Assembly (NCBI RefSeq): GCF_025377685.1
Contig: NZ_JACEHK010000003.1
Location: 148,748-212,747 of the forward strand
Origin: Anaerobacillus sp. CMMVII
Lineage (GTDB): Bacteria > Bacillota > Bacilli > Bacillales > Anaerobacillaceae
Reading direction: 5' to 3'
Length of the DNA: 64,000 nt
Shown here: piece after piece, positions 1 to 64,000 of the stretch
Layout: each line of letters begins with the position of its first letter
How positions within the stretch are numbered: position 1 is the stretch's first letter
Translations under genes and position numbers: made by a program
The notes under the pieces: model-generated
The model's input: only the letters and a program-made list of their open reading frames with translations
The model's database searches: none
What the model was told of the DNA's origin: nothing

Positions 1-1758
1 ATGGTCTTCGAGCAATGCTAATACTTCAGAGCGGTTGAAAATTTGGTCTGTTGTAGCACTATACTTGATTACGTCCTTGGCCCAATCATAAAGCTCATTT
101 CGTAGCCAATGCCGAATTGGAACTGGGAAACCAAGTTTTTTACGGTATAACACAGAGTCTGGAACAAGCCCCTTAACGGCTTCTCGTAATACATATTTCG
201 TTGTACCATGTGAAATCTTCATATGGTCAGGGATTTGTCTTGCCACATCAAAAACCTCTTTATCTAAAAATGGAACACGCAGCTCTAAGGAATGGGCCAT
301 TGTCATGCGATCCGCTTTCACTAGGATATCCCCAGGAAGCCATGTGTGTAGGTCGATGTATTGCATTTTGGAGGTTTCATTATACTGTTTTGAATCCTGG
401 TACAGTGATTTTGTCACCTCAGTAAAAGCCCCGTTCGGTCTATAATTGGATAGGATCCGCTTCTTTTCTTGTTCTGAAAACATATAAGCATTCCCGATAT
501 AACGCTCTGACAAAGGTGTCGTTCCTCTTAAAATATAGCTTCTTCCTTTTACTCCATTTGGCAAAGTTAACGCAAGTCTGTTCATCATAACCTTGAGCCA
601 CTTTGGTAACCTCTCAAACCAACTTAAAGCAAGCGGTTCTCGGTAGATGTTATAACCGCCAAAAAGTTCGTCTGCACCTTCTCCTGAAAGCACGACTTTT
701 ACGTGTTTACTTGCTTCTTTGGCGACGAAGTAGAGGGGAACAGCAGCAGGGTCTGCCACTGGATCATCCATATGCCAAATAATATTTTTAAGCTCACCGA
801 CGAACTCTTCTGGAGTAATTAACTTATGAATATTTTCCACACCTAATTTTTCAGCCGTTTCTTTCGCAATGTCTACTTCGCTAAAACCTTCAGTTTCAAA
901 GCCAACAGTAAACGTTTTAAGATTAGGGTTATGTTCTTTTGCTAGGGCGACAATGGTCGTAGAGTCAATTCCACTAGATAGAAATGCTCCAACCGGAACA
1001 TCGCTGCGCATATGTTTGGCAACTGAATCTTCGAGAGCCATTCTGATTTTTGTTGTAAACTCTGAAAAATTCAAATCGAGTGGTGCGAACGATTTTTTAT
1101 AATAGCTCGAGGTCACTGCCTTTTCATTCTGCTTTTTTATTAAAAAATGACCTGGGCTTAATTTATGGATATCTTTGGATAAACACCGAGGCTCTGGCAC
1201 GTATTGGTAGGTCAAATAGTGCTGGATATTTTCCTGAGATAGTTCATGATGTTCGGTCAATATTTTTATTGATTTTTGTTCGGACGCAAAGAAAAGTCGT
1301 TCCTCTGTTTCAAAAAAGTAAAACGGTTTGATCCCAAAAGAATCACGAGCAGCGAATAAGGTTTCAGTTTCTGTATCCCAAATCGCAAAAGCGAACATTC
1401 CCCTTAGCTCATGTACACACTCCGTACCTTTGTGAGCATACAATGCCAGGATTACTTCCGTATCTGACATCGTTTGGAAGCTGTAGCCAATCTCAGTTAG
1501 TTCCTTCCGTAATTCCACATGGTTATAGATCTCCCCATTAAAAATAATATGATATCTATTTAGATAGGAGAGAGGCTGATTTCCATGCTCCAAATCAATA
1601 ATACTTAATCGTTTAAAGCCAAACTCGACGCTAGTGTCCTTGTATTCACCAGTAGCATCTGGTCCTCTATGATTAATCGCCTGTAATGCCTCATCCCACA
1701 TAACCGAGTTGATTTTATCAACATTTTCATTTCTTAAGATTCCAACGAAACCGCACAT
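1..1758 (-). CDS. asnB: Asparagine synthetase (glutamine-hydrolysing), C-terminus cut by window edge
   Basis: ATP-dependent amidation of aspartate to asparagine using glutamine, in the cytoplasm. The start is ATG at 1758 with a GGAGG box just upstream, and the protein opens M-C-G-F-V-G-I-L, so Cys2 is the class II amidotransferase nucleophile exposed after Met removal. About 586 codons are visible and the frame stays open to base 1, which fits the roughly 610-630 residues of Bacillus AsnB/AsnO with a short tail missing. The N-terminal half is the glutaminase domain and the C-terminal half the synthetase domain. Which Bacillus paralogue it matches cannot be decided by eye. Confidence 0.93.
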   Translation of the reverse strand, partial: MCGFVGILRNENVDKINSVMWDEALQAINHRGPDATGEYKDTSVEFGFKRLSIIDLEHGNQPLSYLNRYHIIFNGEIYNHVELRKELTEIGYSFQTMSDTEVILALYAHKGTECVHELRGMFAFAIWDTETETLFAARDSFGIKPFYFFETEERLFFASEQKSIKILTEHHELSQENIQHYLTYQYVPEPRCLSKDIHKLSPGHFLIKKQNEKAVTSSYYKKSFAPLDLNFSEFTTKIRMALEDSVAKHMRSDVPVGAFLSSGIDSTTIVALAKEHNPNLKTFTVGFETEGFSEVDIAKETAEKLGVENIHKLITPEEFVGELKNIIWHMDDPVADPAAVPLYFVAKEASKHVKVVLSGEGADELFGGYNIYREPLALSWFERLPKWLKVMMNRLALTLPNGVKGRSYILRGTTPLSERYIGNAYMFSEQEKKRILSNYRPNGAFTEVTKSLYQDSKQYNETSKMQYIDLHTWLPGDILVKADRMTMAHSLELRVPFLDKEVFDVARQIPDHMKISHGTTKYVLREAVKGLVPDSVLYRKKLGFPVPIRHWLRNELYDWAKDVIKYSATTDQIFNRSEVLALLEDH

Positions 1759-1873
1759 TTTTTTTCCTCCTATACTAACAGTTACCGTAGTTTTTTGTTG
1801 ATCAAAACTGTTTCTACACTAACTACCTGAGTAATGCAGAAAAAGTTTTCAGGAGGTGAAAATATTTTTTAGT

Positions 1874-1932
1874 GGGGTCTGACCCCAGTCAGTTAAAGGA
1901 GTAAAGCGTTAATACGGTGGGGGTCAGACCCC
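1874..1932. repeat. REP-like palindrome pair, GGGGTCTGACCCC family
   Basis: Two palindromes, GGGGTCTGACCCC (1874-1886) and GGGGGTCAGACCCC (1919-1932), flank a spacer containing AGTTAAAGG and AAGCGTTAA. The same palindrome with a TTTAAAGCGTTAAAG tail recurs at about nine loci in the window. Confidence 0.85.
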
Positions 1933-1990
1933 TATGATACCAATGATAAAGAAAATTCGGGGAACTCTTTGACCATCTTTAGCTATTTTT

Positions 1991-2010
1991 AATTAAACGT
2001 TTGATTAATT
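1991..2010. repeat. Dyad repeat AATTAAACGTTTGATTAATT, copy 1
   Basis: Imperfect palindrome centred on AAACGTTT. It sits about 20 bp past the VanZ stop codon and is repeated exactly at 2884-2903. A shorter relative lies at 14463-14478 upstream of the first DoxX gene. It could be an operator or a 3'-end element. Confidence 0.5.
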
Positions 2011-2026
2011 TTGTATGTATTCATAG

Positions 2027-2527
2027 TTAAGCGGATCTATTATCGAGCTTTTTTGTGAAGTAGGCGTTCTTAAACTTATTCAGCATTCTAAAAAGAACAA
2101 TCAGGATACCAAGAAGAAGAACAGAAGTGAAGCTTCCGGCCGTATTGATATAAACATCCAAAATTCTACCGCTGCGACTGACTAAGAAGTGTTGGTGTAC
2201 TTCATCAATGAGTCCAATGATGCTAGCGGAACCAAAAGCAAGTAGCCCACGGAGCAAGAATTTTTGAATAGGTATCAGAAGTAGATAAATTACTGTTGCG
2301 AGGAACCCGTAGGCTACAAAGTGCCCGAGTTTTCGCATTTGAAAGTAGGAAGAATTATCTTTTAATGAATATACATCATAGAAAGAGCTAGTAGAGTCAA
2401 GGAAAAAAAGCATGGAAGCCTCTTCTTCATATAACGATCGAATAGGCGCGCCGTCCAATTGCGCCATTAAACTAAAAGTAATAATTAAAAGAGAGAATAC
2501 AATAATTAGTGGAAGTACGTACCGCAT
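2027..2527 (-). CDS. VanZ-like family membrane protein
   Basis: Small integral membrane protein of the VanZ-like family (166 aa). VanZ is linked to low-level teicoplanin resistance in enterococci, but most relatives have no known function. The family signature is present: RKLGHFVAYGFL, then DEVHQ, then R-x-G-R-x-x-D-x-x-x-N-x-x-G. Four hydrophobic segments are visible, the first at residues 3-20. The ATG start follows a GGAGGGC box. A second VanZ-like gene lies at 7049-7543. Its neighbours here do not indicate a specific role. Confidence 0.85.
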   Translation of the reverse strand: MRYVLPLIIVFSLLIITFSLMAQLDGAPIRSLYEEEASMLFFLDSTSSFYDVYSLKDNSSYFQMRKLGHFVAYGFLATVIYLLLIPIQKFLLRGLLAFGSASIIGLIDEVHQHFLVSRSGRILDVYINTAGSFTSVLLLGILIVLFRMLNKFKNAYFTKKLDNRSA

Positions 2528-2837
2528 TTTGCCCTCCTTTTCTAGTACCCTAGCTTAGACAATGAATGCAGTTTTTATTCTCTGGTTTTAGCATAGCTAC
2601 TTCCAGATGACCTTCTAACTAACGATGGATTTATGCCCAGTTTGTTTTAAATAAGTAAAGAGAGGGTGTACGAGCTCATACTCACTTGGCCTCCTTACAA
2701 GTCATTCATTCATTTCCCAGAGTTACCCTATCATTTCCCGGCATTATTCTATCAAAAACTGAAGTTATACAATCAAACCGTCACATTATTCAATCATTTG
2801 TCACAAACTCCAATACAAAGGTAGGTCCGCAAATCAC

Positions 2838-2868
2838 TAGAGGCTGCCCGAACTGGACAGCCTCTTCA
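2838..2868. terminator. GC-rich hairpin (AGAGGCTG/CAGCCTCT)
   Basis: Perfect 8-bp stem with an 11-nt loop between VanZ and the L,D-transpeptidase gene. A T-run is weak on both strands, so termination is uncertain. The rest of 2530-2940 holds no convincing gene. Confidence 0.4.
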
Positions 2869-2883
2869 CCTATTATTAAATTT

Positions 2884-2903
2884 AATTAAACGTTTGATTA
2901 ATT
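2884..2903. repeat. Dyad repeat AATTAAACGTTTGATTAATT, copy 2
   Basis: Identical to the copy at 1991-2010 with matching flanks (26 bp in all). It is placed about 40 bp past the stop of the minus-strand L,D-transpeptidase gene, much as copy 1 follows the VanZ gene. Confidence 0.5.
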
Positions 2904-2941
2904 TTGCAGATAAGCATTCCCCTAGACGAAAACTCTGAAGA

Positions 2942-3922
2942 TTATTTAATCGATCTTGAGTTACCCCAGATGATATCAACTTCTCCCATGTAGTAACCCA
3001 ACTTTTTTAGGTTATTTTGTATTTTTTCGACTTCCTTCACATCGGGTTTCGGTGCTACTGGAGTGACAGGCTTTTGTTGCTCGGTTGGCTCTTGCTTGGG
3101 CGGTTCTGGTGTGGTCGGCTTTGGTTCTTCTTGCTTTGGTGGTGGTGCACCAACTGCAACCTTTTTCGGTGGATTACGTAACGCTCTTATTGTTTGGCCA
3201 CCAATGATTCCATCAACAAGTAAACCGTGCTCATGTTGAAATGTTCGAACTGCGAGTTCAGTTTTTTCATTGAAACTACCATTAATTTCCCCAGGGTCAT
3301 AACCTAGTATTTTTAAAGTGTTTTGCAAATCCTTGACTTGATCGCCTTTTGAACCTAGTTGCAGGACGGTACCTTTGTTGATGGTTGGTGCAGAACCTTT
3401 TGTTGAAGCGGTAATTTTATGGCCGTTTGCAAGGGCGATATTGTCAAAGGAACTGCTAGAATTGACAATCACAACAGGTGTATCAATTGCAACTTGGTCA
3501 AAAAGCCAGATGACTTCGTCGTTATGCATTCGAACGCAGCCTAAGCTAACATAACCACCGATCGAAGCTGGATTCGCATTTCCGTGAATGGCATAGGTAG
3601 TCCCCCAGGTTCCACGTGCATTTAGTCCCAGCCAACGAGCTCCAAGTGGATTTTTCGGGTCTCCACCTGGAATATTGTCTTTGTAATAAGGTCGCTCGAC
3701 AATCTTATTAACAATCTTGAAATTTCCTTCAGGTGTTAGTGACGCACTTTTTCCCGTTCCAACGCTAAAAATGCGATTGAGTTTATTATTTTCATAGTAT
3801 GCCAGCTCATTACTGGCCTTATTAATAATAATTAGTTGCCCAGATGATGCGTTTGTTGGTTGAGGCAACCAAAATGAAAAAAAGAAACAAATGATAATTG
3901 AAAAGATTACTAGCTTTTTCAT
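2942..3922 (-). CDS. Secreted L,D-transpeptidase (YkuD domain) with peptidoglycan-binding domain
   Basis: Cell-wall enzyme predicted to form or remodel 3-3 peptidoglycan cross-links outside the membrane. The start at 3922 is preferred because GGAGGG lies just upstream and a signal peptide (MKKLVIFSIIICFFFSFWL) follows; the open frame extends to 3973. The catalytic YkuD motif is HGNANPASIGG followed by SLGCVRM, with the nucleophilic Cys. A PG_binding_1 repeat follows, then a Pro/Glu/Lys/Gln-rich linker, then the beginning of a second repeat (KIQNNLKKLGYYMGEVD). That second repeat stops early, so the C-terminus looks truncated. Confidence 0.92.
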   Translation of the reverse strand: MKKLVIFSIIICFFFSFWLPQPTNASSGQLIIINKASNELAYYENNKLNRIFSVGTGKSASLTPEGNFKIVNKIVERPYYKDNIPGGDPKNPLGARWLGLNARGTWGTTYAIHGNANPASIGGYVSLGCVRMHNDEVIWLFDQVAIDTPVVIVNSSSSFDNIALANGHKITASTKGSAPTINKGTVLQLGSKGDQVKDLQNTLKILGYDPGEINGSFNEKTELAVRTFQHEHGLLVDGIIGGQTIRALRNPPKKVAVGAPPPKQEEPKPTTPEPPKQEPTEQQKPVTPVAPKPDVKEVEKIQNNLKKLGYYMGEVDIIWGNSRSIK

Positions 3923-4145
3923 AATAAAACCCTCCTCGATGATGAAACCTCTATGTGTTGTTGGAAACAGCATTATCTGAAAAGTTAGGATGGAATAATT
4001 GCGTTTATTTTGCCGTGCTGTTTTCGTTCTCTACACCATTAGACGCCAATATTTGGTAATTGTTACATGTCTTATTGAAATAATCATGAAACCGCAAAAC
4101 AAGTCATATGATCATAATGAGTAGCTTAGTGGTGGGGGGATTTTT

Positions 4146-4586
4146 ATGAAGACGGTGGAGTATAGTGTGATCATCAACAAACCAATTACTGAAGTTTTTG
4201 CTTATATTGAAAACCTTGAGAACAGACCGAAGTGGGAACAAGGTGTAGTCGAAGTGAAGGTCGTGTCTGGTAACTATACTGAGCCTGGTTCAGTGATTCA
4301 AATTACAAATCAAATGTTGGGTAAAAAAATGGAGACGGTTGCTGAAGTCGTTGACTATGAGAAAAATAAACATGTCATTTGTCGGGCTGAAAAACCGTTT
4401 CAACATGAGATTGCCAATGTCTATGAGGATCTAGGTGGCAAAACAAAGTTTACGAGACGAGCAACGGCAAATGTTGAAACTCAGGGCGGGGTTACAAAGC
4501 TTACTTCAACTCTTTTGGTAAAAAGGGTGGAGAAGGCTTTTCAAAAAACAGTTGAGAATGCTAAAAAGCAATTAGAAAACAGCTAA
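4146..4586 (+). CDS. SRPBCC-fold (START-like) protein
   Basis: 146-aa cytoplasmic protein of the SRPBCC/polyketide-cyclase-like superfamily, whose helix-grip fold binds hydrophobic ligands. The N-terminus VEYSVIINKPITEVFAYIEN is typical, and the remaining alternation fits a single domain with a long C-terminal helix. The ATG follows GGGGGG. It is monocistronic with its own terminator and divergent from the L,D-transpeptidase gene. Ligand and function are unknown. Confidence 0.78.
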   Translation: MKTVEYSVIINKPITEVFAYIENLENRPKWEQGVVEVKVVSGNYTEPGSVIQITNQMLGKKMETVAEVVDYEKNKHVICRAEKPFQHEIANVYEDLGGKTKFTRRATANVETQGGVTKLTSTLLVKRVEKAFQKTVENAKKQLENS

Positions 4587-4593
4587 GCAAGAA

Positions 4594-4626
4594 AGAGTTG
4601 AGCAAATATTGCTCGACTTTTTTGTT
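4594..4626 (+). terminator. Rho-independent terminator of the SRPBCC gene
   Basis: The stem AGTTGAGCA/TGCTCGACT with a 5-nt loop is followed by TTTTTTG. Confidence 0.8.
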
Positions 4627-4723
4627 TTCGACTATTCGTATGTTAATAAAAATTTTGAAGATTAATAGCAATTTTTGTATTATAATGAAATTTATAGATA
4701 ATCACAGTTAGGTGGGAATTAAA

Positions 4724-5560
4724 TTGAGAAAAATATTACTCATAATTAGTTTTATATTCCTTTCTACGTTCTTCTTTTCGTACTATGCGTCAAGTGAAGA
4801 AAATACAGAAGATCCAATTGAAAATCCAGAAGATGAAAATGAGGGTGAACCGGAACAGCCAGAACAACCAGAACCGGAACCGGAGCCTGAAGCACCACCG
4901 AAAGAAAAAGAGAAAAAAACACCACCAATAGTAGAGCCTGAAAAGGTTGAAAAAAAGATAAATGATAAGCAAGAAACACCAAAAGAACAACAAAACTCAG
5001 AAGAGACTACAACTCCAGAGAAGAAGATTCAAAGAAAAGTTGAAGAGGTAACAAATATTGTTATACCTATCCCTCAACAAGAGTCAACTGAACAGCAGGT
5101 AATCGAGGAGGAACTTATTGATTACGTATTATCTACATTTAGCAAGGATGGCGGAAATTATGTAACATCGTTTGATACCTATATTTTACGAAATATCCTC
5201 TCAATTTTTTTGTATAATGAACCGGACCAGGCTTCTTTAGCTAGATATTCTGATAATCCTTTTTTTGATCTAGCAATAAAACTTACTCATGTGCAGGTGG
5301 AAGAGTTGCAACAATTTTTCAAGAGCGAGCATATTGAATTACACCAGGACTATGAAATTCTTGTATTAAAATTGGAGGAATTCTTGTTACATAGAGATGA
5401 GGCTCTTTCTGTTCAAGATATTGAGATTACTACTGTTGTCGATAAAGTGGAGGAAGAGCAAGTAGATGAGTTAGTAGAGAGTGAAGATACACCTAAAGAA
5501 CATTTTACAGCTGTAATAGCTCAATTTTTCAGGTGGCTGGGCTCCTTTTTCTCTAAATAA
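4724..5560 (+). CDS. Secreted/anchored protein with Pro-Glu-rich linker, unknown function
   Basis: About 278 aa. TTG at 4724 is chosen as the start because AGGTGGG lies 8 nt upstream; GTG at 4712 overlaps that ribosome binding site. An N-terminal hydrophobic segment (KILLIISFIFLSTFFFSYYA) is followed by a highly charged Glu/Pro/Lys region to about residue 110, likely a wall-spanning spacer. The folded C-terminal half matches nothing I recognise. It lies 20 bp upstream of an SGNH-like gene in the same direction, so the two are probably co-transcribed envelope proteins. Confidence 0.7.
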   Translation: MRKILLIISFIFLSTFFFSYYASSEENTEDPIENPEDENEGEPEQPEQPEPEPEPEAPPKEKEKKTPPIVEPEKVEKKINDKQETPKEQQNSEETTTPEKKIQRKVEEVTNIVIPIPQQESTEQQVIEEELIDYVLSTFSKDGGNYVTSFDTYILRNILSIFLYNEPDQASLARYSDNPFFDLAIKLTHVQVEELQQFFKSEHIELHQDYEILVLKLEEFLLHRDEALSVQDIEITTVVDKVEEEQVDELVESEDTPKEHFTAVIAQFFRWLGSFFSK

Positions 5561-5580
5561 AGAAATTGGCAGGTGAGAAA

Positions 5581-6348
5581 ATGAAAAAGGTAATGATTGT
5601 CTTGTGTATTTTTATAGCGATATTTACGATTATTGCGAGTAAACACTTTTACGATCATAGAGTAAAAACAACTGCTTTAGCTGCAAAAGAGGTATTAACA
5701 GAACATGCTCAAATTGAAGAGTTAGAAAATGAACGTGCAAGGCAACGGTTATTAACTAAAAATATGGATACAAACCTAGCGAACATAGTATACCAAGCTA
5801 TTGAAAACAATGATAAAGTTAACATAGTTATTGTTTCTAGTGAATTCCAAATAGCAACCCGTTGGTATGATATTTTTGAAAGTGAATTACATACCCATTA
5901 TAGAGATGATTTATTTAATTTAACAGTGGTTGAGTATAATGATAAAAGTTCGTATCAGTTTGTTCATGAGCAACATTATAATATTATTTTAGAAAAAGAA
6001 CCGGATGTACTTATTATTGATGCATTTTTATTAAACGATAATGGGATTTATCTAATCGAAGACACTCTTACAAATTTAGATAGTATCATTAACGAGATTA
6101 AGAATAATTCTGATGATCTAGTAGTGATTGTCCAACCGCCACATCCTATGTATGATGAAGGTTATTACCTAGCTCAGGTAGAGAAGTTAGAAGCTCATGT
6201 AAGTGAAAAGGGGTATTTATATTTTGATCATTGGTCGAATTGGCCGGAATTTGGATACTTAACCGATAATCAACCTAACCTGGACGGACATAAGCATTGG
6301 TCCGAATTTATAACCAATTATTTCATAGCTAATAAAAAAGGGAACTAG
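5581..6348 (+). CDS. Membrane-anchored SGNH-hydrolase-like protein
   Basis: About 255 aa with an N-terminal membrane anchor (MKKVMIVLCIFIAIFTIIAS), then a charged helix, then a domain resembling the SGNH/GDSL fold. Key blocks are VNIVIVSSE (block I Ser position), LNDNG, VVIVQPPHP and LDGHKHWSEF, which gives the usual C-terminal Asp/His pair. It is a divergent paralogue of 7543-8355; both keep the NDNG and IEDTL segments. ATG 5581 is preferred for its AGGTGAG box. SGNH proteins at the envelope often act on O-acyl groups, but no substrate can be assigned. Confidence 0.7.
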   Translation: MKKVMIVLCIFIAIFTIIASKHFYDHRVKTTALAAKEVLTEHAQIEELENERARQRLLTKNMDTNLANIVYQAIENNDKVNIVIVSSEFQIATRWYDIFESELHTHYRDDLFNLTVVEYNDKSSYQFVHEQHYNIILEKEPDVLIIDAFLLNDNGIYLIEDTLTNLDSIINEIKNNSDDLVVIVQPPHPMYDEGYYLAQVEKLEAHVSEKGYLYFDHWSNWPEFGYLTDNQPNLDGHKHWSEFITNYFIANKKGN

Positions 6349-6374
6349 GACTAAAGTCTGTGTTCTCTTTTTTG
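6335..6374 (+). terminator. Terminator after the SGNH-like gene
   Basis: The A-rich arm AAAAAAGGGAAC pairs with GTGTTCTCTTTTTT, leaving a U-tract. Confidence 0.65.
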
Positions 6375-6637
6375 TATTTATAGAGGGGAAAAAATCTCTA
6401 GATTGAATTTGCTATAATGCTTGTATATATTGATATATCAGTATTTATTAACGGTTTCAATAGTAATAAATTATTTATTATATGAATGTATTTAAATATA
6501 ATTATAGTGAAAAATGATAAAATGTAGGTGATCTTAAACTGGAAATCTTTTAAAACAACCATACTTTTAGCCCTAGGCCATATTAAACTGAAAAAGTAAA
6601 ATTATAGTAGACTAAGAATTAAGAAGGAGTAGTAATA

Positions 6638-6865
6638 ATGCTATTAAATTTTTTGCAAAGAAAAAGTACTTTAAAAAAGGAGAAGCACGTCATCTGTCCA
6701 ACTTGCAATGGGAAATCAGAAATAGAATTATGGGACAAACAAACGAAAGCATTTCTTGGTGATGACATTCCGAGCATAAAAGCCTCGCCAAAGACAACAA
6801 CAATTCCATATCAATGTCCCAAATGCTTTACAGGCCATTTATCGAAGAGTGTGAAAATCGTTTAA
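6638..6865 (+). CDS. Small zinc-ribbon protein
   Basis: 75-aa protein with two CxxC pairs (CPTC near residue 20 and CPKC near residue 60) about 38 residues apart, the spacing of a zinc ribbon. AAGGAG lies 7-8 nt upstream of the ATG. Function unknown; it appears monocistronic, with a terminator-like hairpin at 6929-6969. The 260 bp before it are AT-rich and hold no other gene. Confidence 0.68.
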   Translation: MLLNFLQRKSTLKKEKHVICPTCNGKSEIELWDKQTKAFLGDDIPSIKASPKTTTIPYQCPKCFTGHLSKSVKIV

Positions 6866-6928
6866 TGTTAGCTGAAAATGGGATGTTACTTTGCTTGTTT
6901 TAAGTTTTTTATTGTATGTTAATCATTA

Positions 6929-6969
6929 AAAAGGAAGATGGTCGATAAAATGACTGCCTTCCTTTTGCT
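6929..6969 (+). terminator. Terminator-like hairpin
   Basis: AAAAGGAAG pairs with CTTCCTTTT around a 21-nt loop, followed by GCTATTTTTG. Confidence 0.6.
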
Positions 6970-7048
6970 ATTTTTGTCGATTAATGGTAGTTGTTTCAGG
7001 TTTTTTATTATATAATTGTTAATAATGCTTTTTAGGGAAGAGGTTATT

Positions 7049-7543
7049 TTGAAAAATATAGTTAGGAAAGCATACTATTGGCTCCCGCCAATCATTTGGG
7101 CAATCGTCATTTTTGTTGCGTCATCACAGCCGTATGAACAGCAAGATCTGCGCCCAACAATACTTGAAAATATTGATTTAGAATTCGTCGAGCAAATCGC
7201 AGGCGATGTTAGCATTACATATGCGGGATCTGAGGTAAGTATCGAAACACGAGGGGTCGCAGGCTTTATTGAATTTTTCATCCGAAAAGGAGCCCATTTC
7301 TTTGTGTACCTTGTCTTAGGGTTTCTAGTTTATCGGTTATTTCACTATATAAATATTAGAAGGTACAAGTTCATTTTCAGCCTTTTAATTGTTGTTTTAT
7401 ATGCTATTTCAGATGAAGTTCATCAATATTTAACCCCAAACCGCACCGCTCTTGTAGAAGACGTGATTTTAGACAGTATTGGTGGTTTAGTAGGAGTTTT
7501 ATTGGCTCAATTTATTTTTAGTAGAAAAGTTAGGAGATTGTGA
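7049..7543 (+). CDS. VanZ-like family membrane protein
   Basis: About 164 aa. TTG at 7049 follows GGAAGAGG at proper spacing, whereas the more upstream start lacks a ribosome binding site. Family marks are SSQP at the end of the first membrane helix, RKGAHFFVYLVLG, SDEVHQ and the downstream D-x-x-x-D-x-x-G motif. Its stop overlaps the ATG of the next SGNH-like gene (TGATG), which implies translational coupling. Function of the family member is unknown. Confidence 0.85.
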   Translation: MKNIVRKAYYWLPPIIWAIVIFVASSQPYEQQDLRPTILENIDLEFVEQIAGDVSITYAGSEVSIETRGVAGFIEFFIRKGAHFFVYLVLGFLVYRLFHYINIRRYKFIFSLLIVVLYAISDEVHQYLTPNRTALVEDVILDSIGGLVGVLLAQFIFSRKVRRL

Positions 7544-8355
7544 TGAAAAAAATTATTCTTATGGTCTTGCTGATGGTTCTTTTGGGAACTGGACTTTTGT
7601 TCGGAAAGATCGAGTACGATAATAAGTTAAAATTGACTGCAGAGAATGCACATGCAGAGCTTGAACTGTATAACGCTAAGCTTGCAGAAGAAAAAAGGCA
7701 AGCAGAGGAGAATGAAAGGCAACGTATTGAAAAGCTAGTAAGCAATCTACAAGCTCCATTAAAAGAGAAAATATTGAATGCACTAGCGGAACAAAAACCA
7801 TTAAAAGTTGTTGCTATGGGCTCCCGCGCTCTAACAGGTGTCGAAGGAAGTGTGCCGTGGCCTGAACTGCTTCAAGACCTGGTAAATGATACGTACGGTC
7901 AAAAGCTATTTGAAGTAACGACATTAGCTTATGGAACGAAAAATACCTTTGATATTGTTCGAAATAATCATCATTTAGAAGTGGCCGAGCTACAACCCGA
8001 TATATTCATTTTAGAGCCATTCATATGGAATGATAACGGCTATGCGAGAATAGAAGATACACTCTATCATATTGATGTAATCGTTCGGGCTGCAGCACGA
8101 GATAATGAGGATCTCAGTATCTTCATTCAGCCATCAAACCCAATTTACGGTTCAACCTTTTTTCAACAACAGGTTGAGCGTGTGAAGGAGCATAGCTTAA
8201 CGAATCGACTAGCCTTCATCGACCATTGGGAGGCTTGGCCAGATCCGACAGAAGAACAACTAAAAGACCTTTTAGTGGAAGAGGACACGGTTCCTAATCA
8301 AGAAGGACATAGTCTATGGGCAAAATACCTCTTAAAAACTTTCGCTAATGAATAA
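7543..8355 (+). CDS. Membrane-anchored SGNH-hydrolase-like protein, paralogue of 5581-6348
   Basis: 270 aa: an N-terminal membrane helix (MKKIILMVLLMVLLGTGLL), a Glu/Lys/Arg coiled coil to about residue 70, then an SGNH-like domain. Block I reads VVAMGSRALTG with a candidate Ser nucleophile, the middle has WNDNG, and the C-terminal block is PNQEGHSLWA with the His and an upstream acidic residue. It is coupled to the upstream VanZ gene. The pair resembles cell-surface glycopolymer or capsule-modifying modules, but that is inference. Confidence 0.72.
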   Translation: MKKIILMVLLMVLLGTGLLFGKIEYDNKLKLTAENAHAELELYNAKLAEEKRQAEENERQRIEKLVSNLQAPLKEKILNALAEQKPLKVVAMGSRALTGVEGSVPWPELLQDLVNDTYGQKLFEVTTLAYGTKNTFDIVRNNHHLEVAELQPDIFILEPFIWNDNGYARIEDTLYHIDVIVRAAARDNEDLSIFIQPSNPIYGSTFFQQQVERVKEHSLTNRLAFIDHWEAWPDPTEEQLKDLLVEEDTVPNQEGHSLWAKYLLKTFANE

Positions 8356-8361
8356 CAGCCA

Positions 8362-8390
8362 AAAAACGCTTCCATAGCGTTTTTTTTTGA
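8362..8390 (+). terminator. Rho-independent terminator
   Basis: The stem AACGCT/AGCGTT with a short loop is followed by eight T. Confidence 0.85.
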
Positions 8391-8423
8391 TTAGAAAGTG
8401 TAACCGTTTTTAGTAATTATTGT

Positions 8424-8568
8424 CTAGCTTCAGCGAGGTTGCTGCCTGAATGCGCTTCTAGCTACCTTGCTCGTCGCAAAGCAGAGAAGTAACCCGAGGA
8501 AGTTCCTTGGCTACCCAAAGAAAAAGCACACTTCGCTTTTTCCAGGGCGATTGCGCTTTTCTCATTTG
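8424..8568. repeat. Dispersed intergenic repeat (TCTAGCTTCAG...TTGCGCTTTTCTC type), divergent copy
   Basis: It starts GTCTAGCTTCAG and ends GCGATTGCGCTTTTCTCATT, matching the ends of the larger copy at 47690-47862. The two ends are partly self-complementary. No coding potential. Confidence 0.6.
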
Positions 8569-8673
8569 CCTATTTTTACTAGAATTAGGTACGAGTAATA
8601 CCGAAAATGTAATAGTTGAATAAGATAACTAGAGCGATGCCACTATTGATAAATAAAGGGAGGAATTTTGTTA

Positions 8674-9558
8674 ATGGCAAAAATAGAAGACATCAGAGAT
8701 CAAACTCCGAAAAGATCGTCTACTAGATCCGTGTCATCGATAACCCAGATTGCGAGACATCATTCGGCAACTCAGTCTGGTGACTTTTGGACATTTTGGA
8801 ATGGACGATGGAAGGATTTAGGGTGGTCGACTGGTGGGTACCATGAAATTATTTTACCCGATGGTACGGTTCAGCTTTGTTATGATGCCAATGTAGTAAC
8901 AAACGGCGTTGGTGGCCACAATACTTCCATCTATAACATTTGTCTAGTTGGCCAAGGTTCATTTACGGATGCTCAGGAAAGTGCGTGGAGAGAGCGGGCT
9001 CAGTACAATTTGGAAAGATTTAATATATCAGTGGATGATGTACTTGGCCATAACGAATTCTCAGGTCAGTCAACAGGATGTCCAGGTACAGATATGGATA
9101 GAGTTCGAGCTGAATTAGCTGGTTCAGGTAGTGGTGGCGGTCAGTCGGGGTCTGAGCGGACGCTGCGGTTAAGAAGCTCTTATATGAGAGGGGACGACGT
9201 AGAGAAGGTCCAACGTGCCGTGGGGGTAACTGTTGACGGAATTTTTGGACCACAAACGGAGCAGGGCGTTCGCAGTTTTCAGCAAAAGCATAGTTTAACC
9301 GTGGATGGAATTGTCGGACCAAACACATGGGCTGTGATAAATAATAGCTCTTCGAGTCCAGAGTATTCGAGACTTCTACGCTTACAATCTCCATATATGC
9401 GCGGGGAAGATGTGAGACAGGTTCAACAAAGACTCGGCGTTACAACAGATGGAATTTACGGACTAATCACTGAACGCGCCGTCCGCAACTTTCAGCAAGA
9501 ACAAGGAATTACAGTCGATGGAATTGTCGGTCCCGTAACCTGGGAAAGACTATTTTAG
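8674..9558 (+). CDS. N-acetylmuramoyl-L-alanine amidase (amidase_2/PGRP type) with two peptidoglycan-binding domains
   Basis: About 294 aa. It cleaves the bond between MurNAc and L-Ala of peptidoglycan. The catalytic domain (residues 1-150) shows zinc ligands in IARHHSA, GHNEF and STGCPG. Two PG_binding_1 repeats follow, near residues 168-220 and 233-294, each with VDGI-x-G-P/L and a central F-Q motif. No signal peptide is visible, as in phage endolysins and XlyA-like enzymes. ATG 8674 is about 10 nt from GGGAGG; TTG 8668 is an alternative. No phage genes lie nearby. Confidence 0.9.
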   Translation: MAKIEDIRDQTPKRSSTRSVSSITQIARHHSATQSGDFWTFWNGRWKDLGWSTGGYHEIILPDGTVQLCYDANVVTNGVGGHNTSIYNICLVGQGSFTDAQESAWRERAQYNLERFNISVDDVLGHNEFSGQSTGCPGTDMDRVRAELAGSGSGGGQSGSERTLRLRSSYMRGDDVEKVQRAVGVTVDGIFGPQTEQGVRSFQQKHSLTVDGIVGPNTWAVINNSSSSPEYSRLLRLQSPYMRGEDVRQVQQRLGVTTDGIYGLITERAVRNFQQEQGITVDGIVGPVTWERLF

Positions 9559-9561
9559 TCT

Positions 9562-9601
9562 TAAAAAGTATACGAATTAGCAGTTTCGTATACTTTTTTT
9601 A
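9562..9601 (+). terminator. Rho-independent terminator
   Basis: The stem AAGTATACGAA/TTCGTATACTT is followed by TTTTTTT. Confidence 0.88.
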
Positions 9602-9651
9602 TGAAAGATTTATGATGTTTATATAGAAGAATTTTTTTGTGGAGGAAAAGA

Positions 9652-10053
9652 ATGCTCAAAAAAATATTTGGTTTTAAAAATTTATTAGACAGTATTACTT
9701 TGGAAAACATTCAAAACAAGTTGTGTGAAATGGGTTTTAATCAGAAGTTTGTTGAAGAAATAATGAATACTTTAGAAGAGAGAAGTAACATTGGTAATAA
9801 AAAGTTTCAAGAATGGTTTTACAAATTAAATTACAGATTACCAGAAGAATTTAAAGATGAAGTGTTTGCTATAAAGTTATATGACAACCATAGGCTTTTA
9901 ATCGAAGGAGAAGTCAAAAAGCTAGAAAAAGAAATGAACTTGTCTTGGGAAAAACAAGCAGAAGACTTAATAGATAGTCACGAAAAAGCAAGAAAAGTAC
10001 AGTTAGTCATTAGACATAGGCTCTCAGATATTGCTTTAGACTTATTAAGTTAA
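9652..10053 (+). CDS. Hypothetical helical cytoplasmic protein
   Basis: About 133 aa. ATG 9652 is preceded by GTGGAGGAAAAGA. The sequence is rich in Lys and Glu, has no signal peptide, membrane segment or cysteine cluster, and should be almost entirely helical. I recognise no family. It converges with the carboxypeptidase gene and shares its terminator. Confidence 0.6.
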   Translation: MLKKIFGFKNLLDSITLENIQNKLCEMGFNQKFVEEIMNTLEERSNIGNKKFQEWFYKLNYRLPEEFKDEVFAIKLYDNHRLLIEGEVKKLEKEMNLSWEKQAEDLIDSHEKARKVQLVIRHRLSDIALDLLS

Positions 10054-10094
10054 CAAGACACCGCTCAGATTTTATCCTGAGCGGTGCTTTCATT
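10053..10094. terminator. Bidirectional terminator
   Basis: The perfect stem CACCGCTCAG/CTGAGCGGTG lies between the convergent genes, with T-rich sequence on the plus side. Confidence 0.8.
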
Positions 10095-11547
10095 TTTTGT
10101 CCAATGTGATAAAAGAGAGTGGTTGTATCTGTAGGTCACTTTTTCTGAAGTCAAACAAACTGTACAAGGAATGCATTGGAATAAAGATTTTTCGATTGTT
10201 TACTTGAACGTCTTTAACCATTGGAAACATAAGTTGCTTAATTGATTTAGTTAGTTTTGCTGTTTCATTTAGTTGTTGAAAGATTTCTTCGACTTGTTCT
10301 TCTGGGATATAAAATTGATTGTTATACAGCAGTAGTGGCTGTTTCGAAATAACTTTTTTATTGCCAAAGGTCATTGTTGCAGGATGGTACGATACATGAA
10401 TCGTTTGTTTATTCTTCTCATTGTAGCGTTCTCTTTCAGCAAAAGCTCTTTCAAAGAGTATCTCTGTATCTAGGTACCGCTCAGTTGGCCGACCTCTTAA
10501 AATGACTGCAACATAATCATAGCCAGCTTTACTTGCATAGCTAACTAGCGTATATCTTGCAGGAGTTGTGAAGCCAGTTTTGCCACCAGTAATTTCAGGG
10601 TTATAAAAAAGACTATTTTCTCTAATGTGTTGATTAGTCGAACGCCAATTCCGGATGACAGTTTCTCCTTCTTCGTTGCTAAAGGTGGCTCTGTATCTAG
10701 CTGTACTAATTAGCGGAATGTAATGTTTAAGTTTAGCAGCTTCAAAGCCTATTTTTGCTAGGTCTTCAGCTGTCGTATATTGTTCTGGGTTATGGTAGCC
10801 ATGGGGATTTGTAAATTGTGTGTTGCTTGCCCCAAGCTGACTGGCCTTTTCATTCATCATCTCAACAAAGGCTTGTTCTGAGCCTGCAATATGAATGGCA
10901 ATCGCAACTGCCGCATCATTTCCTGATGGGATCATCATCCCGTACAAAAGTTGTTCAAGTGTCATGACGTCACCTGGCTTGATGTGGGCCCTTGAACTAT
11001 CATAGGGAATATTCAAAACGTCCTCAGATACAACCACAATGTCGTCTAGGTTGCCGTATTCTAAGGCAAGTAAGGCAGTCATAATTTTAGTTGTACTAGC
11101 TGGGTATAAGGTTTCCCTGCTATTTTTTGAAAATAACACATTCCCCGTATTGGATTCGATGAGAATAGCTGCATCGGCATCAACGGTTTCCTTAAACGTC
11201 AGCGCAGGTTTTTTTTGCTCATTCACGAATAAGTGATCAAGAGCGTAGGCATGATAATGGTCGCCGAACAGCGGCTGAACTTTTATGGAAATATCCTGCG
11301 GGTCAACTATTGAAAGACTACCATTAAACGTATTGACAATTTCTGAGAGAGGATAGTAGCTCTTGCCCTGAAACGTAAACATAGAGTGAGAGGCAGTTGT
11401 TTCATTATGATCGTTTTTAATTGAAAAGGGATATAATTCTACATCAATAGTCTTTGTTTGGGGACCTTGTCCAAAGGCAGTACCAGCTGTAACAATCATA
11501 TACAGAAAAAAGAAAGTGGCTAAACCGTTAGTAATAAATCGAGTCAC
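10090..11547 (-). CDS. D-alanyl-D-alanine carboxypeptidase, DacF-like (peptidase S11)
   Basis: 485-aa low-molecular-weight penicillin-binding protein that trims the terminal D-Ala from peptidoglycan stem peptides. A signal peptide covers residues 1-27. The serine beta-lactamase-type motifs are STTK (151-154), SGN (208-210) and KTG (323-325). Residues 30-105 and about 400-480 look like copper-amine-oxidase-N-like beta domains flanking the peptidase, which makes it longer than PBP5. The GTG start at 11547 follows GAGGAGGTG. It is the last gene before a REP array. Confidence 0.92.
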   Translation of the reverse strand: MTRFITNGLATFFFLYMIVTAGTAFGQGPQTKTIDVELYPFSIKNDHNETTASHSMFTFQGKSYYPLSEIVNTFNGSLSIVDPQDISIKVQPLFGDHYHAYALDHLFVNEQKKPALTFKETVDADAAILIESNTGNVLFSKNSRETLYPASTTKIMTALLALEYGNLDDIVVVSEDVLNIPYDSSRAHIKPGDVMTLEQLLYGMMIPSGNDAAVAIAIHIAGSEQAFVEMMNEKASQLGASNTQFTNPHGYHNPEQYTTAEDLAKIGFEAAKLKHYIPLISTARYRATFSNEEGETVIRNWRSTNQHIRENSLFYNPEITGGKTGFTTPARYTLVSYASKAGYDYVAVILRGRPTERYLDTEILFERAFAERERYNEKNKQTIHVSYHPATMTFGNKKVISKQPLLLYNNQFYIPEEQVEEIFQQLNETAKLTKSIKQLMFPMVKDVQVNNRKIFIPMHSLYSLFDFRKSDLQIQPLSFITLDKK

Positions 11548-11655
11548 ATCTGCACCTCCTCATAAATAGCTCTTTTAATAGTTTAATATGAATCAAGAGG
11601 ATTTGGTAGAACTTATTTTTGGTTGGATTGGGGGTCTTGGATTGGGGGGCTTGGA

Positions 11656-11748
11656 TTGGGGGTCTGACCCCCAGTTGTTTAAAGCGTTAATAGGTTGGGG
11701 GTCAGACCCCCATTGGTTTAAAGCATTAATAGGTTGGGGGTCAGACCC
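11656..11748. repeat. REP array, three GGGGGTC(T/A)GACCCCC palindromes
   Basis: Three palindromes are separated by spacers with TTTAAAGC(G/A)TTAATAGG, the third cut by the IS4-family insertion. Both strands are open across the array, giving artefactual WGSDPQ-repeat frames that I do not call as genes. Confidence 0.88.
11738..11748. repeat. 11-bp target-site duplication, left copy
   Basis: GGGTCAGACCC directly abuts the left terminal repeat and is repeated at 13217-13227. It is the core of a REP palindrome and fits a GGG-N5-CCC target. Confidence 0.85.
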
Positions 11749-13216
11749 ACTAGCGTTGCATGATAGTATATTAATTAAATAAATGATAAATTTTAACAAT
11801 ATGTTTTTAGGACGAAATGAAAAAAGGAGAATGGGGTATTAAATTGACCTCGTTCCCTTTTTTTACATATAATATTAATTCTTTATTTTTTCTTTAACCA
11901 TGGCGACTGTTCCAAAGCTGGGCATAACCTTCGGTAATGGAATAGGTACTTTTTGTCTTCCTTTTGACTTTCTTTTCTTTTTTCGATGCAGCTCTTTATA
12001 AAAAGAACTGACTGTGTGAAAAAGGAAGGTTTGTAAAAGGCGAAAGAATTCCCATGGCGTTTTTGTTGATCCAGACTGAAGCTTTATAATTAGAGATAAT
12101 CCAAATGCGATTAGAGCAAGAAACATCTGATTCCAAATACCTTGTGGTTTCGTACTCCAGATTTTTGTTAGTTTCAGATGCTGTTTAATCCACTTAAAGA
12201 ATAATTCGATAATCCAACGATTACGGTAAATTTCCATTACTTGTAGGTCTGTTAGATCAAATCTTGTTGTTAAAATCCTATAAGACCTACCTTTCTCATC
12301 TAAAAATTCAATATACCTTATCGGTATTTCAGATAAACCATATAAAACTTTTGCATCATGAATGACAGACGGATGAGTTGGCTTAAATTCCTGTAATGTA
12401 TATAATCTAAGATTCTTTTTTATACGAACGACAAAGGAAATCTCTCTTTTCTGCCAGTCCATTAAGTTCTTTTTTGATGGATAAGCTCGATCCATTACAT
12501 AGGTGGTATCATTTTCTTCAATTAGCGCATCAGAACTTTCAGAGTCACTTACTGTACCTGTCGAAGGCAGGATTTTGTCTGGAAAAGCCACGTTTGGAGA
12601 AACAACAGATAGCCTAGTGTGCATTTTGACTGCGTTATAATCTTTCGATATGTATGCCCAATCGCATAAACGTTCAGGTAACTTGATTTCAGTTGAATCA
12701 ACAATGCTCAATTTCCCAATACCACTTGGTAGCCCTTTGCATGTGTCAGTTAATTGTTTAATTTTTTGAACCACTTTGGCGAATATTTTTTGAACCCATT
12801 CTGTCGGCAGATCATTAATACGTCGGCTTAGCTGAGATCCGCTAATATCCTTAATATCTAATTCCTTACACAATTTTGGGTAAGCTCTTAACTTTTCTTC
12901 CATATGGGCATATGAACTCCATTTATCTAACTGTGCTGATACGAAAATTCTCAATAAAGATTTTGTAGAAAGCTTATAGTTTCCGTAATCTATCAAGGGG
13001 CAATCAAAATCCTCAGTTGGCAGTAGTGATAAGCATTGACAAATGAGCATTTCCCGTCCTATACTTTTATTATTCATTAGGAACTCCTTTGTAGTAGACT
13101 TGTTTTGTTTTAGGGAACGAAACAAGGACTCATCTTCTACAATAGGAGTTTTTTTTATGTCTGTAAATACTAATATTTGAAAATTTGAGAGGTTTTTCAA
13201 GTCATGCAATGCTAGT
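11749..13216 (-). mobile_element. IS4-family insertion sequence, 1468 bp, intact ends
   Basis: The ends are ACTAGCGTTGCATGA on the left and the inverted ACTAGCATTGCATGA on the right, 15 bp with one mismatch. The element carries one transposase gene and is flanked by 11-bp direct repeats GGGTCAGACCC. Size, single DDE gene and repeat length fit the IS4/IS231 group. Removing the element and one repeat rebuilds an uninterrupted REP unit, which proves the insertion event. Confidence 0.9.
11875..13077 (-). CDS. IS4-family DDE transposase
   Basis: About 400 aa, starting at ATG 13077 behind AAAGGAG. The longer open frame running to 13266 reads through the IS end into the REP and is not real. The catalytic triad is visible: IVDST (first Asp), VMDRAYPS (second Asp) and the YREK signature Y-RN-R-WII-E-LFFKWI-K that holds the Glu. 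There are no internal stops, so the element may be active. Confidence 0.93.
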   Translation of the reverse strand: MNNKSIGREMLICQCLSLLPTEDFDCPLIDYGNYKLSTKSLLRIFVSAQLDKWSSYAHMEEKLRAYPKLCKELDIKDISGSQLSRRINDLPTEWVQKIFAKVVQKIKQLTDTCKGLPSGIGKLSIVDSTEIKLPERLCDWAYISKDYNAVKMHTRLSVVSPNVAFPDKILPSTGTVSDSESSDALIEENDTTYVMDRAYPSKKNLMDWQKREISFVVRIKKNLRLYTLQEFKPTHPSVIHDAKVLYGLSEIPIRYIEFLDEKGRSYRILTTRFDLTDLQVMEIYRNRWIIELFFKWIKQHLKLTKIWSTKPQGIWNQMFLALIAFGLSLIIKLQSGSTKTPWEFFRLLQTFLFHTVSSFYKELHRKKKRKSKGRQKVPIPLPKVMPSFGTVAMVKEKIKN

Positions 13217-13227
13217 GGGTCAGACCC
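13217..13227. repeat. 11-bp target-site duplication, right copy, at a REP half-unit
   Basis: GGGTCAGACCC continues into CCAGTGGTTTAAAGCATTAA, the other half of the interrupted REP palindrome. Confidence 0.85.
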
Positions 13228-13286
13228 CCAGTGGTTTAAAGCATTAAAATGGAGTGGGTGCTCCATGTATAAGCTAACTTATTGGT

Positions 13287-13300
13287 GAAAGTGAACTTTC
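13287..13300. repeat. GAAAGTGAACTTTC palindrome, solo copy
   Basis: Single unit of the second short palindromic repeat family, 70 bp past the right IS end. Confidence 0.7.
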
Positions 13301-13341
13301 ATGGAAGTCTACCCGTTAAAAATTGTTCAATTCTACCAAAT

Positions 13342-13372
13342 AAAAAAACCAGCAAGTTTTGCTGGTTAAAAA
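13342..13372 (-). terminator. Terminator of the ZIP transporter gene
   Basis: The stem AACCAGCAA/TTGCTGGTT is followed on the minus strand by a TTTTTT tract. Confidence 0.82.
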
Positions 13373-13385
13373 ACGCAATATTCTT

Positions 13386-14135
13386 TTACAAATGATGAAG
13401 CCATAAAGAGATAAAAACACCGATTGATGTGACAAATCCAACAGTTGGTCCGCCTTCTTTATAAGCCTCTGGCATCATCGTAGAGGCAATCATCGCGATG
13501 ATCGCTCCCCCAGCAAAGCAACTAACAATCGCCTTTATACTATTTGATGCATCATCTAGCAATGTAGCACCTGCAAGCGCGCATAATGCTGAGAAAAAGA
13601 CAACCAAGAGCCACATTATCAGTATTTTCTTTTTGGAAAATCCACTTTTTTGCAGACCGACACTACTCGAAAGACCTTCCGGAATATTACTTATAAAAAC
13701 AGAAACAACTAACGCTAAACTAACAGAGCTACCACCAATTAAACTCATTCCAATCATCGCAGATTCAGGTAATGTGTCCATGACACTTCCAATAAAAATC
13801 CCCATCCCGGAAGTTTTTCCGTCATTTGTTTGTTCTGTATCTTTAACAGTACGTTCTACCTCTTTTCTTTGATGGCCTCCTTTATGGGAGATGAGATAAT
13901 CCAAAAGTGTAAATACCAAGGCACCTCCTAAAAAACCGATAGCAACCTCTGTAAATCCACTAATTTCTAAAGACTCTTCTAATAACTCATAAGTCGTGGC
14001 TCCAATTAACGCTCCAGTACCTAAGGCCATAATGTAACCAATTATTCTTTTTGGTATTGAAAACTTAAGAGCTAAAACTGCTCCAAATAGTGTAGCTGAA
14101 GCAGCTAGAGTTCCCCAAAACAGGGCGTTCCACAT
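13386..14135 (-). CDS. ZIP-family metal transporter
   Basis: 249-aa membrane protein predicted to move divalent cations such as zinc across the cytoplasmic membrane. About eight hydrophobic segments are visible. A Lys/Glu/His-containing loop (SHKGGHQRKE) follows helix 3. The family's helix-4 signature appears as SNIPEGLSSS (usually HNIPEG), so the first His is Ser here. The later helix has GGAIIAMIASTMMPEAYKEGG. ATG 14135 follows AGGAGG. It is a single gene. Confidence 0.9.
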   Translation of the reverse strand: MWNALFWGTLAASATLFGAVLALKFSIPKRIIGYIMALGTGALIGATTYELLEESLEISGFTEVAIGFLGGALVFTLLDYLISHKGGHQRKEVERTVKDTEQTNDGKTSGMGIFIGSVMDTLPESAMIGMSLIGGSSVSLALVVSVFISNIPEGLSSSVGLQKSGFSKKKILIMWLLVVFFSALCALAGATLLDDASNSIKAIVSCFAGGAIIAMIASTMMPEAYKEGGPTVGFVTSIGVFISLWLHHL

Positions 14136-14315
14136 GTGGAAAAAGCCTCCTAAATTTAGAATGATTTAATGTAAAATTTCATAGTCGCAGCTAGGAAAAG
14201 AAAAAGCCTCAATAAAAAAATAAATCAAAACATATCACACATAGCTTCTGAAATTTCCACTAAAATATACTGCTTATTTATCTTTTGGGGTCTACCCTGT
14301 AAATAGTTAAACTTC

Positions 14316-14390
14316 GAAAGTTCACTTTCTCTTATCAAGTTCAGGTAGCGCAAAATAGATTTACATTCTTAATGGTAAAAGTGAACTTTC
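14316..14390. repeat. Paired GAAAGTTCACTTTC element (inverted doublet)
   Basis: GAAAGTTCACTTTC (14316-14329) and AAAAGTGAACTTTC (14377-14390) face each other across a spacer containing GGTAGCGCAAAATAGATTTA. The spacer recurs, reverse-complemented, near 24740-24786. Confidence 0.8.
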
Positions 14391-14393
14391 ATT

Positions 14394-14407
14394 GGGGTCT
14401 GACCCCC
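14394..14407. repeat. REP palindrome GGGGTCTGACCCCC
   Basis: Same family as 1874-1932, placed 4 bp from the GAAAGT doublet. Confidence 0.85.
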
Positions 14408-14539
14408 ATTCAGCTAAAGTGTAAAGCTTTAAAGGGGGGAAGGATTAAATAACATGAGAATAAATCAAACGTTTAGTTGCTTTTAGGAAATATCTAGACC
14501 TTCCAAAGCCCTTTCATAATTGCCTTTTGGTTATTCACA

Positions 14540-14731
14540 GTTTGGTCACCGTTTCACAACTATTTGTTCACAGGTAGGTCAGTCACAACTGCACTAAGCG
14601 TTATATACTAACAGTGAAGGTAGTTAGTGGTCACTAACCAACACGATCCGAGATCATACGGATAAACACTGTAGCAAACCAACGATCACCCACTATCAAA
14701 AAAAACTAAAACAATGAGGAGATGATCGGTT
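14540..14731 (+). promoter_or_regulatory. Promoter and structured leader of DoxX copy 1 (type A)
   Basis: TTCAC direct repeats (GTTTCACAACTATTTGTTCACA) precede a TATACT -10 box at 14604-14609 with no good -35, which suggests activator dependence. The leader then has complementary arms GGTAGTTAGTGGTC and GATCACCCACTATC just before the ribosome binding site. Confidence 0.6.
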
Positions 14732-15247
14732 ATGGTCATGAATTTTTTAAGAAACAACAAAATTGCAGCAGGTTTATTAGCAGTATTACGTGTATATCTT
14801 GGATGGAGCTGGCTATCAGCAGGTTGGGGTAAAGTGACAGGTGAGCCATTCAATGCAGGGGGTTATTTAAATGGTGCGGTTAACAATCCAGTCGTGAGTC
14901 ATGGAGAAGTAGTTTATCCAACTTATCTTGCATTCTTAGAAAAATTTGCACTTCCAAACGCGGAACTATTTAGCATCATGGTTGCTTGGGGAGAAGTACT
15001 TGTAGGTCTTGGACTAATTCTTGGAGTATTAACAACTTACGCAGCATTCTTCGGTGTAGTCATGAATTTCTCATTCATGTTTGCAGGAACTATATCTTCA
15101 AATCCATGGATGGTATTACTTTCAATCTTCATCTTATTCGCAGGCTACAACGCTGGCCGTTTCGGTGGCGACCGTTGGGTGATGCCATATCTAAAAAATA
15201 TGATTTCTAAAAATAAAGGCAGCATAAGCAAAAACACCGCAGCATAA
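14732..15247 (+). CDS. DoxX-family membrane protein, copy 1
   Basis: 171-aa four-helix membrane protein of the DoxX/DoxD family. Relatives include the DoxD part of archaeal thiosulfate:quinone oxidoreductase and respiratory or stress-linked membrane proteins. Hydrophobic helices lie near residues 10-30, 75-100, 105-125 and 130-150. The motif R-x-Y-L-G-W-x-W-x-x-A-G-W-G-K is near the N-terminus. GAGGAG precedes the ATG; a Met two codons later is an alternative start. It is nearly identical to three other genes here. Substrate unknown; inferred link to quinone-based anaerobic metabolism from its promoter. Confidence 0.88.
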   Translation: MVMNFLRNNKIAAGLLAVLRVYLGWSWLSAGWGKVTGEPFNAGGYLNGAVNNPVVSHGEVVYPTYLAFLEKFALPNAELFSIMVAWGEVLVGLGLILGVLTTYAAFFGVVMNFSFMFAGTISSNPWMVLLSIFILFAGYNAGRFGGDRWVMPYLKNMISKNKGSISKNTAA

Positions 15248-15258
15248 ATGTGTCAATT

Positions 15259-15272
15259 GGGGTCTGACCCCC
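15259..15272. repeat. REP palindrome after DoxX copy 1
   Basis: GGGGTCTGACCCCC followed by CATTTAAAGTGTTAAAG. A matching palindrome sits at the same place after every DoxX copy, so it belongs to the duplicated unit. Confidence 0.85.
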
Positions 15273-15394
15273 ATTCATTTAAAGTGTTAAAGAGCGAGCT
15301 CAAATGAGCTCGTTTTTTAATGCTTACAATAGATACTTCGAGTAATCAATAACTCCGATCTTACCAGGATCTTGATCCCTTAGGGTATTGTTCT

Positions 15395-15596
15395 TCACAG
15401 ATTGTTCACTGTTTCACAATTAAGTGTTCACAGATGGGACAGTCAGACATGTTGAGCTCATTATATACTATAAGTGAAGATAGTTAGTGATCACAAACAC
15501 ACTCTAATCGAACTATTCGATTAAAACGGTTTTATTTTCTTACCTCCGATCACCTACTATCAATTCAAAAACTAAAAGATGAGGAGATGATCGGTT
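15395..15596 (+). promoter_or_regulatory. Promoter and structured leader of DoxX copy 2 (type B)
   Basis: TTCACTGTTTCACAATTAAGTG repeats lie upstream of TATACT (15464-15469). The leader arms GATAGTTAGTGATC (15479-15492) and GATCACCTACTATC (15548-15561) enclose a second hairpin, TAATCGA/TCGATTA. Confidence 0.6.
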
Positions 15597-16112
15597 ATGG
15601 TCATGAATTTCTTAAGAAACAACAAAATAGCAGCAGGTTTATTAGCAGTATTACGTGTATATCTTGGATGGAGCTGGCTATCAGCAGGATGGGGAAAAGT
15701 AACAGGTGAGCCATTCAATGCAGGTGGCTATCTAAACGGAGCGGTTAATAATCCAGTCGTGAGTCATGGAGAAGTAGTTTACCCAACTTATCTTGCATTC
15801 TTAGAAAAATTTGCACTTCCAAACGCGGAACTATTTAGCATCATGGTTGCTTGGGGAGAAGTACTTGTAGGCCTTGGACTAATTCTAGGAGTATTAACAA
15901 CTTACGCAGCATTCTTTGGTGTAGTCATGAATTTCTCATTCATGTTTGCAGGAACTATCTCTTCAAATCCATGGATGGTATTACTTTCAATCTTCATCTT
16001 ATTCGCAGGCTACAATGCAGGTCGTTTCGGTGGCGACCGTTGGGTGATGCCATATCTAAAGAATATGATTTCTAAAAATAAAGGCAGCGTAAGTAAAAAC
16101 GCCGCAGCATAA
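15597..16112 (+). CDS. DoxX-family membrane protein, copy 2
   Basis: 171 aa, identical in protein to copy 1 except for two residues at the C-terminal tail (SVSKNAAA for SISKNTAA). Silent third-position changes are scattered along the gene, so the copies have had time to drift while the protein was conserved, or conversion is imperfect. It has its own type B promoter and leader rather than being co-transcribed with copy 1. Confidence 0.88.
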   Translation: MVMNFLRNNKIAAGLLAVLRVYLGWSWLSAGWGKVTGEPFNAGGYLNGAVNNPVVSHGEVVYPTYLAFLEKFALPNAELFSIMVAWGEVLVGLGLILGVLTTYAAFFGVVMNFSFMFAGTISSNPWMVLLSIFILFAGYNAGRFGGDRWVMPYLKNMISKNKGSVSKNAAA

Positions 16113-16123
16113 ATGTGTCAAAA

Positions 16124-16137
16124 GGGGTCTGACCCCC
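16124..16137. repeat. REP palindrome after DoxX copy 2
   Basis: GGGGTCTGACCCCC followed by AGTCATTTAAAGCGTTAAAG. Confidence 0.85.
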
Positions 16138-16305
16138 AGTCATTTAAAGCGTTAAAGTTATTGAAGTTAATATAGCCAAAATGTGTTTATGGAAAACGCT
16201 CATTGGAAATCGATTTCATCAGTTTTTTCAGCTAGCCCCCCTAAAAAAAGAGCACTAGTACGTATGGATAATGAGGATGTTTTGTTCCGAAGGTAGGTGC
16301 GTATT

Positions 16306-17456
16306 TTGTATTGTCATAAATGTGGGACAAGTATACATGAAGGTAGTCATTTTTGTAGTCATTGTGGGTCAAAATTAAACATAGAAAATCTGTCTGGGGC
16401 AAGCACGGAAAATTGCTCAAAAAGCTCATTTGGTTACTCCCGGCTGTTACATTTCTTTTGGTTATTGCAGTGATTTCAAGTTTTTATATCTATGAAACAA
16501 ATATAAATAATGATGTCGAGGCCTTGGTGAAAAACGGTGAAGTAAAGGCTCTTGAAGGAGACCTGATAGGTGCAAAAAATAACTTTGAGCAAGCTTTGCA
16601 GAAACGGCCGAATCATTTAGCGGCAGTTTTTAATCTTGAAGTAATTGAACGAGGCCTACATTATGAGGAGCAAATAGAAACTGCTGCAGACATAAGTGAA
16701 AAACAGCAGTTTGAGGAACGATTACAGGTTTTAGAAGAACTAGAGAAAGAGTTAGGGAAGGAAGAAGGGGCTTTTTTTGAACAATTTAAAGAAAAGCTTA
16801 CGCTCAATTCGGCCAAGTTAATTCTAGGCAGTGTCGACCAAAGGAGCTCTCAGCAAGCCCTAGAGGATTTAGCAGGACTAATAGATAAACTTAGTGGTTT
16901 TTCGAGTGAGGCATCTATGAACATGGTCGACCTTCTAAAAGGCGAAGTCATTGACTTAGCAATCAACCTTGGTGAAAAATACATGCAAAAAAATCAGTTC
17001 ACAGAGGCTGAGGTTGAATTTGATCGCGGTCTATTTTATGATCCAACAAATGAAAAGCTTCTGGAGTATAAAGAAAACGTCAAAAAAGACCGCACCGCTT
17101 ACGAACAAGAAGAGCAAAAACGTCTTGAAAAAGCAAGGGCGAGGGCAGCAGAGGAAGATAATTTTAACTGGACAAAAGCAATAAAGCCGTTAACGGTTGA
17201 ATTTAATTATGATGAGGCCAATGGTGAGCTGCACGTTTGGGGCGAAGTGAAAAATATTGGTACTAGGCCCATTAGTGAAATAGATATTCACTATACAATT
17301 TTTAATGAAGACGGCAATGGCCTTAAATCTAGCTGGGCGGAGGTGGCTCCAGTTTTATTATTGCCAAATGAGATAGGTTTTTTTGAGGAAACTCTATTAA
17401 TCTCTGAAACTGTCGATCATGTGGAGATTGTTGAGAAATACTGGTCGGTCCAATAA
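16306..17456 (+). CDS. Zinc-ribbon membrane protein with TPR-like and C-terminal beta domain (apparent frameshift)
   Basis: TTG at 16306, 8 nt after AGGTAGG, starts a zinc ribbon (YCHKCG then FCSHCG). The frame is lost near 16375-16380 and continues one frame over as KIKHRKSVWGKHGKLLKK, a membrane helix (LIWLLPAVTFLLVIAVISS), a region with TPR-like repeats and coiled coil, and a C-terminal FxxAM-like beta domain (LHVWGEVKNIG). One extra A in the AAAA run of TCAAAATTAAAC would fuse the two parts into one 380-residue protein. It is likely a signal-sensing envelope protein; the HtrA-like protease gene follows 12 bp on. Confidence 0.75.
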
Positions 17457-17468
17457 GGAGGGGAAGCG

Positions 17469-18587
17469 ATGACTAATCGCCGTAGGATTCCAATTTTACT
17501 AACAATATTCATCTTATTTGGTGCGATCACTGGATTTCGTTATTTAGACCAATTTTTTGAAAAATATAGTGGCAACGGCATATCCGCTTTAGCACCAATT
17601 AAGCATAGTGAAAGGGTAGAAGTGGCGGGAACGATTATTAACGAGAGTAGTATCGATTTAAAAGAAGTCATTCGTAAAAACCAGCCAAACGTTGTTCAAA
17701 TTGAGCGAGAGGATGGTGAACTAGGTTCAGGTTTTCTTTACAATGATAAGGGCGACATTATTACCAATGCCCACATTGTGGAGGGTGCTTCAACTGTCCT
17801 TGTTCGCATGCCTGATACCCAAACGTATTACGGAACGGTTATTGGTGTTGGTGAAGTCATTGATGTTGCGGTTGTTCGTGTTCCAGAGCTTGAGACTTTC
17901 GAACCTATGAATATTGCTTTTGAATATCAGGGAGAAGTCGGTGATGGGGTGGTTGCTATGGGCAGCCCCCGTGGCTTTCAAAACACGGTCACTACAGGGA
18001 TTATTAGTGCCACCAATCGAGACTTCGCTTTACCACCCTACCAATTTGATAAAGTCTATCAAATCTCTGCACCGATTGCCCCTGGGAGTAGTGGAGGTCC
18101 ATTACTGCTAGCGGCAACTGGAGAGGTCATTGGCATAAATTCCGCAGCATACCAAGGGGAGGTCATCGGTTTTTCGATACCAATTAAAAATATTTGGTCT
18201 CTTGTAACTGCATGGTCCGATGGTGAATACCCCGAAGAGCCACTCAGCTATTATCGAATGCTTCTAGATGAAGAGGAAGCAAGCTATCTTGTTTATTACT
18301 TTTTTGAAAGTATCACAAACCATGATTATGTCACTGCTTATTCGCTTCTCGGGAGTGACTGGCAATCGAGTGTAACCTATGATGATTTTCGAGCTAGCTA
18401 TCAAACAACCTATGCCGTTGATCTCCTTGGTACAGAAACTACTATGGTTGATGATGTTGTCAATGTCAGTGTTGAGTTAGAAGTTTTCGAACGTGTCGGA
18501 AATGGCGAAATCACTGGAAACATACACGAAGTCCATTTCCAGATCGGTATTGAAAACGACAAAATGAAAATCTTAGATGAAGAGTAA
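17469..18587 (+). CDS. Membrane-anchored trypsin-like serine protease (HtrA-like, no PDZ)
   Basis: 372 aa with an N-terminal signal anchor (residues 8-25). The catalytic triad is His102 (TNAHIV), Asp132 (EVIDVAVVRV) and Ser208 (PGSSGGPL). The usual HtrA PDZ domain is missing; instead residues about 265-372 form an NTF2-like alpha/beta domain. It probably degrades or senses damaged proteins outside the membrane. The ATG follows AAGGAGGGGAAGCG, and the gene is in an operon with the zinc-ribbon protein. Confidence 0.88.
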   Translation: MTNRRRIPILLTIFILFGAITGFRYLDQFFEKYSGNGISALAPIKHSERVEVAGTIINESSIDLKEVIRKNQPNVVQIEREDGELGSGFLYNDKGDIITNAHIVEGASTVLVRMPDTQTYYGTVIGVGEVIDVAVVRVPELETFEPMNIAFEYQGEVGDGVVAMGSPRGFQNTVTTGIISATNRDFALPPYQFDKVYQISAPIAPGSSGGPLLLAATGEVIGINSAAYQGEVIGFSIPIKNIWSLVTAWSDGEYPEEPLSYYRMLLDEEEASYLVYYFFESITNHDYVTAYSLLGSDWQSSVTYDDFRASYQTTYAVDLLGTETTMVDDVVNVSVELEVFERVGNGEITGNIHEVHFQIGIENDKMKILDEE

Positions 18588-18732
18588 TTTTGATTTTATT
18601 TTTGCTTTAAATGGCTAAGGGGGCCTATATGATCGTTCACTCTCACCTTACTAGATTTAAATATAATTCGCCATTGTGCAATCATTGTTAGAAAGTGACC
18701 TCTCTAAATTACCCCCATGAAATCAAAGTACT

Positions 18733-18766
18733 AAAGCGTGAGTTCGTGAAGGACTCGCGCTTTTTG
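18733..18766 (+). terminator. Terminator of the zinc-ribbon/protease operon
   Basis: AAAGCG-TGAGT pairs with ACTCG-CGCTTT, then TTTGTG. Confidence 0.75.
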
Positions 18767-18809
18767 TGTGCTATTTAAATCGTAAAAAAATATCCTTCAT
18801 AGTCACACT

Positions 18810-18999
18810 TTCTTCACCGTTTCACAACTATTTGTTCACAGGTAGGTCAGTCACAACTGCACTAAGCGTTATATACTAATAGTGAAGATAGTTAGTGGTC
18901 ACTAACCAACACGATCCGAGATCATACGGATAAACACTGTAGCAAACCAACGATCACCCACTATCAAAAAAAACTAAAACAATGAGGAGATGATCGGTT
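18810..18999 (+). promoter_or_regulatory. Promoter and structured leader of DoxX copy 3 (type A)
   Basis: Almost identical to the type A region before copy 1 over about 180 bp. TATACT lies at 18872-18877, TTCAC repeats lie upstream, and the leader arms are GATAGTTAGTGGTC and GATCACCCACTATC. Confidence 0.6.
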
Positions 19000-19509
19000 A
19001 TGGTCATGAATTTTTTAAGAAACAACAAAATTGCAGCAGGTTTATTAGCAGTACTACGTGTATATCTTGGATGGAGCTGGCTATCAGCAGGTTGGGGAAA
19101 AGTTACAGGGGACCCGTTTAATGCAGGGGGCTACCTCAATGGAGCAGTAAATAATCCAGTCGTGAGTCATGGAGAAGTAGTTTATCCAACTTACCTAGCA
19201 TTCTTAGAAAACTTTGCAATTCCAAACGCGGAACTATTTAGCATCATGGTTGCTTGGGGAGAAGTACTAGTAGGACTTGGATTAATTCTTGGAGTATTAA
19301 CAACTTATGCAGCATTCTTCGGTGTAGTCATGAACTTCGCATTCATGTTTGCCGGAACTATATCTACAAATCCATGGATGGTATTACTTTCAATCTTCAT
19401 CTTATTCGCAGGCTACAACGCAGGCCGTTTCGGTGGAGACCGTTGGGTTATGCCATATCTAAAAAATATGATTTCTAAAAATAAAGGCAGCATAAGCAAA
19501 AAGGCTTAA
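19000..19509 (+). CDS. DoxX-family membrane protein, copy 3
   Basis: 169 aa. It differs from copy 1 at a few positions (GDPFNAGG, ENFAIPNAEL, NFAFMFAGTISTNP) and ends ISKKA. It is the most diverged copy but keeps all helices and the N-terminal YLGWSWLSAGWGK motif. Its upstream region is type A like copy 1, while copies 2 and 4 share type B. Confidence 0.88.
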   Translation: MVMNFLRNNKIAAGLLAVLRVYLGWSWLSAGWGKVTGDPFNAGGYLNGAVNNPVVSHGEVVYPTYLAFLENFAIPNAELFSIMVAWGEVLVGLGLILGVLTTYAAFFGVVMNFAFMFAGTISTNPWMVLLSIFILFAGYNAGRFGGDRWVMPYLKNMISKNKGSISKKA

Positions 19510-19519
19510 ATGTGTCAGA

Positions 19520-19534
19520 GGGGGTCTGACCCCC
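19520..19534. repeat. REP palindrome after DoxX copy 3
   Basis: GGGGGTCTGACCCCC followed by AGTCAGTTAAAGCGTTAAAG. A GAGCTC/GAGCTC hairpin just after it may terminate transcription. Confidence 0.85.
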
Positions 19535-19666
19535 AGTCAGTTAAAGCGTTAAAGCACGAGCTCAAAAGGAGCTCGTGTTTTTTGTTGGAAGCACCCGGTA
19601 GAGTTTAGCCTCTTAAATTTACATCTATTATTTGATTAGTTGTCCGAGGATTTACACATGTGTCGG

Positions 19667-19724
19667 TGAAAGTTAACTTTGTTTACCCTGTAATTAATAG
19701 TTATAACTTCGAAAGTTCACTTTC
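19667..19724. repeat. GAAAGTTCACTTTC-family pair upstream of the RAYT gene
   Basis: A degenerate unit (GAAAGTTAACTTT) is followed at 19711-19724 by a perfect GAAAGTTCACTTTC. It shares TTTACCCTGTAA and AACTTC flanks with 14290-14329 and lies 170 bp before the RAYT start. Confidence 0.7.
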
Positions 19725-19895
19725 CTTTATCTAATAACTTGTTCAATTATAATTACATCAAGTATAACCTTCATGGGGGAGGGGTGCGCCCCCAATGCAC
19801 TGGCAAAGTGTAAATTATTTCATTCTAAAAGGAGGAAAATCAGCGGTAGTGTTGAATTTACTAATTTGAAAAATGTTCAAGGAGGCGATTTAGAT

Positions 19896-20450
19896 TTGGC
19901 AAGAAAATTAAGGATTTATTTTGGTGGGGCAACGTACCATATTACCAACCGTGGCAACCGCCGTGAAGCTGTTTTTTATGATGATGAAGATCGAAATAGG
20001 TACTTAAAAATACTAGAAGAAACCCGCGCTATTTACCCTTTTATCCTCCACTCATATTGTCTTATGTCAAACCACATTCATCTTCTATTAGAAACAATCG
20101 ACCATCACCCTAAGGAAATTATGAAAATGATAAATTCCCGATATGCAATCTATTTTAATAAACGGCATGAGTTAGTTGGACACCTATTTCAAGGACGTTA
20201 CGGAGCAGAAATAATTGATACACCACAATATTTTCTAGAAGCGAGTAGGTATATTCATCTAAATCCGGTAGAGGCAAAAATGGTGGAGCGTCCCCAGGAT
20301 TATCCGTGGAGTAGTTATCAAGCATTTATATCTGATTCGAAAAATCCTCATATATCCACTGAAAAAACCTTAGCTTATTTTGAAAACTCCCAAAAAGAAA
20401 CCTACAAATATTATGTTGAGAGTATATTAAAACCGACTGACCAGTTTTAA
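19896..20450 (+). CDS. REP-associated tyrosine transposase (RAYT, Y1_Tnp/IS200-like)
   Basis: 184 aa from TTG 19896, behind AAGGAGG; the longer open frame upstream is not coding. It is a single-strand HUH endonuclease-type transposase. The His-x-His pair is H60-I-H62 in MSNHIHLLLE, the presumed catalytic Tyr is Y119 in EASRYIHLNPVEA, and YPWSSY (136-141) is typical of RAYTs rather than of IS200 TnpA. RAYTs recognise and are thought to spread REP hairpins. Two REP-type families surround it, so this is a likely source of at least one of them. Confidence 0.9.
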   Translation: MARKLRIYFGGATYHITNRGNRREAVFYDDEDRNRYLKILEETRAIYPFILHSYCLMSNHIHLLLETIDHHPKEIMKMINSRYAIYFNKRHELVGHLFQGRYGAEIIDTPQYFLEASRYIHLNPVEAKMVERPQDYPWSSYQAFISDSKNPHISTEKTLAYFENSQKETYKYYVESILKPTDQF

Positions 20451-20522
20451 CTATAAAAAGCACGAATGAAGGTCCATTTTAGTCCAAGTATTTCTTAAAG
20501 ATAAAGGTGGACTTTTATTTAG

Positions 20523-20735
20523 ATTGTTCATTCACAGATTGTTCACCGTTTCACAATCGTTTGTTCACAGGTGGGACAGTCAGAACTATGAAACTCATTA
20601 TATACTATAAGTGAAGATAGTTAGTGATCACAAACACACTTCACTTTAATCGAACTATTCGATTAAACGGCTTAATTTTTTTACTTCTCGATCACTCACT
20701 ATCTCAATAAAACAACAATGAGGAGATGATCGGTT
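20523..20735 (+). promoter_or_regulatory. Promoter and structured leader of DoxX copy 4 (type B)
   Basis: Four TTCAC motifs lie in about 40 bp upstream of TATACT (20601-20606). Leader arms GATAGTTAGTGATC (20616-20629) and GATCACTCACTATC (20690-20703) pair at 13 of 14 positions, with an inner TAATCGA/TCGATTA hairpin. Confidence 0.62.
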
Positions 20736-21230
20736 ATGGTCATGAATTTCTTAAGAAACAACAAAATAGCAGCAGGTTTATTAGCAGTATTACGTGTATA
20801 TCTTGGATGGAGCTGGCTATCAGCAGGTTGGGGAAAAGTAACAGGGGACCCGTTTAATGCAGGGGGCTACCTCAATGGAGCAGTAAATAATCCAGTCGTG
20901 AGTCATGGAGAAGTAGTTTACCCAACTTATCTTGCATTCCTAGAAAATTTTGCACTTCCAAACGCTGAACTATTTAGCATCATGGTTGCTTGGGGAGAAG
21001 TACTAGTAGGCCTTGGACTAATTCTTGGAGTTTTAACAACTTACGCAGCATTCTTCGGTGTAGTCATGAATTTCTCATTCATGTTTGCAGGAACTATCTC
21101 TTCTAATCCATGGATGGTATTACTTTCTATCTTCATCTTATTCGCAGGCTACAACGCTGGCCGTTTCGGTGGAGACCGTTGGGTTATGCCATATCTAAAA
21201 AATATGATTTCTAAAATAAAAACAGCGTGA
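20736..21230 (+). CDS. DoxX-family membrane protein, copy 4 (altered C-terminus)
   Basis: 164 aa. It matches the other copies to MISK, then ends IKTA. The DNA there has AAAA where the others have AAAAA, so one missing A shifts the frame and brings in an early stop; the original tail, including a GCAGCATAA end, is still present downstream. This is either a real shortening of the polar tail or one of the base-call errors that recur in this window. The four helices are unaffected. Confidence 0.85.
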   Translation: MVMNFLRNNKIAAGLLAVLRVYLGWSWLSAGWGKVTGDPFNAGGYLNGAVNNPVVSHGEVVYPTYLAFLENFALPNAELFSIMVAWGEVLVGLGLILGVLTTYAAFFGVVMNFSFMFAGTISSNPWMVLLSIFILFAGYNAGRFGGDRWVMPYLKNMISKIKTA

Positions 21231-21260
21231 GCAAAAGGCTGCAGCATAAATGTGTCAATT

Positions 21261-21274
21261 GGGGTCTGACCCCC
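21261..21274. repeat. REP palindrome after DoxX copy 4
   Basis: GGGGTCTGACCCCC with AGTCAGTTAAAGCGTTAAAG following. Confidence 0.85.
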
Positions 21275-21409
21275 AGTCAGTTAAAGCGTTAAAGTGCCGA
21301 AAAGCACGTGTTGATTTTGTGAATTCGTGCTTTTCGTATTAAATGTCACAGAAGAATACTCCTAATGTAAGTTATTATTTAGTCGAGTTGTAGTTTAGGG
21401 GGAGTAATC

Positions 21410-22000
21410 ATGGTTGAAGATCAAGCAGTATTACCGTCAACTGAAGATAAGATATTATCAGCGGCGATAAATTTGATGGAGAAAAAGGGTTATAAAGCAG
21501 TCACGATGAAGGAGATTGCACTAGCAGCAGGATTTAGTGAAATGACTCTGTTTCGTAGATTTGGCAGCAAAAAATCAATTTTGGATGCCGCTGTAGAGAA
21601 GTATTCTTATAATTTTTGTATGAAGAAAATATTTGAAGAAGACATTATTTATGATTTAGAACATGATTTAACCTTAATTGCAAAAATGTATCACAAATAT
21701 ATGAATCAAAATAAAAAAATTGTTATACTTTCGTTTCAAGAACGCCACTTCCATCCTGAAATTGGTCGGAAGGCTGCTGAAAATCCGAAGATCTTAAAGG
21801 AATATTTGCTTCGATACCTAAGTGAAATGAAGCGAAGAGAGAAGATAAAAGGGGATGACATTGAGGCTAATGTAATGTCGTTTTTATGGGTGAACCTAGG
21901 TTTCTTCATGGCACAGTTTGTTGCCGGCGAAGAGGTTTCACCGATGAATGAAACTGAGTTTATTGAAAGTAGCGTTAAACTATTTAAATCTGGAGTTTGA
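21410..22000 (+). CDS. TetR/AcrR-family transcriptional regulator
   Basis: 196 aa. The N-terminal DNA-binding domain covers residues 10-60 and reads ILSAAINLMEKKGYKAVTMK, then EIALAAGFSEMTLFRRFGSK, the classic TetR helix-turn-helix. The C-terminal ligand-binding domain is helical and unassigned. The start is ATG 21410 behind GGGGGAG. No divergent partner is present, so targets are not evident; the DoxX copies upstream are possible but unproven. Confidence 0.92.
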   Translation: MVEDQAVLPSTEDKILSAAINLMEKKGYKAVTMKEIALAAGFSEMTLFRRFGSKKSILDAAVEKYSYNFCMKKIFEEDIIYDLEHDLTLIAKMYHKYMNQNKKIVILSFQERHFHPEIGRKAAENPKILKEYLLRYLSEMKRREKIKGDDIEANVMSFLWVNLGFFMAQFVAGEEVSPMNETEFIESSVKLFKSGV

Positions 22001-22012
22001 CCATATAAAAAA

Positions 22013-22060
22013 AGTAACACACCCTCCATGTTATCTAAGGGCATAGAGGGTGTGTTTACT
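22013..22060. terminator. Bidirectional terminator
   Basis: ACACACCCTC pairs with GAGGGTGTGT; the T-run is on the minus strand (TTTTTTT) between convergent genes. Confidence 0.75.
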
Positions 22061-22079
22061 AGTTCATTCGCTTAAAAAT

Positions 22080-22295
22080 TTAAGAGCATTTATGATGTAA
22101 TTGTGTTTTCTTACCTACATTTTTATCGAAATCAAACTTTTGAAAACAATTGCAATTAGCACAAGCCCTTCCTAGTAACTCTCCACTTTCAGGCGATTTA
22201 AAATATACTTCATCAAAACCACAAACAGAGCATTCAATAACGTAATAAATTACACGGGGACCTAACGTTGCATCTAATAAATAGTGAAAATACAT
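22080..22295 (-). CDS. Small zinc-ribbon protein
   Basis: 71 aa with four cysteines in two CxxC pairs (CSVC and CANC) about 22 residues apart, plus CNC. GAGGTGAG lies 6 nt before the ATG. Function unknown. The 400 bp between it and the next gene hold only repeat-like non-coding sequence that includes AAAGCCACAA-GTTTA, which is also seen near 43307. Confidence 0.6.
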   Translation of the reverse strand: MYFHYLLDATLGPRVIYYVIECSVCGFDEVYFKSPESGELLGRACANCNCFQKFDFDKNVGKKTQLHHKCS

Positions 22296-22668
22296 TCGTC
22301 GCTCACCTCATACTCTTTTTTTTAGAAAAATTTAAATAGCGCATGCCTTCCAGCCCATTTAAAAAAGCACTTTTGGTTGGAAGAACATTTACTTGTAGGA
22401 GCCTTGCGCTTTTCTTTTAATATATCATTTGCCATTGTGAATAAAGTGTTAGAATTTGTCAGTGGTGGACAAGTTTTTTTAGGGAATGGTGTCAGTTTGT
22501 ATGAGTAACTTTCCCATACCTAAAAACTTAGGAGCAGTGCTCTCAAAGAAGAGCTGCTTCACGAATAGCTAGAAAAGGCATGATATATCAAGTTCTCGGG
22601 GGCATTTTTCTAAAATTCGACTTGGAAAGCTCTAAAGCCACAAAGTTTATGAAAACAGCCTCATACAA

Positions 22669-22697
22669 AAAGAGTCATTGCACAGTGCAATGACTCT
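22669..22697 (-). terminator. Terminator of the NapH-like gene
   Basis: Long stem AGAGTCATTGCA/TGCAATGACTCT, with TTTTTG on the minus strand. Confidence 0.85.
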
Positions 22698-22713
22698 TGG
22701 ATCTTCAACAAGG

Positions 22714-23733
22714 CTAATCAAGAAAGAATATTAAATCTTTAAATTCAAGGTAGGTAATGTTTGTTGTCCAATGTCCTGTCATTTTTGCATAAAATATAAC
22801 GATAAAAAATAAAGCAAAAAAACCAACCGGTAGTATCCATTTATTGACTTTCTTTGTTGCAACGGTCATGTCTAATGTGTCTTTAACAGGACAAGCCTCA
22901 ACGCATTGCATGCAGGCGGTACATTCAGGTGTTAGAACAGCTTTCTTAGTCGCTACGTCTATTCCATTTGGACAGGCGCGAGTACAAGCTTTACAATCGA
23001 TGCAACTAGCTTCATTTCGACGGAACTTTGTTAGCGTAAAAATTGATCCGAGTCCTATAAACGCACCGTACGGACATAGAAAACGACACCAGAAATTTTT
23101 AATAAATAGTGAGAGTAATAGTAAAACAAGAATGACTGTAAATGCAACACCAGAGATATTTAAGAAAAATAACATCATTTTAACATCTGATATTTTATTA
23201 TAGGTACTATTTAAAAATTCATAGGCAAAAAATGCAGGCATGTCGATTAATATAGCTTTTACGAAAAAGAATAGAATTAAATATTTTAACGGGTATAGGA
23301 ACCATGTCAGCCATCTAGGTGGATTATAATTACGTTTAAAAATCTTCTTACCAATATTTCCAACAAATTCGCTGATTGTTCCAATCGGACACATCCAACT
23401 GCAAAAAATCCTTTTAAATATGATCCCTGAACCTACAAAGAAAGTAAATAAAACAAGGCCAGCAGGGTGGATCGTATCGAAATGTCCAGTCGAAAGCCAA
23501 ACTTTTAATGCGACAAGGGCGCTAATCGGTAAAAATCCTTCAACTGCTGCAGGCCTTTCAACAAATGGTTCCAATCCAAAGGTCGCAAAGTGTAAGTAAA
23601 ATTGATAGAAGCGGTAGCCTATATATAAAAGAAACAGTGAAAATAAGATTTGTGTAGCGTTGCGTGCAAGTTGCACAGGTTGTTTTTTTAGTCGTTTCTT
23701 TAGAGGCTTCTTAAATGTGGTTTCTAAATTCAT
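22714..23733 (-). CDS. NapH/NosR-type membrane 4Fe-4S protein
   Basis: About 339 aa. ATG 23733 follows GGGAGGGATATAAA. It has six or so membrane helices, two CxxxCP motifs on the inner side (CSWMCPIG and CRFLCPYGA) and two ferredoxin clusters (CIDCKACTRACP and CTACMQCVEACP). NapH, NosR and CcoG relatives pass electrons from menaquinol to extracytoplasmic reductases or handle metal redox chemistry. The promoter has an FNR-like box at exactly -41.5, so anaerobic induction is likely. The partner reductase is not adjacent; the cytochrome locus 10 kb away is a candidate. Confidence 0.88.
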   Translation of the reverse strand: MNLETTFKKPLKKRLKKQPVQLARNATQILFSLFLLYIGYRFYQFYLHFATFGLEPFVERPAAVEGFLPISALVALKVWLSTGHFDTIHPAGLVLFTFFVGSGIIFKRIFCSWMCPIGTISEFVGNIGKKIFKRNYNPPRWLTWFLYPLKYLILFFFVKAILIDMPAFFAYEFLNSTYNKISDVKMMLFFLNISGVAFTVILVLLLLSLFIKNFWCRFLCPYGAFIGLGSIFTLTKFRRNEASCIDCKACTRACPNGIDVATKKAVLTPECTACMQCVEACPVKDTLDMTVATKKVNKWILPVGFFALFFIVIFYAKMTGHWTTNITYLEFKDLIFFLD

Positions 23734-23755
23734 TTTATATCCCTCCCATTTTTTT

Positions 23756-23798
23756 ATTATAGGGAACGCAGGAGATATATTTTGTAACAAACATCACA
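23756..23798 (-). promoter_or_regulatory. FNR-type class II promoter of the NapH-like gene
   Basis: On the minus strand TGTGATGTTTGTTACA (23783-23798) differs by one base from TGTGA-N6-TCACA. A perfect TATAAT lies at 23756-23761, 21 bp downstream, which places the box centre at -41.5. Confidence 0.7.
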
Positions 23799-23848
23799 AA
23801 TATTGAGCGAGTTGGGGCAATCTTATGAAAGTTTTTATTGTAAAAAGT

Positions 23849-23881
23849 AAAAAAACTACTGAAAAAACACCAGTAGTTTAA
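23849..23881 (-). terminator. Terminator of the 49-residue protein gene
   Basis: AAACTACTG/CAGTAGTTT stem, with TTTTTTT on the minus strand. Confidence 0.75.
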
Positions 23882-23905
23882 TAAACATATGTATAGTAAT
23901 GTCAG

Positions 23906-24055
23906 TTAGATTGACTTAACTTTAGGTTGAATGATAAGCATTTTTTCAATCTCTTTAACTAAATCCTTAGAAGTTAAACTGTGGTTTGTATCTCCAAGTT
24001 TTTGTGCTTCTTTAAGGATGAAAAGCAATTTCTCTTGCGTAAGTTGATGTAACAT
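23906..24055 (-). CDS. Small helical protein (49 aa)
   Basis: It encodes MLHQLTQEKLLFILKEAQ and so on to VKSI. AGGAGG lies 5 nt before ATG 24055 (another ATG at 24058 is too close), and a terminator follows, so it is a complete small gene. It is amphipathic and helical, with no membrane segment or cysteine. Family unknown. Confidence 0.65.
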   Translation of the reverse strand: MLHQLTQEKLLFILKEAQKLGDTNHSLTSKDLVKEIEKMLIIQPKVKSI

Positions 24056-24267
24056 CATGTCCTCCTAATTACAAAATTATAAATAATTACCAAATTATTA
24101 TATTATAATATAGTAAACTACTACCACTACTATTTTTCTACAAAAATAGACAAAATAGGTCAAAAGATACTGTTTGAATTTGGTTGCTTTTGGCAAAATA
24201 AGAGTAACATCAGTTATTTAGACCTAAACTCGCGATAAAGACACCAACGGTGAAAATTCAGTTTGCA

Positions 24268-24358
24268 TTATTACGTACGAAAGGGCAACCTCAACGAAAG
24301 ATGAAGGGCGCAAAGCTATAGGGGCTAAGTCTTAATGATACGCCAGCCAGCTACCGAA
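24268..24358 (+). ncRNA. Cyclic-di-GMP-I (GEMM) riboswitch
   Basis: The sequence follows the GEMM-I consensus in order: GGGCAACC, a GAAA-tetraloop hairpin (CAACGAAAGATG), GGGCGCAAAGCTATAGGGGC, TAAG, a variable loop, then GCCAGCCAGCTACCGA. It lies directly upstream of a small ORF at 24409 with AGGAGGAG in between, so c-di-GMP may control that ORF's translation. A terminator-type expression platform is not evident. A GGDEF/HD-GYP gene lies 1.3 kb away. Confidence 0.88.
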
Positions 24359-24408
24359 TACTTAAAACCTTCGACGTTTAATGTGAAAATGAGGAGGAGA
24401 ATGTAGAG

Positions 24409-24567
24409 TTGAATTTCTTTAGGCTTTGTTGGCACAAGTTTTTGATGAATTATAACTACACTCTTTACAAAGATTGTCTTGATCCAAAAATGAAGGAGAT
24501 ATTCTTCCAAAGAGCTTTGTTTCACTCAAGCAAACTAATCAAAAGCAGTACCAGCGCCGTGTCCTAA
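24409..24567 (+). CDS. Small Cys/aromatic-rich protein downstream of the c-di-GMP riboswitch
   Basis: 52 aa from TTG 24409, about 11 nt after AGGAGG. It starts NFFRLCWHKFLMNYNYTLY and contains KDCLDPKMK. The start codon and spacing are not ideal, but its position just behind the riboswitch and just before a terminator supports a real gene. The final codons and stop lie inside the terminator hairpin. No family recognised; there is no membrane segment. Confidence 0.58.
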   Translation: MNFFRLCWHKFLMNYNYTLYKDCLDPKMKEIFFQRALFHSSKLIKSSTSAVS

Positions 24568-24585
24568 TCACGCGCTGGTATTTTT
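24550..24585 (+). terminator. Terminator overlapping the end of the riboswitch-controlled ORF
   Basis: ACCAGCGC pairs with GCGCTGGT, then ATTTTTAT. The ORF stop codon falls in the loop. Confidence 0.78.
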
Positions 24586-24617
24586 ATATTTAGTGAGTTT
24601 AGTTGGTCAGACTCAAA

Positions 24618-24800
24618 GAAAGTTCACTTTCCATCAGAGATGTAAATCTATTTTATTTTGCACTAGCTGATTTCAATAAGAGAAAGTGAACTTTCCTGTG
24701 GGAGGCTATTTACAAGTAGCCCCAAAGAAAGTTCACTTTCACCATTAAGAATGTAAATCAATTTTGCGCTACCTAGACTTGATAGAGAAAGTGAACTTTC
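24618..24800. repeat. Two paired GAAAGTTCACTTTC/GAAAGTGAACTTTC elements
   Basis: The units are at 24618-24631 and 24682-24695, then 24727-24740 and 24787-24800. In each pair the two units face each other. Both spacers carry AATGTAAATC and a TTTTGC-CTA core, matching the inverted spacer at 14330-14376. Confidence 0.82.
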
Positions 24801-24809
24801 GAGAATGTT

Positions 24810-25391
24810 TTAACGCTTTAAAGCACTGGGGGTCAGACCCCCTCCGAGACCCCCTCCGAAGGCTCCCTCCCCTAAAAGGTCTAGTAGTTCGCTAGTTTTT
24901 AGGTTTGTTTGTAGTTTGAGTATGGCGCGTTTTCGCCAGGTTTTTACTGTGTCTATTGAAACGTTATATTGCTTAGCAATCTCGGTAAGGCCTTTTCCAT
25001 GCTCATAAAATTCTATGAGCCATATTCGTTCTGTCTTTGAAAGAAAAGGTAGCATACGATTGATTGGAAAACAAACTTGTACGGGTTCTACTGTTGCTAC
25101 TATGCTTTCGACCATTTCCGGTTCTAGGCAGCATTGAAATCGTTGCTGATATTTTCGTTCTTGAGTGAGAAAGTTCAGTAGCTTGCCACGAATGTACTTC
25201 TTTGCGTATCCTGGGAACTGCCCTTTCGATTCATTGAACTTTATGCTTGCTTCCCACAAGGCGATTAACCCCACTTGATACAGCTCATCATATTGGTGTA
25301 GATAGTTTAGTTGCTTTATTTGCTTTTTAATAAGCGGCTCAAATTTTACAACAAGCTCCTCAAACGATAATTCATTGACATTCATCTTCAT
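24810..25391 (-). CDS. Sigma-70 family RNA polymerase sigma factor
   Basis: About 193 aa, with region 2 (DELYQVGLIALWEASIKF, then GYAKKYIRGKLLNFL) and region 4 (LTEIAKQYNVSIDTVKTWRK helix-turn-helix). No region 3 is obvious. ATG 25391 follows GGAG; an ATG two codons on is possible. The last 20 residues (GEGAFGGGLGGG then LTPSALKR) are encoded by the adjacent REP palindrome, so the natural tail has been replaced or extended. Promoter specificity unknown. The gene is preceded by unusual AAACTT/AAGTTT inverted repeats. Confidence 0.85.
   Translation of the reverse strand: MKMNVNELSFEELVVKFEPLIKKQIKQLNYLHQYDELYQVGLIALWEASIKFNESKGQFPGYAKKYIRGKLLNFLTQERKYQQRFQCCLEPEMVESIVATVEPVQVCFPINRMLPFLSKTERIWLIEFYEHGKGLTEIAKQYNVSIDTVKTWRKRAILKLQTNLKTSELLDLLGEGAFGGGLGGGLTPSALKR
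24828..24842. repeat. REP palindrome overlapping the sigma factor 3' end
   Basis: GGGGGTCAGACCCCC, in the opposite orientation to the DoxX-linked copies, forms the last codons of the sigma gene. Confidence 0.85.
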
Positions 25392-25474
25392 GAACAACTC
25401 CGGCGGAAAGCGCGCCTTCCAAATATTCCGCGGTTGTCCTTATTATCTTGAAGAAGTAAGTAACTGTCATTTCA

Positions 25475-25567
25475 CTAAACTTTAAGTTTCGAGCAAAATA
25501 CCTGCTCAAATTTAAAGTTTCACTAGGCCAAACTTGAAGTTTGAGGGCTGAAACTTTAAATTTGGCC
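25475..25567. repeat. Nested inverted repeats upstream of the sigma factor gene
   Basis: A perfect 15-bp inverted repeat (25508-25522 and 25549-25563, AAATTTAAAGTTTCA) encloses a smaller palindrome AAACTTGAAGTTT. ACTTTAAGTTTCG lies just outside. It could be an operator array or an RNA hairpin in the sigma leader. Confidence 0.65.
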
Positions 25568-25637
25568 ATATTTTAGCTACAACGAAAGTGGCGGATAATC
25601 ATTACTAACATCAATTATTGCCTCAGAACCAACGCAA

Positions 25638-25668
25638 AAAAAACCACTCATTTTTGAGTGGTTTCATA
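25638..25668 (-). terminator. Terminator of the GGDEF/HD-GYP gene
   Basis: The stem AACCACTCA/TGAGTGGTT has TTTTTTTT on the minus strand. Confidence 0.85.
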
Positions 25669-25672
25669 CCAA

Positions 25673-27507
25673 TTATGCAAGCTTGGGACGAATAGCGTCT
25701 TGCACAGTTTCTGCTTCGAATTTCTCAGGGTAGTTTTGTTTTATCATTTCGATAAATTGCGGAACATAATTCGGATCGAATTGTGCTCCAGCACATCGTT
25801 GTAATTCTTTTACCGCCTCATCAAATGTTTTGGTTGCTTGATAAGGCCTTTCGGTTGTCATCGCGTCAAAGGAATCAATGATGCACAATATTCTCGCAAG
25901 TTTTGGCGTACTTTCACCTTTTAAACCATATGGATAGCCTTTGCCATCGTATCTTTCATGATGAAGCTCGACAAGTGGGATCAGGTCATGGAGTTCTTTA
26001 TTCGTCGCAATAATTTCTTTTCCCCATGTCACATGCTTTTTAATAATTTCCCATTCAAAAGGCTCTAGCTTACCTTTTTTATTGATAATATCCCGAGGGA
26101 TTTCTAATTTTCCAATGTCATGAATAAGTGCACCTGAAATTAGCAATTTTTTTTCATAGTCACTTAAATTCAATTTAAAAGCGAAATCTCTAGCGTACTG
26201 GAACACGCGTCTACTGTGCTGATATGTATACACATCTTTATAGAGGAAAATTTTCACTTGTTGTTCTAGTAATTCTAACTCCTTTTCATGTTCTAAAAGG
26301 GTATAGGAGACTAGATTACTATCATAAAGTTGAACATTATTTTTTCCTTGTGATTTTGCGTAATACATCGCTTGATCAGCTTTTCCAATCAATTCTGCAG
26401 AGTTATAGACACTCTCATCAGTTTCGATAATACCGCATGAAAATGAAAGGCAACCATGTGGTAAAACTTCAACTCCAGAAAAATAGGAGTCATTAATCTG
26501 TTTTCGTAACTTATTTAAAAATATGATAGCCTCTGAACTTTCAACGTTTTCCATGAGAATGACAAATTCTTCCCCACCATATCTAGCAACAAAGTATTCT
26601 TTTTCATTACACCCATTCTTTAGAAGTGTTCCTATGAAATTAAGAAGCTCATCGCCTGCCAAATGGCCATGGTAATCGTTGTACTTTTTAAAGTCATCAA
26701 TATCAAGAAGTGCTAGGCTCATCTTTAAGCCTTTCTTATCTTTTAACAGATCACTTAAAACTTCCTTAAAATAGCTATGATTATATAGTCCCGTTAGACT
26801 ATCTGTATTTGCTTTTTTTGCTACCTTTTCAAATAAATTGTAATATTGCTTAAAGGCTATAGATAAAAGACCTATAACTCCGGTAAAAAGGATAAGTCCA
26901 AGCTTTTCATTAGAAATAATTAAACTCGCTAAAACAACAGACATTACTAACGTGCTTAAGTAACCAAATAATGTCTGCGAGATAATCTCTTTAAATATCT
27001 TGAAAACATCTTCTGAAGTGGAAATTAAGAAGTACAATCCAACTAATGTAACGTTAATTGCATAGTATGCAATAAGGGTTAACACATAAACATGTAGTTT
27101 TTCCAAATGAAGTGAACCAATTTCTCCACCAATAAAATAAAAGGTGTAATAGGCACCAATAGTCATTAATGAATAATTACAAAAATTAACCAAATGCTTC
27201 CACCAAAAAATCTTTGGATTTAATAGGGAAAAAATAAGGTTACCAACTAACAAAACAAATAATGTCGTCTCAAGTCCAAAAATAAAAAGGGATGCTAAGT
27301 AGACGACTGATTCCATTGTTAAGGCATTTCCTTTTGGTGGTAGAATAATCTTACAGTTTATTAAAAAATAATTGAAAGTACCAAATAAACAAAAATAGCC
27401 CAATCCATAGTGAGAAGATTAGAAAAATCAGTGTGTAAAAAAAAGGAAGATGCTCCAAGTGTAATTACCGTGATAATGTATAAATTTAAATTTGTTAGTT
27501 TTGTCAT
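25673..27507 (-). CDS. Membrane GGDEF plus HD-GYP protein (apparent frameshift near N-terminus)
   Basis: It turns over cyclic di-GMP: the GGDEF domain (YGGEEF active site, about residue 280) makes it and the HD-GYP domain (HDIGK, then HHERYDGKGYP) degrades it. The N-terminal half is a 5-6 helix membrane domain shared with the two histidine kinases at 28659 and 30898 (LLPxKGNxLxM). The uninterrupted frame begins at 27403, but ATG 27507 opens MTKLTNLNLYIITVITLG, which reaches the body only if the A6 run at 27363-27368 had seven bases. Both enzyme domains look complete. Confidence 0.85.
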
Positions 27508-27569
27508 TTGCACTCACACTCATATATTTTTTTAGGGAAGCATTTCTGCTTCCCATTAATTGTTTTTTA

Positions 27570-27662
27570 TTAAAAAATTCTAAACCCTGATGTAAATGTA
27601 AGTATTAGAGCACCAATGATAGAAATGTTAAGTAAAGTAAGTTTTACTTTTTGCTTATCCAT
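27570..27662 (-). CDS. 30-residue membrane peptide coupled to the DUF5317 gene
   Basis: It encodes MDKQKVKLTLLNISIIGALI then LTFTSGFRIF: a positively charged start and one membrane helix. GGAGGTGAAGTTC precedes the ATG, and the ATG overlaps the end of the upstream DUF5317 gene, so translation is coupled. Function unknown. Confidence 0.6.
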   Translation of the reverse strand: MDKQKVKLTLLNISIIGALILTFTSGFRIF

Positions 27663-28248
27663 GAACTTCACCTCCTTTACTTAATACAGGATTTGATATA
27701 TCTATTTTTTTATGACTTAGCATAAGATGTTGAATAAAAAAGAATACGCCAATATTCATAAAAACGTCGCCAATACTTATTACTTGGCTTTTGGGATAGG
27801 GACTAGTTATTGGAATGACATCACCAAGAAAAGCTAGCCTAGTAGATTCAGTCAATAATGTATGCTTTCCATAAACGCTATTTTTTAGTACATCAATGTA
27901 ATGAGGATCCAAAACCAATGCAGCTTCCATAGAAACTGGCATTCTTCCCCCGTTTAAAGCCATCACTAAAAAATTTAGAAATACTCCAGCAAAGATTAAG
28001 ATGAAGCCATGATGGTGCCGATTTAACCATAAAAAATACATTCCAAACAAGTAAACAGCAATAAATAGATATCCGCTTATTAATGTAAGAAATTCAAATC
28101 TACTTTGAAATACATAGATTGATAGTTGAATTGCTAGAAGCAAAGGAAATACAAACCCCGCATTCAGCTTTAGATTAGCTATACCTAGTAAATTACCTTT
28201 GCGAAGAAAACCGACAATTAATGATATTAAAATTCCGTCAAAGACCAT
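27655..28248 (-). CDS. DUF5317 membrane protein
   Basis: About 197 aa with five to six membrane helices. Family marks are the NGGRMPVS motif in the middle and FLGDVIP toward the C-terminus. ATG 28248 follows GTAGGTG. The molecular role is unknown. In this window it sits between a c-di-GMP enzyme and histidine kinases and is coupled to a 30-residue membrane peptide, which suggests a signalling membrane complex. The 350 bp upstream hold AT-rich sequence and CCCATAATGGG only. Confidence 0.82.
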   Translation of the reverse strand: MVFDGILISLIVGFLRKGNLLGIANLKLNAGFVFPLLLAIQLSIYVFQSRFEFLTLISGYLFIAVYLFGMYFLWLNRHHHGFILIFAGVFLNFLVMALNGGRMPVSMEAALVLDPHYIDVLKNSVYGKHTLLTESTRLAFLGDVIPITSPYPKSQVISIGDVFMNIGVFFFIQHLMLSHKKIDISNPVLSKGGEVHG

Positions 28249-28658
28249 TCGTACACCTACAATAAGTTTTTTTTTTATGAAATTTTCCCACAAAATAATG
28301 TTAATTATGAGTAGATTATCTAGGTTGTTATTCTAAATTAATTCAATCAATAAAAACACTGTTTCAATATTTAAAAAAACGAGAATTTCCTTTATATTCC
28401 TACATATTTTACCAATATCTTAGTGTCTTTACAACTAACTATCCAAACAACAGGACTTAAAACTCATAAAATAACACGGTTTTTGTTATATTATGGTTTT
28501 GTTTAGATCTATTTACCTAAAATTTTAAGTGCTTTAATCCCATAATGGGATGTTTTTACCAAAAGAGTGAGTTACAATTTCTCATAGCAAATAGCTCCCA
28601 CTACATAAGGGGAGCCTTACACAAACTGAATTAATAGATTTTTCTTCAGAGCTCATTC

Positions 28659-30413
28659 TTACTCAATCATACGTAGAGGTGACTCGGTCGCTAACGTCTT
28701 CGTCTTTATCAACGGCAATGAAATTACAAAAGTAGTTCCTGCTTCAGAGCTTGAAGATAATTGAATAGACCCCTGATGATTCTCAATAATTCTTTGAACT
28801 ATTGTCAGACCCAATCCGGTACCTGTTTCTTTGGTTGTTAAGAACGGGTCAAAGATTGACTGTTGAAGGTCTTTAGGAATTCCAGGACCATTATCTTGGA
28901 TAAACAACCGATAGGTATCTTTTTCAACCTTGGAAAAAATGGTGATTGACCCATTTCCATTCATCGCATCATAGCTATTTCGAATTAGATTGTACAAGAC
29001 TTGTTTGATTTGTTTTTCATCAAGAAGCAAAGCTACATCAACTAAATTAACCTTAAATTGAATTTCGTTTCCAGAAGGTGACTGATGATAGAAGTCGTAA
29101 ATTTCTGAAATGATTGTCGATATACTTATTTCTCTAAATTTTGGACTACCAGGTTTAGCAAGGAGTAACATTTCCTCAATAATTAGGTTTATTCTATCGA
29201 ATTCACTTAACATTAACGGTAAAAAATATTTCTCCTGTTGTCGCTCTGAAAAGGATTTCTTCATCAATGTTAAAAAACCATGAATAACTGCTAATGGATT
29301 TCTAATTTCATGCGCGGCACCAGCAGCTAATCCACCTAAAACCGCCAATTTTTCAGATTGATACATCCGCTGTTCTAGTTCTGCTGTTTCGGTAATATCG
29401 ATAAAGTAAAAATTTCGCCCAATTGATTTCCTGTCTTTGTCATACAAAGGTGATTGGGATACAAGTAGCAAATGATTTCTTTCATTTGTTTTATAGGGAA
29501 CTTTGACGTTCTGACAGCTTTTTTTAGATGAAAAAATTGACCAAAAATACTCATTCCCACTTTTATCTTTCTCGGCTAGACCTTTTATTTTGTCTTCGTC
29601 AATATCTAATAAAGACTTTGCTGTGGAATTAAGAAAAAACTCGGAAGTTTTGTTTTCAACGGTAATAATTCCTATTGGGACCGAATTGAGAATCTGTTCT
29701 TGATATATCTTATCAGTAGACATTTGCTCGTATAAATGAAAGTATTTTATAAATGCCAATGATGACAAAATGATCACAAACGTAAAAATAAATGTTCCAA
29801 AGAGAGGATTATTTTCAAAAATAATTGCTAAAACAAATGCCGAGGCGAGTGTAACAATATAGTTCCCAATTGACTCCTGAGCAACTTCTTTGAGTACAAC
29901 CAATAAACTACCAAGCGAGGGGTTACTTAATAGAAAGAATAGACTTATCGCAAGAATATTAATCGAAAAATAAACCACTAATGATAGTACATAAAAAAGC
30001 GTACTAGCTAAATTGATGGAGCCAATCAGTCCACCGGAAATAATGAAAACATAATAGGAGCAAGTAACCATGATTGTAAGCATCGAAAAATTGAATACAT
30101 GTTTCCACCAGACAGTTCTCCGGTTAAAAATTGCAAATAAAAGGTTACTAAAAAATAGTAAAGATAATGTCATTTCTAATCCAAATATAAACAGCACGGC
30201 TATATAGATGGCTGTATCCATACAAAGTGAATTCCCCTTATGTGGTAGGAGAATCGTATATTTATTTAATAGAATGATAGCTATCGTTAATAACGAAAAT
30301 AACAACCAATCATTTACATTAAGTAAGTAGTTATTATGTAGAACAAATAAACTACATCCAATTAGAGAAACGATGAATATAAAAAGATAAGGCTTCGTGA
30401 TTGTTTTAAACAT
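28659..30413 (-). CDS. Membrane sensor histidine kinase (PAS, HisKA, HATPase_c)
   Basis: 584 aa. Residues 1-225 form a membrane domain with about seven helices shared with the neighbouring GGDEF protein. A PAS domain follows (about 235-345), then HisKA with HEIRNPLAVIHG, and HATPase_c with N-x-x-R-N (YNLIRNSYDAM), DNGPGIP and GTGLGL. This resembles the KinB/NtrB-type sporulation or nitrogen kinases. No response regulator is adjacent, so it may act on a shared phosphorelay. ATG start. Confidence 0.9.
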   Translation of the reverse strand: MFKTITKPYLFIFIVSLIGCSLFVLHNNYLLNVNDWLLFSLLTIAIILLNKYTILLPHKGNSLCMDTAIYIAVLFIFGLEMTLSLLFFSNLLFAIFNRRTVWWKHVFNFSMLTIMVTCSYYVFIISGGLIGSINLASTLFYVLSLVVYFSINILAISLFFLLSNPSLGSLLVVLKEVAQESIGNYIVTLASAFVLAIIFENNPLFGTFIFTFVIILSSLAFIKYFHLYEQMSTDKIYQEQILNSVPIGIITVENKTSEFFLNSTAKSLLDIDEDKIKGLAEKDKSGNEYFWSIFSSKKSCQNVKVPYKTNERNHLLLVSQSPLYDKDRKSIGRNFYFIDITETAELEQRMYQSEKLAVLGGLAAGAAHEIRNPLAVIHGFLTLMKKSFSERQQEKYFLPLMLSEFDRINLIIEEMLLLAKPGSPKFREISISTIISEIYDFYHQSPSGNEIQFKVNLVDVALLLDEKQIKQVLYNLIRNSYDAMNGNGSITIFSKVEKDTYRLFIQDNGPGIPKDLQQSIFDPFLTTKETGTGLGLTIVQRIIENHQGSIQLSSSSEAGTTFVISLPLIKTKTLATESPLRMIE

Positions 30414-30778
30414 AATATTATTGCCATCCCACTGTAGTAGATTCTAGTGCAGTAGCAGTCACTAGGTAGTATAAGTTTTAAAAAAATTATACCATAAAAG
30501 CTTTGCTTACTAACTTTTTACTCAGAAAAACTTATTGAAAATGGATTGCGTAATCGAACAACCTAAAGTTTAAGGGTGATAAGGCCATTATTAGTCAGCT
30601 GGCCATACCTTAACCGGCCAGTTCCGTCATTTTATGGGAAAATCAGATAAAAACTAAACGCAACATTTCCCGGAAAATGTTGAAGGATGTTTAGATTTGA
30701 AAAAACATAAGAAATATATCTGGAATTTAGTAATGGTGGGCCGATCAGGTGTTTTTTTTGCCTACAAGTATCACATAA

Positions 30779-30816
30779 AAAGAACAGTCACTCTTACGTA
30801 AGAGGACTGTTCTTTT
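30779..30816 (-). terminator. Terminator of the second histidine kinase gene region
   Basis: AAGAACAGTC pairs with GACTGTTCTT, with a T-run on the plus strand. The 480 bp between kinases also hold CTGGCC/GGCCAG and a short fragment of the TCTAGCTTCAGGCGC repeat at 30852. Confidence 0.6.
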
Positions 30817-30897
30817 ATAAGTTAAGAATATATAAGAGTTTTTAGTACTTGACGTCTAGCTTCAGGCGCAATGGAATACTTTTAATCTTACGTTTTC

Positions 30898-32619
30898 TTA
30901 TGTTTTTATAAGTGGAAGGGATATAACAAATGTAGTACCTTCTTCAGAGCTTGAGTATAGTCGAATGCTACCTTGATGATTTTCAATAATTCTTTGGACT
31001 ATTGTTAGACCTAATCCAGTACCTGTTTCCTTGGTCGTTAAGAATGGATCAAAGATTGACTGTTGAAGGTCTTTAGCAATTCCAGGCCCAGTATCCTGGA
31101 TAAACAAACGATAGGTATCCTTATCAAGTTTTGAGTAAATGGTGATCGTTCCAATTCCATTCATCGCATCACAACTATTTCGAATTAGGTTGTATAAAAC
31201 TTGTTTTATTTGTTTTTCATCAAGAAGCAATGTTGTCTCATCTAAGTTAATCTTAAATTGAATTTGTTCTCCTATAGGGGACTGATTATAGAAATCAGGA
31301 ATTTCTGAAATAATATCCGAAACACTCACCTCTTTAAATTTCGGACTACTAGGTCTAGCGAGCAATAACATTTCCTCGATGATAAGGTTAATTCTATCAA
31401 ATTCACTTAACATTAATGGAATAAAAAACTTCTTTTGTTCCTTCTCCGAAAAAGAGTCTCTCATTAAGCTCAGAAAACCGTGAATTACCGCTAAGGGATT
31501 TCGGATTTCGTGGGCAGCCCCAGCCGCTAATCCACCTAAAACCGCTAATTTTTCAGATTGATGCATTCGTTGTTCTAGTTCTTCTGTATCGGTAATATCG
31601 ATAAAATAAAAATTTCTCCCAATAGATACATTGTTCTGGTCATATAAAGGAGATTGGGAAACTAATAGTAGATGCTGGTTGTCATTCGTTTTATAGGGAA
31701 CCTTGACGTTCTGACAGCTTTTTTCAGATGAAAAAATTGACCAAAAATATTCATTTTTACTTTTATCTGCGGCAGATAAATGCCTAATTTTATTTTTATC
31801 ACATTCTAATAATGACTTTGCTGTGGAGTTAAGAAAAAACTCTGAAGTTTTGTGTTCCTCAGTAATAATTCCTATTGGGATCGAATGTAGGATTTGCTCT
31901 TGATAGACCTTATCGTTAGACATTTGTTCGTATAAATGAAAGTATTTTATAAATGCCATAGATGACAGAACAATAACGAATGTGAAAATAACTGTTCCAA
32001 AGATAGGATTGCTTTCTAAAAGAATGGCTAAAACGAAGGCCAGGGCAAGTGTAATGATGTAATTTCCGATTGCCTCTTGGCCAATCTCTTTATATATTGA
32101 AAAAAAAAGCATCTCGGAATTGGATCTAAAATACATACTAACAATTCCTGTATTAATTATAAAGTAAATGGCCATTGCCAATAGATATGGAATGGTACTT
32201 GCTAGATTAATTGAACCAAGTTCTCCACCTGAAAAACTAAAAATATAATACGAACTACTAATCATAATTGCAAACATCGAAAAATTAAATAAATGTTTCC
32301 ACCACTCTGTTTTAGAGTTAAGAATAGCGTAAATTAGACTCCCTAAAAAAAGTAAGGATAAGGTTAGCTCTAAACCAAATATAAATAATGAGGCTAAATA
32401 GATAGAAGAATCCATGCAAAGCGAGTTCCCTTTATAAGGGAGAAGTATCTTATATTTATTTAAGAGAAGAATTGCTGCAAGTAATGATAGAAATAGCAAC
32501 CAATCAAAAAAGACTGCCATAGGGAAGTAGATGTCATGTATAACCAATAAACTACATCCAATAAAAAAAATGAAGAATAGGTAAATATGGACTTTTTTAA
32601 TATCAGTGAAACTTATCAT
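30898..32619 (-). CDS. Membrane sensor histidine kinase, paralogue of 28659-30413
   Basis: 573 aa with the same order of domains: N-terminal membrane domain, PAS, HisKA (HEIRNPLAVIHGFLSLM) and HATPase_c (QDTGPGIA, GTGLGL). It is strongly similar to the upstream kinase over its whole length, so the pair arose by tandem duplication and has since diverged. No partner regulator is adjacent. The start is ATG 32619. Confidence 0.9.
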   Translation of the reverse strand: MISFTDIKKVHIYLFFIFFIGCSLLVIHDIYFPMAVFFDWLLFLSLLAAILLLNKYKILLPYKGNSLCMDSSIYLASLFIFGLELTLSLLFLGSLIYAILNSKTEWWKHLFNFSMFAIMISSSYYIFSFSGGELGSINLASTIPYLLAMAIYFIINTGIVSMYFRSNSEMLFFSIYKEIGQEAIGNYIITLALAFVLAILLESNPIFGTVIFTFVIVLSSMAFIKYFHLYEQMSNDKVYQEQILHSIPIGIITEEHKTSEFFLNSTAKSLLECDKNKIRHLSAADKSKNEYFWSIFSSEKSCQNVKVPYKTNDNQHLLLVSQSPLYDQNNVSIGRNFYFIDITDTEELEQRMHQSEKLAVLGGLAAGAAHEIRNPLAVIHGFLSLMRDSFSEKEQKKFFIPLMLSEFDRINLIIEEMLLLARPSSPKFKEVSVSDIISEIPDFYNQSPIGEQIQFKINLDETTLLLDEKQIKQVLYNLIRNSCDAMNGIGTITIYSKLDKDTYRLFIQDTGPGIAKDLQQSIFDPFLTTKETGTGLGLTIVQRIIENHQGSIRLYSSSEEGTTFVISLPLIKT

Positions 32620-32846
32620 AACGTTATTGTCATCCTAATCAGGTAGACTCTAGTTTACATTTAGCAATAACTAGGCAAAGATATTATACCATAAGCAACA
32701 TGACCTCAATTATGTATATTTACATAAAGTAAGTGCGAAAAAGTTAGAATGAAGTCATAACTGGTACATAAAAGGCTTGCTCGAACGGCAGATAAGAAGA
32801 TAGGTAGAGAGTTTGCTCATGTAACCTAAAGTTTGCTGTAAAAAAT

Positions 32847-33131
32847 CTATAAACAGTGTGTTTTAGAGCGCTGCTTTAGCAGCTTTTTTGCTTTTTCGAG
32901 ATCGCGTTTTCTAACGAGTAAATTTAAAACGACACTATTAAGGAAGATTTCTTGCTCCATATTTTTAAGTTTGCAAGCAATCTTATGATCTTTTAAGTCT
33001 CGATAAACATTATATATTTCCTCTACTTCCTCTTGTTCGGTACAACCTATTAAAATTTCCCATCCATTTCCGAGTAAATATGAAAAGCTAAAAGTTAATG
33101 AAATCAATAGAATGATGTACACAAATATCAT
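32847..33131 (-). CDS. Small membrane protein with DUF2007-like domain
   Basis: 94 aa. An N-terminal membrane helix (residues 2-22) is followed by a small alpha/beta domain containing EVEEIYNVYRDLKDHKIACK and VRKRDLEKAKKLLK, resembling the putative signal-transducing DUF2007 fold. The ATG follows GGAGG. Function unknown. It is divergent from the cytochrome locus; TGTGATATTTCACA lies between them. Confidence 0.65.
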   Translation of the reverse strand: MIFVYIILLISLTFSFSYLLGNGWEILIGCTEQEEVEEIYNVYRDLKDHKIACKLKNMEQEIFLNSVVLNLLVRKRDLEKAKKLLKQRSKTHCL

Positions 33132-33285
33132 GGTTGTATCCTCCCTGAACTAAAAAGTTTTAAATATGTAAAAATGCAAAAATAAAAACTACCTGAACAA
33201 GATTTGTATCTCCAACTACAAGTGTTTATCAAAAGTTATTCACCACAATTATACAATTAACTTCCGGAAATATGTTTTTAAACTG

Positions 33286-33299
33286 TGATATTTCACATA
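33286..33299. promoter_or_regulatory. Dyad TGTGATATTTCACA
   Basis: Perfect TGTGA/TCACA half-sites but with a 4-bp rather than the 6-bp spacer of FNR sites. It lies in the divergent region between the DUF2007-like gene and the cytochrome locus. Confidence 0.4.
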
Positions 33300-33527
33300 G
33301 TGTACAATTGTTCTTTTATGCTAGCAAATTTCTGCAAATGACTAGGGTGTAAATATTTTGCCCAAATGCAAAACGGCTTGTATATCCTTTTACCTAAAAA
33401 TTTTGTTGAACTATGAGTAGAAATGTCAGGATTTTACTAAAAAGACGAACAATATACCCAAAAAGATGGAATTGTTCGTTTTTTCGTACATTTTATCCTT
33501 TCTACTATTAAAACATTACAAATGTTT

Positions 33528-33665
33528 CCATTCACATTTCATTCACATTTTCACACACAAATACACAGTTCACATATTTTTCACCACTTCATACCACAAT
33601 TATGGATTAGTATAAGAGTAGAAAGAAGGTAAGTAACCACTAACGGTTTTTGTAGGAAGTAAAGT
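33528..33665 (+). promoter_or_regulatory. Promoter region of the cytochrome locus with TTCAC repeat array
   Basis: About six TTCAC(A) motifs lie within 65 bp (33532-33590) at roughly 10-bp steps, the same motif seen before the DoxX genes, followed by a TATAAG -10 candidate near 33610. Helical phasing suggests cooperative binding, for example by ResD. Confidence 0.55.
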
Positions 33666-34349
33666 TTGAGTGAGGTGAACACAACCGTGGGAAATGACGA
33701 GAAGATGGGGAGTAAGAAAAAAAGTGTTTTAAAAAGAACGTGGAGTTGGTTCAGATCAATTAACTGGATAGACCCAATAAATAGATGGAAGCTGCTGCTT
33801 GTTCTAATTATTGCATTTTTCGGGATTGCCTTTTCTACATATGGGGCACTCGCGGTAACGTCGACGCAATCGTTTTGTAACACCTGTCATGAAATGGCGC
33901 CAGAAAACGTTACGCACTATTCAACAACACATAGTGAATTGAAATGTGTAAAATGTCATATTGAACCAGGATTGCCGCAAACAATGAAGGGAAAGGTCAT
34001 GGCGCTAAAAGAGGTTTATCGCCATGTAACAAGAACGCAGCCTAACCCAATTCATGTGAAACACGAAGTGAGAGATGTTGTTTGCTTAAGATGCCATTCA
34101 GAAAACCGTGATGTAACACCAACAGGAGATTTAATTGTGGCGCATGACAAACACGTGAACAAAGACATCAGTTGCGTTACATGCCATAGCGGAATCGCTC
34201 ACGCCAAGGTTGTAGAACGTGGGTTAAATACAAATGACCTATTTGATTATTGGGAAATGGAAAATGCAGAAGCACTAGTTACCTTGGATTACGTTAGACC
34301 GAACATGGGAACATGTATCGAATGCCACCAACAGTACAATGAAGGTTAG
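33666..34349 (+). CDS. NapC/NirT-like multiheme cytochrome c, N-terminal part (5 hemes)
   Basis: 227 aa. After a basic N-terminus, a single membrane helix (WKLLLVLIIAFFGIAFSTYG) anchors the protein with hemes outside. There are five CxxCH sites (CNTCH, CVKCH, CLRCH, CVTCH, CIECH). NapC/NrfH proteins oxidise menaquinol and pass electrons outward. TTG 33666 follows AGGAAG; GTG 33687 is an alternative. The frame stops just after the fifth heme, and coding continues one frame over to 34777. One extra G in GAAGGTTAG would restore a single 8-heme protein. Confidence 0.88.
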   Translation: MSEVNTTVGNDEKMGSKKKSVLKRTWSWFRSINWIDPINRWKLLLVLIIAFFGIAFSTYGALAVTSTQSFCNTCHEMAPENVTHYSTTHSELKCVKCHIEPGLPQTMKGKVMALKEVYRHVTRTQPNPIHVKHEVRDVVCLRCHSENRDVTPTGDLIVAHDKHVNKDISCVTCHSGIAHAKVVERGLNTNDLFDYWEMENAEALVTLDYVRPNMGTCIECHQQYNEG

Positions 34350-34351
34350 AG

Positions 34352-34777
34352 CCTTGGACGGATAAGCATTACGCAGTAACAATCCCGCCTAATTATTTGG
34401 ATGAGTCATATGAAGCAATTCCATCTAACCAAATTTTGAAGGTAGTGGCAAAGCAAGTCGGGGACGTAGAAATTTCAATGGAATGTCAGACATGTCACAT
34501 GGAAGTAACTACTCCAACGCATCACAAACAAGTAGATTGGAATGAAAATCATAAAGCCAATGCAATTGAAGAGTTAGATCAGTGTATTACCTGTCATCAG
34601 GAAGAGAAATGGATTAGAAGAGTACGACCTCAAACGATGGAGCAGTTACTAGACCCAGATAAAGTAGATTTAAAGACATATATACCAGATGAGAAGATTG
34701 CGGAAAGTGAATCTCGCAATACTCCATTCTGCTTTACCTGCCATAGTGAAAAAATACCTGGATACACCGAAAGATAA
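34352..34777 (+). CDS. Multiheme cytochrome c, C-terminal part (3 hemes) of the split NapC-like gene
   Basis: In this frame coding-like sequence begins at PWTDKHYAVTIPPNYLDE (34352) without a start or ribosome binding site; the first TTG is 34397. It carries CQTCH, CITCH and CFTCH. The lack of any initiation signal and the continuity with the preceding ORF indicate a frameshifted tail rather than a gene of its own. If joined, the product is about 370 aa with eight hemes. Confidence 0.8.
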   Translation, partial: PWTDKHYAVTIPPNYLDESYEAIPSNQILKVVAKQVGDVEISMECQTCHMEVTTPTHHKQVDWNENHKANAIEELDQCITCHQEEKWIRRVRPQTMEQLLDPDKVDLKTYIPDEKIAESESRNTPFCFTCHSEKIPGYTER

Positions 34778-34913
34778 GGTGATACTAAATTAGTACGATA
34801 ATTTCCACTACCTCATAGTAAATACAAAATGAAACCATGGAAACTTGTTGTTCATTCTACCGATATTACCAACGTTTGGTAGATGCAAAGTATTAAAGCG
34901 AGGTGACGACACA

Positions 34914-36113
34914 TTGGATAAAGATCAGGAGCAAGAAAGAAAACAACGTGAAGAATTACAAGGTGACGACAAATATAGGCAAAGTCTTAAAAGAATTAAA
35001 GTTGCTACAATTGCACTTATTATAGTCATCGGTTTGGCTCTATCGGTAAATATAGGTGTTAACGCAACATCAACAAACTCTTTTTGTTCAAGCTGCCATA
35101 TGATGACTCCACAAGCACTGACATGGGAAGCTTCTTCTCATAGTTCGATTGATTGTAAGGACTGTCATATTAAATCAGGTATCGAAGGGAAGATCGAGGC
35201 GAAAATCGGTGGTCTATATGAACTGTACCACATGGTTACTGATTCTTATGGTACACCAATCAGGATGAAAGAATTGATACCGAATGAAAACTGTCAGAAG
35301 TGTCACAACATGGGAACAAGAGATGTCTCAGCATCAGGGGATATTATTGTTGATCATCTGATACATGACGAGAAAGAAGTTTTTTGTGTTACCTGTCATG
35401 CTGGTGTAGCACATGGGAAAGTTTCTGAAAATCGAGTCACATATAGAACTGATTTTGATCTTTGGGATGAAGATTTAGCTAATCATTTTATGACAGATAC
35501 TAAATACGTGAAGCCACAAATGGAAAAATGTATGGACTGTCATGAACTGAAACAGGCACCTTTAACTTGTGAAACGTGCCATACAACTGGAATGCTTCCA
35601 ACAGATCATAAAGAAAAGGATTTTGTTACTAAACAACATGGAAGTTTAGCGGAGAAAGACCTTTTATCATGTGATAGCTGTCATTCCTATATGTCTGAAA
35701 AGAAGATTAAAGAGCTTCAAGAGCAGAAATCATATACAAAGTTTTTAACCACTGATCCAGTTGATAAGAGTATGACGGTCCAGCAGTATGCGAAACAAAA
35801 TACTTTCTGTTCAGATTGTCACAGTGAACGTCCAGAGAGTCATAAAAGTGCCACTTACTTTTTAAATCATGGTAAACGTGTGAGCGAGAATGAGCAACAA
35901 TGTTTAACTTGTCATGAGAATGATCGTTACACACAGAATACAATTTCAAATATTACTTGTGCATCCTGCCACCCTAGTGGACACAATCCAAACTGGGAGC
36001 AAAGACATCCAACACCTTTATCAGCAACACAGAAATTTGAACGTACATGCTTAAGTTGTCATGTTGAAGAAACTTGTACCTCATGTCACGTCGATGCGAA
36101 TAGAAAAGATTAA
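34914..36113 (+). CDS. Membrane-anchored 12-heme cytochrome c (NapC/NirT-type N-terminus)
   Basis: 399 aa from TTG 34914, 7 nt after GAGGTGA. A charged cytoplasmic N-terminus is followed by one membrane helix (VATIALIIVIGLALSVNIG) and then a NapC/NrfH-like start (NSFCSSCHMMTP). Twelve CxxCH motifs are present, and the region after heme 4 is an extension not found in ordinary NrfH. It probably takes electrons from menaquinol or from the preceding cytochrome and moves them through the cell wall. It is the second gene of the cluster. Confidence 0.92.
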   Translation: MDKDQEQERKQREELQGDDKYRQSLKRIKVATIALIIVIGLALSVNIGVNATSTNSFCSSCHMMTPQALTWEASSHSSIDCKDCHIKSGIEGKIEAKIGGLYELYHMVTDSYGTPIRMKELIPNENCQKCHNMGTRDVSASGDIIVDHLIHDEKEVFCVTCHAGVAHGKVSENRVTYRTDFDLWDEDLANHFMTDTKYVKPQMEKCMDCHELKQAPLTCETCHTTGMLPTDHKEKDFVTKQHGSLAEKDLLSCDSCHSYMSEKKIKELQEQKSYTKFLTTDPVDKSMTVQQYAKQNTFCSDCHSERPESHKSATYFLNHGKRVSENEQQCLTCHENDRYTQNTISNITCASCHPSGHNPNWEQRHPTPLSATQKFERTCLSCHVEETCTSCHVDANRKD

Positions 36114-36130
36114 TCGGGAGGGGAATTAGT

Positions 36131-36868
36131 ATGGCACAAGACAGTCATAGAAAAAAAGATCCTGAAATTGAAACGAAGAATACTAGATATAACGAAACTG
36201 AAAAACAGTCACACTTCAAAAAGAAGTTTACTATTCTGCAAACCATCGGACTATTAACAATTACTCTATTATTTAGCACCGGTGGAGGGGTGGCATTAGG
36301 AAATATCTACTTTTGGAATAGTGAAGACATGAAAAGGATTAATGAACAATTAGAGTTTTACCAAGAAAAGGTAAATAATGATCCGGCAAACTTAGAGGAT
36401 CGTATTGTGTTAGGATACACGCACTTTCTAAAAGGCAACAACAACCAAGCGGTTAACGAGTTTAAATATGTCATAGATATCGACGAGAATTATTTTGACG
36501 CATATTACAATCTTGGTTTTGTCTACCTAGACGAAAAGAAATACTACGAAGCTTTGTCAATGTTTAATAAAACAGTTCAAATTGCACCAGCTGATTTTAA
36601 AGGTCACCTACAAATGGGGATAGCTCAGCGTCATCTCAACATGTATGATGCAGCAATTGCTTCATTTCAAGAAGCCAATCGTCTTGCACCAGCTAACGCT
36701 AATATTATCTTTCAAATTGGTCTAGTTGCCGAAGATATGGGTGATTACGAGAATGCTAGTGAGATCTTTAAGGATGTATTAAATTATGATCCTCTATTCC
36801 AAAAGGCAATCGATGCTTTAGAGCGTGTTCAAAAAGAACTCAAAAATGTAGGTGATAAAGATGAATAG
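36131..36868 (+). CDS. Membrane-anchored TPR protein of the cytochrome cluster
   Basis: 245 aa. One membrane helix near residues 38-60 is followed by a helical linker and about four to five tetratricopeptide repeats (for example FDAYYNLGFVYLDEKKYYEA and DFKGHLQMGIAQRHLNMYDA). TPR proteins act as assembly scaffolds; here the likely clients are extracytoplasmic cytochromes. The ATG follows GGGAGGGG. The gene overlaps the start of the NHL gene by a few bases. Confidence 0.85.
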   Translation: MAQDSHRKKDPEIETKNTRYNETEKQSHFKKKFTILQTIGLLTITLLFSTGGGVALGNIYFWNSEDMKRINEQLEFYQEKVNNDPANLEDRIVLGYTHFLKGNNNQAVNEFKYVIDIDENYFDAYYNLGFVYLDEKKYYEALSMFNKTVQIAPADFKGHLQMGIAQRHLNMYDAAIASFQEANRLAPANANIIFQIGLVAEDMGDYENASEIFKDVLNYDPLFQKAIDALERVQKELKNVGDKDE

Positions 36869-37829
36869 ACTAGCGGTATATATCCTAATGGCATCAATTG
36901 TCGTAATTAATGCGGGTGTATTTGGATTTATCTTTTCAAACCAAGCTCAAGCATTACCAACCGGTGTTAATACGGTAAATCAAAGTTCAGAAACGAAACC
37001 AGCAAGTCAAGTTTATGCTAGCTATAAAGATCCAATCGGTAGACCAATGGATGTTTTTGTTACAGCTGAAAATATGTATGTAACGGATACAAATAATCAA
37101 AAGGTTCATGTTTTTAACTTAAAAGGTGAACAATTATTTAGTTTTGGTGAAATGGGCTATGATCCTGGGCAATTCGAGTTTCCATATGGAATTTCTGTAG
37201 ATACTAGTGGGAATATTTATGTTGCGGATATGTACCATAGTAAAGTTTCAATTTTTGATGAGCAAGGAAAGTTTATTAAGTACTTTGCTGAAGAGTACAC
37301 TGAAAACGGTACATTCAAATCACCAGCAGGCTTACGTATTATCGATGAAAAGGTGTACATTACAGACGTTGAAGCGCACAAAGTATTTGTCTTTACTTTA
37401 GCTGGTGATTTACTTCTTGAAGTCGGTGAACCAGGAAGTGAAGATGGTCAATTATCAGCACCAAATGCAGTCACTGTTGATAAAGATGGTAACATTTATG
37501 TTGTTGATACTGTTAATCATAGAATTCAGCTTTTTGATAAGGAAGGGACGTTCCTACGTGGAATTGGGGAACAAACACCAGGATATAATGATGGACGTTT
37601 GGTTAATCCAAGGGGAATTGGAATTGACAGCAAAGGAAAGCTTTATGTTGTCAGTAATATGACCGACTATGTAGAGGTTTATGATCTAGAAGGAAACCAT
37701 TTATATTCCGTTGGTGGTAATGGTCAAGAACCAGGTAAACTGTACTTACCAAATGGTTTGTTTATTGACAGTAAAGATAATGTGTATGTAACAGATACCC
37801 TAAATCTTAGAATTTCTGTTTTCAGGTAA
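36861..37829 (+). CDS. Secreted NHL-repeat six-bladed beta-propeller protein
   Basis: About 322 aa. ATG 36861 lies inside the end of the TPR gene behind TAGGTGA. A signal peptide (residues 1-28) is followed by six NHL-type blades, each with a G-x-I/V-x-V-x-D-x-G-N-I/V-Y-V-x-D pattern (for example DTSGNIYVADMYHSKV and DKDGNIYVVDTVNHRI). NHL proteins accompany multiheme cytochromes in some metal-reducing bacteria; it may be a structural or docking partner. Confidence 0.88.
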   Translation: MNRLAVYILMASIVVINAGVFGFIFSNQAQALPTGVNTVNQSSETKPASQVYASYKDPIGRPMDVFVTAENMYVTDTNNQKVHVFNLKGEQLFSFGEMGYDPGQFEFPYGISVDTSGNIYVADMYHSKVSIFDEQGKFIKYFAEEYTENGTFKSPAGLRIIDEKVYITDVEAHKVFVFTLAGDLLLEVGEPGSEDGQLSAPNAVTVDKDGNIYVVDTVNHRIQLFDKEGTFLRGIGEQTPGYNDGRLVNPRGIGIDSKGKLYVVSNMTDYVEVYDLEGNHLYSVGGNGQEPGKLYLPNGLFIDSKDNVYVTDTLNLRISVFR

Positions 37830-37896
37830 GGCGCTTTCGAGACCTTACATTCTATAAGAAACATAATGAAACAATACTAAGTAATTTGAGGAGGTG

Positions 37897-37980
37897 GTGA
37901 ACAAAAGCATCTGTATAGAAAGATTACAAACTATAGGAAAAAAATCAAGGAGGGGAAACCATGAAGAAAGTTGTAATTAG
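37897..37980 (+). CDS. Possible 27-residue leader ORF overlapping the 6-heme cytochrome start
   Basis: GTG 37897 sits very close behind GAGGAGG and encodes NKSICIERLQTIGKKSRRGN then HEESCN. Its stop lies 20 bp inside the cytochrome gene in another frame, so it could be a translational coupling leader. The very short spacing from the ribosome binding site weakens the case. Confidence 0.3.
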   Translation: MNKSICIERLQTIGKKSRRGNHEESCN

Positions 37981-39280
37981 TTTATTCTTTTTATTGTTTG
38001 CGTTAGCGTTTTTTGCAACACCAAGTTTTGCATTGCATGGCGGTTTCACTGAAAATACAAACACATGCTTTAGATGTCATGATACTCACCAAGCAGATGC
38101 AAAGTCATTACTAAATAAAAATGATGTCTACCAAACATGTATGAGTTGTCATGATGGTACGACAGGAAGCCGTTCAGTAAACCGTACTGCAACGGAGTCA
38201 GTTTTCAATGAAAACAGTCCAAATGCTGCAGGTCATACTGCAAGAGTAACAGGTACATTTGCTGGAGCTTCAAGCAGTATGAGTGCCCACTTATCAAGTT
38301 CTGTAGTTAAAATCAGTGCTGCACCAGGTGGAACAACTAACCCGGATGCACCTGGTAACTGGCAAGGAACTTTCTCTTGTGATAGCTGTCATAATGCTCA
38401 TGGATCTTATAGTAGCAAAGTAGGTAGATACCTTTCTAATAATCCAAATGGAATGGTGAGTGTACCAGTAGAACAAGGCGGTAGAGCATTAAAGGATGTT
38501 CCTGTGGTAACTACGATCGATAACAACGGTCCAGAGTTTGTATTCCATAATGTTGAAGGAAAATTAACTTTAAAGAGAAAAGTACAAATCTCTAACAAGG
38601 GTCAATACACAACTTACTGGGTTGAAGACAAATCTCCTTGGATGAAAGTTACACCAAAAACTGCAATTGGTACAACAGTTACGGCTGATGTTACGATAAA
38701 CGCTAATATCAATAATGCTACTACAAACCATGTACCTGGATTGGTTCCAAACATTACAGGTGCTGGAATTAACAATATTGCAAAAGTTGATGTAGAACGT
38801 GCATATTATGTTGAAGCACCAGCTAATAAGTCGGAGTACTGGCAAAGTACAAAAGTTGTGAATGGAGCAACGGTTCCTAACATGGCTGGTATTCAATTAT
38901 CTGAGTTTTGCTCAAGCTGTCATTCAGATTACTTAGTTAAGTCTGGTGGAAGCACAAGTGTTCATAGCGGAGAGTCTTTCTATGGTCATACAACAAACAG
39001 TTCTTCTTACACATGTGTTCGTTGTCACTACGCACATGGTACAGATGCTAACTTAATGATTGATGCTAATGGTAATAGTGTATTCTCACTACAAAGAGAT
39101 CGTGGCTTAACTTTACAACAAGCACAAAGCCATATGAATGATACAAACTCTTCACTTAAGAAGTTTGTTGGAAGTTCTAGTTGTTGGGCTTGTCACAACT
39201 CATCAAAAGCTACAAATGTAGTACATGATGGTAAAGTTACAAATGACCGTCCAAAAACTGGTATGCCAGCTGGAAGATAA
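37961..39280 (+). CDS. Secreted 6-heme cytochrome c (doubled-CxxCH type)
   Basis: 439 aa. The signal peptide MKKVVISLFFLLFALAFFA ends at PSFA. Six CxxCH sites are spread in three groups (CFRCH, CMSCH; CDSCH; CSSCH, CVRCH, CWACH), and residues about 160-310 form a heme-free beta-rich domain. The opening HGGFTENTNTCFRCHDTH and CMSCHDGT recur in the 8-heme protein downstream. No membrane anchor or LPxTG is present, so it is probably released or wall-associated. GGAGGGGAAACC precedes the ATG. Confidence 0.9.
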   Translation: MKKVVISLFFLLFALAFFATPSFALHGGFTENTNTCFRCHDTHQADAKSLLNKNDVYQTCMSCHDGTTGSRSVNRTATESVFNENSPNAAGHTARVTGTFAGASSSMSAHLSSSVVKISAAPGGTTNPDAPGNWQGTFSCDSCHNAHGSYSSKVGRYLSNNPNGMVSVPVEQGGRALKDVPVVTTIDNNGPEFVFHNVEGKLTLKRKVQISNKGQYTTYWVEDKSPWMKVTPKTAIGTTVTADVTINANINNATTNHVPGLVPNITGAGINNIAKVDVERAYYVEAPANKSEYWQSTKVVNGATVPNMAGIQLSEFCSSCHSDYLVKSGGSTSVHSGESFYGHTTNSSSYTCVRCHYAHGTDANLMIDANGNSVFSLQRDRGLTLQQAQSHMNDTNSSLKKFVGSSSCWACHNSSKATNVVHDGKVTNDRPKTGMPAGR

Positions 39281-39332
39281 AAAGACTACCAATTAGCAGC
39301 AACTAATTGATAGCCTAAGCAATATAATACCG

Positions 39333-39375
39333 AGTGACTAAAGTATGGATCGTGATGTTTTGTACTTTAGTCACT
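39333..39375 (+). terminator. Long hairpin between the 6-heme and 8-heme genes
   Basis: AGTGACTAAAGTA pairs perfectly with TACTTTAGTCACT. There is no clean U-tract, so it may attenuate or protect the upstream mRNA rather than fully terminate. Confidence 0.6.
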
Positions 39376-39478
39376 TATTATAATACCCATAATAATACAA
39401 TATGAAACGATATGCTGTAAGAAATGTCACAACTATATTGTTTTAGTAGGTAATCAAAACATTAAAGGGTGATTCAAG

Positions 39479-41641
39479 ATGTTGCAAAAAAGGGAAATAC
39501 GAAAAAGCCTCGTGTTATTTCTTTGTTTTACTATATTATTATATATCAATCCATTGGCACCCACAACAATAGTTGCTTGGGGTAATGAAGTAGAGCCAAC
39601 TGAAAGAGAAAATGATCCGGAACAAACAGGGAATAACGGGATTGTTGTTTTACAAAATGTTGAGGAACAACAAGTTATTACTATAAACCCTTTAGGTGGA
39701 TCATTCTTTAATGAGTTGATATTGGTAACTGGTGAAGTGGAAAGTGTAGTTGGGGCAGAGGAAAAGTTAACTCTTATTGTTTCTGATAATGGTTCTTTTT
39801 CCAAAGAGTTAACCAGAACAATTCAACTAGTGGATGGAGCTTGGGAACATAGTTTTGATGTTTCTGAAAAAGTGAATGGTAATTTCATATTTCCAGAAGG
39901 GGAATATACAATCAAAGCAACAGTAACGGGATCAGAATTGCTAATCTCAAATGATGTTACATTTAAAGTAGACCGCACCGTACCAACAGTCGAAATTAGT
40001 CGACCATTACAAAATGGTGAGTATGTTAATAAGGCACTTATCGAAGGTAGTACTGAAATAGGGAATACTGTTGATTTATATCATGTAATTGGTGAAGTTG
40101 AAAAAAAGATCCATAGTGTAGTTGCAAATGATCATGGAGTATTTTCTTTTTTGTTAAATGATTTAGTAGAAGGTGATCATACCTTTATCATTAAAGTAAC
40201 AAATTATGCTGGAAATGTAGGAGAAACCAAAGAGTTCTCCTTTATATACGACAAAACAAGACCGTATGTTTCAACTGCTAATCTTACTCCTAAACATAAT
40301 TCAACAGGTATAGATTTTAATAGTAAAATTACGCTTAAACTAGTTGATCCTAACCTGGATATTAATAATATCCTTACCAAGGATCCTATTGAATTATATG
40401 AGCGAGGTAATTCTACAAAAATCCCAGGAAAAGTTACTTATGATGAAGCAACAAAAATTCTAACATTTACACCCAATAATAATCTAAAAGCAAGTACAAA
40501 GTATTTTGTTGTTATTAATCCAAAAATAACTGATATGGCTGGAAATCTAATTCATCAACGCAACTGGTCATTTACTACGAAAAATAACTCGGGTGTAGGA
40601 AGTCCACATGGCGGTTATTTAGAGAATACAAACACTTGTAAACTTTGTCATAGTACGCATATGGCTTCACAGCCTAAAATGCAACAAGGGAACTTAGAAC
40701 TAATTGACGATCCAAATAATTTGATAGATCCATCAAATATCCCTAATGTTATTAACGGATACTGTATGGCCTGTCATGATGGGACTGTCGCTAGTAACAT
40801 GAATAATCACCAAGGGAAAAAATCAGATCACAATAAACAAGTAGTTCGAAAAGCGGACGGAGCAGTTGTCAGTCAATCCTGTGGGAACTGCCATAATGTT
40901 CATTTAGAATCACACGCTAGTAATCCAAACCTTTTAAAAGACCACTTTGTCTTTGATCATACTGGTGTTAAAGACGCAGACGGTGTTGGGAAAATTGACA
41001 GCAGTGAACGCCTATGTGAGTCATGCCATGAATATGACTTAGGGGAAAAACTAAATGCTAATCAGTATGCGGTATATACCTACCGTAATCGGAACACAAG
41101 TTCAAGTGATTTAAAAGATAAAAATCACTATGGGTCAGCTGATGATTACCAACTGTGCTTACGTTGTCATAATAGTGATTACGCCGCGAAATACAAAGGT
41201 GTAAATAAGGCAATTGCAGATATTGAAAAGTTTTATAAAAATACCAATTCCGGTCACTATATCCTAATGGATAAAGTTAAGGATGGCAGTTTATTAAATG
41301 GAAATATGCCTTGCGCTGATTGTCATGAAACCCATAACGCGAATAATGGTAAATTAATAAAGAAGGATCTTGGTCATAATACGGAAAGTAGTACTATCTT
41401 AGAAAACTGGCCAAATGCAGGGGTAAATGCAAACTTAAACCAGAGAACCCTATGCCTATCGTGTCATAACAACGAAACTGAGCTTTATGGTATAACTGTA
41501 GGGTTACCAGAAAAAAATGCTTCAGGATCGACGATAAATGCCCATTTACCTACAAGTACAAGTGCTTGTTCAAATTGCCACGGCGGTTCTTCACGTACCT
41601 TTATGGAGGCTGTTCATTCACCGAGTAAGCGAGGGAATTAG
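39479..41641 (+). CDS. Secreted 8-heme cytochrome c with Ig-like domains
   Basis: 720 aa. Signal peptide to about residue 32; then Ig-like domains (about 60-165 and 165-260), one SbsA-type Ig-like domain (about 265-370, ending NWSFTTK), then a heme region from residue 387 with CKLCH, CMACH, CGNCH, CESCH, CLRCH, CADCH, CLSCH and CSNCH. The Ig-like stalk would place the hemes beyond the wall, fitting a terminal extracellular cytochrome. The heme region opens HGGYLENTNTCKLCHSTH, like the 6-heme protein. No sorting motif is visible at the C-terminus. Confidence 0.9.
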   Translation: MLQKREIRKSLVLFLCFTILLYINPLAPTTIVAWGNEVEPTERENDPEQTGNNGIVVLQNVEEQQVITINPLGGSFFNELILVTGEVESVVGAEEKLTLIVSDNGSFSKELTRTIQLVDGAWEHSFDVSEKVNGNFIFPEGEYTIKATVTGSELLISNDVTFKVDRTVPTVEISRPLQNGEYVNKALIEGSTEIGNTVDLYHVIGEVEKKIHSVVANDHGVFSFLLNDLVEGDHTFIIKVTNYAGNVGETKEFSFIYDKTRPYVSTANLTPKHNSTGIDFNSKITLKLVDPNLDINNILTKDPIELYERGNSTKIPGKVTYDEATKILTFTPNNNLKASTKYFVVINPKITDMAGNLIHQRNWSFTTKNNSGVGSPHGGYLENTNTCKLCHSTHMASQPKMQQGNLELIDDPNNLIDPSNIPNVINGYCMACHDGTVASNMNNHQGKKSDHNKQVVRKADGAVVSQSCGNCHNVHLESHASNPNLLKDHFVFDHTGVKDADGVGKIDSSERLCESCHEYDLGEKLNANQYAVYTYRNRNTSSSDLKDKNHYGSADDYQLCLRCHNSDYAAKYKGVNKAIADIEKFYKNTNSGHYILMDKVKDGSLLNGNMPCADCHETHNANNGKLIKKDLGHNTESSTILENWPNAGVNANLNQRTLCLSCHNNETELYGITVGLPEKNASGSTINAHLPTSTSACSNCHGGSSRTFMEAVHSPSKRGN

Positions 41642-41697
41642 GCGATATGGTTCAAGCAATTTATCCCAATCTTTAAAATCTCATTTAAAATTATTAA

Positions 41698-41728
41698 AAA
41701 GGCTCTCATAGTTGAGAGCCTTTTTTCT
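41698..41728. terminator. Bidirectional terminator at the end of the cytochrome locus
   Basis: AAAGGCTCTC/GAGAGCCTTT stem with A- and T-runs on both sides, between convergent genes. Confidence 0.88.
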
Positions 41729-42815
41729 ATCTTTCATACACCCAAACATCTACAACCATCCCGTCATGAGGGTTGGCATTAAACTTCAGAAGATAGTTAC
41801 CGACAGTGTATTGAAAAAATACTTCTTCGGTCATTTCATTAAAGCCTTCTTTATCTGGCTTACCTACTATTTCTTTTACCTCATTTAACGTCTTTTTAAT
41901 GCGATTGCCATTCATAGCAATGTGAGTTATTTTTTCTGCTTCATCAAAAATAAACATGAAGTTACTGTAGCCAAAGTATGGCCCACCTTCATAGTAACCT
42001 TCTTCAAATGGTTGACCTAGTTCCTCGACTAGCTTTTGTTTCGAGTCACCGATAGCTACTGGACTTCCAACCATTTGCCCCATAGCTGCAACGGCTATCC
42101 AACCCTTGGTTAGCTCTAGGTCTTGATACGCTAAAAACATTTCGGGTGTTTCGTTCCAAATTTCAAACCAATATTCGCCCTTCAGCAATCCGTATGGATC
42201 ATGAGTATTGTTGTAAAGCGTGGCATCAATATCATGCAATTTATTGTTTTTCAATTCCCAAGTCGTAAATTTCCACTCATCTCCATTATAACTGACCGTT
42301 TGAAATGTATTTTCCTTAATCAGTTTGATATTTGTATCTGAGAAAAATAGTTTCGTATTTTTTGTTATCCATTCTATCCTGCCATCAGCGACATAAAACA
42401 ATTCTGCCATGTTAAGACCTGTTTGATCCGCCTGCATGAATACAAGAAATTGTTCAGGCTGGAATGAACGAGAAAGAACCAAGCTCTCATCCGGGAAAAA
42501 GACCTCAATATCCTCTTCGACGAGTCCTTGATCTTCCCCCTCTTTTAGAAGAGCTAACCGGTATGAATGATCACTTTCCAAAACAAAAATAACATAATCT
42601 TCGTTTTCACGAGCTTTTACCCGGAAGGAAAAATGAGAGTTTTGTTCTAAAACCATTCGATCTATCCAAGTGTCGTTTTGTTTCTGTAGATAAGGGTCTA
42701 ATTGGTTTGTTTGTATGGAAGCCGTTTGTTTTACATTTTCATCGAGTGGTGTTAGATCATTTGAACAACCAACTAGAAATGAGAGCAAAAATATCAATAT
42801 TGTTGTTTTTTTCAC
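41727..42815 (-). CDS. Lipoprotein of unknown function with DUF4309-like repeats
   Basis: 362 aa with a lipobox (SFLVGCS) after a 15-residue signal. The N-terminal two thirds look like a beta-rich domain of unknown type. Two related C-terminal segments (IGDSKQKLVEELGQP and LNEVKEIVGKPDKEGF) resemble the SmpA/DUF4309-type fold. The ATG follows an AGGTGG box. It is a single gene with a terminator shared with the cytochrome locus. Role unknown. Confidence 0.75.
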   Translation of the reverse strand: MKKTTILIFLLSFLVGCSNDLTPLDENVKQTASIQTNQLDPYLQKQNDTWIDRMVLEQNSHFSFRVKARENEDYVIFVLESDHSYRLALLKEGEDQGLVEEDIEVFFPDESLVLSRSFQPEQFLVFMQADQTGLNMAELFYVADGRIEWITKNTKLFFSDTNIKLIKENTFQTVSYNGDEWKFTTWELKNNKLHDIDATLYNNTHDPYGLLKGEYWFEIWNETPEMFLAYQDLELTKGWIAVAAMGQMVGSPVAIGDSKQKLVEELGQPFEEGYYEGGPYFGYSNFMFIFDEAEKITHIAMNGNRIKKTLNEVKEIVGKPDKEGFNEMTEEVFFQYTVGNYLLKFNANPHDGMVVDVWVYER

Positions 42816-43163
42816 ATAACCACCTCTTTCTCTATTAATTTTACCCAGAGTTACAGGTATTTATTCTATTAAATGTTGGAATGATAGAAAGAGTTATAGT
42901 TTTTACTAGTAGATTAAGTTACGTAATTCTAATAAATCAGCCACACCAACCAAAAGGTTAACTCATAATTTAAGGTCAAAAAGAATATGGTTCAAATATA
43001 GTTTCGTGACTTTCATAATAATTTTGCTTTTAAATTCATTCAGTTGTCCATAGAAAAGCCTAAATTCACTCTCAATATCAAGGTATGGTTTAGTATAATG
43101 GAAATATCTTCAAGTTGTGATCTGTTTTTTTTGATTTGGTTTTTTTCGTAAAGTTTGTTGCTT

Positions 43164-43193
43164 TCGTAAAAATCCCAAAAGCCGGATTTTTAC
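43164..43193. repeat. Perfect 10-bp inverted repeat in a 500-bp gene-free stretch
   Basis: GTAAAAATCC pairs with GGATTTTTAC across 8 nt. The surrounding 42830-43350 region has no gene. Downstream, TTAAAAAGCCACAATGTTTA resembles a segment near 22634 and may be a dispersed element. Confidence 0.5.
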
Positions 43194-43353
43194 ACATATA
43201 TATTAAGATATCATTATTTATTTAGTAAGCATTGCTCTTTTCTTACTAATTCTACTGGAGATTTCTTCATCTAAGGTGGTTTTTTTTCAATTATTTTAGG
43301 TTAAAAAGCCACAATGTTTACGAAAAGAGCCTTAATTTTAAAGGAGGATACAA

Positions 43354-44031
43354 ATGATTAAGAAGATTGGCTACGTCGTTTTTTCAGTACTTATTATTAG
43401 CATATTAGGGTGTTCGGCAGAAAATGAAGAGGAACCGACAGCAGAAGAAGCATTTATAGAATATGCTGCCTATTGGGAAGCGGGGAATTATGAGAAGATG
43501 TATGAACTGCTTTCCACACAGGCAAAAGAACTGTTTGCTAAAAATGAATTTTTGGAGAGAAATGCAAAAATTTATGAGGATATCCGTGCAAAGGATTTAA
43601 CAGTAACGATGTTCGTTGAGGAAATGGTGGAAGAAGAAGTTCCTGTGGATCCAGAAGAACCTGAAACTGAAAAGCTTATTACATATGATAAAAAAATGGA
43701 TACATTTGCTGGTGCAGTCTCTTTTCGATCAGAGGTTTTAATGACGTTAGAGATTGAAGAAACCGAAGCGGGAGAGGAAAAATATTGGCGCCTTAATTGG
43801 ACACCAGCAATGATTTTCGATTCGTTAGAGGTAGGAGATAAAGTAAGACTTAGTACCCTGCATCCTACTAGAGGAGAGATTTTTGATAGAAACCATATTG
43901 GCCTAGCTGTAAATGGTGAAGTCATTAATATGGGGATTGTTCCAGATAGACTTCCTGAAAACGAGCAAAAAACACTTCAAGATGCTAGTAATCTATTGCA
44001 ACTATCTGTGGAAGAAATCGAAAAAAGCTAA
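43354..44031 (+). CDS. Penicillin-binding protein (PBP3/MecA type) lipoprotein, N-terminal part
   Basis: 225 aa. The signal plus lipobox ends SILGCSA. Residues 30-150 form an NTF2_MecA-like domain (EEAFIEYAAYWEAGNYEKMY), then the PBP dimer region begins (HPTRGEIFDRNHIGLAVNG). The frame ends at GAAAAAAGCTAA; with seven A the reading continues EKKLNQSWVKPDL into the second ORF, so the two are one gene. AAAGGAGG precedes the ATG. Confidence 0.88.
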   Translation: MIKKIGYVVFSVLIISILGCSAENEEEPTAEEAFIEYAAYWEAGNYEKMYELLSTQAKELFAKNEFLERNAKIYEDIRAKDLTVTMFVEEMVEEEVPVDPEEPETEKLITYDKKMDTFAGAVSFRSEVLMTLEIEETEAGEEKYWRLNWTPAMIFDSLEVGDKVRLSTLHPTRGEIFDRNHIGLAVNGEVINMGIVPDRLPENEQKTLQDASNLLQLSVEEIEKS

Positions 44032-44060
44032 ACCAGTCTTGGGTCAAACCAGATCTATTT

Positions 44061-45413
44061 GTGCCACTAAAAGCGATTTCTAGAGATGATACACAATTAC
44101 TTGAAGAACTGATGAATATTCCAGGAGTCACCTATCAAGTGAAAAAAGCTAGAGTCTATCCTTACAATGAGGCAACGGCACATTTAACAGGCTACCTCGC
44201 GGAAATTACAGCAGAGGAACTAGAAAAGCATAAAGATAAAGGTTATACTGCGAACTCGATGATTGGAAAAGCAGGTCTTGAATTGATTTATGAAGAAAAA
44301 CTAAGAGGAGAACTAGGTGGGAAGATTTGGATCGAAACGGAAGCAGGAGTGGAAAAGGATGTTGTTGCTGAAAAACCAGCAGCTAATGGTGAGGACATCT
44401 ATTTAACAATTGATAGTAAGGTACAGACAGCCTTATATAGGCAACTAGAAGGCGAAGTTGGTACGGCCGTAGCGCTCCATCCGTTAACTGGTGAAGTACT
44501 CTCAATGGTCAGTAGTCCTACCTATGATCCAAACAAATTCGTATTAGGTATGTCTTCACAAGAGCGTACTGACTTATTGGAGGATGCAGCAAAGCCTTTA
44601 CTTAATCGCTTTACTCATACGTTTACACCAGGTTCGACGATTAAACCGATGATTGCTGCGATTGCTTTAGAAGATGGATGGGATACCAATGAGAAAAGAG
44701 CGATTGAAGGTCATATCTGGCAAAAAGATTCAACGTGGGGAAATTATAGTGTCAGACGAGTTACTGACCCAAATCACGATGTCGATCTAACAGATGCCCT
44801 AGTCTACTCCGACAACATTTATTTCGCGCAAATGGCCATCGAACTTGGAATAGAAAAGCTTGAAGCTGGCTTGCGAGAATTTGGCTTTGATGATTCATTA
44901 CCTTTTGAATATCCATTAACCAAATCAAAAATTGCCAATGAAAGAATAGATTCCGAAATGCGACTTGCCGATACCGGTTACGGACAAGGGCAAATGCTTA
45001 TATCACCGTTACATTTGGCGTTGCTATATACGACATTTGTAAATGAAGGTTCCATTCCAAAACCTACCTTACTAAAAACAGATCGTGAACTTTCCTATTG
45101 GAAAGAAGGGTTAGTAGCACCTGAGAACGCGAGCTATATTTTAGAAGGTTTAAAGGATGTCGTTCATCATCCACGAGGAACTGCAGCAAAAGCAAAAATG
45201 GCAGACATCCCTCTTGCCGGGAAAACTGGTACGACTGAACACAAAGAAGTGCAAGGTGAAAAAGGGCGAGAAACAGGTTGGTTTGTGGCTATGAATACAG
45301 ACAATCCCGAATTACTTGTTTTGCTAATGGTCGACAACATTGAAAACCGTGGCGGTAGCGGTTTCGTGGTTACAAAAGTTAAAGAGGCTTTCTTAGAGGT
45401 ATTTTCGCGATAA
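44061..45413 (+). CDS. Penicillin-binding protein transpeptidase part (continuation of 43354)
   Basis: Continues the dimerisation domain and then the D,D-transpeptidase domain that cross-links peptidoglycan. Motifs are FTPGSTIKP (S-x-x-K), YSDN (S-x-N) and AGKTGT (K-T-G). There is no ribosome binding site at its start. With the N-terminal part it forms a protein of about 687 aa, matching class B PBPs of the PbpC/MecA type. Confidence 0.9.
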   Translation: MPLKAISRDDTQLLEELMNIPGVTYQVKKARVYPYNEATAHLTGYLAEITAEELEKHKDKGYTANSMIGKAGLELIYEEKLRGELGGKIWIETEAGVEKDVVAEKPAANGEDIYLTIDSKVQTALYRQLEGEVGTAVALHPLTGEVLSMVSSPTYDPNKFVLGMSSQERTDLLEDAAKPLLNRFTHTFTPGSTIKPMIAAIALEDGWDTNEKRAIEGHIWQKDSTWGNYSVRRVTDPNHDVDLTDALVYSDNIYFAQMAIELGIEKLEAGLREFGFDDSLPFEYPLTKSKIANERIDSEMRLADTGYGQGQMLISPLHLALLYTTFVNEGSIPKPTLLKTDRELSYWKEGLVAPENASYILEGLKDVVHHPRGTAAKAKMADIPLAGKTGTTEHKEVQGEKGRETGWFVAMNTDNPELLVLLMVDNIENRGGSGFVVTKVKEAFLEVFSR

Positions 45414-45506
45414 ACGATCAAGCTCCCCTGGTAGATTAGATTGAACTTCACATCCATGAAGTTGTCCTTTATACTATAACTATCTAAACTAGGTCGGAGG
45501 GTAACT

Positions 45507-46072
45507 ATGATATTAAAATGGTTAACAAGATTATTACTTTTTGCAGGCCTTAGTATTGTGGCTTATAGTGGCTATTAATTTGGGATGGAAACAAACAAGT
45601 GACCAAAACTCTTTCAGAAGCTAAAGAAATTGTAAGTAATGAGCGTAATACCCCAAAAGTTTTTAATCCTAAATTAAATGATATTATTGGAATCATTAGT
45701 ATTCCAAAGCTAGAAAAAGATCTTCCGATTATCGTTGGAACAGATGATGAGCAATTAAATAAAGGGGTAGGCCATTATATTGGGACGAAATATCCTGGTG
45801 AAAACGGGCAAATCCTTTTGTCAGGGCACAGAGATACTGTGTTTCGAGGGTTAGGTAATCTTCTCCATGGTGATGAAATTAAGCTTGATGTGGAGTATGG
45901 GTCATTCTCGTACGAAATCGTCAATACGTATATCGTTGATGCTGACGATACAACAGTCATTAATTTCGACTTAGACGAGGAAGTTTTGGTTTTATCGACA
46001 TGTTATCCGTTTCAATATGTTGGTGATGCACCGCAGCGGTATATTATTGAGGCAAAGCCAAGAAATAAATAA
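45507..46072 (+). CDS. Class D sortase (apparent frameshift after the membrane anchor)
   Basis: A transpeptidase that joins sorted proteins to the wall. ATG 45507 follows CGGAGG and encodes a membrane anchor (MILKWLTRLLLFAGLSIVAY). The frame then breaks at GGCTATTAATTTGG; one more T gives SGYLIWDGNKQ and the rest. Catalytic residues are His in LSGHRDTVF, Cys in VLSTCYPF and Arg in PQRYIIEA. Intact length would be about 188 aa. The window holds no clear LPxTG substrate. Confidence 0.85.
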
Positions 46073-46075
46073 AAA

Positions 46076-46124
46076 CACCATTTTCTTTCAACTAACCCTT
46101 AGTTGAAGGAGGAATGGTGTTTTT
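46076..46124 (+). terminator. Terminator of the PBP/sortase region
   Basis: AACACCATT and AATGGTGTT frame an inner TTCAACTAA/TTAGTTGAA stem; T7 follows. Confidence 0.85.
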
Positions 46125-46219
46125 TTAATTTAAAGGTAATTGCTGCCGGCATAGTTTTTGTTTATTTTTAGCTTCGTTTGGTGAAGATATATCTATATCT
46201 TTTCAAAGGACGTTACTAT

Positions 46220-47653
46220 ATGACACCAATTACCTTGAGTGACCTAGTTAAAGCTTTTAGTAACTTTACATATACTGGGGTGCAGTCTAATTCAAAACAG
46301 ATAGAAGAAGGAAATATCTTTGTAGCAATAGATGGAACAGCTGTTGATGGACATCGCTTTATTGATGATGCGATAAAAAGAGGAGCCATTGCTGTTGTAG
46401 GGGAGAAGCCTTTGAGTAATCTCTCAGTACCATATTTCCAAGTGACTAACTCGCGCCAGGCGATTGGTTTATTAGCTGCGAACTTTTATGGGTACCCATC
46501 GAAAAAGCATACAGTAATCGGTATTACTGGTACTAACGGAAAAACGACAACCTCATATCTAATCAAACATATCATTAGTTTTGCTGGTGAGAGCTGTTCT
46601 CTTTTTGGAACGGTTGAGCATACTGTTAACGATACTAAGGTACCTGCAATTAATACAACCCCTGATTCTACCTTGTTGCAAAAATTATTATTTGAAAGCA
46701 ATGATCGATATGTTGTGATGGAAGCTTCTTCCCATGGCATTGTACAACATAGATTGGAAGGAACGTCATTTGATTACGGACTTTTTACAAATTTAAGCCA
46801 TGATCATCTCGATTATCATGGTAATTTAGATAATTACTTTAACGCTAAAGCCCAGCTTTTCAAAATGTTGAAAAAAAATGGTGAAGCGATTATCGGAAGT
46901 TATTCACCGTGGGGGATTAAATTAAAGGAACGTTTAAAGGCAGAGGGAATCACAACTTCGACATTTGGTGAAAAAGAGGATGATGATCTACAATTGCTAA
47001 GCATGGAAAGTCAAGAGAAGCCTACCTTCCAAATAAGGGAAGGTCTCCGTAAACATACTCTCTGTTCTCCACTGCCAGGAATTCATAACGTTTGGAATAC
47101 GATGCAAGCGTATTTATTAGCACGAAGAATAGGGATCGAGCCAGTTGTTATTGCAGAAGCCTTGAAAACCTTTACCGGGGTACCAGGTAGGTTTGAACAG
47201 TATAAACACCCTGAAAAAGCTAAGTTAATCGTAGATTACGCACATAGCCCTGATGCAATTGCCCATTGTTTGCATACATCACGAGATATGACAAGTGGCA
47301 GGCTTCTCCATATTTTTGGCTTTCGTGGCAAACGTGATCGTTTAAAAAGAATGACAATGGTTGAAACATCTGTCGAACTTAGTGATGAAGTAATTATTAC
47401 CTTAGATGATTTAAACGGTGAAGATCTTCAAGAAATGGTTTTTGAAATCAATAACTTAATCTCAAAGGTTGGTAAGAATAAATGTAAAGTAATTTTAGAC
47501 AGGACTGAAGCAATAAAATATGCTTGGGACACAGCCGACCATGTGGACACTGTTCTGATAACCGGAAAAGGTCCAGAAAAATACCAACAAAGTTTTTCAA
47601 TCCCTAGCAATACAGATCAAGAAACCATCTCCTATCTAGAAAAATTATTATAG
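46220..47653 (+). CDS. MurE-like Mur ligase family protein lacking the DNPR motif
   Basis: 477 aa from ATG 46220 (AAAGGACG upstream). It has the three Mur ligase domains: an N-terminal UDP-binding-like domain (VQSNSKQIEEGNIFVAIDG), the ATP loop GITGTNGKTTT, HDHLDYHG with the catalytic His/Asp, and a C-terminal domain (VDYAHSPDAI, GFRGKRDR, GKGPE). The residues that form DNPR in diaminopimelate-adding MurE read LDDLNGED here, so it may add a different amino acid or use another acceptor. It has its own terminator at 47662. Confidence 0.82.
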   Translation: MTPITLSDLVKAFSNFTYTGVQSNSKQIEEGNIFVAIDGTAVDGHRFIDDAIKRGAIAVVGEKPLSNLSVPYFQVTNSRQAIGLLAANFYGYPSKKHTVIGITGTNGKTTTSYLIKHIISFAGESCSLFGTVEHTVNDTKVPAINTTPDSTLLQKLLFESNDRYVVMEASSHGIVQHRLEGTSFDYGLFTNLSHDHLDYHGNLDNYFNAKAQLFKMLKKNGEAIIGSYSPWGIKLKERLKAEGITTSTFGEKEDDDLQLLSMESQEKPTFQIREGLRKHTLCSPLPGIHNVWNTMQAYLLARRIGIEPVVIAEALKTFTGVPGRFEQYKHPEKAKLIVDYAHSPDAIAHCLHTSRDMTSGRLLHIFGFRGKRDRLKRMTMVETSVELSDEVIITLDDLNGEDLQEMVFEINNLISKVGKNKCKVILDRTEAIKYAWDTADHVDTVLITGKGPEKYQQSFSIPSNTDQETISYLEKLL

Positions 47654-47661
47654 ATGAAAAG

Positions 47662-47691
47662 GACATAAGTGATTTATGTCTTTTTTTGTGT
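47662..47691 (+). terminator. Terminator of the MurE-like gene
   Basis: GACATAA/TTATGTC stem with a 5-nt loop, followed by TTTTTTTG. Confidence 0.8.
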
Positions 47692-47862
47692 CTAGCTTCA
47701 GGCGCCCAGCCCCTCGAGAACCTTCGTCACTTAAATGCTGCCTCTGTGGTCCAGAAGGTCCTCGAGGCAAAGCCGCATGAAGTAACTCTAGAAGTTGCAC
47801 ATGTTGTGAACGAGGTCAGTAGCTTTTGTCGGGGCTACCCAGGGGGCTTGCGCTTTTCTCAT
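47690..47862. repeat. Dispersed 170-bp intergenic repeat, full-length copy
   Basis: It begins GTCTAGCTTCAGGCGCCCAG and ends GCTTGCGCTTTTCTC. The ends are complementary, and CCTCGAG recurs inside as an inverted repeat. Short relatives lie at 8424 and 30850. The open frame across it is not a gene. Confidence 0.68.
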
Positions 47863-47965
47863 TTATAGTTCGTTTGATTCTCTAGGAAACTTCCAATGCA
47901 TTTATTTGCCTCTGGTAGTATAATAGCTTATGTTAAATAATATTTAATCACTATGGGGTGGGAAA

Positions 47966-48649
47966 ATGTCAAAGGCAAAAAGTAATCCGATGAAGCCATT
48001 AGTATTAATCACTGTTGTCATTATTATCTTAGTAAGCGCGATCGTCGTTATAAATAGTAAACAAAACCAAGCGACTGATGGAAAAATTCTAGTTAATCAT
48101 CCTTCTATCGAAAATCAACCAACAATAGGTGATCCAAATGCTTCTGTTTCTGTTGTTGAGTTTGCCGACTACAAATGCCCAGCTTGTAAAATGTGGGGCG
48201 AACAGATCTTCCCTCTATTGAAAAAAGACTTCGTTGATACTGGAAAGATTACATTTTCATATGTAAATGTATTGTTCCATGGTGATGAATCGTTTTTAGG
48301 ATCATTAGCAGGTGAGGCAGTCTGGAATCAAGATCCTGAGGCGTTCTGGGAGTTTAACAAAGCCCTTTATCAAGAACAACCATCGATCCAAAATCATGAT
48401 GATCCATGGATCACAGTTGAAAAGGTGATGGAGGTTGCGAAAAAAGCAGTTCCTCATCTTGATCTCGAACTGCTTGAACAAGATATCATAAATATGACCT
48501 ACAAAGATGCAGTCCTTCTTGATGATCAACTAGTTGAGGAATTAGATATTCCGTTTACACCAAGTATCATTATTAATGGAACATTTGTTGAAGAACCGTT
48601 TGATTATGAATTAATCAAACAGCTAATTGAAGGGGGATTAGGGAACTAA
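47966..48649 (+). CDS. bdbD: Membrane-anchored DsbA-family thiol-disulfide oxidoreductase
   Basis: 227 aa. An N-terminal membrane helix (LVLITVVIIILVSAIVVINS) is followed by a DsbA/thioredoxin domain with active site CPAC (YKCPACKMW) and a cis-Pro loop (IPFTPSIIING). It introduces disulfides into exported proteins outside the membrane. The stop overlaps the ATG of the DsbB-like partner. In this genome it may also help keep cytochrome or wall proteins folded. ATG start behind GGGGTGGG. Confidence 0.9.
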   Translation: MSKAKSNPMKPLVLITVVIIILVSAIVVINSKQNQATDGKILVNHPSIENQPTIGDPNASVSVVEFADYKCPACKMWGEQIFPLLKKDFVDTGKITFSYVNVLFHGDESFLGSLAGEAVWNQDPEAFWEFNKALYQEQPSIQNHDDPWITVEKVMEVAKKAVPHLDLELLEQDIINMTYKDAVLLDDQLVEELDIPFTPSIIINGTFVEEPFDYELIKQLIEGGLGN

Positions 48650-49068
48650 TGTCCGTTTCTCGTTCTGCGTTGTTCCTTTATTTTGCTTGGTTTGTAGCTG
48701 TGGTAGCTACATTAGGAAGCTTATATTTTAGCGAAATTCGCATGTTTCTTCCTTGTCAACTTTGCTGGTATCAGCGGATTGCGATGTATCCTTTAGCAGT
48801 CATTTTAGGGATTGCTGCTTATACAAATGATTTAAAAATTACGAAATACGCTTTACCTTTTTCTATTGTTGGAGGTTCAATCTCGTTTTACCATTATTTA
48901 TTGGAAAAAGTGCCAGGGTTTGCGAGTGTAAAACCTTGCTCACAAGGTATTCCTTGTGATGTAGCCTGGATTAACTGGTTAGGGTTTATTACGATTCCGT
49001 TTTTAGCACTTATTGCGTTTGTGATGATTACTGTTTTTTTATTAATCAGCAAAAAACTTTCAAAATAA
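48649..49068 (+). CDS. bdbC: DsbB-family disulfide oxidoreductase
   Basis: 139-aa four-helix membrane protein that reoxidises the DsbA-like partner and passes electrons to the quinone pool. Cysteine pairs are C-x-x-C (PCQLCWYQRI) and the loop pair CSQGIPCD. It is translationally coupled to bdbD through a TAATG overlap. Length and topology match BdbC of Bacillus. Confidence 0.92.
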   Translation: MSVSRSALFLYFAWFVAVVATLGSLYFSEIRMFLPCQLCWYQRIAMYPLAVILGIAAYTNDLKITKYALPFSIVGGSISFYHYLLEKVPGFASVKPCSQGIPCDVAWINWLGFITIPFLALIAFVMITVFLLISKKLSK

Positions 49069-49152
49069 AAGGGTGCTTAAATTCGTTGTATTAGGTCGTC
49101 TTTAACCTTTTTGGGAGAAATTTATTTGTCCCAGTTGCCTATTTATTCTCAA

Positions 49153-49176
49153 AAGCTTCACGCAAAGCGTGAAGAA
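49153..49176. other. Short perfect hairpin before the nitrite/sulfite-reductase-like gene
   Basis: GCTTCACGC pairs with GCGTGAAG(C-like) across AAA. No T-run follows. It could be a regulator site or the 3' end of bdbC. Confidence 0.4.
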
Positions 49177-49274
49177 CCAAGTATTCGAGCCAAATAATAT
49201 TACTAACGTCATGAATTTCATCATTCATTATTTTCACTATTTAGTTCTATCAACTACGAATGGGGGAAAAACAA

Positions 49275-49901
49275 ATGAGCACGACAAAAATGGTTTCATT
49301 AGCTGTTAATGGAGGAATAGGCTTTGGTGCAAAACTAACCCCAAAGCAACTGGTTGCCTTAGGCACTTATCTAGACGAAGATACCGAAATTGAATTAACC
49401 ACTTTTCAACAGTTGATTATTCAAGTTGCAGAAGAGAACGTAGAGACAGCAAAAAAAGCTTTAGAAGCAGTTGGCTTCTCAGTTTACAAGGTTGGTCCTT
49501 ATGTTAAAAGCCTTCGGACCTGTAACTTTTGCCAAGGTGCAGATGAAGAAGGAATGCCTGTAGCTATCGAATTGAATAAGCGTATCGCAGGTCAGGAAGT
49601 ACCATTTACGTTACGTCCTGCTTACACGGGTTGTCCCAATGCTTGCGGCGAACCTCTCATAAACGATATTGGGGTCATTAAGCGTAATGACCACTATGAG
49701 CTGTATGTTGGGGGTCAAGCCAAAGGTGAAGATGCCCGCGCTGGGGTATTGCTAAAAGATCAACTAGAGCCAGAAGAATTATATCGTTTGGTTGACGCTG
49801 TTTTAGAAGTGTATCGAAACAATGGCAGAAAGCGTGAAAAATTAGCTAAATTTATTCATCGGTACGGCTTTGAAAATTTGAAAAAAGCTGTATCTGTATA
49901 A
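49275..49901 (+). CDS. Stand-alone nitrite/sulfite reductase-like siroheme-type domain protein
   Basis: About 208 aa, one repeat of the nitrite/sulfite reductase fold. Residues 1-70 are the ferredoxin-like half-domain (GGIGFGAKLTPKQL). Then comes an Fe-S/siroheme-like region with TCNFCQGADEEG and TGCPNACGEP. The first cysteine pair is C-x2-C rather than the usual C-x5-C, so cluster binding may differ. It is far smaller than assimilatory enzymes. ATG 49275 follows GGGGG. Substrate unknown. Confidence 0.78.
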   Translation: MSTTKMVSLAVNGGIGFGAKLTPKQLVALGTYLDEDTEIELTTFQQLIIQVAEENVETAKKALEAVGFSVYKVGPYVKSLRTCNFCQGADEEGMPVAIELNKRIAGQEVPFTLRPAYTGCPNACGEPLINDIGVIKRNDHYELYVGGQAKGEDARAGVLLKDQLEPEELYRLVDAVLEVYRNNGRKREKLAKFIHRYGFENLKKAVSV

Positions 49902-49906
49902 GGAAA

Positions 49907-49942
49907 AGTCTCAGAGAGATACTCTCTGGGATTTTTTGTTTA
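49907..49942 (+). terminator. Terminator after the reductase-like gene
   Basis: CAGAGAG/CTCTCTG stem flanked by A-rich and T-rich sequence. Confidence 0.75.
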
Positions 49943-50021
49943 AGTAATTACATAAAACCTATACGACTACTTAAGTTTACTCATAAATAAAACAAATTTA
50001 ACATAAAATATTCACTCCTAC

Positions 50022-50053
50022 TCCATACTTTCCTGACAATTTAGTATTAAAAT
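50022..50053 (+). promoter_or_regulatory. Direct-repeat motif and -10 box upstream of the lgt paralogue
   Basis: TCCATACTTTCCT (50022-50034), 13 bp, then TAAAAT. It matches the arrangement before copA (TTCATAATTTCTT, 13 bp, TATAAT) at 10 of 13 motif positions. Confidence 0.55.
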
Positions 50054-50175
50054 AAACCTAAAACAAATTTTTAAGAAAGTCCGGAAGCGCTATATTTTTA
50101 AAGGTAGTAGGGGGAGGGGCAGCGTTTCTAGCTTGGTAAACATTAAGTCATAATTGAACTTTGGGGGAATTTAGG

Positions 50176-51003
50176 GTGGAACCATTATTTAGTGTTGGAC
50201 CAATCAATATTTATTTGTTCGGTATGATGATAGCAGTTGGTACGTTAGTAGGCTTGTATCTTTTTCTAAAGGTGGCTAAAAGTAAAGGATTAAATGAAAA
50301 AGTATTATTAGATGTAGTGCTGGTATCATTTATAGGAGGAGTAGTTGGTGCCCGATTAGTTTATGTCCTCGTGTATAATCCTACCTACTATTTATCTAAC
50401 CCAATAGAAATTATACTCATCCATAATGGTGGACTTTCTATCCATGGTGGTCTACTTGGAGGATTACTAGTTGGAATTTTGTATTTAAAGAAAAAGGAAA
50501 TTCCGATCTGGAGAACATTGGACATAGCTGTACCATTCATCATTTTAGCTCAAGGAATTAGTAGAATAGGTTGTGATGTTTTTGGAGTACCAACCATGAG
50601 TGATCCGTTATGGGCAATTAGAGTTGATGGAGTATTGTTACATCCAGCTCAGGCCTATGAATTTACTCTAAATTACTTGTTGTTTGGTTACTTGTGGTTA
50701 AGGTTACAGAGTACAGCCTACCATGGGCAGGTGTTTTTTCATTATTTAATAGGGTTTTTGACAATAAGAGGGATTGTTGAGTTCTTCAGGGATAATCCGC
50801 TTCTTTACGGATTGATCAGCGTAAGCCACGTCATGAGCCTAGCTGGGATTTTCGTTGTAGTGATCTTAATGATCTATCGAAAGAAAACAACCAAGGTTAT
50901 TGTCTCACCTAGTGTACCAAGATATGAAATTGCCAAGGTTTGGTTTTATATCTGGGTTTTAACACTAGTTTCTATTATTCTTTACTATTTGCTTCAAGGA
51001 TAA
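50176..51003 (+). CDS. lgt: Prolipoprotein diacylglyceryl transferase (Lgt) paralogue
   Basis: About 275 aa with seven membrane helices. It transfers diacylglycerol from phosphatidylglycerol to the lipobox Cys of exported lipoproteins. Conserved marks are HNGGLSIHGGLLGG, SRIGCDVFG (usually GRxGNFxN, so partly changed) and HPAQAYE. GTG 50176 follows GGGGGA; TTG 50161 overlaps that box. Its position in a copper/metal island, rather than beside hprK and ppaX as is usual for housekeeping lgt, suggests an accessory copy. Confidence 0.88.
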   Translation: MEPLFSVGPINIYLFGMMIAVGTLVGLYLFLKVAKSKGLNEKVLLDVVLVSFIGGVVGARLVYVLVYNPTYYLSNPIEIILIHNGGLSIHGGLLGGLLVGILYLKKKEIPIWRTLDIAVPFIILAQGISRIGCDVFGVPTMSDPLWAIRVDGVLLHPAQAYEFTLNYLLFGYLWLRLQSTAYHGQVFFHYLIGFLTIRGIVEFFRDNPLLYGLISVSHVMSLAGIFVVVILMIYRKKTTKVIVSPSVPRYEIAKVWFYIWVLTLVSIILYYLLQG

Positions 51004-51012
51004 GCAAGTTAC

Positions 51013-51052
51013 ATGCTTCCTCAATGTCATTTGATGTTGTGGAAGCTTTTTT
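51013..51052 (+). terminator. Terminator of the lgt paralogue
   Basis: GCTTCC/GGAAGC stem with an 18-20 nt loop, then TTTTTTTG. Confidence 0.78.
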
Positions 51053-51131
51053 TGTTGTTTAAGGAGTTTCTTAGTAAATTTATGCTAAATGAATTATGAA
51101 ATTCACTCGAATAAGTAATTGTTAGTAAAAA

Positions 51132-51147
51132 TGTGATAGACGTTACA
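51132..51147 (+). promoter_or_regulatory. FNR-like box upstream of the His-rich/NapH-like operon
   Basis: TGTGATAGACGTTACA is TGTGA-N6-TTACA, the same one-mismatch form as the box at 23783-23798. It is farther from the start here (about 125 bp), so it would act from an upstream position. Confidence 0.45.
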
Positions 51148-51199
51148 TTTTTTTAGTTTCTGCAAATTTCGTTCACAGATATTTGCTAGATATACAAAC

Positions 51200-51247
51200 T
51201 TTCTTAAATGTTTCTTCATAAATTTCCTTTAATCTTTATCTTGTAAA
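51200..51247 (+). promoter_or_regulatory. TTTCTTAAATG/TTTCTTCATAAATTTCC direct repeats
   Basis: Phased TTTCTT and TTCAT repeats resemble those before copA and the 62676 lipoprotein, ending 13 bp before a weak TGTAAA -10 candidate (51242-51247). Confidence 0.45.
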
Positions 51248-51270
51248 CAAAACAAATTGGAGGAAAAGAA

Positions 51271-51782
51271 ATGAAAAACAGGTTAAGAGTTTTACAGGTT
51301 TTATTTTCATTCTTTTATTGACACTACCTATGCAAGTCTTTGCAGATGAAAAAGGCGGGAAACATTCACATGATGATGAGAAGAAAACCGAAGCAAAGAA
51401 AGAAAACGACGACGATCACAGTCATGATGAAGATGACGACCATGGCCACGACGAAGATGACGATCACGGGCATGGTGAAGAAGCTGATGACCACGGTCAT
51501 GGCGAAGATGACGGTCATGGCCACGGTGAAGATGACGATCATGGCCATGATGAAGGCGATGACCATGGTCACGATGAGGCTGACGATCACGGCCACGGCA
51601 AAGGGGATGACCACGGGGATGGTGACGATCACGGTCATGGGGATGATGACCATGATCACGAGTATGTAGAGACTGGAGCCAACATTCCGCTTTTAAGTAC
51701 ATTTGCCGCGATTAATGGTGGCTTTATGCTCTTTGGAGCCGTTCGCAAAATCAATAAGAAAAGAAAGAGTGGTGTGAAATAA
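51271..51782 (+). CDS. Secreted Asp/His-rich repeat protein with C-terminal membrane helix (apparent frameshift in signal peptide)
   Basis: ATG 51271 follows GGAGGAAAAGAA and starts a signal peptide that breaks at TCTTTTATTGA; one more T restores LFSFFLLTLPMQVFADE. The mature part has about a dozen tandem D-D-H-G-H-(G/D)-E units (51415-51660), a divalent or soft-metal-binding stretch, then a membrane helix (IPLLSTFAAINGGFMLFG) with a basic tail. It lies directly before, and touches, the NapH-like gene, so the two likely work together in extracytoplasmic metal handling. Confidence 0.78.
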
Positions 51783-53152
51783 TGGCCTTACCAGAAAAAA
51801 AATTACCATCTTCAAACCCTAAAAAACCGTTTAACTTCTTAGATATTCCATTCATCAATAAATTCATTAAAAGTAAGTGGTATCCTGGTATCTTTCAGTG
51901 GTTAGGAATGGCGTTCTTTGGTCTGATCGTTTTTGAATTAATGACAGGAACAGTTAATCCGCACCGAAATTGGGGAACTGCGATGACTTGGGTCCTTTGG
52001 TGGCCGATTGTTCCAATTTTATTCATCTTAGTAGGTCGGTTTTGGTGTGCAGTATGTCCGTTCGGGAAAATAAGTGATATTGTTCGTCGGTTAGTTGGTA
52101 GTCAAAGTCCGATGCCGAAGTTTTTAAAAAAGTATGGTATTTGGTTAATTGATATTACCTTTATCGCGATTACTTGGGCAGACCATATTTTCGGAGTGGT
52201 GCATTCTCCAAGAGGGTCAGGAATTTTACTATTATTACTTTTAACAATGGTTATCGTGACATCTGTTTTTTACGAAAGAAGAACATTTTGTAAGTCACTT
52301 TGTTTCCTTGGTGGATTAGCAGGAAACTATTCAAGAGCTGGGATGTTAGAGTTAAGAGGAAACCCAGACATCTGTCGAACTTGTAAAACTCAAGCTTGTT
52401 ATAAAGGAAGCGAAAAGGCAGAAGCCTGTAACATGTTTCAGTTTGTAAGAACAATGGACAATAGTGCAGAATGTAACCTTTGTGGGGACTGTGTGAAAAA
52501 CTGTCCGAATGAATCAATTCGAATTTCACCAAGAAAACCAACAATGGAGCTTTGGGGTATTAAGAAACCAATGCTTGAGCAATCATTCTTAGCAGCGGTT
52601 ATTATGGGGATCGTATTGGTTCAAAACGTAACGATGTTAGAAGTTTGGAACACGATTTTAAATGGAATCGGAACTGTTACAAGAACTAGTAATTTCAACG
52701 TTAACTTTACAATCGCCTTTATTATCGCGATGATTATTCCAATTGCAATGCTTTGGTATGCGTCAAAATTAGGTTCAAAGACATATCTTGATACAACAAC
52801 GAAGGATAACTTCATTCGTTTTGGCTATGCGTACATTCCAATTGACCTAGCTGGTCACTTAGGACATAATTTGTTCCATCTATTAACTGAAACGAAGGCA
52901 TTGTATTACAATACACTTGGATTATTTGGAGTTTACAAGACTGGAGATTTAGCAGTAGTTTCTGATGGAACTGTACAGATCTTCCAATTTATTTTAGTAG
53001 CTGTAGGTACTTGGTTATCAATCTACGCAGTTTACCGTATTGGTAAGAAAAAGTCCTTCAAACAGCTATGGCCATTCTACTTATTAATGCTCATCTTTGG
53101 TATTATCAATTTCTATCTATTCTCATTACCAATGGATCACCGCGTGCATTAA
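51782..53152 (+). CDS. NapH/NosR-type membrane 4Fe-4S protein, second copy
   Basis: 456 aa, larger than NapH. About ten membrane helices; CAVCPFG and CKSLCFLG correspond to the CxxxCP pair. A Cys-rich segment (CRTCKTQACYKG then EACNMF) and one ferredoxin cluster (CNLCGDCVKNCP) follow. Conserved His residues near DLAGHLGHNLFHLL suggest heme or metal binding within the membrane. It probably shuttles electrons across the membrane for metal reduction or a respiratory enzyme. Start overlaps the upstream stop (TAATG). Confidence 0.82.
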   Translation: MALPEKKLPSSNPKKPFNFLDIPFINKFIKSKWYPGIFQWLGMAFFGLIVFELMTGTVNPHRNWGTAMTWVLWWPIVPILFILVGRFWCAVCPFGKISDIVRRLVGSQSPMPKFLKKYGIWLIDITFIAITWADHIFGVVHSPRGSGILLLLLLTMVIVTSVFYERRTFCKSLCFLGGLAGNYSRAGMLELRGNPDICRTCKTQACYKGSEKAEACNMFQFVRTMDNSAECNLCGDCVKNCPNESIRISPRKPTMELWGIKKPMLEQSFLAAVIMGIVLVQNVTMLEVWNTILNGIGTVTRTSNFNVNFTIAFIIAMIIPIAMLWYASKLGSKTYLDTTTKDNFIRFGYAYIPIDLAGHLGHNLFHLLTETKALYYNTLGLFGVYKTGDLAVVSDGTVQIFQFILVAVGTWLSIYAVYRIGKKKSFKQLWPFYLLMLIFGIINFYLFSLPMDHRVH

Positions 53153-53203
53153 TAGGTAAGTTCGAAATCCGACTTACATGAGATTAGATCCCGTTTTAGT
53201 ATT

Positions 53204-53261
53204 TAATGTCCATTCCAGAAGGAAAAATTAGTGGAATTGTCCACGAACGGTGTCAGACACC
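53204..53261. repeat. Second REP family, GGTGTCAGACACC, copy 1
   Basis: ATGTCCATTCCAG, GTCCACGAA then GGTGTCAGACACC (53249-53261). The same string of elements recurs at 55361-55432. The core GTCAGAC is shared with the GGGG family, with compensating outer bases. Confidence 0.7.
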
Positions 53262-53287
53262 ATTTTGGATAGGAGTTGTAGTGAAAA

Positions 53288-53458
53288 ATGGAAATTATAT
53301 CGACATCTATTAACATTTTCGTGATTGTAGTCCTACTCATTTTGACTTTCTCTTTCATCAAAGTCATCTTTAAGAAAGAGACTAAAAGCAGTTGTTGTGG
53401 AAAAGGGAAGGGCTGCTGTAGCGAAAATGGTCACAAGCAGTGCTCTTGTAAAAAATAA
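53288..53458 (+). CDS. Small Cys-rich membrane protein (FeoB-associated type)
   Basis: 56 aa: a membrane helix (INIFVIVVLLILTFSFIKVI) followed by a Cys-rich tail with SSCCGKGKGCC and CSCKK. It resembles the FeoB-associated Cys-rich membrane protein family linked to metal uptake. The ribosome binding site (AGGAG) is 12 nt from the ATG, longer than ideal. No feoB is nearby. Confidence 0.6.
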   Translation: MEIISTSINIFVIVVLLILTFSFIKVIFKKETKSSCCGKGKGCCSENGHKQCSCKK

Positions 53459-53474
53459 GCACCAAGAAAACTAG

Positions 53475-53515
53475 TAAAGGTGGTATCTCAAATAAGAGAT
53501 ACCACCTTTACGCTT
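53475..53515 (+). terminator. Strong terminator after the small Cys-rich gene
   Basis: AAAGGTGGTATCTC pairs perfectly with GAGATACCACCTTT. Confidence 0.8.
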
Positions 53516-53527
53516 GTAATGGCTTTA

Positions 53528-53651
53528 ATTTATCGTCAATTGACCTATAAATTTACCAGGTTCAAGGCTAAACTGGTACTTTCCTTCTACAGGATCGTTT
53601 AGAAAAGGATCATACTTTGCCCATTTTTCTATTAAAATCTCAGGTTTAAAT
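53528..53651 (-). pseudogene. C-terminal remnant of an unidentified gene
   Basis: On the minus strand about 40 codons read KPEILIEKWAKYDPFLNDPV, EGKYQFSLEP, then GKFIGQLTIN and a stop, with coding-like composition but no start or ribosome binding site. An in-frame stop lies directly upstream. Parent family not recognised. Confidence 0.4.
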
Positions 53652-53667
53652 CATCTGAAACTAGGTA

Positions 53668-53707
53668 GGGCACCAACCTCTATAGCTCCTGCGGGTATTC
53701 GGTGCCC
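53668..53707. other. Structured element: GGGCACC/GGTGCCC hairpin with inner ACC/GGT pairing
   Basis: A 7-bp perfect outer stem and an inner pairing around CTCTATAGCTCCTGC, with flanking complement CAGGG/CCCTG on one strand. GC content is higher than its surroundings. No known RNA class matched by eye. Confidence 0.35.
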
Positions 53708-53884
53708 AAAGCCCTGTATATTTTTATGGTTGGATTTAGGTTGCAAAATGTTGTATAGCAAGATGTTTATGTTAGTTAATGAACTTCATAATTCATTGTT
53801 TTCGTTATTTTGTTCTAATTGTAGATTGTTAAGGTAATCCAGAAATATCTCAGTATCCCAAATCAAAATATTGTTCACCCTTTT

Positions 53885-53916
53885 TCCATACTTTCATAAC
53901 AATTTAAAATTATAAT
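53885..53916 (+). promoter_or_regulatory. Direct-repeat motif and -10 box upstream of the small membrane-protein operon
   Basis: TCCATACTTTCAT (53885-53897), 13 bp, TATAAT (53911-53916). Same arrangement as before copA, with 10 of 13 motif matches. Confidence 0.58.
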
Positions 53917-53961
53917 GAGTTTCATAATTGATTATTAGCGCCATTAAGGAGGAATTTAATT

Positions 53962-54165
53962 ATGGATAATTTAGCGTTTCTTGCCCTATTAGCCTGTCCA
54001 TTAATGATGGGAGGATTGCTTTACTTCGTTATGAAAGGAACAAAAAACAACGATTTGCAAAAGGACAAAGCTCAGACTGAAAAAATACAGGAGAATATGA
54101 ATAAATTGATGAAGCAAAATGAGCAATTGTTAGAAGAAATTGATCGGTTGAAACGCTCTAGATAA
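53962..54165 (+). CDS. Small membrane protein with C-terminal coiled coil, paralogue 1
   Basis: 67 aa: a membrane helix (FLALLACPLMMGGLLYFVMK) then a charged heptad-repeat helix (KIQENMNKLMKQNEQLLEEI). AAGGAGG precedes the ATG. First of three tandem genes with the same plan: one helix in the membrane and a cytoplasmic coiled coil. It resembles DUF2933-type small proteins found near copper resistance genes. Function unknown. Confidence 0.72.
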   Translation: MDNLAFLALLACPLMMGGLLYFVMKGTKNNDLQKDKAQTEKIQENMNKLMKQNEQLLEEIDRLKRSR

Positions 54166-54198
54166 AACTCAAACCTTAAATTAGGAAGGAGAAATGAA

Positions 54199-54429
54199 AT
54201 GGAGCTTGGATCTAACTATCTAAATATTATCTTTATTATTATTTTAATAGGTATGTTGTTTTTGATGAAAAAAAGTGGTGGAGGATGCTGTTCAAAGAAT
54301 GGAAATAAATTAAGCAGAGAAAATGAAAGCAAGTCACCTACTGTTGAAGACCTTCAAAGAAAAATTGAGAGAATAGAAAGACAAAATCAACTTTTACAAA
54401 ATGAGGTAAATGACCTAAAACACAAATAA
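54199..54429 (+). CDS. Small membrane protein with GCC motif and coiled coil, paralogue 2
   Basis: 76 aa: membrane helix (LNIIFIIILIGMLFLM), then KKSGGGCCSKNG, a possible metal or lipid attachment spot, then a coiled coil (EDLQRKIERIERQNQLLQNE). AGGAAGGAG precedes the ATG. The heptad region aligns with the preceding and following proteins, so hetero-oligomers are possible. Confidence 0.7.
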   Translation: MELGSNYLNIIFIIILIGMLFLMKKSGGGCCSKNGNKLSRENESKSPTVEDLQRKIERIERQNQLLQNEVNDLKHK

Positions 54430-54449
54430 GCTTTTGTAGGAGGGGTCTT

Positions 54450-54659
54450 ATGAGTGCATTTCTGTTACTAATAGTGATACTAAAAGGGATATGCTTATAT
54501 TTTTGTTGGAGATCAATTTCAGCTGCAAAGAAAAGTAAATGTCAAAATGATAGTAAAACAAGTAATGAGCTTCATGATTTAGAAAATAGATTAGCAAAAT
54601 TAATTGAACAAAACAATCAATTAACTAAGGAACTACACGGAATCAAAAAGACAAATTAA
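54450..54659 (+). CDS. Small membrane protein with coiled coil, paralogue 3
   Basis: 69 aa: membrane helix (FLLLIVILKGICLYFCW), linker with one Cys, then a coiled coil (LHDLENRLAKLIEQNNQLTK). GTAGGAGGGG lies before the ATG. Third tandem member of the set, separated by only 20-30 bp from its neighbours. Confidence 0.7.
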   Translation: MSAFLLLIVILKGICLYFCWRSISAAKKSKCQNDSKTSNELHDLENRLAKLIEQNNQLTKELHGIKKTN

Positions 54660-54691
54660 TTCGTAATTAATTCGAGTTTTAAGGAGCAGTT

Positions 54692-55243
54692 ATGGAAGAA
54701 AATATAGTTTTATTTTTTGAAGAATATTCAAACTATGCTATCATATTGAGCATTTTGATAAATGTCATAGTTGCCGTTTTTGGTGTCATCCCGAGCTTCT
54801 TTGTAACGGGAGCTAACATCATATTCTTTGGGTTCTGGCAGGGAACGCTTATTTCATTTGCAGGAGAAGCAATTGGAGCAATTGTCGCATTTTTACTCTA
54901 TAGAAAAGGCTTTAGAAAGCTCTCTACTGTAACGGTGGAAAAGTATCCAAAGGCCAAAATGTTACTTTGGAAACAGGGCAAAGAAGCTTTTTATTTAATT
55001 TTATCCTTAAGACTATTACCATTTGTCCCTTCAGGATTAGTTACTTTTATTAGTTCGATAGGCAAAGTTTCATTTATTATTTTTGCTATGGCTAGTACCT
55101 TAGGGAAAGTTCCAGCCTTATTAATTGAAGCTTATTCCGTTTACCAAGTTACGCAATGGACATGGCAGGGAAAAGTAATTTTAGTTGGAGTGGGGCTATA
55201 TTTAGTATTTCTTGCTTTTAAAAACAATAGGAAAAGAAGTTAA
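54692..55243 (+). CDS. VTT-domain (DedA/TVP38-type) membrane protein
   Basis: 183 aa with about five hydrophobic segments. The SNARE-associated/VTT core is seen in IPSFFVTGANIIFFGFWQG and LRLLPFVPSGLVTF with its conserved Arg and Pro. DedA/TVP38 proteins move lipids or support envelope homeostasis. It is last in the operon with the three small coiled-coil proteins and follows AAGGAG, so the four products may form one membrane complex. Confidence 0.85.
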   Translation: MEENIVLFFEEYSNYAIILSILINVIVAVFGVIPSFFVTGANIIFFGFWQGTLISFAGEAIGAIVAFLLYRKGFRKLSTVTVEKYPKAKMLLWKQGKEAFYLILSLRLLPFVPSGLVTFISSIGKVSFIIFAMASTLGKVPALLIEAYSVYQVTQWTWQGKVILVGVGLYLVFLAFKNNRKRS

Positions 55244-55360
55244 GTTAAAGCATGAAAATCAAAAATTTACTTTTTAAAAAAGAAGGTGGCTTATGTTATC
55301 GTTATTTACTCTCCTAGTTGTATCTCAAGTAGAAAGGCATAGGAATGGTTTGAAATAGAA

Positions 55361-55432
55361 TAAATGTCCATTCCAGTCGGAAAAAGTAGTAAAAGTGTCC
55401 ACGAAGGGTGTCAGACACCGCTCGTGGACACT
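55361..55432. repeat. Second REP family, GGTGTCAGACACC, copy 2
   Basis: ATGTCCATTCCAG, then GTGTCCACGAA-GGGTGTCAGACACC-GC-TCGTGGACAC: a larger hairpin in which GTCCACGA and TCGTGGAC form the outer stem. It may also terminate the VTT operon. Confidence 0.72.
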
Positions 55433-55453
55433 TCTTTCATTTTATTCACTCGC

Positions 55454-56025
55454 TTAATGATCATGTTGATGAATAGAGTGGTCATTATTTTCGTGCTGGG
55501 TCGGCAAAGAATAATGGTGTGTTAAATAAAAAGCTAGGATAATGACAAGGAAAAGGGGTAATCGCTTGCCAAAGAAAAAGTTCTTCCAGTTTTTTTCTTT
55601 GAAGCTAAGTTCACCTTGCATCATTAAAAATAGCATAAATAAAACGCCACCAGAGATAACAATCATAACATTCATGACACTATTCATTTGGGTACTAGAA
55701 ACCATGACCCCAAGCATTGCTCCCATCATTCCGCCCATTGCTCCTGATAAGAATCCATCTAATACAGCGATAATACTAAGTGGAAAACCTGCAATCGTTC
55801 CGGTGATTGCGCCAAATAAGATACTAATAACGGTAATGACAAAGAAATGTTCAGGATACATTAAGCCCATGATCGTTCCAAAAGATAACCCAAGTACCAT
55901 TCCAACAGTCATCGCAATCATCATACCAGCCATATGAGATAGTTTTTTTCTGAATAAAAGATGAAGCTAAAAATCCAGATGACGATAAGTCCATAAATAA
56001 ATAACAGAATTGTCGTTGATACCAA
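55454..56025 (-). CDS. Met/Gly-rich membrane protein with His-rich C-terminus (apparent frameshift)
   Basis: The uninterrupted part starts at 55933, but TTG 56025 after TAGGAGGG begins a first helix (MVSTTILLFIYGLIVIWIF) that joins the body if the T7 run at 55943-55949 had eight bases (SEKKLSHMAGMM). The body has about five helices with GxxxG spacing and many Met residues (GAMGGMMGAMLGVM), and ends TQHENNDHSIHQHDH. Met and His suggest copper handling. Family not recognised. Confidence 0.7.
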
Positions 56026-56135
56026 GAAATCACCCTCCTATCTTTATAATGGGTATGTAAAAATTGAGGGAATTAGTACAAGTTTGAATTATGGAAATAC
56101 GACATTAGGAAATTTCGCGTAGGTGTTACAAAAAC

Positions 56136-56167
56136 TTCATAATTTCTTGATATTTGTCTTTTATAAT
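56136..56167 (+). promoter_or_regulatory. copA promoter: direct-repeat motif and TATAAT
   Basis: TTCATAATTTCTT (56136-56148), 13 bp, TATAAT (56162-56167). It is used here as the reference for the motif found before several neighbouring genes. Confidence 0.6.
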
Positions 56168-56172
56168 GCATT

Positions 56173-56191
56173 TATACCCCTTGGTGGTATA
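56173..56191 (+). promoter_or_regulatory. CsoR-like operator of copA
   Basis: TATACCCCTTGGTGGTATA is a near-perfect dyad close to the TACCC-N-GGGTA type bound by the copper repressor CsoR, and lies just past the -10 box. CsoR itself is not in the window. Confidence 0.6.
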
Positions 56192-56278
56192 GAAAATAAA
56201 TTATTGAAAGTCTTTAGTTAACAAAGAAATATACATCAAAAAAATAATACCCCCATAAAACTAAAGGGAGTGTCGGTT

Positions 56279-58237
56279 ATGAACCAAGTAATAAAAGAAT
56301 TTGCAGTTAATGGGATGACGTGCGCATCTTGTGTAAACCGTGTTGAAAAAGCGATCAAAAAAGTAAATGGTGTAGAGTCAGTAAGTGTAAATTTGGCTAC
56401 AAATCAAGCTCAGGTCAAATATAATCCAGCAGATACTAATGAGGAACAAATCATTGCATCGATAAATAAATTGGGATACGAGGCGCGATTAAAAACTGAT
56501 ATCAATCAGAAAAAGTACCTATATTCAGTTAAGGGAATGACCTGCGCATCATGTGTGAATCGTGTTGAAAAAGTTATTTCAAAAGTACCAGGGGTAGAGA
56601 ACGTCACTGTAAATCTCGCCTCTCACCAAGCACAAGTTCAGGTGACGAGTAACTTTCAATCGCAAAGCGTGATTGAGGCAATCACAAAGCTTGGGTATGA
56701 AGCGGCGTTACTAGACGAATTGAACGAAGATCAGGCTTTGGATGAACAAGAAAAGGAGTCTCGAAAACTAAAAAAGGATTTTCTATTTAGTGCGATTGTC
56801 ACTAGCATCGTATTAATAGGAAGTATTCCACATATGATGGAAGGCTGGGGTGCGTGGGTTCCTGAGTTATTATCTAACCCTTTTATGTTACTCTTATTAA
56901 CCACTTACGTTCAACTTGTACCAGGTTGGAGATTTTACCGAAATAGCTACAAAATTCTAAAGAACAAATCTGCAGATATGAACGTGTTAGTTGCCATGGG
57001 GACAACTTCCGCATGGGTGTATAGTGGGGCGATGACCTTATTTCCAGAGACTTTATCGACGATGGGTTTCCCATACCAGTTATACTATGACGTCACAACG
57101 GTAATTACAACGTTAATTTTACTAGGGCGCTATTTCGAAGCAAAGGCAAAAGGAAAAACATCGACGGCGATCAAAAAGCTGATGAATTTACAAGCGAAGA
57201 CAGCGAAGGTAATTAGAGATGGCAAGGAATTAGAGCTACCCATTGAAGAAGTGCTAGTCGGGGATGAAATTATTGTAAAACCAGGAGAGCGGATTCCAGT
57301 TGATGGGGTTGTAATTAAAGGGAAATCGTCAGTTGACGAGTCCATGCTTACTGGTGAATCAATTCCGGTAACAAAATCGATTGACGATGAAGTCATTGGA
57401 GCGACAATTAATAAATCAGGCTCGTTTACCTTCCGGGCCACAAAAGTTGGGAAAGAGACTGCACTTGCCCAAATTATTCGTTTGGTCAATGAAGCACAAG
57501 GGTCAAAGGCGCCAATTCAACGAATAGTTGATGTAATTTCGGCTTACTTCGTTCCAGCAGTGTTAATTATGGCAACAGTTTCTGCAGTGGTGTGGTATCT
57601 GATTGGTCCGGAACCTGCATTGATCTTTTCACTTACTACATTTATTGCGGTATTGATCATCGCCTGTCCATGTGCATTAGGATTAGCGACCCCAACTGCG
57701 ATTATGGTAGGAACGGAGAAGGGTGCAGAGAATGGCGTTTTAATTAAAGATGCAGCAAGTTTAGAAAAAGCTCATAAAACGAATATTGTCGTTTTAGATA
57801 AGACCGGAACAATCACTGAAGGAAAGCCAAAGGTAACAGATATTATCGAGACCTCGACGATTTCAAAGGTTGAACTACTGGCAATTACTGCTTCAGTTGA
57901 GACGGCATCTGAGCATCCACTAGGTGAAGCAATTGTTCAAGAGGCAAAACAACAAAAGCTGCGCCTCGTAGAACCTGAAGATTTCCAGGCAATTGTTGGC
58001 CATGGAATCGAAGCGACTATTGAAGGGAAAAAAGTGTATGTAGGAAACTTAAAGCTCATGCGTGAGAAGAAAATAGAGCTCAACCAAGCAACAGAATATG
58101 CCGAAACTCTAGCTGAGCAAGGCAAAACACCAATGTATGTCGCGATTGACGACCAATGTGTAGGTGTTGTCGCAGTTGCTGATACTGTGAAAAAAGATTC
58201 GGTAAAAGCAATAGCGGAAATGAAAAAATGGGTCTAG
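56279..58237 (+). CDS. copA: Copper-translocating P-type ATPase CopA, N-terminal and main part
   Basis: ATP-driven copper(I) export across the cytoplasmic membrane. Two HMA metal-binding domains carry GMTCASC (residues 12-18 and 86-92). Then come the membrane helices with the CPC ion site (463-465) and the phosphorylation motif DKTGT (about 507). ATG 56279 is 10 nt from AAAGGGAG. The frame is lost at the A6 run 58223-58228; with seven A it continues [15 protein letters not shown] into the next ORF. Confidence 0.93.
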
Positions 58238-58737
58238 AAGTTGTAATGATAACTGGTGACCATTACAAAACGGCTCAGGCAATTGCCAAGGAAACAGGAG
58301 TGGACCGTTTTATTGCAGAGGTATTACCAGAAGATAAAGCGAAAGAAGTAAAGCTACTTCAAGAAGAAGGCAATGTCGTTGCTATGGTTGGCGATGGTAT
58401 TAATGATGCTCCTGCTTTAGCTCAAGCTGATGTTGGGATTGCGATAGGAACTGGGACCGATGTAGCTATGGAGACTGCCAATATCACGTTAATGCGTGGA
58501 GACATCATGAGTGTTGTTACTGCACTCAGACTATCAAAGGCTACAATGCGGATGATCTGGCAAAACCTTGGCTGGGCTTTTGGTTATAATATTATCTTAA
58601 TTCCAGTGGCAGCAGGGATGTTATATCCAGTCTTTGGTCTTCTCTTAAATCCAATGCTAGCAGGAGCTGCAATGGCCTTTAGTTCAGTGTCAGTTGTATT
58701 AAATACTTTACGCTTAAGAAAATTTAAGTCAATTTAG
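58228..58737 (+). CDS. copA: CopA C-terminal part (hinge and last helices)
   Basis: Continues the P-domain with [10 protein letters not shown] and [10 protein letters not shown], then the last two membrane helices ([20 protein letters not shown]). It has no ribosome binding site of its own. Joined to 56279-58237 the enzyme is about 822 aa, normal for bacillus CopA. Confidence 0.92.
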
Positions 58738-58741
58738 GACC

Positions 58742-58784
58742 AAGAAAACATGCTGAGTCGCAGAAACGATCAAGCATGTTTTTT
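58742..58784 (+). terminator. Terminator of copA
   Basis: AACATGCT/AGCATGTT stem followed by TTTTTTT. The next 250 bp contain no gene. Confidence 0.8.
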
Positions 58785-59036
58785 TGTTGTGCCTGTTCAA
58801 GAAGCTTTAAACCTAAATTTTTCAGTTTAATTTCGAAATCCTTTCTTACAATCTTCATACTTTTTCCATAAAACAAAGGTAAGTTATTATTATGAAAGGT
58901 TTTATATATGAATTTTACGAACAGGTTTGTAAAGTATTTTTTCAGTTTCCGTTCTGAACTAGAAAAGAGTACTAAATAGTTCAATTCATAGGTTCGAAAC
59001 GAGCCTTAGTATAAAACATTAATAGGAGTGGGGAAA

Positions 59037-59405
59037 ATGGGTTATAAGGTTTTAATTGTTGATGATGAAAAAGAGATGCGAAATCTTCTAACAGTCTGTC
59101 TAAAGCCTTCAGGATACCACATTGAATTAGCTCAAACAGGTTTTGACGCTTTACAGAAACTAACCGTCCAAAAATTCAACTTAATTATTCTAGATATGAT
59201 GACCCCAACAGAAGCTGGATTTGAAATACTAAGAAAAATCCGCGAGAGGAATGGGAACGATGTTTCTATTATTATGATCGCTGCACTTGGAGAAACAGAA
59301 TGGATTGAGGAAGGTTTGCGCTTGGGTGCAAATGATTATATTGTTAAGCCATTTGAGCCAAATGAAGTCATTGCAAAAATTTATAAATTAGTTAAGAAGC
59401 ACTAA
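59037..59405 (+). CDS. Single-domain response regulator (receiver only)
   Basis: 122 aa from ATG 59037 (TAGGAGTGGGGAAA upstream). The receiver fold has acidic residues in IVDDEKE, phospho-acceptor Asp in LIILDMM and Lys in YIVKPF. The switch Thr position after beta-4 is Ala (MIAALGE), which is unusual. With no output domain it may relay or quench phosphate. A full two-component pair lies 1.5 kb downstream. Confidence 0.85.
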   Translation: MGYKVLIVDDEKEMRNLLTVCLKPSGYHIELAQTGFDALQKLTVQKFNLIILDMMTPTEAGFEILRKIRERNGNDVSIIMIAALGETEWIEEGLRLGANDYIVKPFEPNEVIAKIYKLVKKH

Positions 59406-59410
59406 TAAAA

Positions 59411-59444
59411 ACAGAGCAAAGGAAGCTGCTTTTCCTTTGCTCTA
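59411..59444. terminator. Bidirectional terminator
   Basis: AGAGCAAAGGAA/TTCCTTTGCTCT stem between convergent genes. Confidence 0.85.
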
Positions 59445-59450
59445 CTTTTG

Positions 59451-59969
59451 TTATTGACCACTTAACCCACGTTTGAATGCTTCTAAATGTCTTATTGAGG
59501 CATCAGCTAAGTTTTGAAAAACAGCTCTAACATCTTCTGGAAGGTTTTCAATGGTAATCAATTTTTCATACATTTTGATGTTATCAATTTCACCATCAAC
59601 CCCAGATAAGAATGCGTCTTTTAGTGTATTAGGTGGAATTACATATTTTTTTGCCACATTCTCTGGCACACTCACCTTATACATCTTAAATAGCGGCAGC
59701 AGGGCGGCGATGTGCCTTTGCTCAGCACGTTTGATTTGATTAAAGGGCCTTATGTCACCAAACTTCTCAAGAATGGCATCATATCTTGCTTGGGCAAGAT
59801 ATTCATCTTCAAGTGCATAAATCAATCCCTCTTCTAAGGTGATCGTACTGTCGGCAAGCGCTCCCTTTGCTCCATAGTTCTCGGGTATTGGATCTTGAGC
59901 AAAGCTAACTGTCACTGAAAAAAGTGAAATGAGAAAGAACATAAAGATAAAGCTAGTTTTTGTTTTCAT
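59451..59969 (-). CDS. Secreted DUF2202 ferritin-like protein
   Basis: 172 aa. Signal peptide (residues 1-24, ending SFAQD), then a four-helix ferritin-like domain. Putative metal ligands are in EEGLIYALEDEYLAQARYD, RAEQRHIAALL and DGEIDNIKMYEKL, with two Glu-x-x-His type sites. DUF2202 proteins are predicted diiron or other metal-binding proteins. It lies within the copper/metal island. Confidence 0.85.
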   Translation of the reverse strand: MKTKTSFIFMFFLISLFSVTVSFAQDPIPENYGAKGALADSTITLEEGLIYALEDEYLAQARYDAILEKFGDIRPFNQIKRAEQRHIAALLPLFKMYKVSVPENVAKKYVIPPNTLKDAFLSGVDGEIDNIKMYEKLITIENLPEDVRAVFQNLADASIRHLEAFKRGLSGQ

Positions 59970-60042
59970 CGGAATACTCCTTTCAATTATGTGTCACTGG
60001 TTATTTTAACATAAAGGAAAAAAGCATACTAAAAAAGTAGAA

Positions 60043-60074
60043 AAGGTACTATCTCCGGGGAGATAATACCTATT
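60043..60074 (-). terminator. Terminator of the Met-rich protein gene
   Basis: TATCTC/GAGATA inner stem, AGGTA/TACCT outer stem, with CCTTTTC and further T on the minus strand. Confidence 0.65.
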
Positions 60075-60080
60075 CTATTT

Positions 60081-60386
60081 TTACAACTCTGTTCCACCTT
60101 TGTTTTTCATGAAGTTTTTCATGCCTTCGATGTTTCCACTCTTCATCAATCCTTGCATCATGCCACCCATTCGGCCTTGCATCATGCCATCTTCACCATG
60201 GCAACGATTAAACATTTCTTCTAATTCTTCGTCTTCTAAGTCAGGATGCATTTCTTGCATAAATGGTAACATGTCTTTGAAATTGAAGTTCTCAAAAACA
60301 TCGTCTGAATTTGCTAAAGCTACTGATCCAATCCCTAAAACTAATGCTGTTGCTGTTACTGCCGCAATCATTTTCTTTTTCATCAT
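60081..60386 (-). CDS. Secreted Met-rich acidic protein
   Basis: 101 aa. A signal peptide (residues 1-25, ending VALAN) is followed by an acidic domain and a Met-rich segment (GMMQGRMGGMMQGLM). It has one His and one Cys (NRCHGED). The Met clusters suggest copper(I) binding outside the cell membrane. GGAGATG lies before the ATG. It is divergent from the two-component system, and its promoter carries the TTCATAACTTCTT motif. No family recognised. Confidence 0.75.
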   Translation of the reverse strand: MMKKKMIAAVTATALVLGIGSVALANSDDVFENFNFKDMLPFMQEMHPDLEDEELEEMFNRCHGEDGMMQGRMGGMMQGLMKSGNIEGMKNFMKNKGGTEL

Positions 60387-60415
60387 TTACCATCTCCTTT
60401 TCTATTTCTACTTAC

Positions 60416-60447
60416 ATTGTAACCACAGGATGTAAAGAAGTTATGAA
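60416..60447 (-). promoter_or_regulatory. Direct-repeat motif and -10 box of the Met-rich protein gene
   Basis: On the minus strand TTCATAACTTCTT (60435-60447), then 13 bp, then TACAAT (60416-60421). The motif matches the copA site at 12 of 13 bases with identical spacing. Confidence 0.65.
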
Positions 60448-60533
60448 GAATATATAGTAATGTTATGTACATTCTCTATTTTTTTCATGAGTGTGCTATA
60501 ATTTCACCAACTAAGCGAAAGGGAGTGTTCACT

Positions 60534-61244
60534 TTGGCGCTAAAAATTCTTGTCGTTGACGATGAACCAATGATTATAGATGTGATAAAGGCCTACCTCG
60601 AGCGAGCGGGCTATGTCGTCTATTCAGCTTTAAGTGGATCTCAAGCGTTGAAAACGTTCAGAGATGTAAATCCCGACTTTCTAATTCTAGACTTAATGCT
60701 ACCGGATTTTTCGGGAGAAGAAATTTGTAAACGAGTTCGAGAAACGAGTGATGTACCAATCATGATGCTTACCGCAAAAACAGCAGAAGAGGATAGAATT
60801 AATGGGATCGTTATTGGGGCTGATGATTATTTAACAAAACCTTTTAGCCCTCGTGAAGTTGTTGTTCGTGTAGAAGCGATCTTACGAAGAACAAAGCAAG
60901 CAAGTGGCAGAGATATACTATCGTTTAACGATAAAGATCTAATGATAGATTTCTTAAAAAAAGAAGTACGGGTAAAGGGTAACGAAATCACTTTGACTCC
61001 AAATGAATTTAAATTACTAGTAGCGATGGCCGAATATCCTGGACGTGTATATAGCCGCCTAGACCTCCTTGATAAGATGCAAAGTGAAAGCTATGAAGGG
61101 TATGAGCGAAGCATTGATGTTCATATCAAAAATTTACGAAAAAAATTCGAAACCGATACCAAAAATCCTGAATATGTCATTACTGTTTTTGGGATGGGCT
61201 ATAAATTTGGAGGTAAATTAGATGTTTCGAACCCTTCAATCTAG
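60534..61244 (+). CDS. OmpR/PhoB-family response regulator
   Basis: 236 aa from TTG 60534, 8 nt after AAAGGGAG. The receiver domain has LVVDDE, phospho-acceptor Asp in FLILDLM and YLTKPF. The winged-helix DNA-binding domain follows (LTPNEFKLLVAMAEYPGRVY, RSIDVHIKNLRKKFE). The downstream kinase gene overlaps its end. Candidate targets are the nearby promoters with the TTCATAATTTCTT motif. Confidence 0.92.
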   Translation: MALKILVVDDEPMIIDVIKAYLERAGYVVYSALSGSQALKTFRDVNPDFLILDLMLPDFSGEEICKRVRETSDVPIMMLTAKTAEEDRINGIVIGADDYLTKPFSPREVVVRVEAILRRTKQASGRDILSFNDKDLMIDFLKKEVRVKGNEITLTPNEFKLLVAMAEYPGRVYSRLDLLDKMQSESYEGYERSIDVHIKNLRKKFETDTKNPEYVITVFGMGYKFGGKLDVSNPSI

Positions 61245-62571
61245 GTTGATGTTCTTTTTTCTACTTGTTTCGCTCGGTGGAATTATTTTCGTGAGTGGAG
61301 TCATCCAGTATAGTTTTACTGGGAGCTTTAATGAATATTTAGAAACGAAGCGTACGGAACAAGTTGCAGCGGTAGTTGAGAGGTTAGAAGAGGAGTACCA
61401 CAATTTGGGACAAATTACAGGCGAGACAATGATGCCTATTTTCCACCAACATGCAATGGTAGATCAATTGTTTTTTCAATATTATGATGAAAATGATACA
61501 CTCATTATTGATTCGGCTAGGCATTTACATATGATGCAAATGCCTAGGATTGAAAATCTCGATCGTGATCTTTACAGTATAACGGTTGATGATCAACAAA
61601 TAGGCACATTACTTGTCTTTTTTCCAAGAGAATATGTAAATATCGATTCGCAATTTTTACAGCAGTTTAATAAATACATTGTCGTTGCAGCACTTACAAT
61701 GATCCTGATCTCAATTTTGATTTCGTACCTTCTGTCGAAAAAGCTTAGTCAAGGTTTACGCAGAGTTTCAATGGCTACAGGTGAGCTACGGAAAAACAAC
61801 CTAGAAATTAGAATTCCTGAGGATAATCAAGTCGAAGAGATAAATCAGCTAGCAAAGTCTTTTAATGATTTAGCTTTATCTTTAAGCAATCAAGAGAAAT
61901 TAAGAAAACAATTTACCAATGATCTTGCACATGAGTTGCGGACACCACTTGCAACTCTAAGAAGTCAAATTGAGGCTTTTTTAGATGGGGTTTGGGAGCC
62001 GACGCCAGAACGATTGCAACAAGGACATCAAGAGTTAATGCGATTAGTACGCTTAGTTGATGATTTAGAAAAATTGCTTGCAGCGGAGAACCCACAAATT
62101 CAATTACGGCTAACGAATATTAACTTGAGGGATGCCTTGCAGTCATTGAACGTTTCCTTTCATTCTCTATTCAAGGAAAAAGGAATTCGACTACACATTG
62201 AAGAAGCAAAACCTGAGCTATTTATTCACGCAGATCAGGACCGCTTTTATCAAATTCTGATCAACCTTTTAAATAATGCTTTGAAGTACACGAATGAAGG
62301 TGGAACGGTTACGTTAACAACAAAGCAAAAGGATGATGAGGTCCATTTTATCATCGAAGATAATGGTCAAGGTATCTCAGAAGCAGATTTGCCACATATT
62401 TATGAACGTTTTTACCGCGGCGAAAAATCAAGAAATCGAAAAACTGGCGGTGTGGGCATTGGACTCTCGATCGTGAAGGCGTTAGTGGATGCTCATAAAG
62501 GAAAGATAATGATAGAAAGTGAACAAACTAAAGGAACTAAGGTAGTTGTTAGTCTTCCAAAAAGTGAATGA
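61222..62571 (+). CDS. Sensor histidine kinase of the metal island
   Basis: 449 aa. Two membrane helices (residues 10-30 and about 152-175) enclose an extracytoplasmic sensor domain of roughly 120 residues containing a Met/His-rich stretch (MMPIFHQHAMVDQ and HLHMMQMP), which suggests copper sensing. HAMP is at 175-225, HisKA with His237 (DLAHELRTPL), and HATPase_c with EDNGQGI and GVGIGLS. ATG 61222 follows GGAGGTAAATT. It overlaps the regulator gene. Confidence 0.92.
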   Translation: MFRTLQSRLMFFFLLVSLGGIIFVSGVIQYSFTGSFNEYLETKRTEQVAAVVERLEEEYHNLGQITGETMMPIFHQHAMVDQLFFQYYDENDTLIIDSARHLHMMQMPRIENLDRDLYSITVDDQQIGTLLVFFPREYVNIDSQFLQQFNKYIVVAALTMILISILISYLLSKKLSQGLRRVSMATGELRKNNLEIRIPEDNQVEEINQLAKSFNDLALSLSNQEKLRKQFTNDLAHELRTPLATLRSQIEAFLDGVWEPTPERLQQGHQELMRLVRLVDDLEKLLAAENPQIQLRLTNINLRDALQSLNVSFHSLFKEKGIRLHIEEAKPELFIHADQDRFYQILINLLNNALKYTNEGGTVTLTTKQKDDEVHFIIEDNGQGISEADLPHIYERFYRGEKSRNRKTGGVGIGLSIVKALVDAHKGKIMIESEQTKGTKVVVSLPKSE

Positions 62572-62624
62572 AAAATCATAGAACCTCCCTTGTCACATTT
62601 TAACTATAGTTTCTTAATAGTTTC

Positions 62625-62656
62625 TCCATGATTTCTTGTTAAACTTTCATTAATTA
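62625..62656 (+). promoter_or_regulatory. Direct-repeat motif upstream of the F510_1955-type lipoprotein
   Basis: TCCATGATTTCTT (62625-62637) matches the copA motif at 11 of 13 positions; 13 bp on is TAATTA, a weak -10. A second TTTCTTAATAG lies just upstream. Confidence 0.5.
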
Positions 62657-62675
62657 AGACAAAGGAGATGGAGTC

Positions 62676-63617
62676 ATGAAAGCAAAAAAGTTATTAATAA
62701 CACTAGGGTTAGCTAGTATCGTTGCCATTATTTCAGCTTGTGGTTCGGATTCAGAGGCTAAGCAAGGCGAACCCATCGTTATTGGTGCGCAAGTAGAAAA
62801 TCCAGAACAGGTTACATCTTTTTCACATATTCATGGGCTTTCAAAACACCCGAGTGATAACAACAAACTATTGTTAGCAAGTCATTACGGATTAATTGAA
62901 TACGATAAAGAGTCTACAGAAGCTCATTTTGTTGGGAGCGAGAGATTTGATTTAATGGGATATTCAGTTGTCTCTGGCACGGATATATTAATGACAAGTG
63001 GTCATCCAGGAGAAGGAAGTAAATTGCCAAATCCATTAGGTTTTCTTTGGAGTGAGGACTTTGGCCAAACGTGGGAAGTTCGTGGGTTACATGGAATGAT
63101 TGATTTTCATGGGCTAACAGCCACGAGTGATCATTCGATTCTTTTAGGATACGGTTCTGACGCTAAAAGTGACGCAATTCTGAAGTCTACTGATCAAGGA
63201 TTTACCTGGGAAGTACTCAAAACAAAAGGCTTACCATTAAGTCATGATGAATTCTTTGATTTAGGGGTAGCCCCAAATAATGGTGAGATTGCTTATGCAG
63301 CGACGAGTAAAGGTTTATTTTATTCCAATAACGGTGGCGTAGATTGGGTAAAAAAATTCGACGGTTATTTTACCGCACTAACCGTTCTTGGTGAAGAAGA
63401 AGTCGTTTTTTATGAAGCAAGTGAGAATGGACTATATCGTTTAAACGGTGAGGAAGTTATCACGTACGATCTCTATTTAGGAGCCGACGCAGTAAACTAT
63501 ATCGTAGTGGATGTTGAGTCTTCGGCTGTAACTGTAGCCACCTTTCAAAATAACCTATTAGAAACAACTGACCATGGAGGCACATGGGAAACATTGCTTA
63601 AAGAAGGTAATTTTTAA
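62676..63617 (+). CDS. Lipoprotein with BNR/sortilin-like propeller (F510_1955 family)
   Basis: 313 aa. Lipobox at SACGS. The mature protein has several Asp-box-like repeats (SEDFGQTW, STDQGFTW, SNNGGVDW, TTDHGGTW), forming a beta-propeller as in the family named F510_1955 glycosylhydrolase. Enzyme activity is doubtful. The family is often beside copper genes. AAAGGAGATG precedes the ATG. The Lgt paralogue at 50176 could lipidate it. Confidence 0.85.
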   Translation: MKAKKLLITLGLASIVAIISACGSDSEAKQGEPIVIGAQVENPEQVTSFSHIHGLSKHPSDNNKLLLASHYGLIEYDKESTEAHFVGSERFDLMGYSVVSGTDILMTSGHPGEGSKLPNPLGFLWSEDFGQTWEVRGLHGMIDFHGLTATSDHSILLGYGSDAKSDAILKSTDQGFTWEVLKTKGLPLSHDEFFDLGVAPNNGEIAYAATSKGLFYSNNGGVDWVKKFDGYFTALTVLGEEEVVFYEASENGLYRLNGEEVITYDLYLGADAVNYIVVDVESSAVTVATFQNNLLETTDHGGTWETLLKEGNF

Positions 63618-63631
63618 GTGAATAAGAGGAT

Positions 63632-63664
63632 GGAGCGTGAATTAGATAATTCACGCTCTTTTTG
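63632..63664 (+). terminator. Terminator of the lipoprotein gene
   Basis: GAGCGTGAATT/AATTCACGCTC perfect stem, then TTTTTG. Confidence 0.88.
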
Positions 63665-63855
63665 ATGTTGGCGCTTTAACCAAAGATAATTAGATAAATC
63701 CCTAAGTTGAACAATTCATCCAGAAAAGAGCAATAAGTAGTGAAATCTTAGCTTTCACATAAGTAAACAAAATTGCGAAAACAGCGTTGTTTTTGAAGGA
63801 ACGTATAAGTAGATAAGGTTCTACGCAACCTGGATTTATAAAAATTACGGGGCTG

Positions 63856-64000
63856 GGTTACATAAGTGGATTTTACGCGACTGAATTTTACAATAATTAG
63901 GAGAAAGTGGTACATAAACGAGTTTTACGAGACTGAATTTTACAATGATTAGGAGGGAGTGGTACATAAACGAGTTTTACGAGACTAAATTTTACAATGA
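63856..64000. repeat. Tandem repeat of about 52 bp, running past the window edge
   Basis: Units begin at 63856, 63909 and 63961, each with (G)TACATAA, TTTTACG-GACTGAATTTTAC and ATTAGGAG. The first is diverged, the second and third nearly identical. The 190 bp before them (63665-63855) hold no gene. Confidence 0.8.

What the first reader, a model, noticed from the sequence alone, without database searches (positions are those of the whole stretch)
33666..41641. Multiheme cytochrome locus: candidate Gram-positive extracellular electron-transfer chain
Five adjacent ORFs carry 34 CxxCH sites (5+3, 12, 6, 8). The first two proteins have a NapC/NirT-type membrane anchor; the last two are secreted, and the 8-heme one carries an Ig-like stalk. 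A TPR scaffold and a six-bladed NHL propeller lie between them. The order (quinol-facing, then through-wall, then outer) reads like a complete electron path for a cell with a thick wall. I recognise no named system with this combination. The link to metal or mineral respiration is inference.
Basis: partly seen in the sequence, partly recalled or inferred. Interest (0 to 1): 0.88.

Follow-up and report, generated by a model that had tools for sequence, protein, structure and literature searches.

The report
Likely wall-crossing cytochrome wire in Bacilli
A conserved gene cluster in a Gram-positive bacterium (probably an Anaerobacillus) encodes four haem-rich proteins, one of them a relative of the Geobacter nanowire protein OmcS, and would likely carry electrons from the cell membrane through the thick wall to acceptors outside, much like a route proposed for the heat-loving genus Thermincola.

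Summary
In detail: 5+3, 12, 6 and 8 CxxCH motifs lie where stated. The 5- and 3-haem ORFs are one NapC/NrfH-type gene, frameshifted in this genome; three same-genus genomes have it intact with 10 haems, a fourth with 8. The order decahaem, 12-haem, TPR, NHL, hexahaem(s), 7/8-haem recurs in 37 of 43 loci found with the hexahaem protein. That protein is of the OmcS family: its profile finds OmcS first in the PDB (3e-12), beats 500 shuffles that keep all CxxCH and His, and has exactly 12 invariant His in 70 of 70 members. A Thermincola ferriacetica genome carries the TPR-NHL-hexahaem module in a cluster whose order fits Tfer_0070-0075 (ImdcA...CwcA), the published candidate wall-crossing route. 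Added here: its spread in Bacilli, the TPR-NHL-hexahaem cassette, ResD-like upstream sites, and an Ig-stalked last protein sharing the wire protein's first three haems (perhaps an end-cap). Structure models were too poor to test polymerisation. New variant of a known kind.

The parts
33531..33574 (+). Four TTCACA half-sites (33531, 33542, 33550, 33569), all in one orientation; ResD-like (consensus recalled)
   Evidence: 4 found vs 0.49 expected in the 350 bases upstream; enriched upstream of the first gene in relatives
33666..34774 (+). Gene A: NapC/NrfH-type membrane cytochrome, 5+3 haems, frame break near 34343-34349; likely start GTG 33687
34845..36113 (+). Gene B: NapC/NrfH-type membrane cytochrome with 12 haems; likely start TTG 34914
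36131..36868 (+). Gene C: TPR protein with one N-terminal hydrophobic segment
36852..37829 (+). Gene D: NHL-repeat propeller with N-terminal hydrophobic segment; likely start ATG 36861
37961..39280 (+). Gene E: secreted hexahaem cytochrome of the OmcS/CwcA family, the predicted wire subunit
39283..39375 (+). Two hairpins between E and F, a possible processing or attenuation element that could favour E over F (inferred)
   Evidence: fold -31.2 kcal/mol, z -5.9, 0 of 200 shuffles as good (sequence)
39479..41641 (+). Gene F: secreted cytochrome, Ig-like stalk plus 8 haems (7 conserved); front part homologous to E
41696..41725 (.). Terminator-like hairpin on both strands after F
   Evidence: number of such sites in the region not above shuffles

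Best explanation
This six-gene cluster is predicted to be an operon for a wall-crossing electron conduit, in which the membrane-anchored NapC/NrfH-type cytochromes A and B would likely take electrons from menaquinol and the secreted OmcS-family hexahaem protein E would likely stack into a cytochrome wire that carries them through the peptidoglycan. Shown by sequence: gene order, haem motifs, hydrophobic anchors and signals, E's homology to OmcS, two conserved His per haem in E and in the seven conserved haems of F, and conservation of the locus. Inferred: E polymerises as OmcS does, with His43 (counterpart of OmcS His16) ligating a haem of the next subunit; the membrane-anchored TPR and NHL proteins, which travel with E as a TPR-NHL-E cassette, hold or build the base of the wire; F, which repeats E's first three haems behind an Ig-like stalk, plugs one end and makes the contact to the final acceptor; ResD-type control turns the operon on when oxygen is short. 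The final acceptor (Fe(III), Mn(IV), humics, an electrode, another cell) is not known. In this genome gene A is frameshifted; B, or the intact stand-alone 10-haem paralog on another contig, could stand in.
For: Order A-B-TPR-NHL-E-F in 37 of 43 loci, TPR-NHL-E in 41 of 43 (loci were found through E). E profile (70 sequences) finds OmcS first, 3.1e-12; 48.6 bits vs a maximum of 31.8 in 500 shuffles keeping CxxCH and His. Twelve invariant His in 70 of 70. B profile hits NrfH at 5.6e-15; A and B have NNT domains and one hydrophobic segment. Thermincola has the same module with hexahaems that keep all 12 His and is the genus for which the wall-crossing CwcA wire was proposed. A bacterial SH3 domain ends E of a same-genus genome. 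ResB and Cytochrom_C_asm genes for haem attachment are in the genome.
Against: No experiment. AF2 models are poor (E 64.9, F haem part 50.4) and the fold searches on E did not find OmcS. A single-sequence PDB search with E found nothing relevant. The window's E carries no wall-binding domain. A is broken here. No OcwA or PdcA counterpart was looked for. Only 5 of 7 genomes of the genus show the 12-haem gene.
Confidence: 0.66

Rival explanations
1. Same conduit, opposite current: electrons would be taken up from Fe(II), a metal surface or a partner cell and passed to the quinone pool.
For: NapC/NrfH-type and wire proteins have no built-in direction (general knowledge). A Dethiobacter strain with NHL/TPR-cytochrome clusters oxidises Fe(II) (passages of PMC10376724).
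Against: ResD-like sites suggest use as a respiratory outlet when oxygen is short; kin in Thermincola are studied for anode and Fe(III) respiration.
Confidence: 0.12
2. Wall-embedded relay without polymer: E works as single molecules or short stacks in the wall, and F is the reductase.
For: No structural proof of a filament; AF2 model inconclusive; short cassettes with a single E gene are common (20 of 43 loci have the plain A-B-T-N-E-F order).
Against: Counterpart of the OmcS His16 kept in 70 of 70; up to four E copies in one locus.
Confidence: 0.3
3. A reductase for a soluble compound (nitrite, sulfite, tetrathionate or the like), with F as the catalytic subunit.
For: Octahaem count of F; NrfH-like A and B resemble the electron donors of such enzymes.
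Against: F's seven conserved haems each have two invariant His, leaving no open site among them; no octahaem reductase family; a weak profile hit to an eight-haem nitrite reductase (0.15) covers only 60 positions; two NrfA genes lie elsewhere.
Confidence: 0.06
4. A decaying locus in this genome: gene A has lost its frame and the operon may be on its way out.
For: Frame break in A and loss of its last two haems; an intact 10-haem paralog elsewhere.
Against: B to F are open with conserved haem ligands; an 8-haem A is intact in L067, L020 and L035; a penicillin-binding protein gene 10 kb away is split too, so assembly error is possible.
Confidence: 0.15

Closest known systems
Thermincola ImdcA-CwcA extracellular electron transfer pathway (Tfer_0070...0075; TherJR_1117...1122)
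   Same: NapC-type decahaem, 12-haem, TPR, NHL and hexahaem genes in the same order in a T. ferriacetica genome (L085); hexahaems keep all 12 ligands. The match of L085 to Tfer_0070-0075 is inferred from haem counts and gene count, not from locus tags.
   Different: L085 has a 17-haem gene after the 12-haem one and three TPR-NHL-hexahaem sets, and no F there; the window has F, which matches F-like genes in other far genomes (L082-L084). PdcA and OcwA were not sought here.
OmcS cytochrome nanowire of Geobacter sulfurreducens
   Same: Six haems in the same order, profile match over nearly the whole chain, His ligand positions.
   Different: Low identity; extra beta-rich part predicted between haems 3 and 4; Gram-positive wall instead of outer membrane; TPR-NHL partners.
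NrfH/NapC quinol dehydrogenases
   Same: Anchor plus NNT domain in A and B; B profile hits NrfH.
   Different: Long multihaem C-terminal extensions, 10 and 12 haems in all.
NHL/TPR-cytochrome clusters of Dethiobacter alkaliphilus
   Same: Multihaem cytochromes with NHL and TPR genes, some raised under ferrihydrite (passages of PMC10376724).
   Different: Other cytochrome sets; no OmcS kinship noted in the passages seen.

Membership tests
OmcS/CwcA hexahaem wire family (gene E) | Six CxxCH and homology to OmcS beyond the haem motifs | tested here: met
OmcS/CwcA hexahaem wire family (gene E) | Twelve axial His, including the counterpart of the inter-subunit ligand (OmcS His16, number recalled) | tested here: met
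   12 invariant His in 70 of 70; His43 falls on His16. That it ligates another subunit is not shown
OmcS/CwcA hexahaem wire family (gene E) | OmcS fold | tested here: inconclusive
   AF2 64.9; OmcS not among fold matches
OmcS/CwcA hexahaem wire family (gene E) | Polymerises into a conductive filament | not testable with these tools
   needs cryo-EM
Thermincola ImdcA-CwcA pathway | NapC-type membrane cytochrome and CwcA homolog in one cluster with TPR and NHL | tested here: met
Thermincola ImdcA-CwcA pathway | Periplasmic PdcA and surface OcwA | not tested
   no search with those proteins
Thermincola ImdcA-CwcA pathway | Electron transfer to a solid acceptor | not testable with these tools
   needs culture work
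NapC/NrfH family (A, B) | N-terminal membrane anchor, NNT domain, Met near haem 1 | tested here: met
   Met87 of B in 21 of 22
Octahaem reductases (nitrite, tetrathionate, hydroxylamine type) for F | A catalytic haem with an open site or non-CxxCH attachment; family match | tested here: not met
   two invariant His for each of seven conserved haems; no family match. The eighth, unconserved haem of the window's F was not judged
Flavin-based EET (Listeria type) | EetAB, PplA, Ndh2 operon | not tested
   not searched in this genome

The most novel reading that the evidence does not exclude
Ordinary soil and soda-lake Bacilli build OmcS-type cytochrome nanowires through their thick walls with a portable cassette: a membrane-anchored TPR-NHL pair assembles the wire, one to four hexahaem isoforms give wires of different make, and an Ig-stalked heptahaem protein that carries the wire protein's own first three haems plugs the end with the same donor histidine and is the outer contact.
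Probability: 0.38. Interest if true: 0.85.

Novelty: new variant of a known kind. Interest (0 to 1): 0.62.

Why it matters
How electrons cross a 20-80 nm Gram-positive wall is open; the published candidate CwcA comes from Thermincola and could not be kept in solution (passages of PMC7911101). The same cassette in many named Neobacillus, Mesobacillus and related strains and in Anaerobacillus makes the question testable in mesophiles. It would bring cytochrome-wire electron transfer to Bacilli, where the work seen here points to flavins (PMC10373932, section 16), cysteine (PMC9769522, listing only) or pilus-like appendages with a possible cytochrome part (PMC7969598, passages). It also offers a possible cap and a possible assembly pair for OmcS-type wires.

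Tried and rejected
Octahaem-reductase reading of F: rejected on ligand counts and family searches. F as a full OmcS homolog: rejected; its profile gives OmcS 12.2 bits, reached by 8 of 500 His-keeping shuffles; only 84 columns at the front match E. Structure route: AF2 of E (64.9) and of F's haem part (28 of the 38 rows of A2, 50.4); Foldseek on E gave 0 matches at E<=0.001 and the second look aligned mainly the N-terminal helix to unrelated chains. OmcS did not appear, which says nothing either way. F was not fold-searched. Rex as regulator: its site is an inverted repeat (start of abstract of PMC2883068 in the listing), the window sites are direct repeats; ResD rests on a recalled consensus, and the 8 papers listed (of 203) showed no occurrence of TTTGTGAAT. 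First guess that the 12-haem gene of L011 is ImdcA: dropped, as ImdcA has 10 haems; cluster L085 fits. Histidine kinases upstream: left out of the system without a test in relatives. Absence from print: searches (0 papers for multiheme plus Neobacillus; 11 of 11 listed; 20 of 41; 20 of 93; 20 of 661; 8 of 9; 12 of 585) listed no paper on a multihaem EET cluster in Anaerobacillus, Neobacillus or Mesobacillus; PMC10373932 (abstract, passages, section 16) describes an Anaerobacillus genome and reports none there. [quoted passage not shown] whether any is a Bacilli cwcA could not be told. The library holds only CC-licensed papers.

Rows dropped before counts: E alignment A1 has the window and 69 of 72 E hits (three fragments left out); A2 the window and 37 of 40 F hits (L003:19701, L020 and L039 left out); A3 the window and 21 of 46 B hits; A4 both window pieces, the paralog and 9 of 41 A hits.
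Full report
WHAT IS THERE. Five stop-to-stop frames of 60 aa or more in the window carry CxxCH motifs, with 5, 3, 12, 6 and 8; shuffled proteins of the same make-up give 0.01-0.07 on average and at most 2. Between the 12- and 6-haem genes lie a TPR and an NHL gene. Spacing fits one operon: B-TPR 17 bases, TPR-NHL overlapping, NHL-E 131, E-F 198. The E-F gap folds into two hairpins (-31.2 kcal/mol, z -5.9, 0 of 200 shuffles as good). A terminator-like hairpin lies on both strands after F, though the region has no more such sites than shuffles (3 vs 4.6).

THE FIRST TWO ORFS ARE ONE GENE. The 3-haem ORF is in another frame and continues the ortholog alignment where the 5-haem ORF stops. Same-genus copies are intact: 10 haems in L064, L065 and L066, 8 haems in L067. 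The window copy, like L067, L020 and L035, lacks the last two haems. An intact stand-alone 10-haem paralog, 58% identical over 227 residues, sits on another contig (L068:8787-10070). A penicillin-binding protein gene at 43354-45413 is split too, so assembly error cannot be excluded.

WHOSE GENOME. The window is G000:C3:148748-212747 of a 4.87 Mb genome in 21 contigs. Genome G001 of the same genus has a contig of 267,958 bases, the length given for the contig of an E homolog named Anaerobacillus alkaliphilus; the genus is very probably Anaerobacillus. The 12-haem gene is found near full length in 5 of 7 genomes of that genus, own included (not in G004 and G005; G005 and G006 are 80% and 62% complete). 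Of 54 genomes of other families in that call, 52 have no match and 2 only a short NrfH-length one.

CONSERVATION. A scan of named genomes with E found 43 loci. The order A-B-TPR-NHL-E(one to four)-F is in 37 of 43 and TPR-NHL-E in 41 of 43 (adjacency judged by BLAST hits only, and conditional on E; genes B and E are in pieces in L014). Hosts are mainly Neobacillus, Mesobacillus and 'Bacillus sp.', with Evansella, a Paenibacillus-labelled strain, a Thermincola ferriacetica MAG, a Dethiobacter MAG and unnamed Bacillota. Even sampling gave E-family matches (E<=1e-20) in 28 of 398 genomes of the phylum (22 of 267 genera), the matches outside the own genome all lying beyond its class, and in 6 of 299 of the order (3 of 116 genera). 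Of ten far loci read, nine have NHL and TPR beside E. In a tree of 60 NHL proteins a clade of 43 rows (95/94) holds the Bacilli rows but one (an extra copy in L066 on a long branch); the Thermincola rows lie outside; deep forks are unsure.

GENE E IS OF THE OmcS FAMILY. A single-sequence PDB search gave only one unrelated weak row, but the profile of 70 sequences finds OmcS first, at 3.1e-12, in one alignment over profile 92-375; the next row, 6r2q, is matched in short repeated pieces. The OmcS score, 48.6 bits, is not reached in 500 shuffles keeping CxxCH (maximum 22.5) nor in 500 keeping CxxCH and His (maximum 31.8). Twelve His are invariant in 70 of 70, six in CxxCH and six others (26, 43, 110, 147, 343, 359), and no other column is His in 80% or more. 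His43, 110, 147 and 359 fall on OmcS His 16, 110, 147 and 335. His343 was not placed on a His (a Lys in the fitted alignment, with His309 close by), and His26 lies before the printed part of OmcS (OmcS numbers from its motif list, as the fitted alignment drops insertions). In OmcS one haem is ligated by a His of the next subunit (passages); that it is His16 is recalled. Some homologs carry extra domains: a C-terminal bacterial SH3 in A. alkaliphilus and in 4 of 120 homologs listed, fn3 in 1 and Big_5 in 1 of the 70. The window's E has none.

GENE F. Ig-like domains (residues 188-367) precede the haem part. Fourteen His are invariant in 38 of 38, seven proximal and seven others; the haem at 513 is not conserved. 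The E and F profiles align over 84 columns, the first three haems, at 99.6% probability, including the counterpart of the donor His (F His394). F as a whole does not match OmcS above shuffles. So F looks like an OmcS-type front half on an Ig stalk with another back half; that it caps or docks onto the wire is inference.

A, B, TPR, NHL. A and B carry one hydrophobic segment and an NNT domain. B's profile hits NrfH (5.6e-15); it has ten invariant His besides the twelve proximal ones, and Met87 in 21 of 22. TPR and NHL have N-terminal hydrophobic segments. In the Thermincola cluster L085 the TPR-NHL-hexahaem set occurs three times in a row, which suggests that the pair serves the hexahaem protein beside it.

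THE NAMED RELATIVE. In T. ferriacetica, Tfer_0070 (ImdcA, 10 haems, membrane), Tfer_1887 (PdcA), Tfer_0075 (CwcA, 6 haems, wall) and OcwA were proposed as an electron path; CwcA was modelled on OmcS as a wire of about 4 to 16 molecules through the wall (passages of PMC7911101). Genome G269 has a contig of the same length (69,295) as the T. ferriacetica MAG contig behind L011, with NHL proteins at zero tree distance. Its other cluster, L085, reads 10h-12h-17h-TPR-NHL-6h-(TPR-NHL-6h)x2-NHL: six genes from decahaem to first hexahaem, as from Tfer_0070 to Tfer_0075; the decahaem has an NNT domain. All three hexahaems have the twelve His of E. NHL genes near multihaem cytochromes are also reported in Dethiobacter, Geoalkalibacter and Desulfovibrio ferrophilus (passages).

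REGULATION. TTCACA half-sites number 75 in 44 upstream regions vs 14.2 expected. At least one lies upstream of A in 45 of 46 cases vs 80 of 286 other intergenic upstream regions (the sequences are related, so its p-value of 3e-21 is not literal). They resemble ResD sites as recalled (TTTGTGAAT). The genome has ResB- and Cytochrom_C_asm-type genes for haem attachment.

VERDICT. A well-conserved, probably functional locus of a known kind in a new class of hosts, with added parts (F, the fixed TPR-NHL-E cassette). The electron path is inferred from anatomy and kinship; polymerisation, direction and acceptor are untested.

Noticed in passing
window 43354-44031 and 44061-45413 (+): A penicillin-binding protein gene appears as two frames (MecA_N/PBP_dimer, then PBP_dimer/transpeptidase), a second split gene near gene A.
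   Followed up: partly
window 24274-24358 (+): c-di-GMP-I riboswitch (59 bits) with no ORF of 100 aa or more after it on its strand up to gene A; a GGDEF-HD protein lies at 25673-27403 (-).
   Followed up: partly
window 28659-30413 and 30898-32619 (-): Two similar membrane histidine kinases side by side, divergent from the cytochrome operon.
   Followed up: no
L068:8787-10070 (G000 contig C1): Stand-alone intact 10-haem paralog of gene A, away from any other multihaem gene in the 19 kb read.
   Followed up: partly
L070:4900-12000 (G000 contig C1): Two NrfH-NrfA pairs in a row, then Cytochrom_C_asm genes.
   Followed up: partly
window 45599-46072 and 47966-49068 (+): A sortase and a thioredoxin-like/DsbB pair downstream of the cluster; link not tested.
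   Followed up: no
window upstream of 14732, 15597 and 20736 (+): Three TTCACA half-sites each, like the site cluster before gene A; possible shared control.
   Followed up: no
L066:2828-3778 and 1549-2799 (-): A second, very divergent NHL gene and a second hexahaem gene beyond the usual cluster in genome G003.
   Followed up: no
L082:1825-5490, L083:12512-16180, L084:1171-5019: Giant cytochromes of about 1220-1280 aa with 10-13 CxxCH next to F in three far genomes.
   Followed up: no
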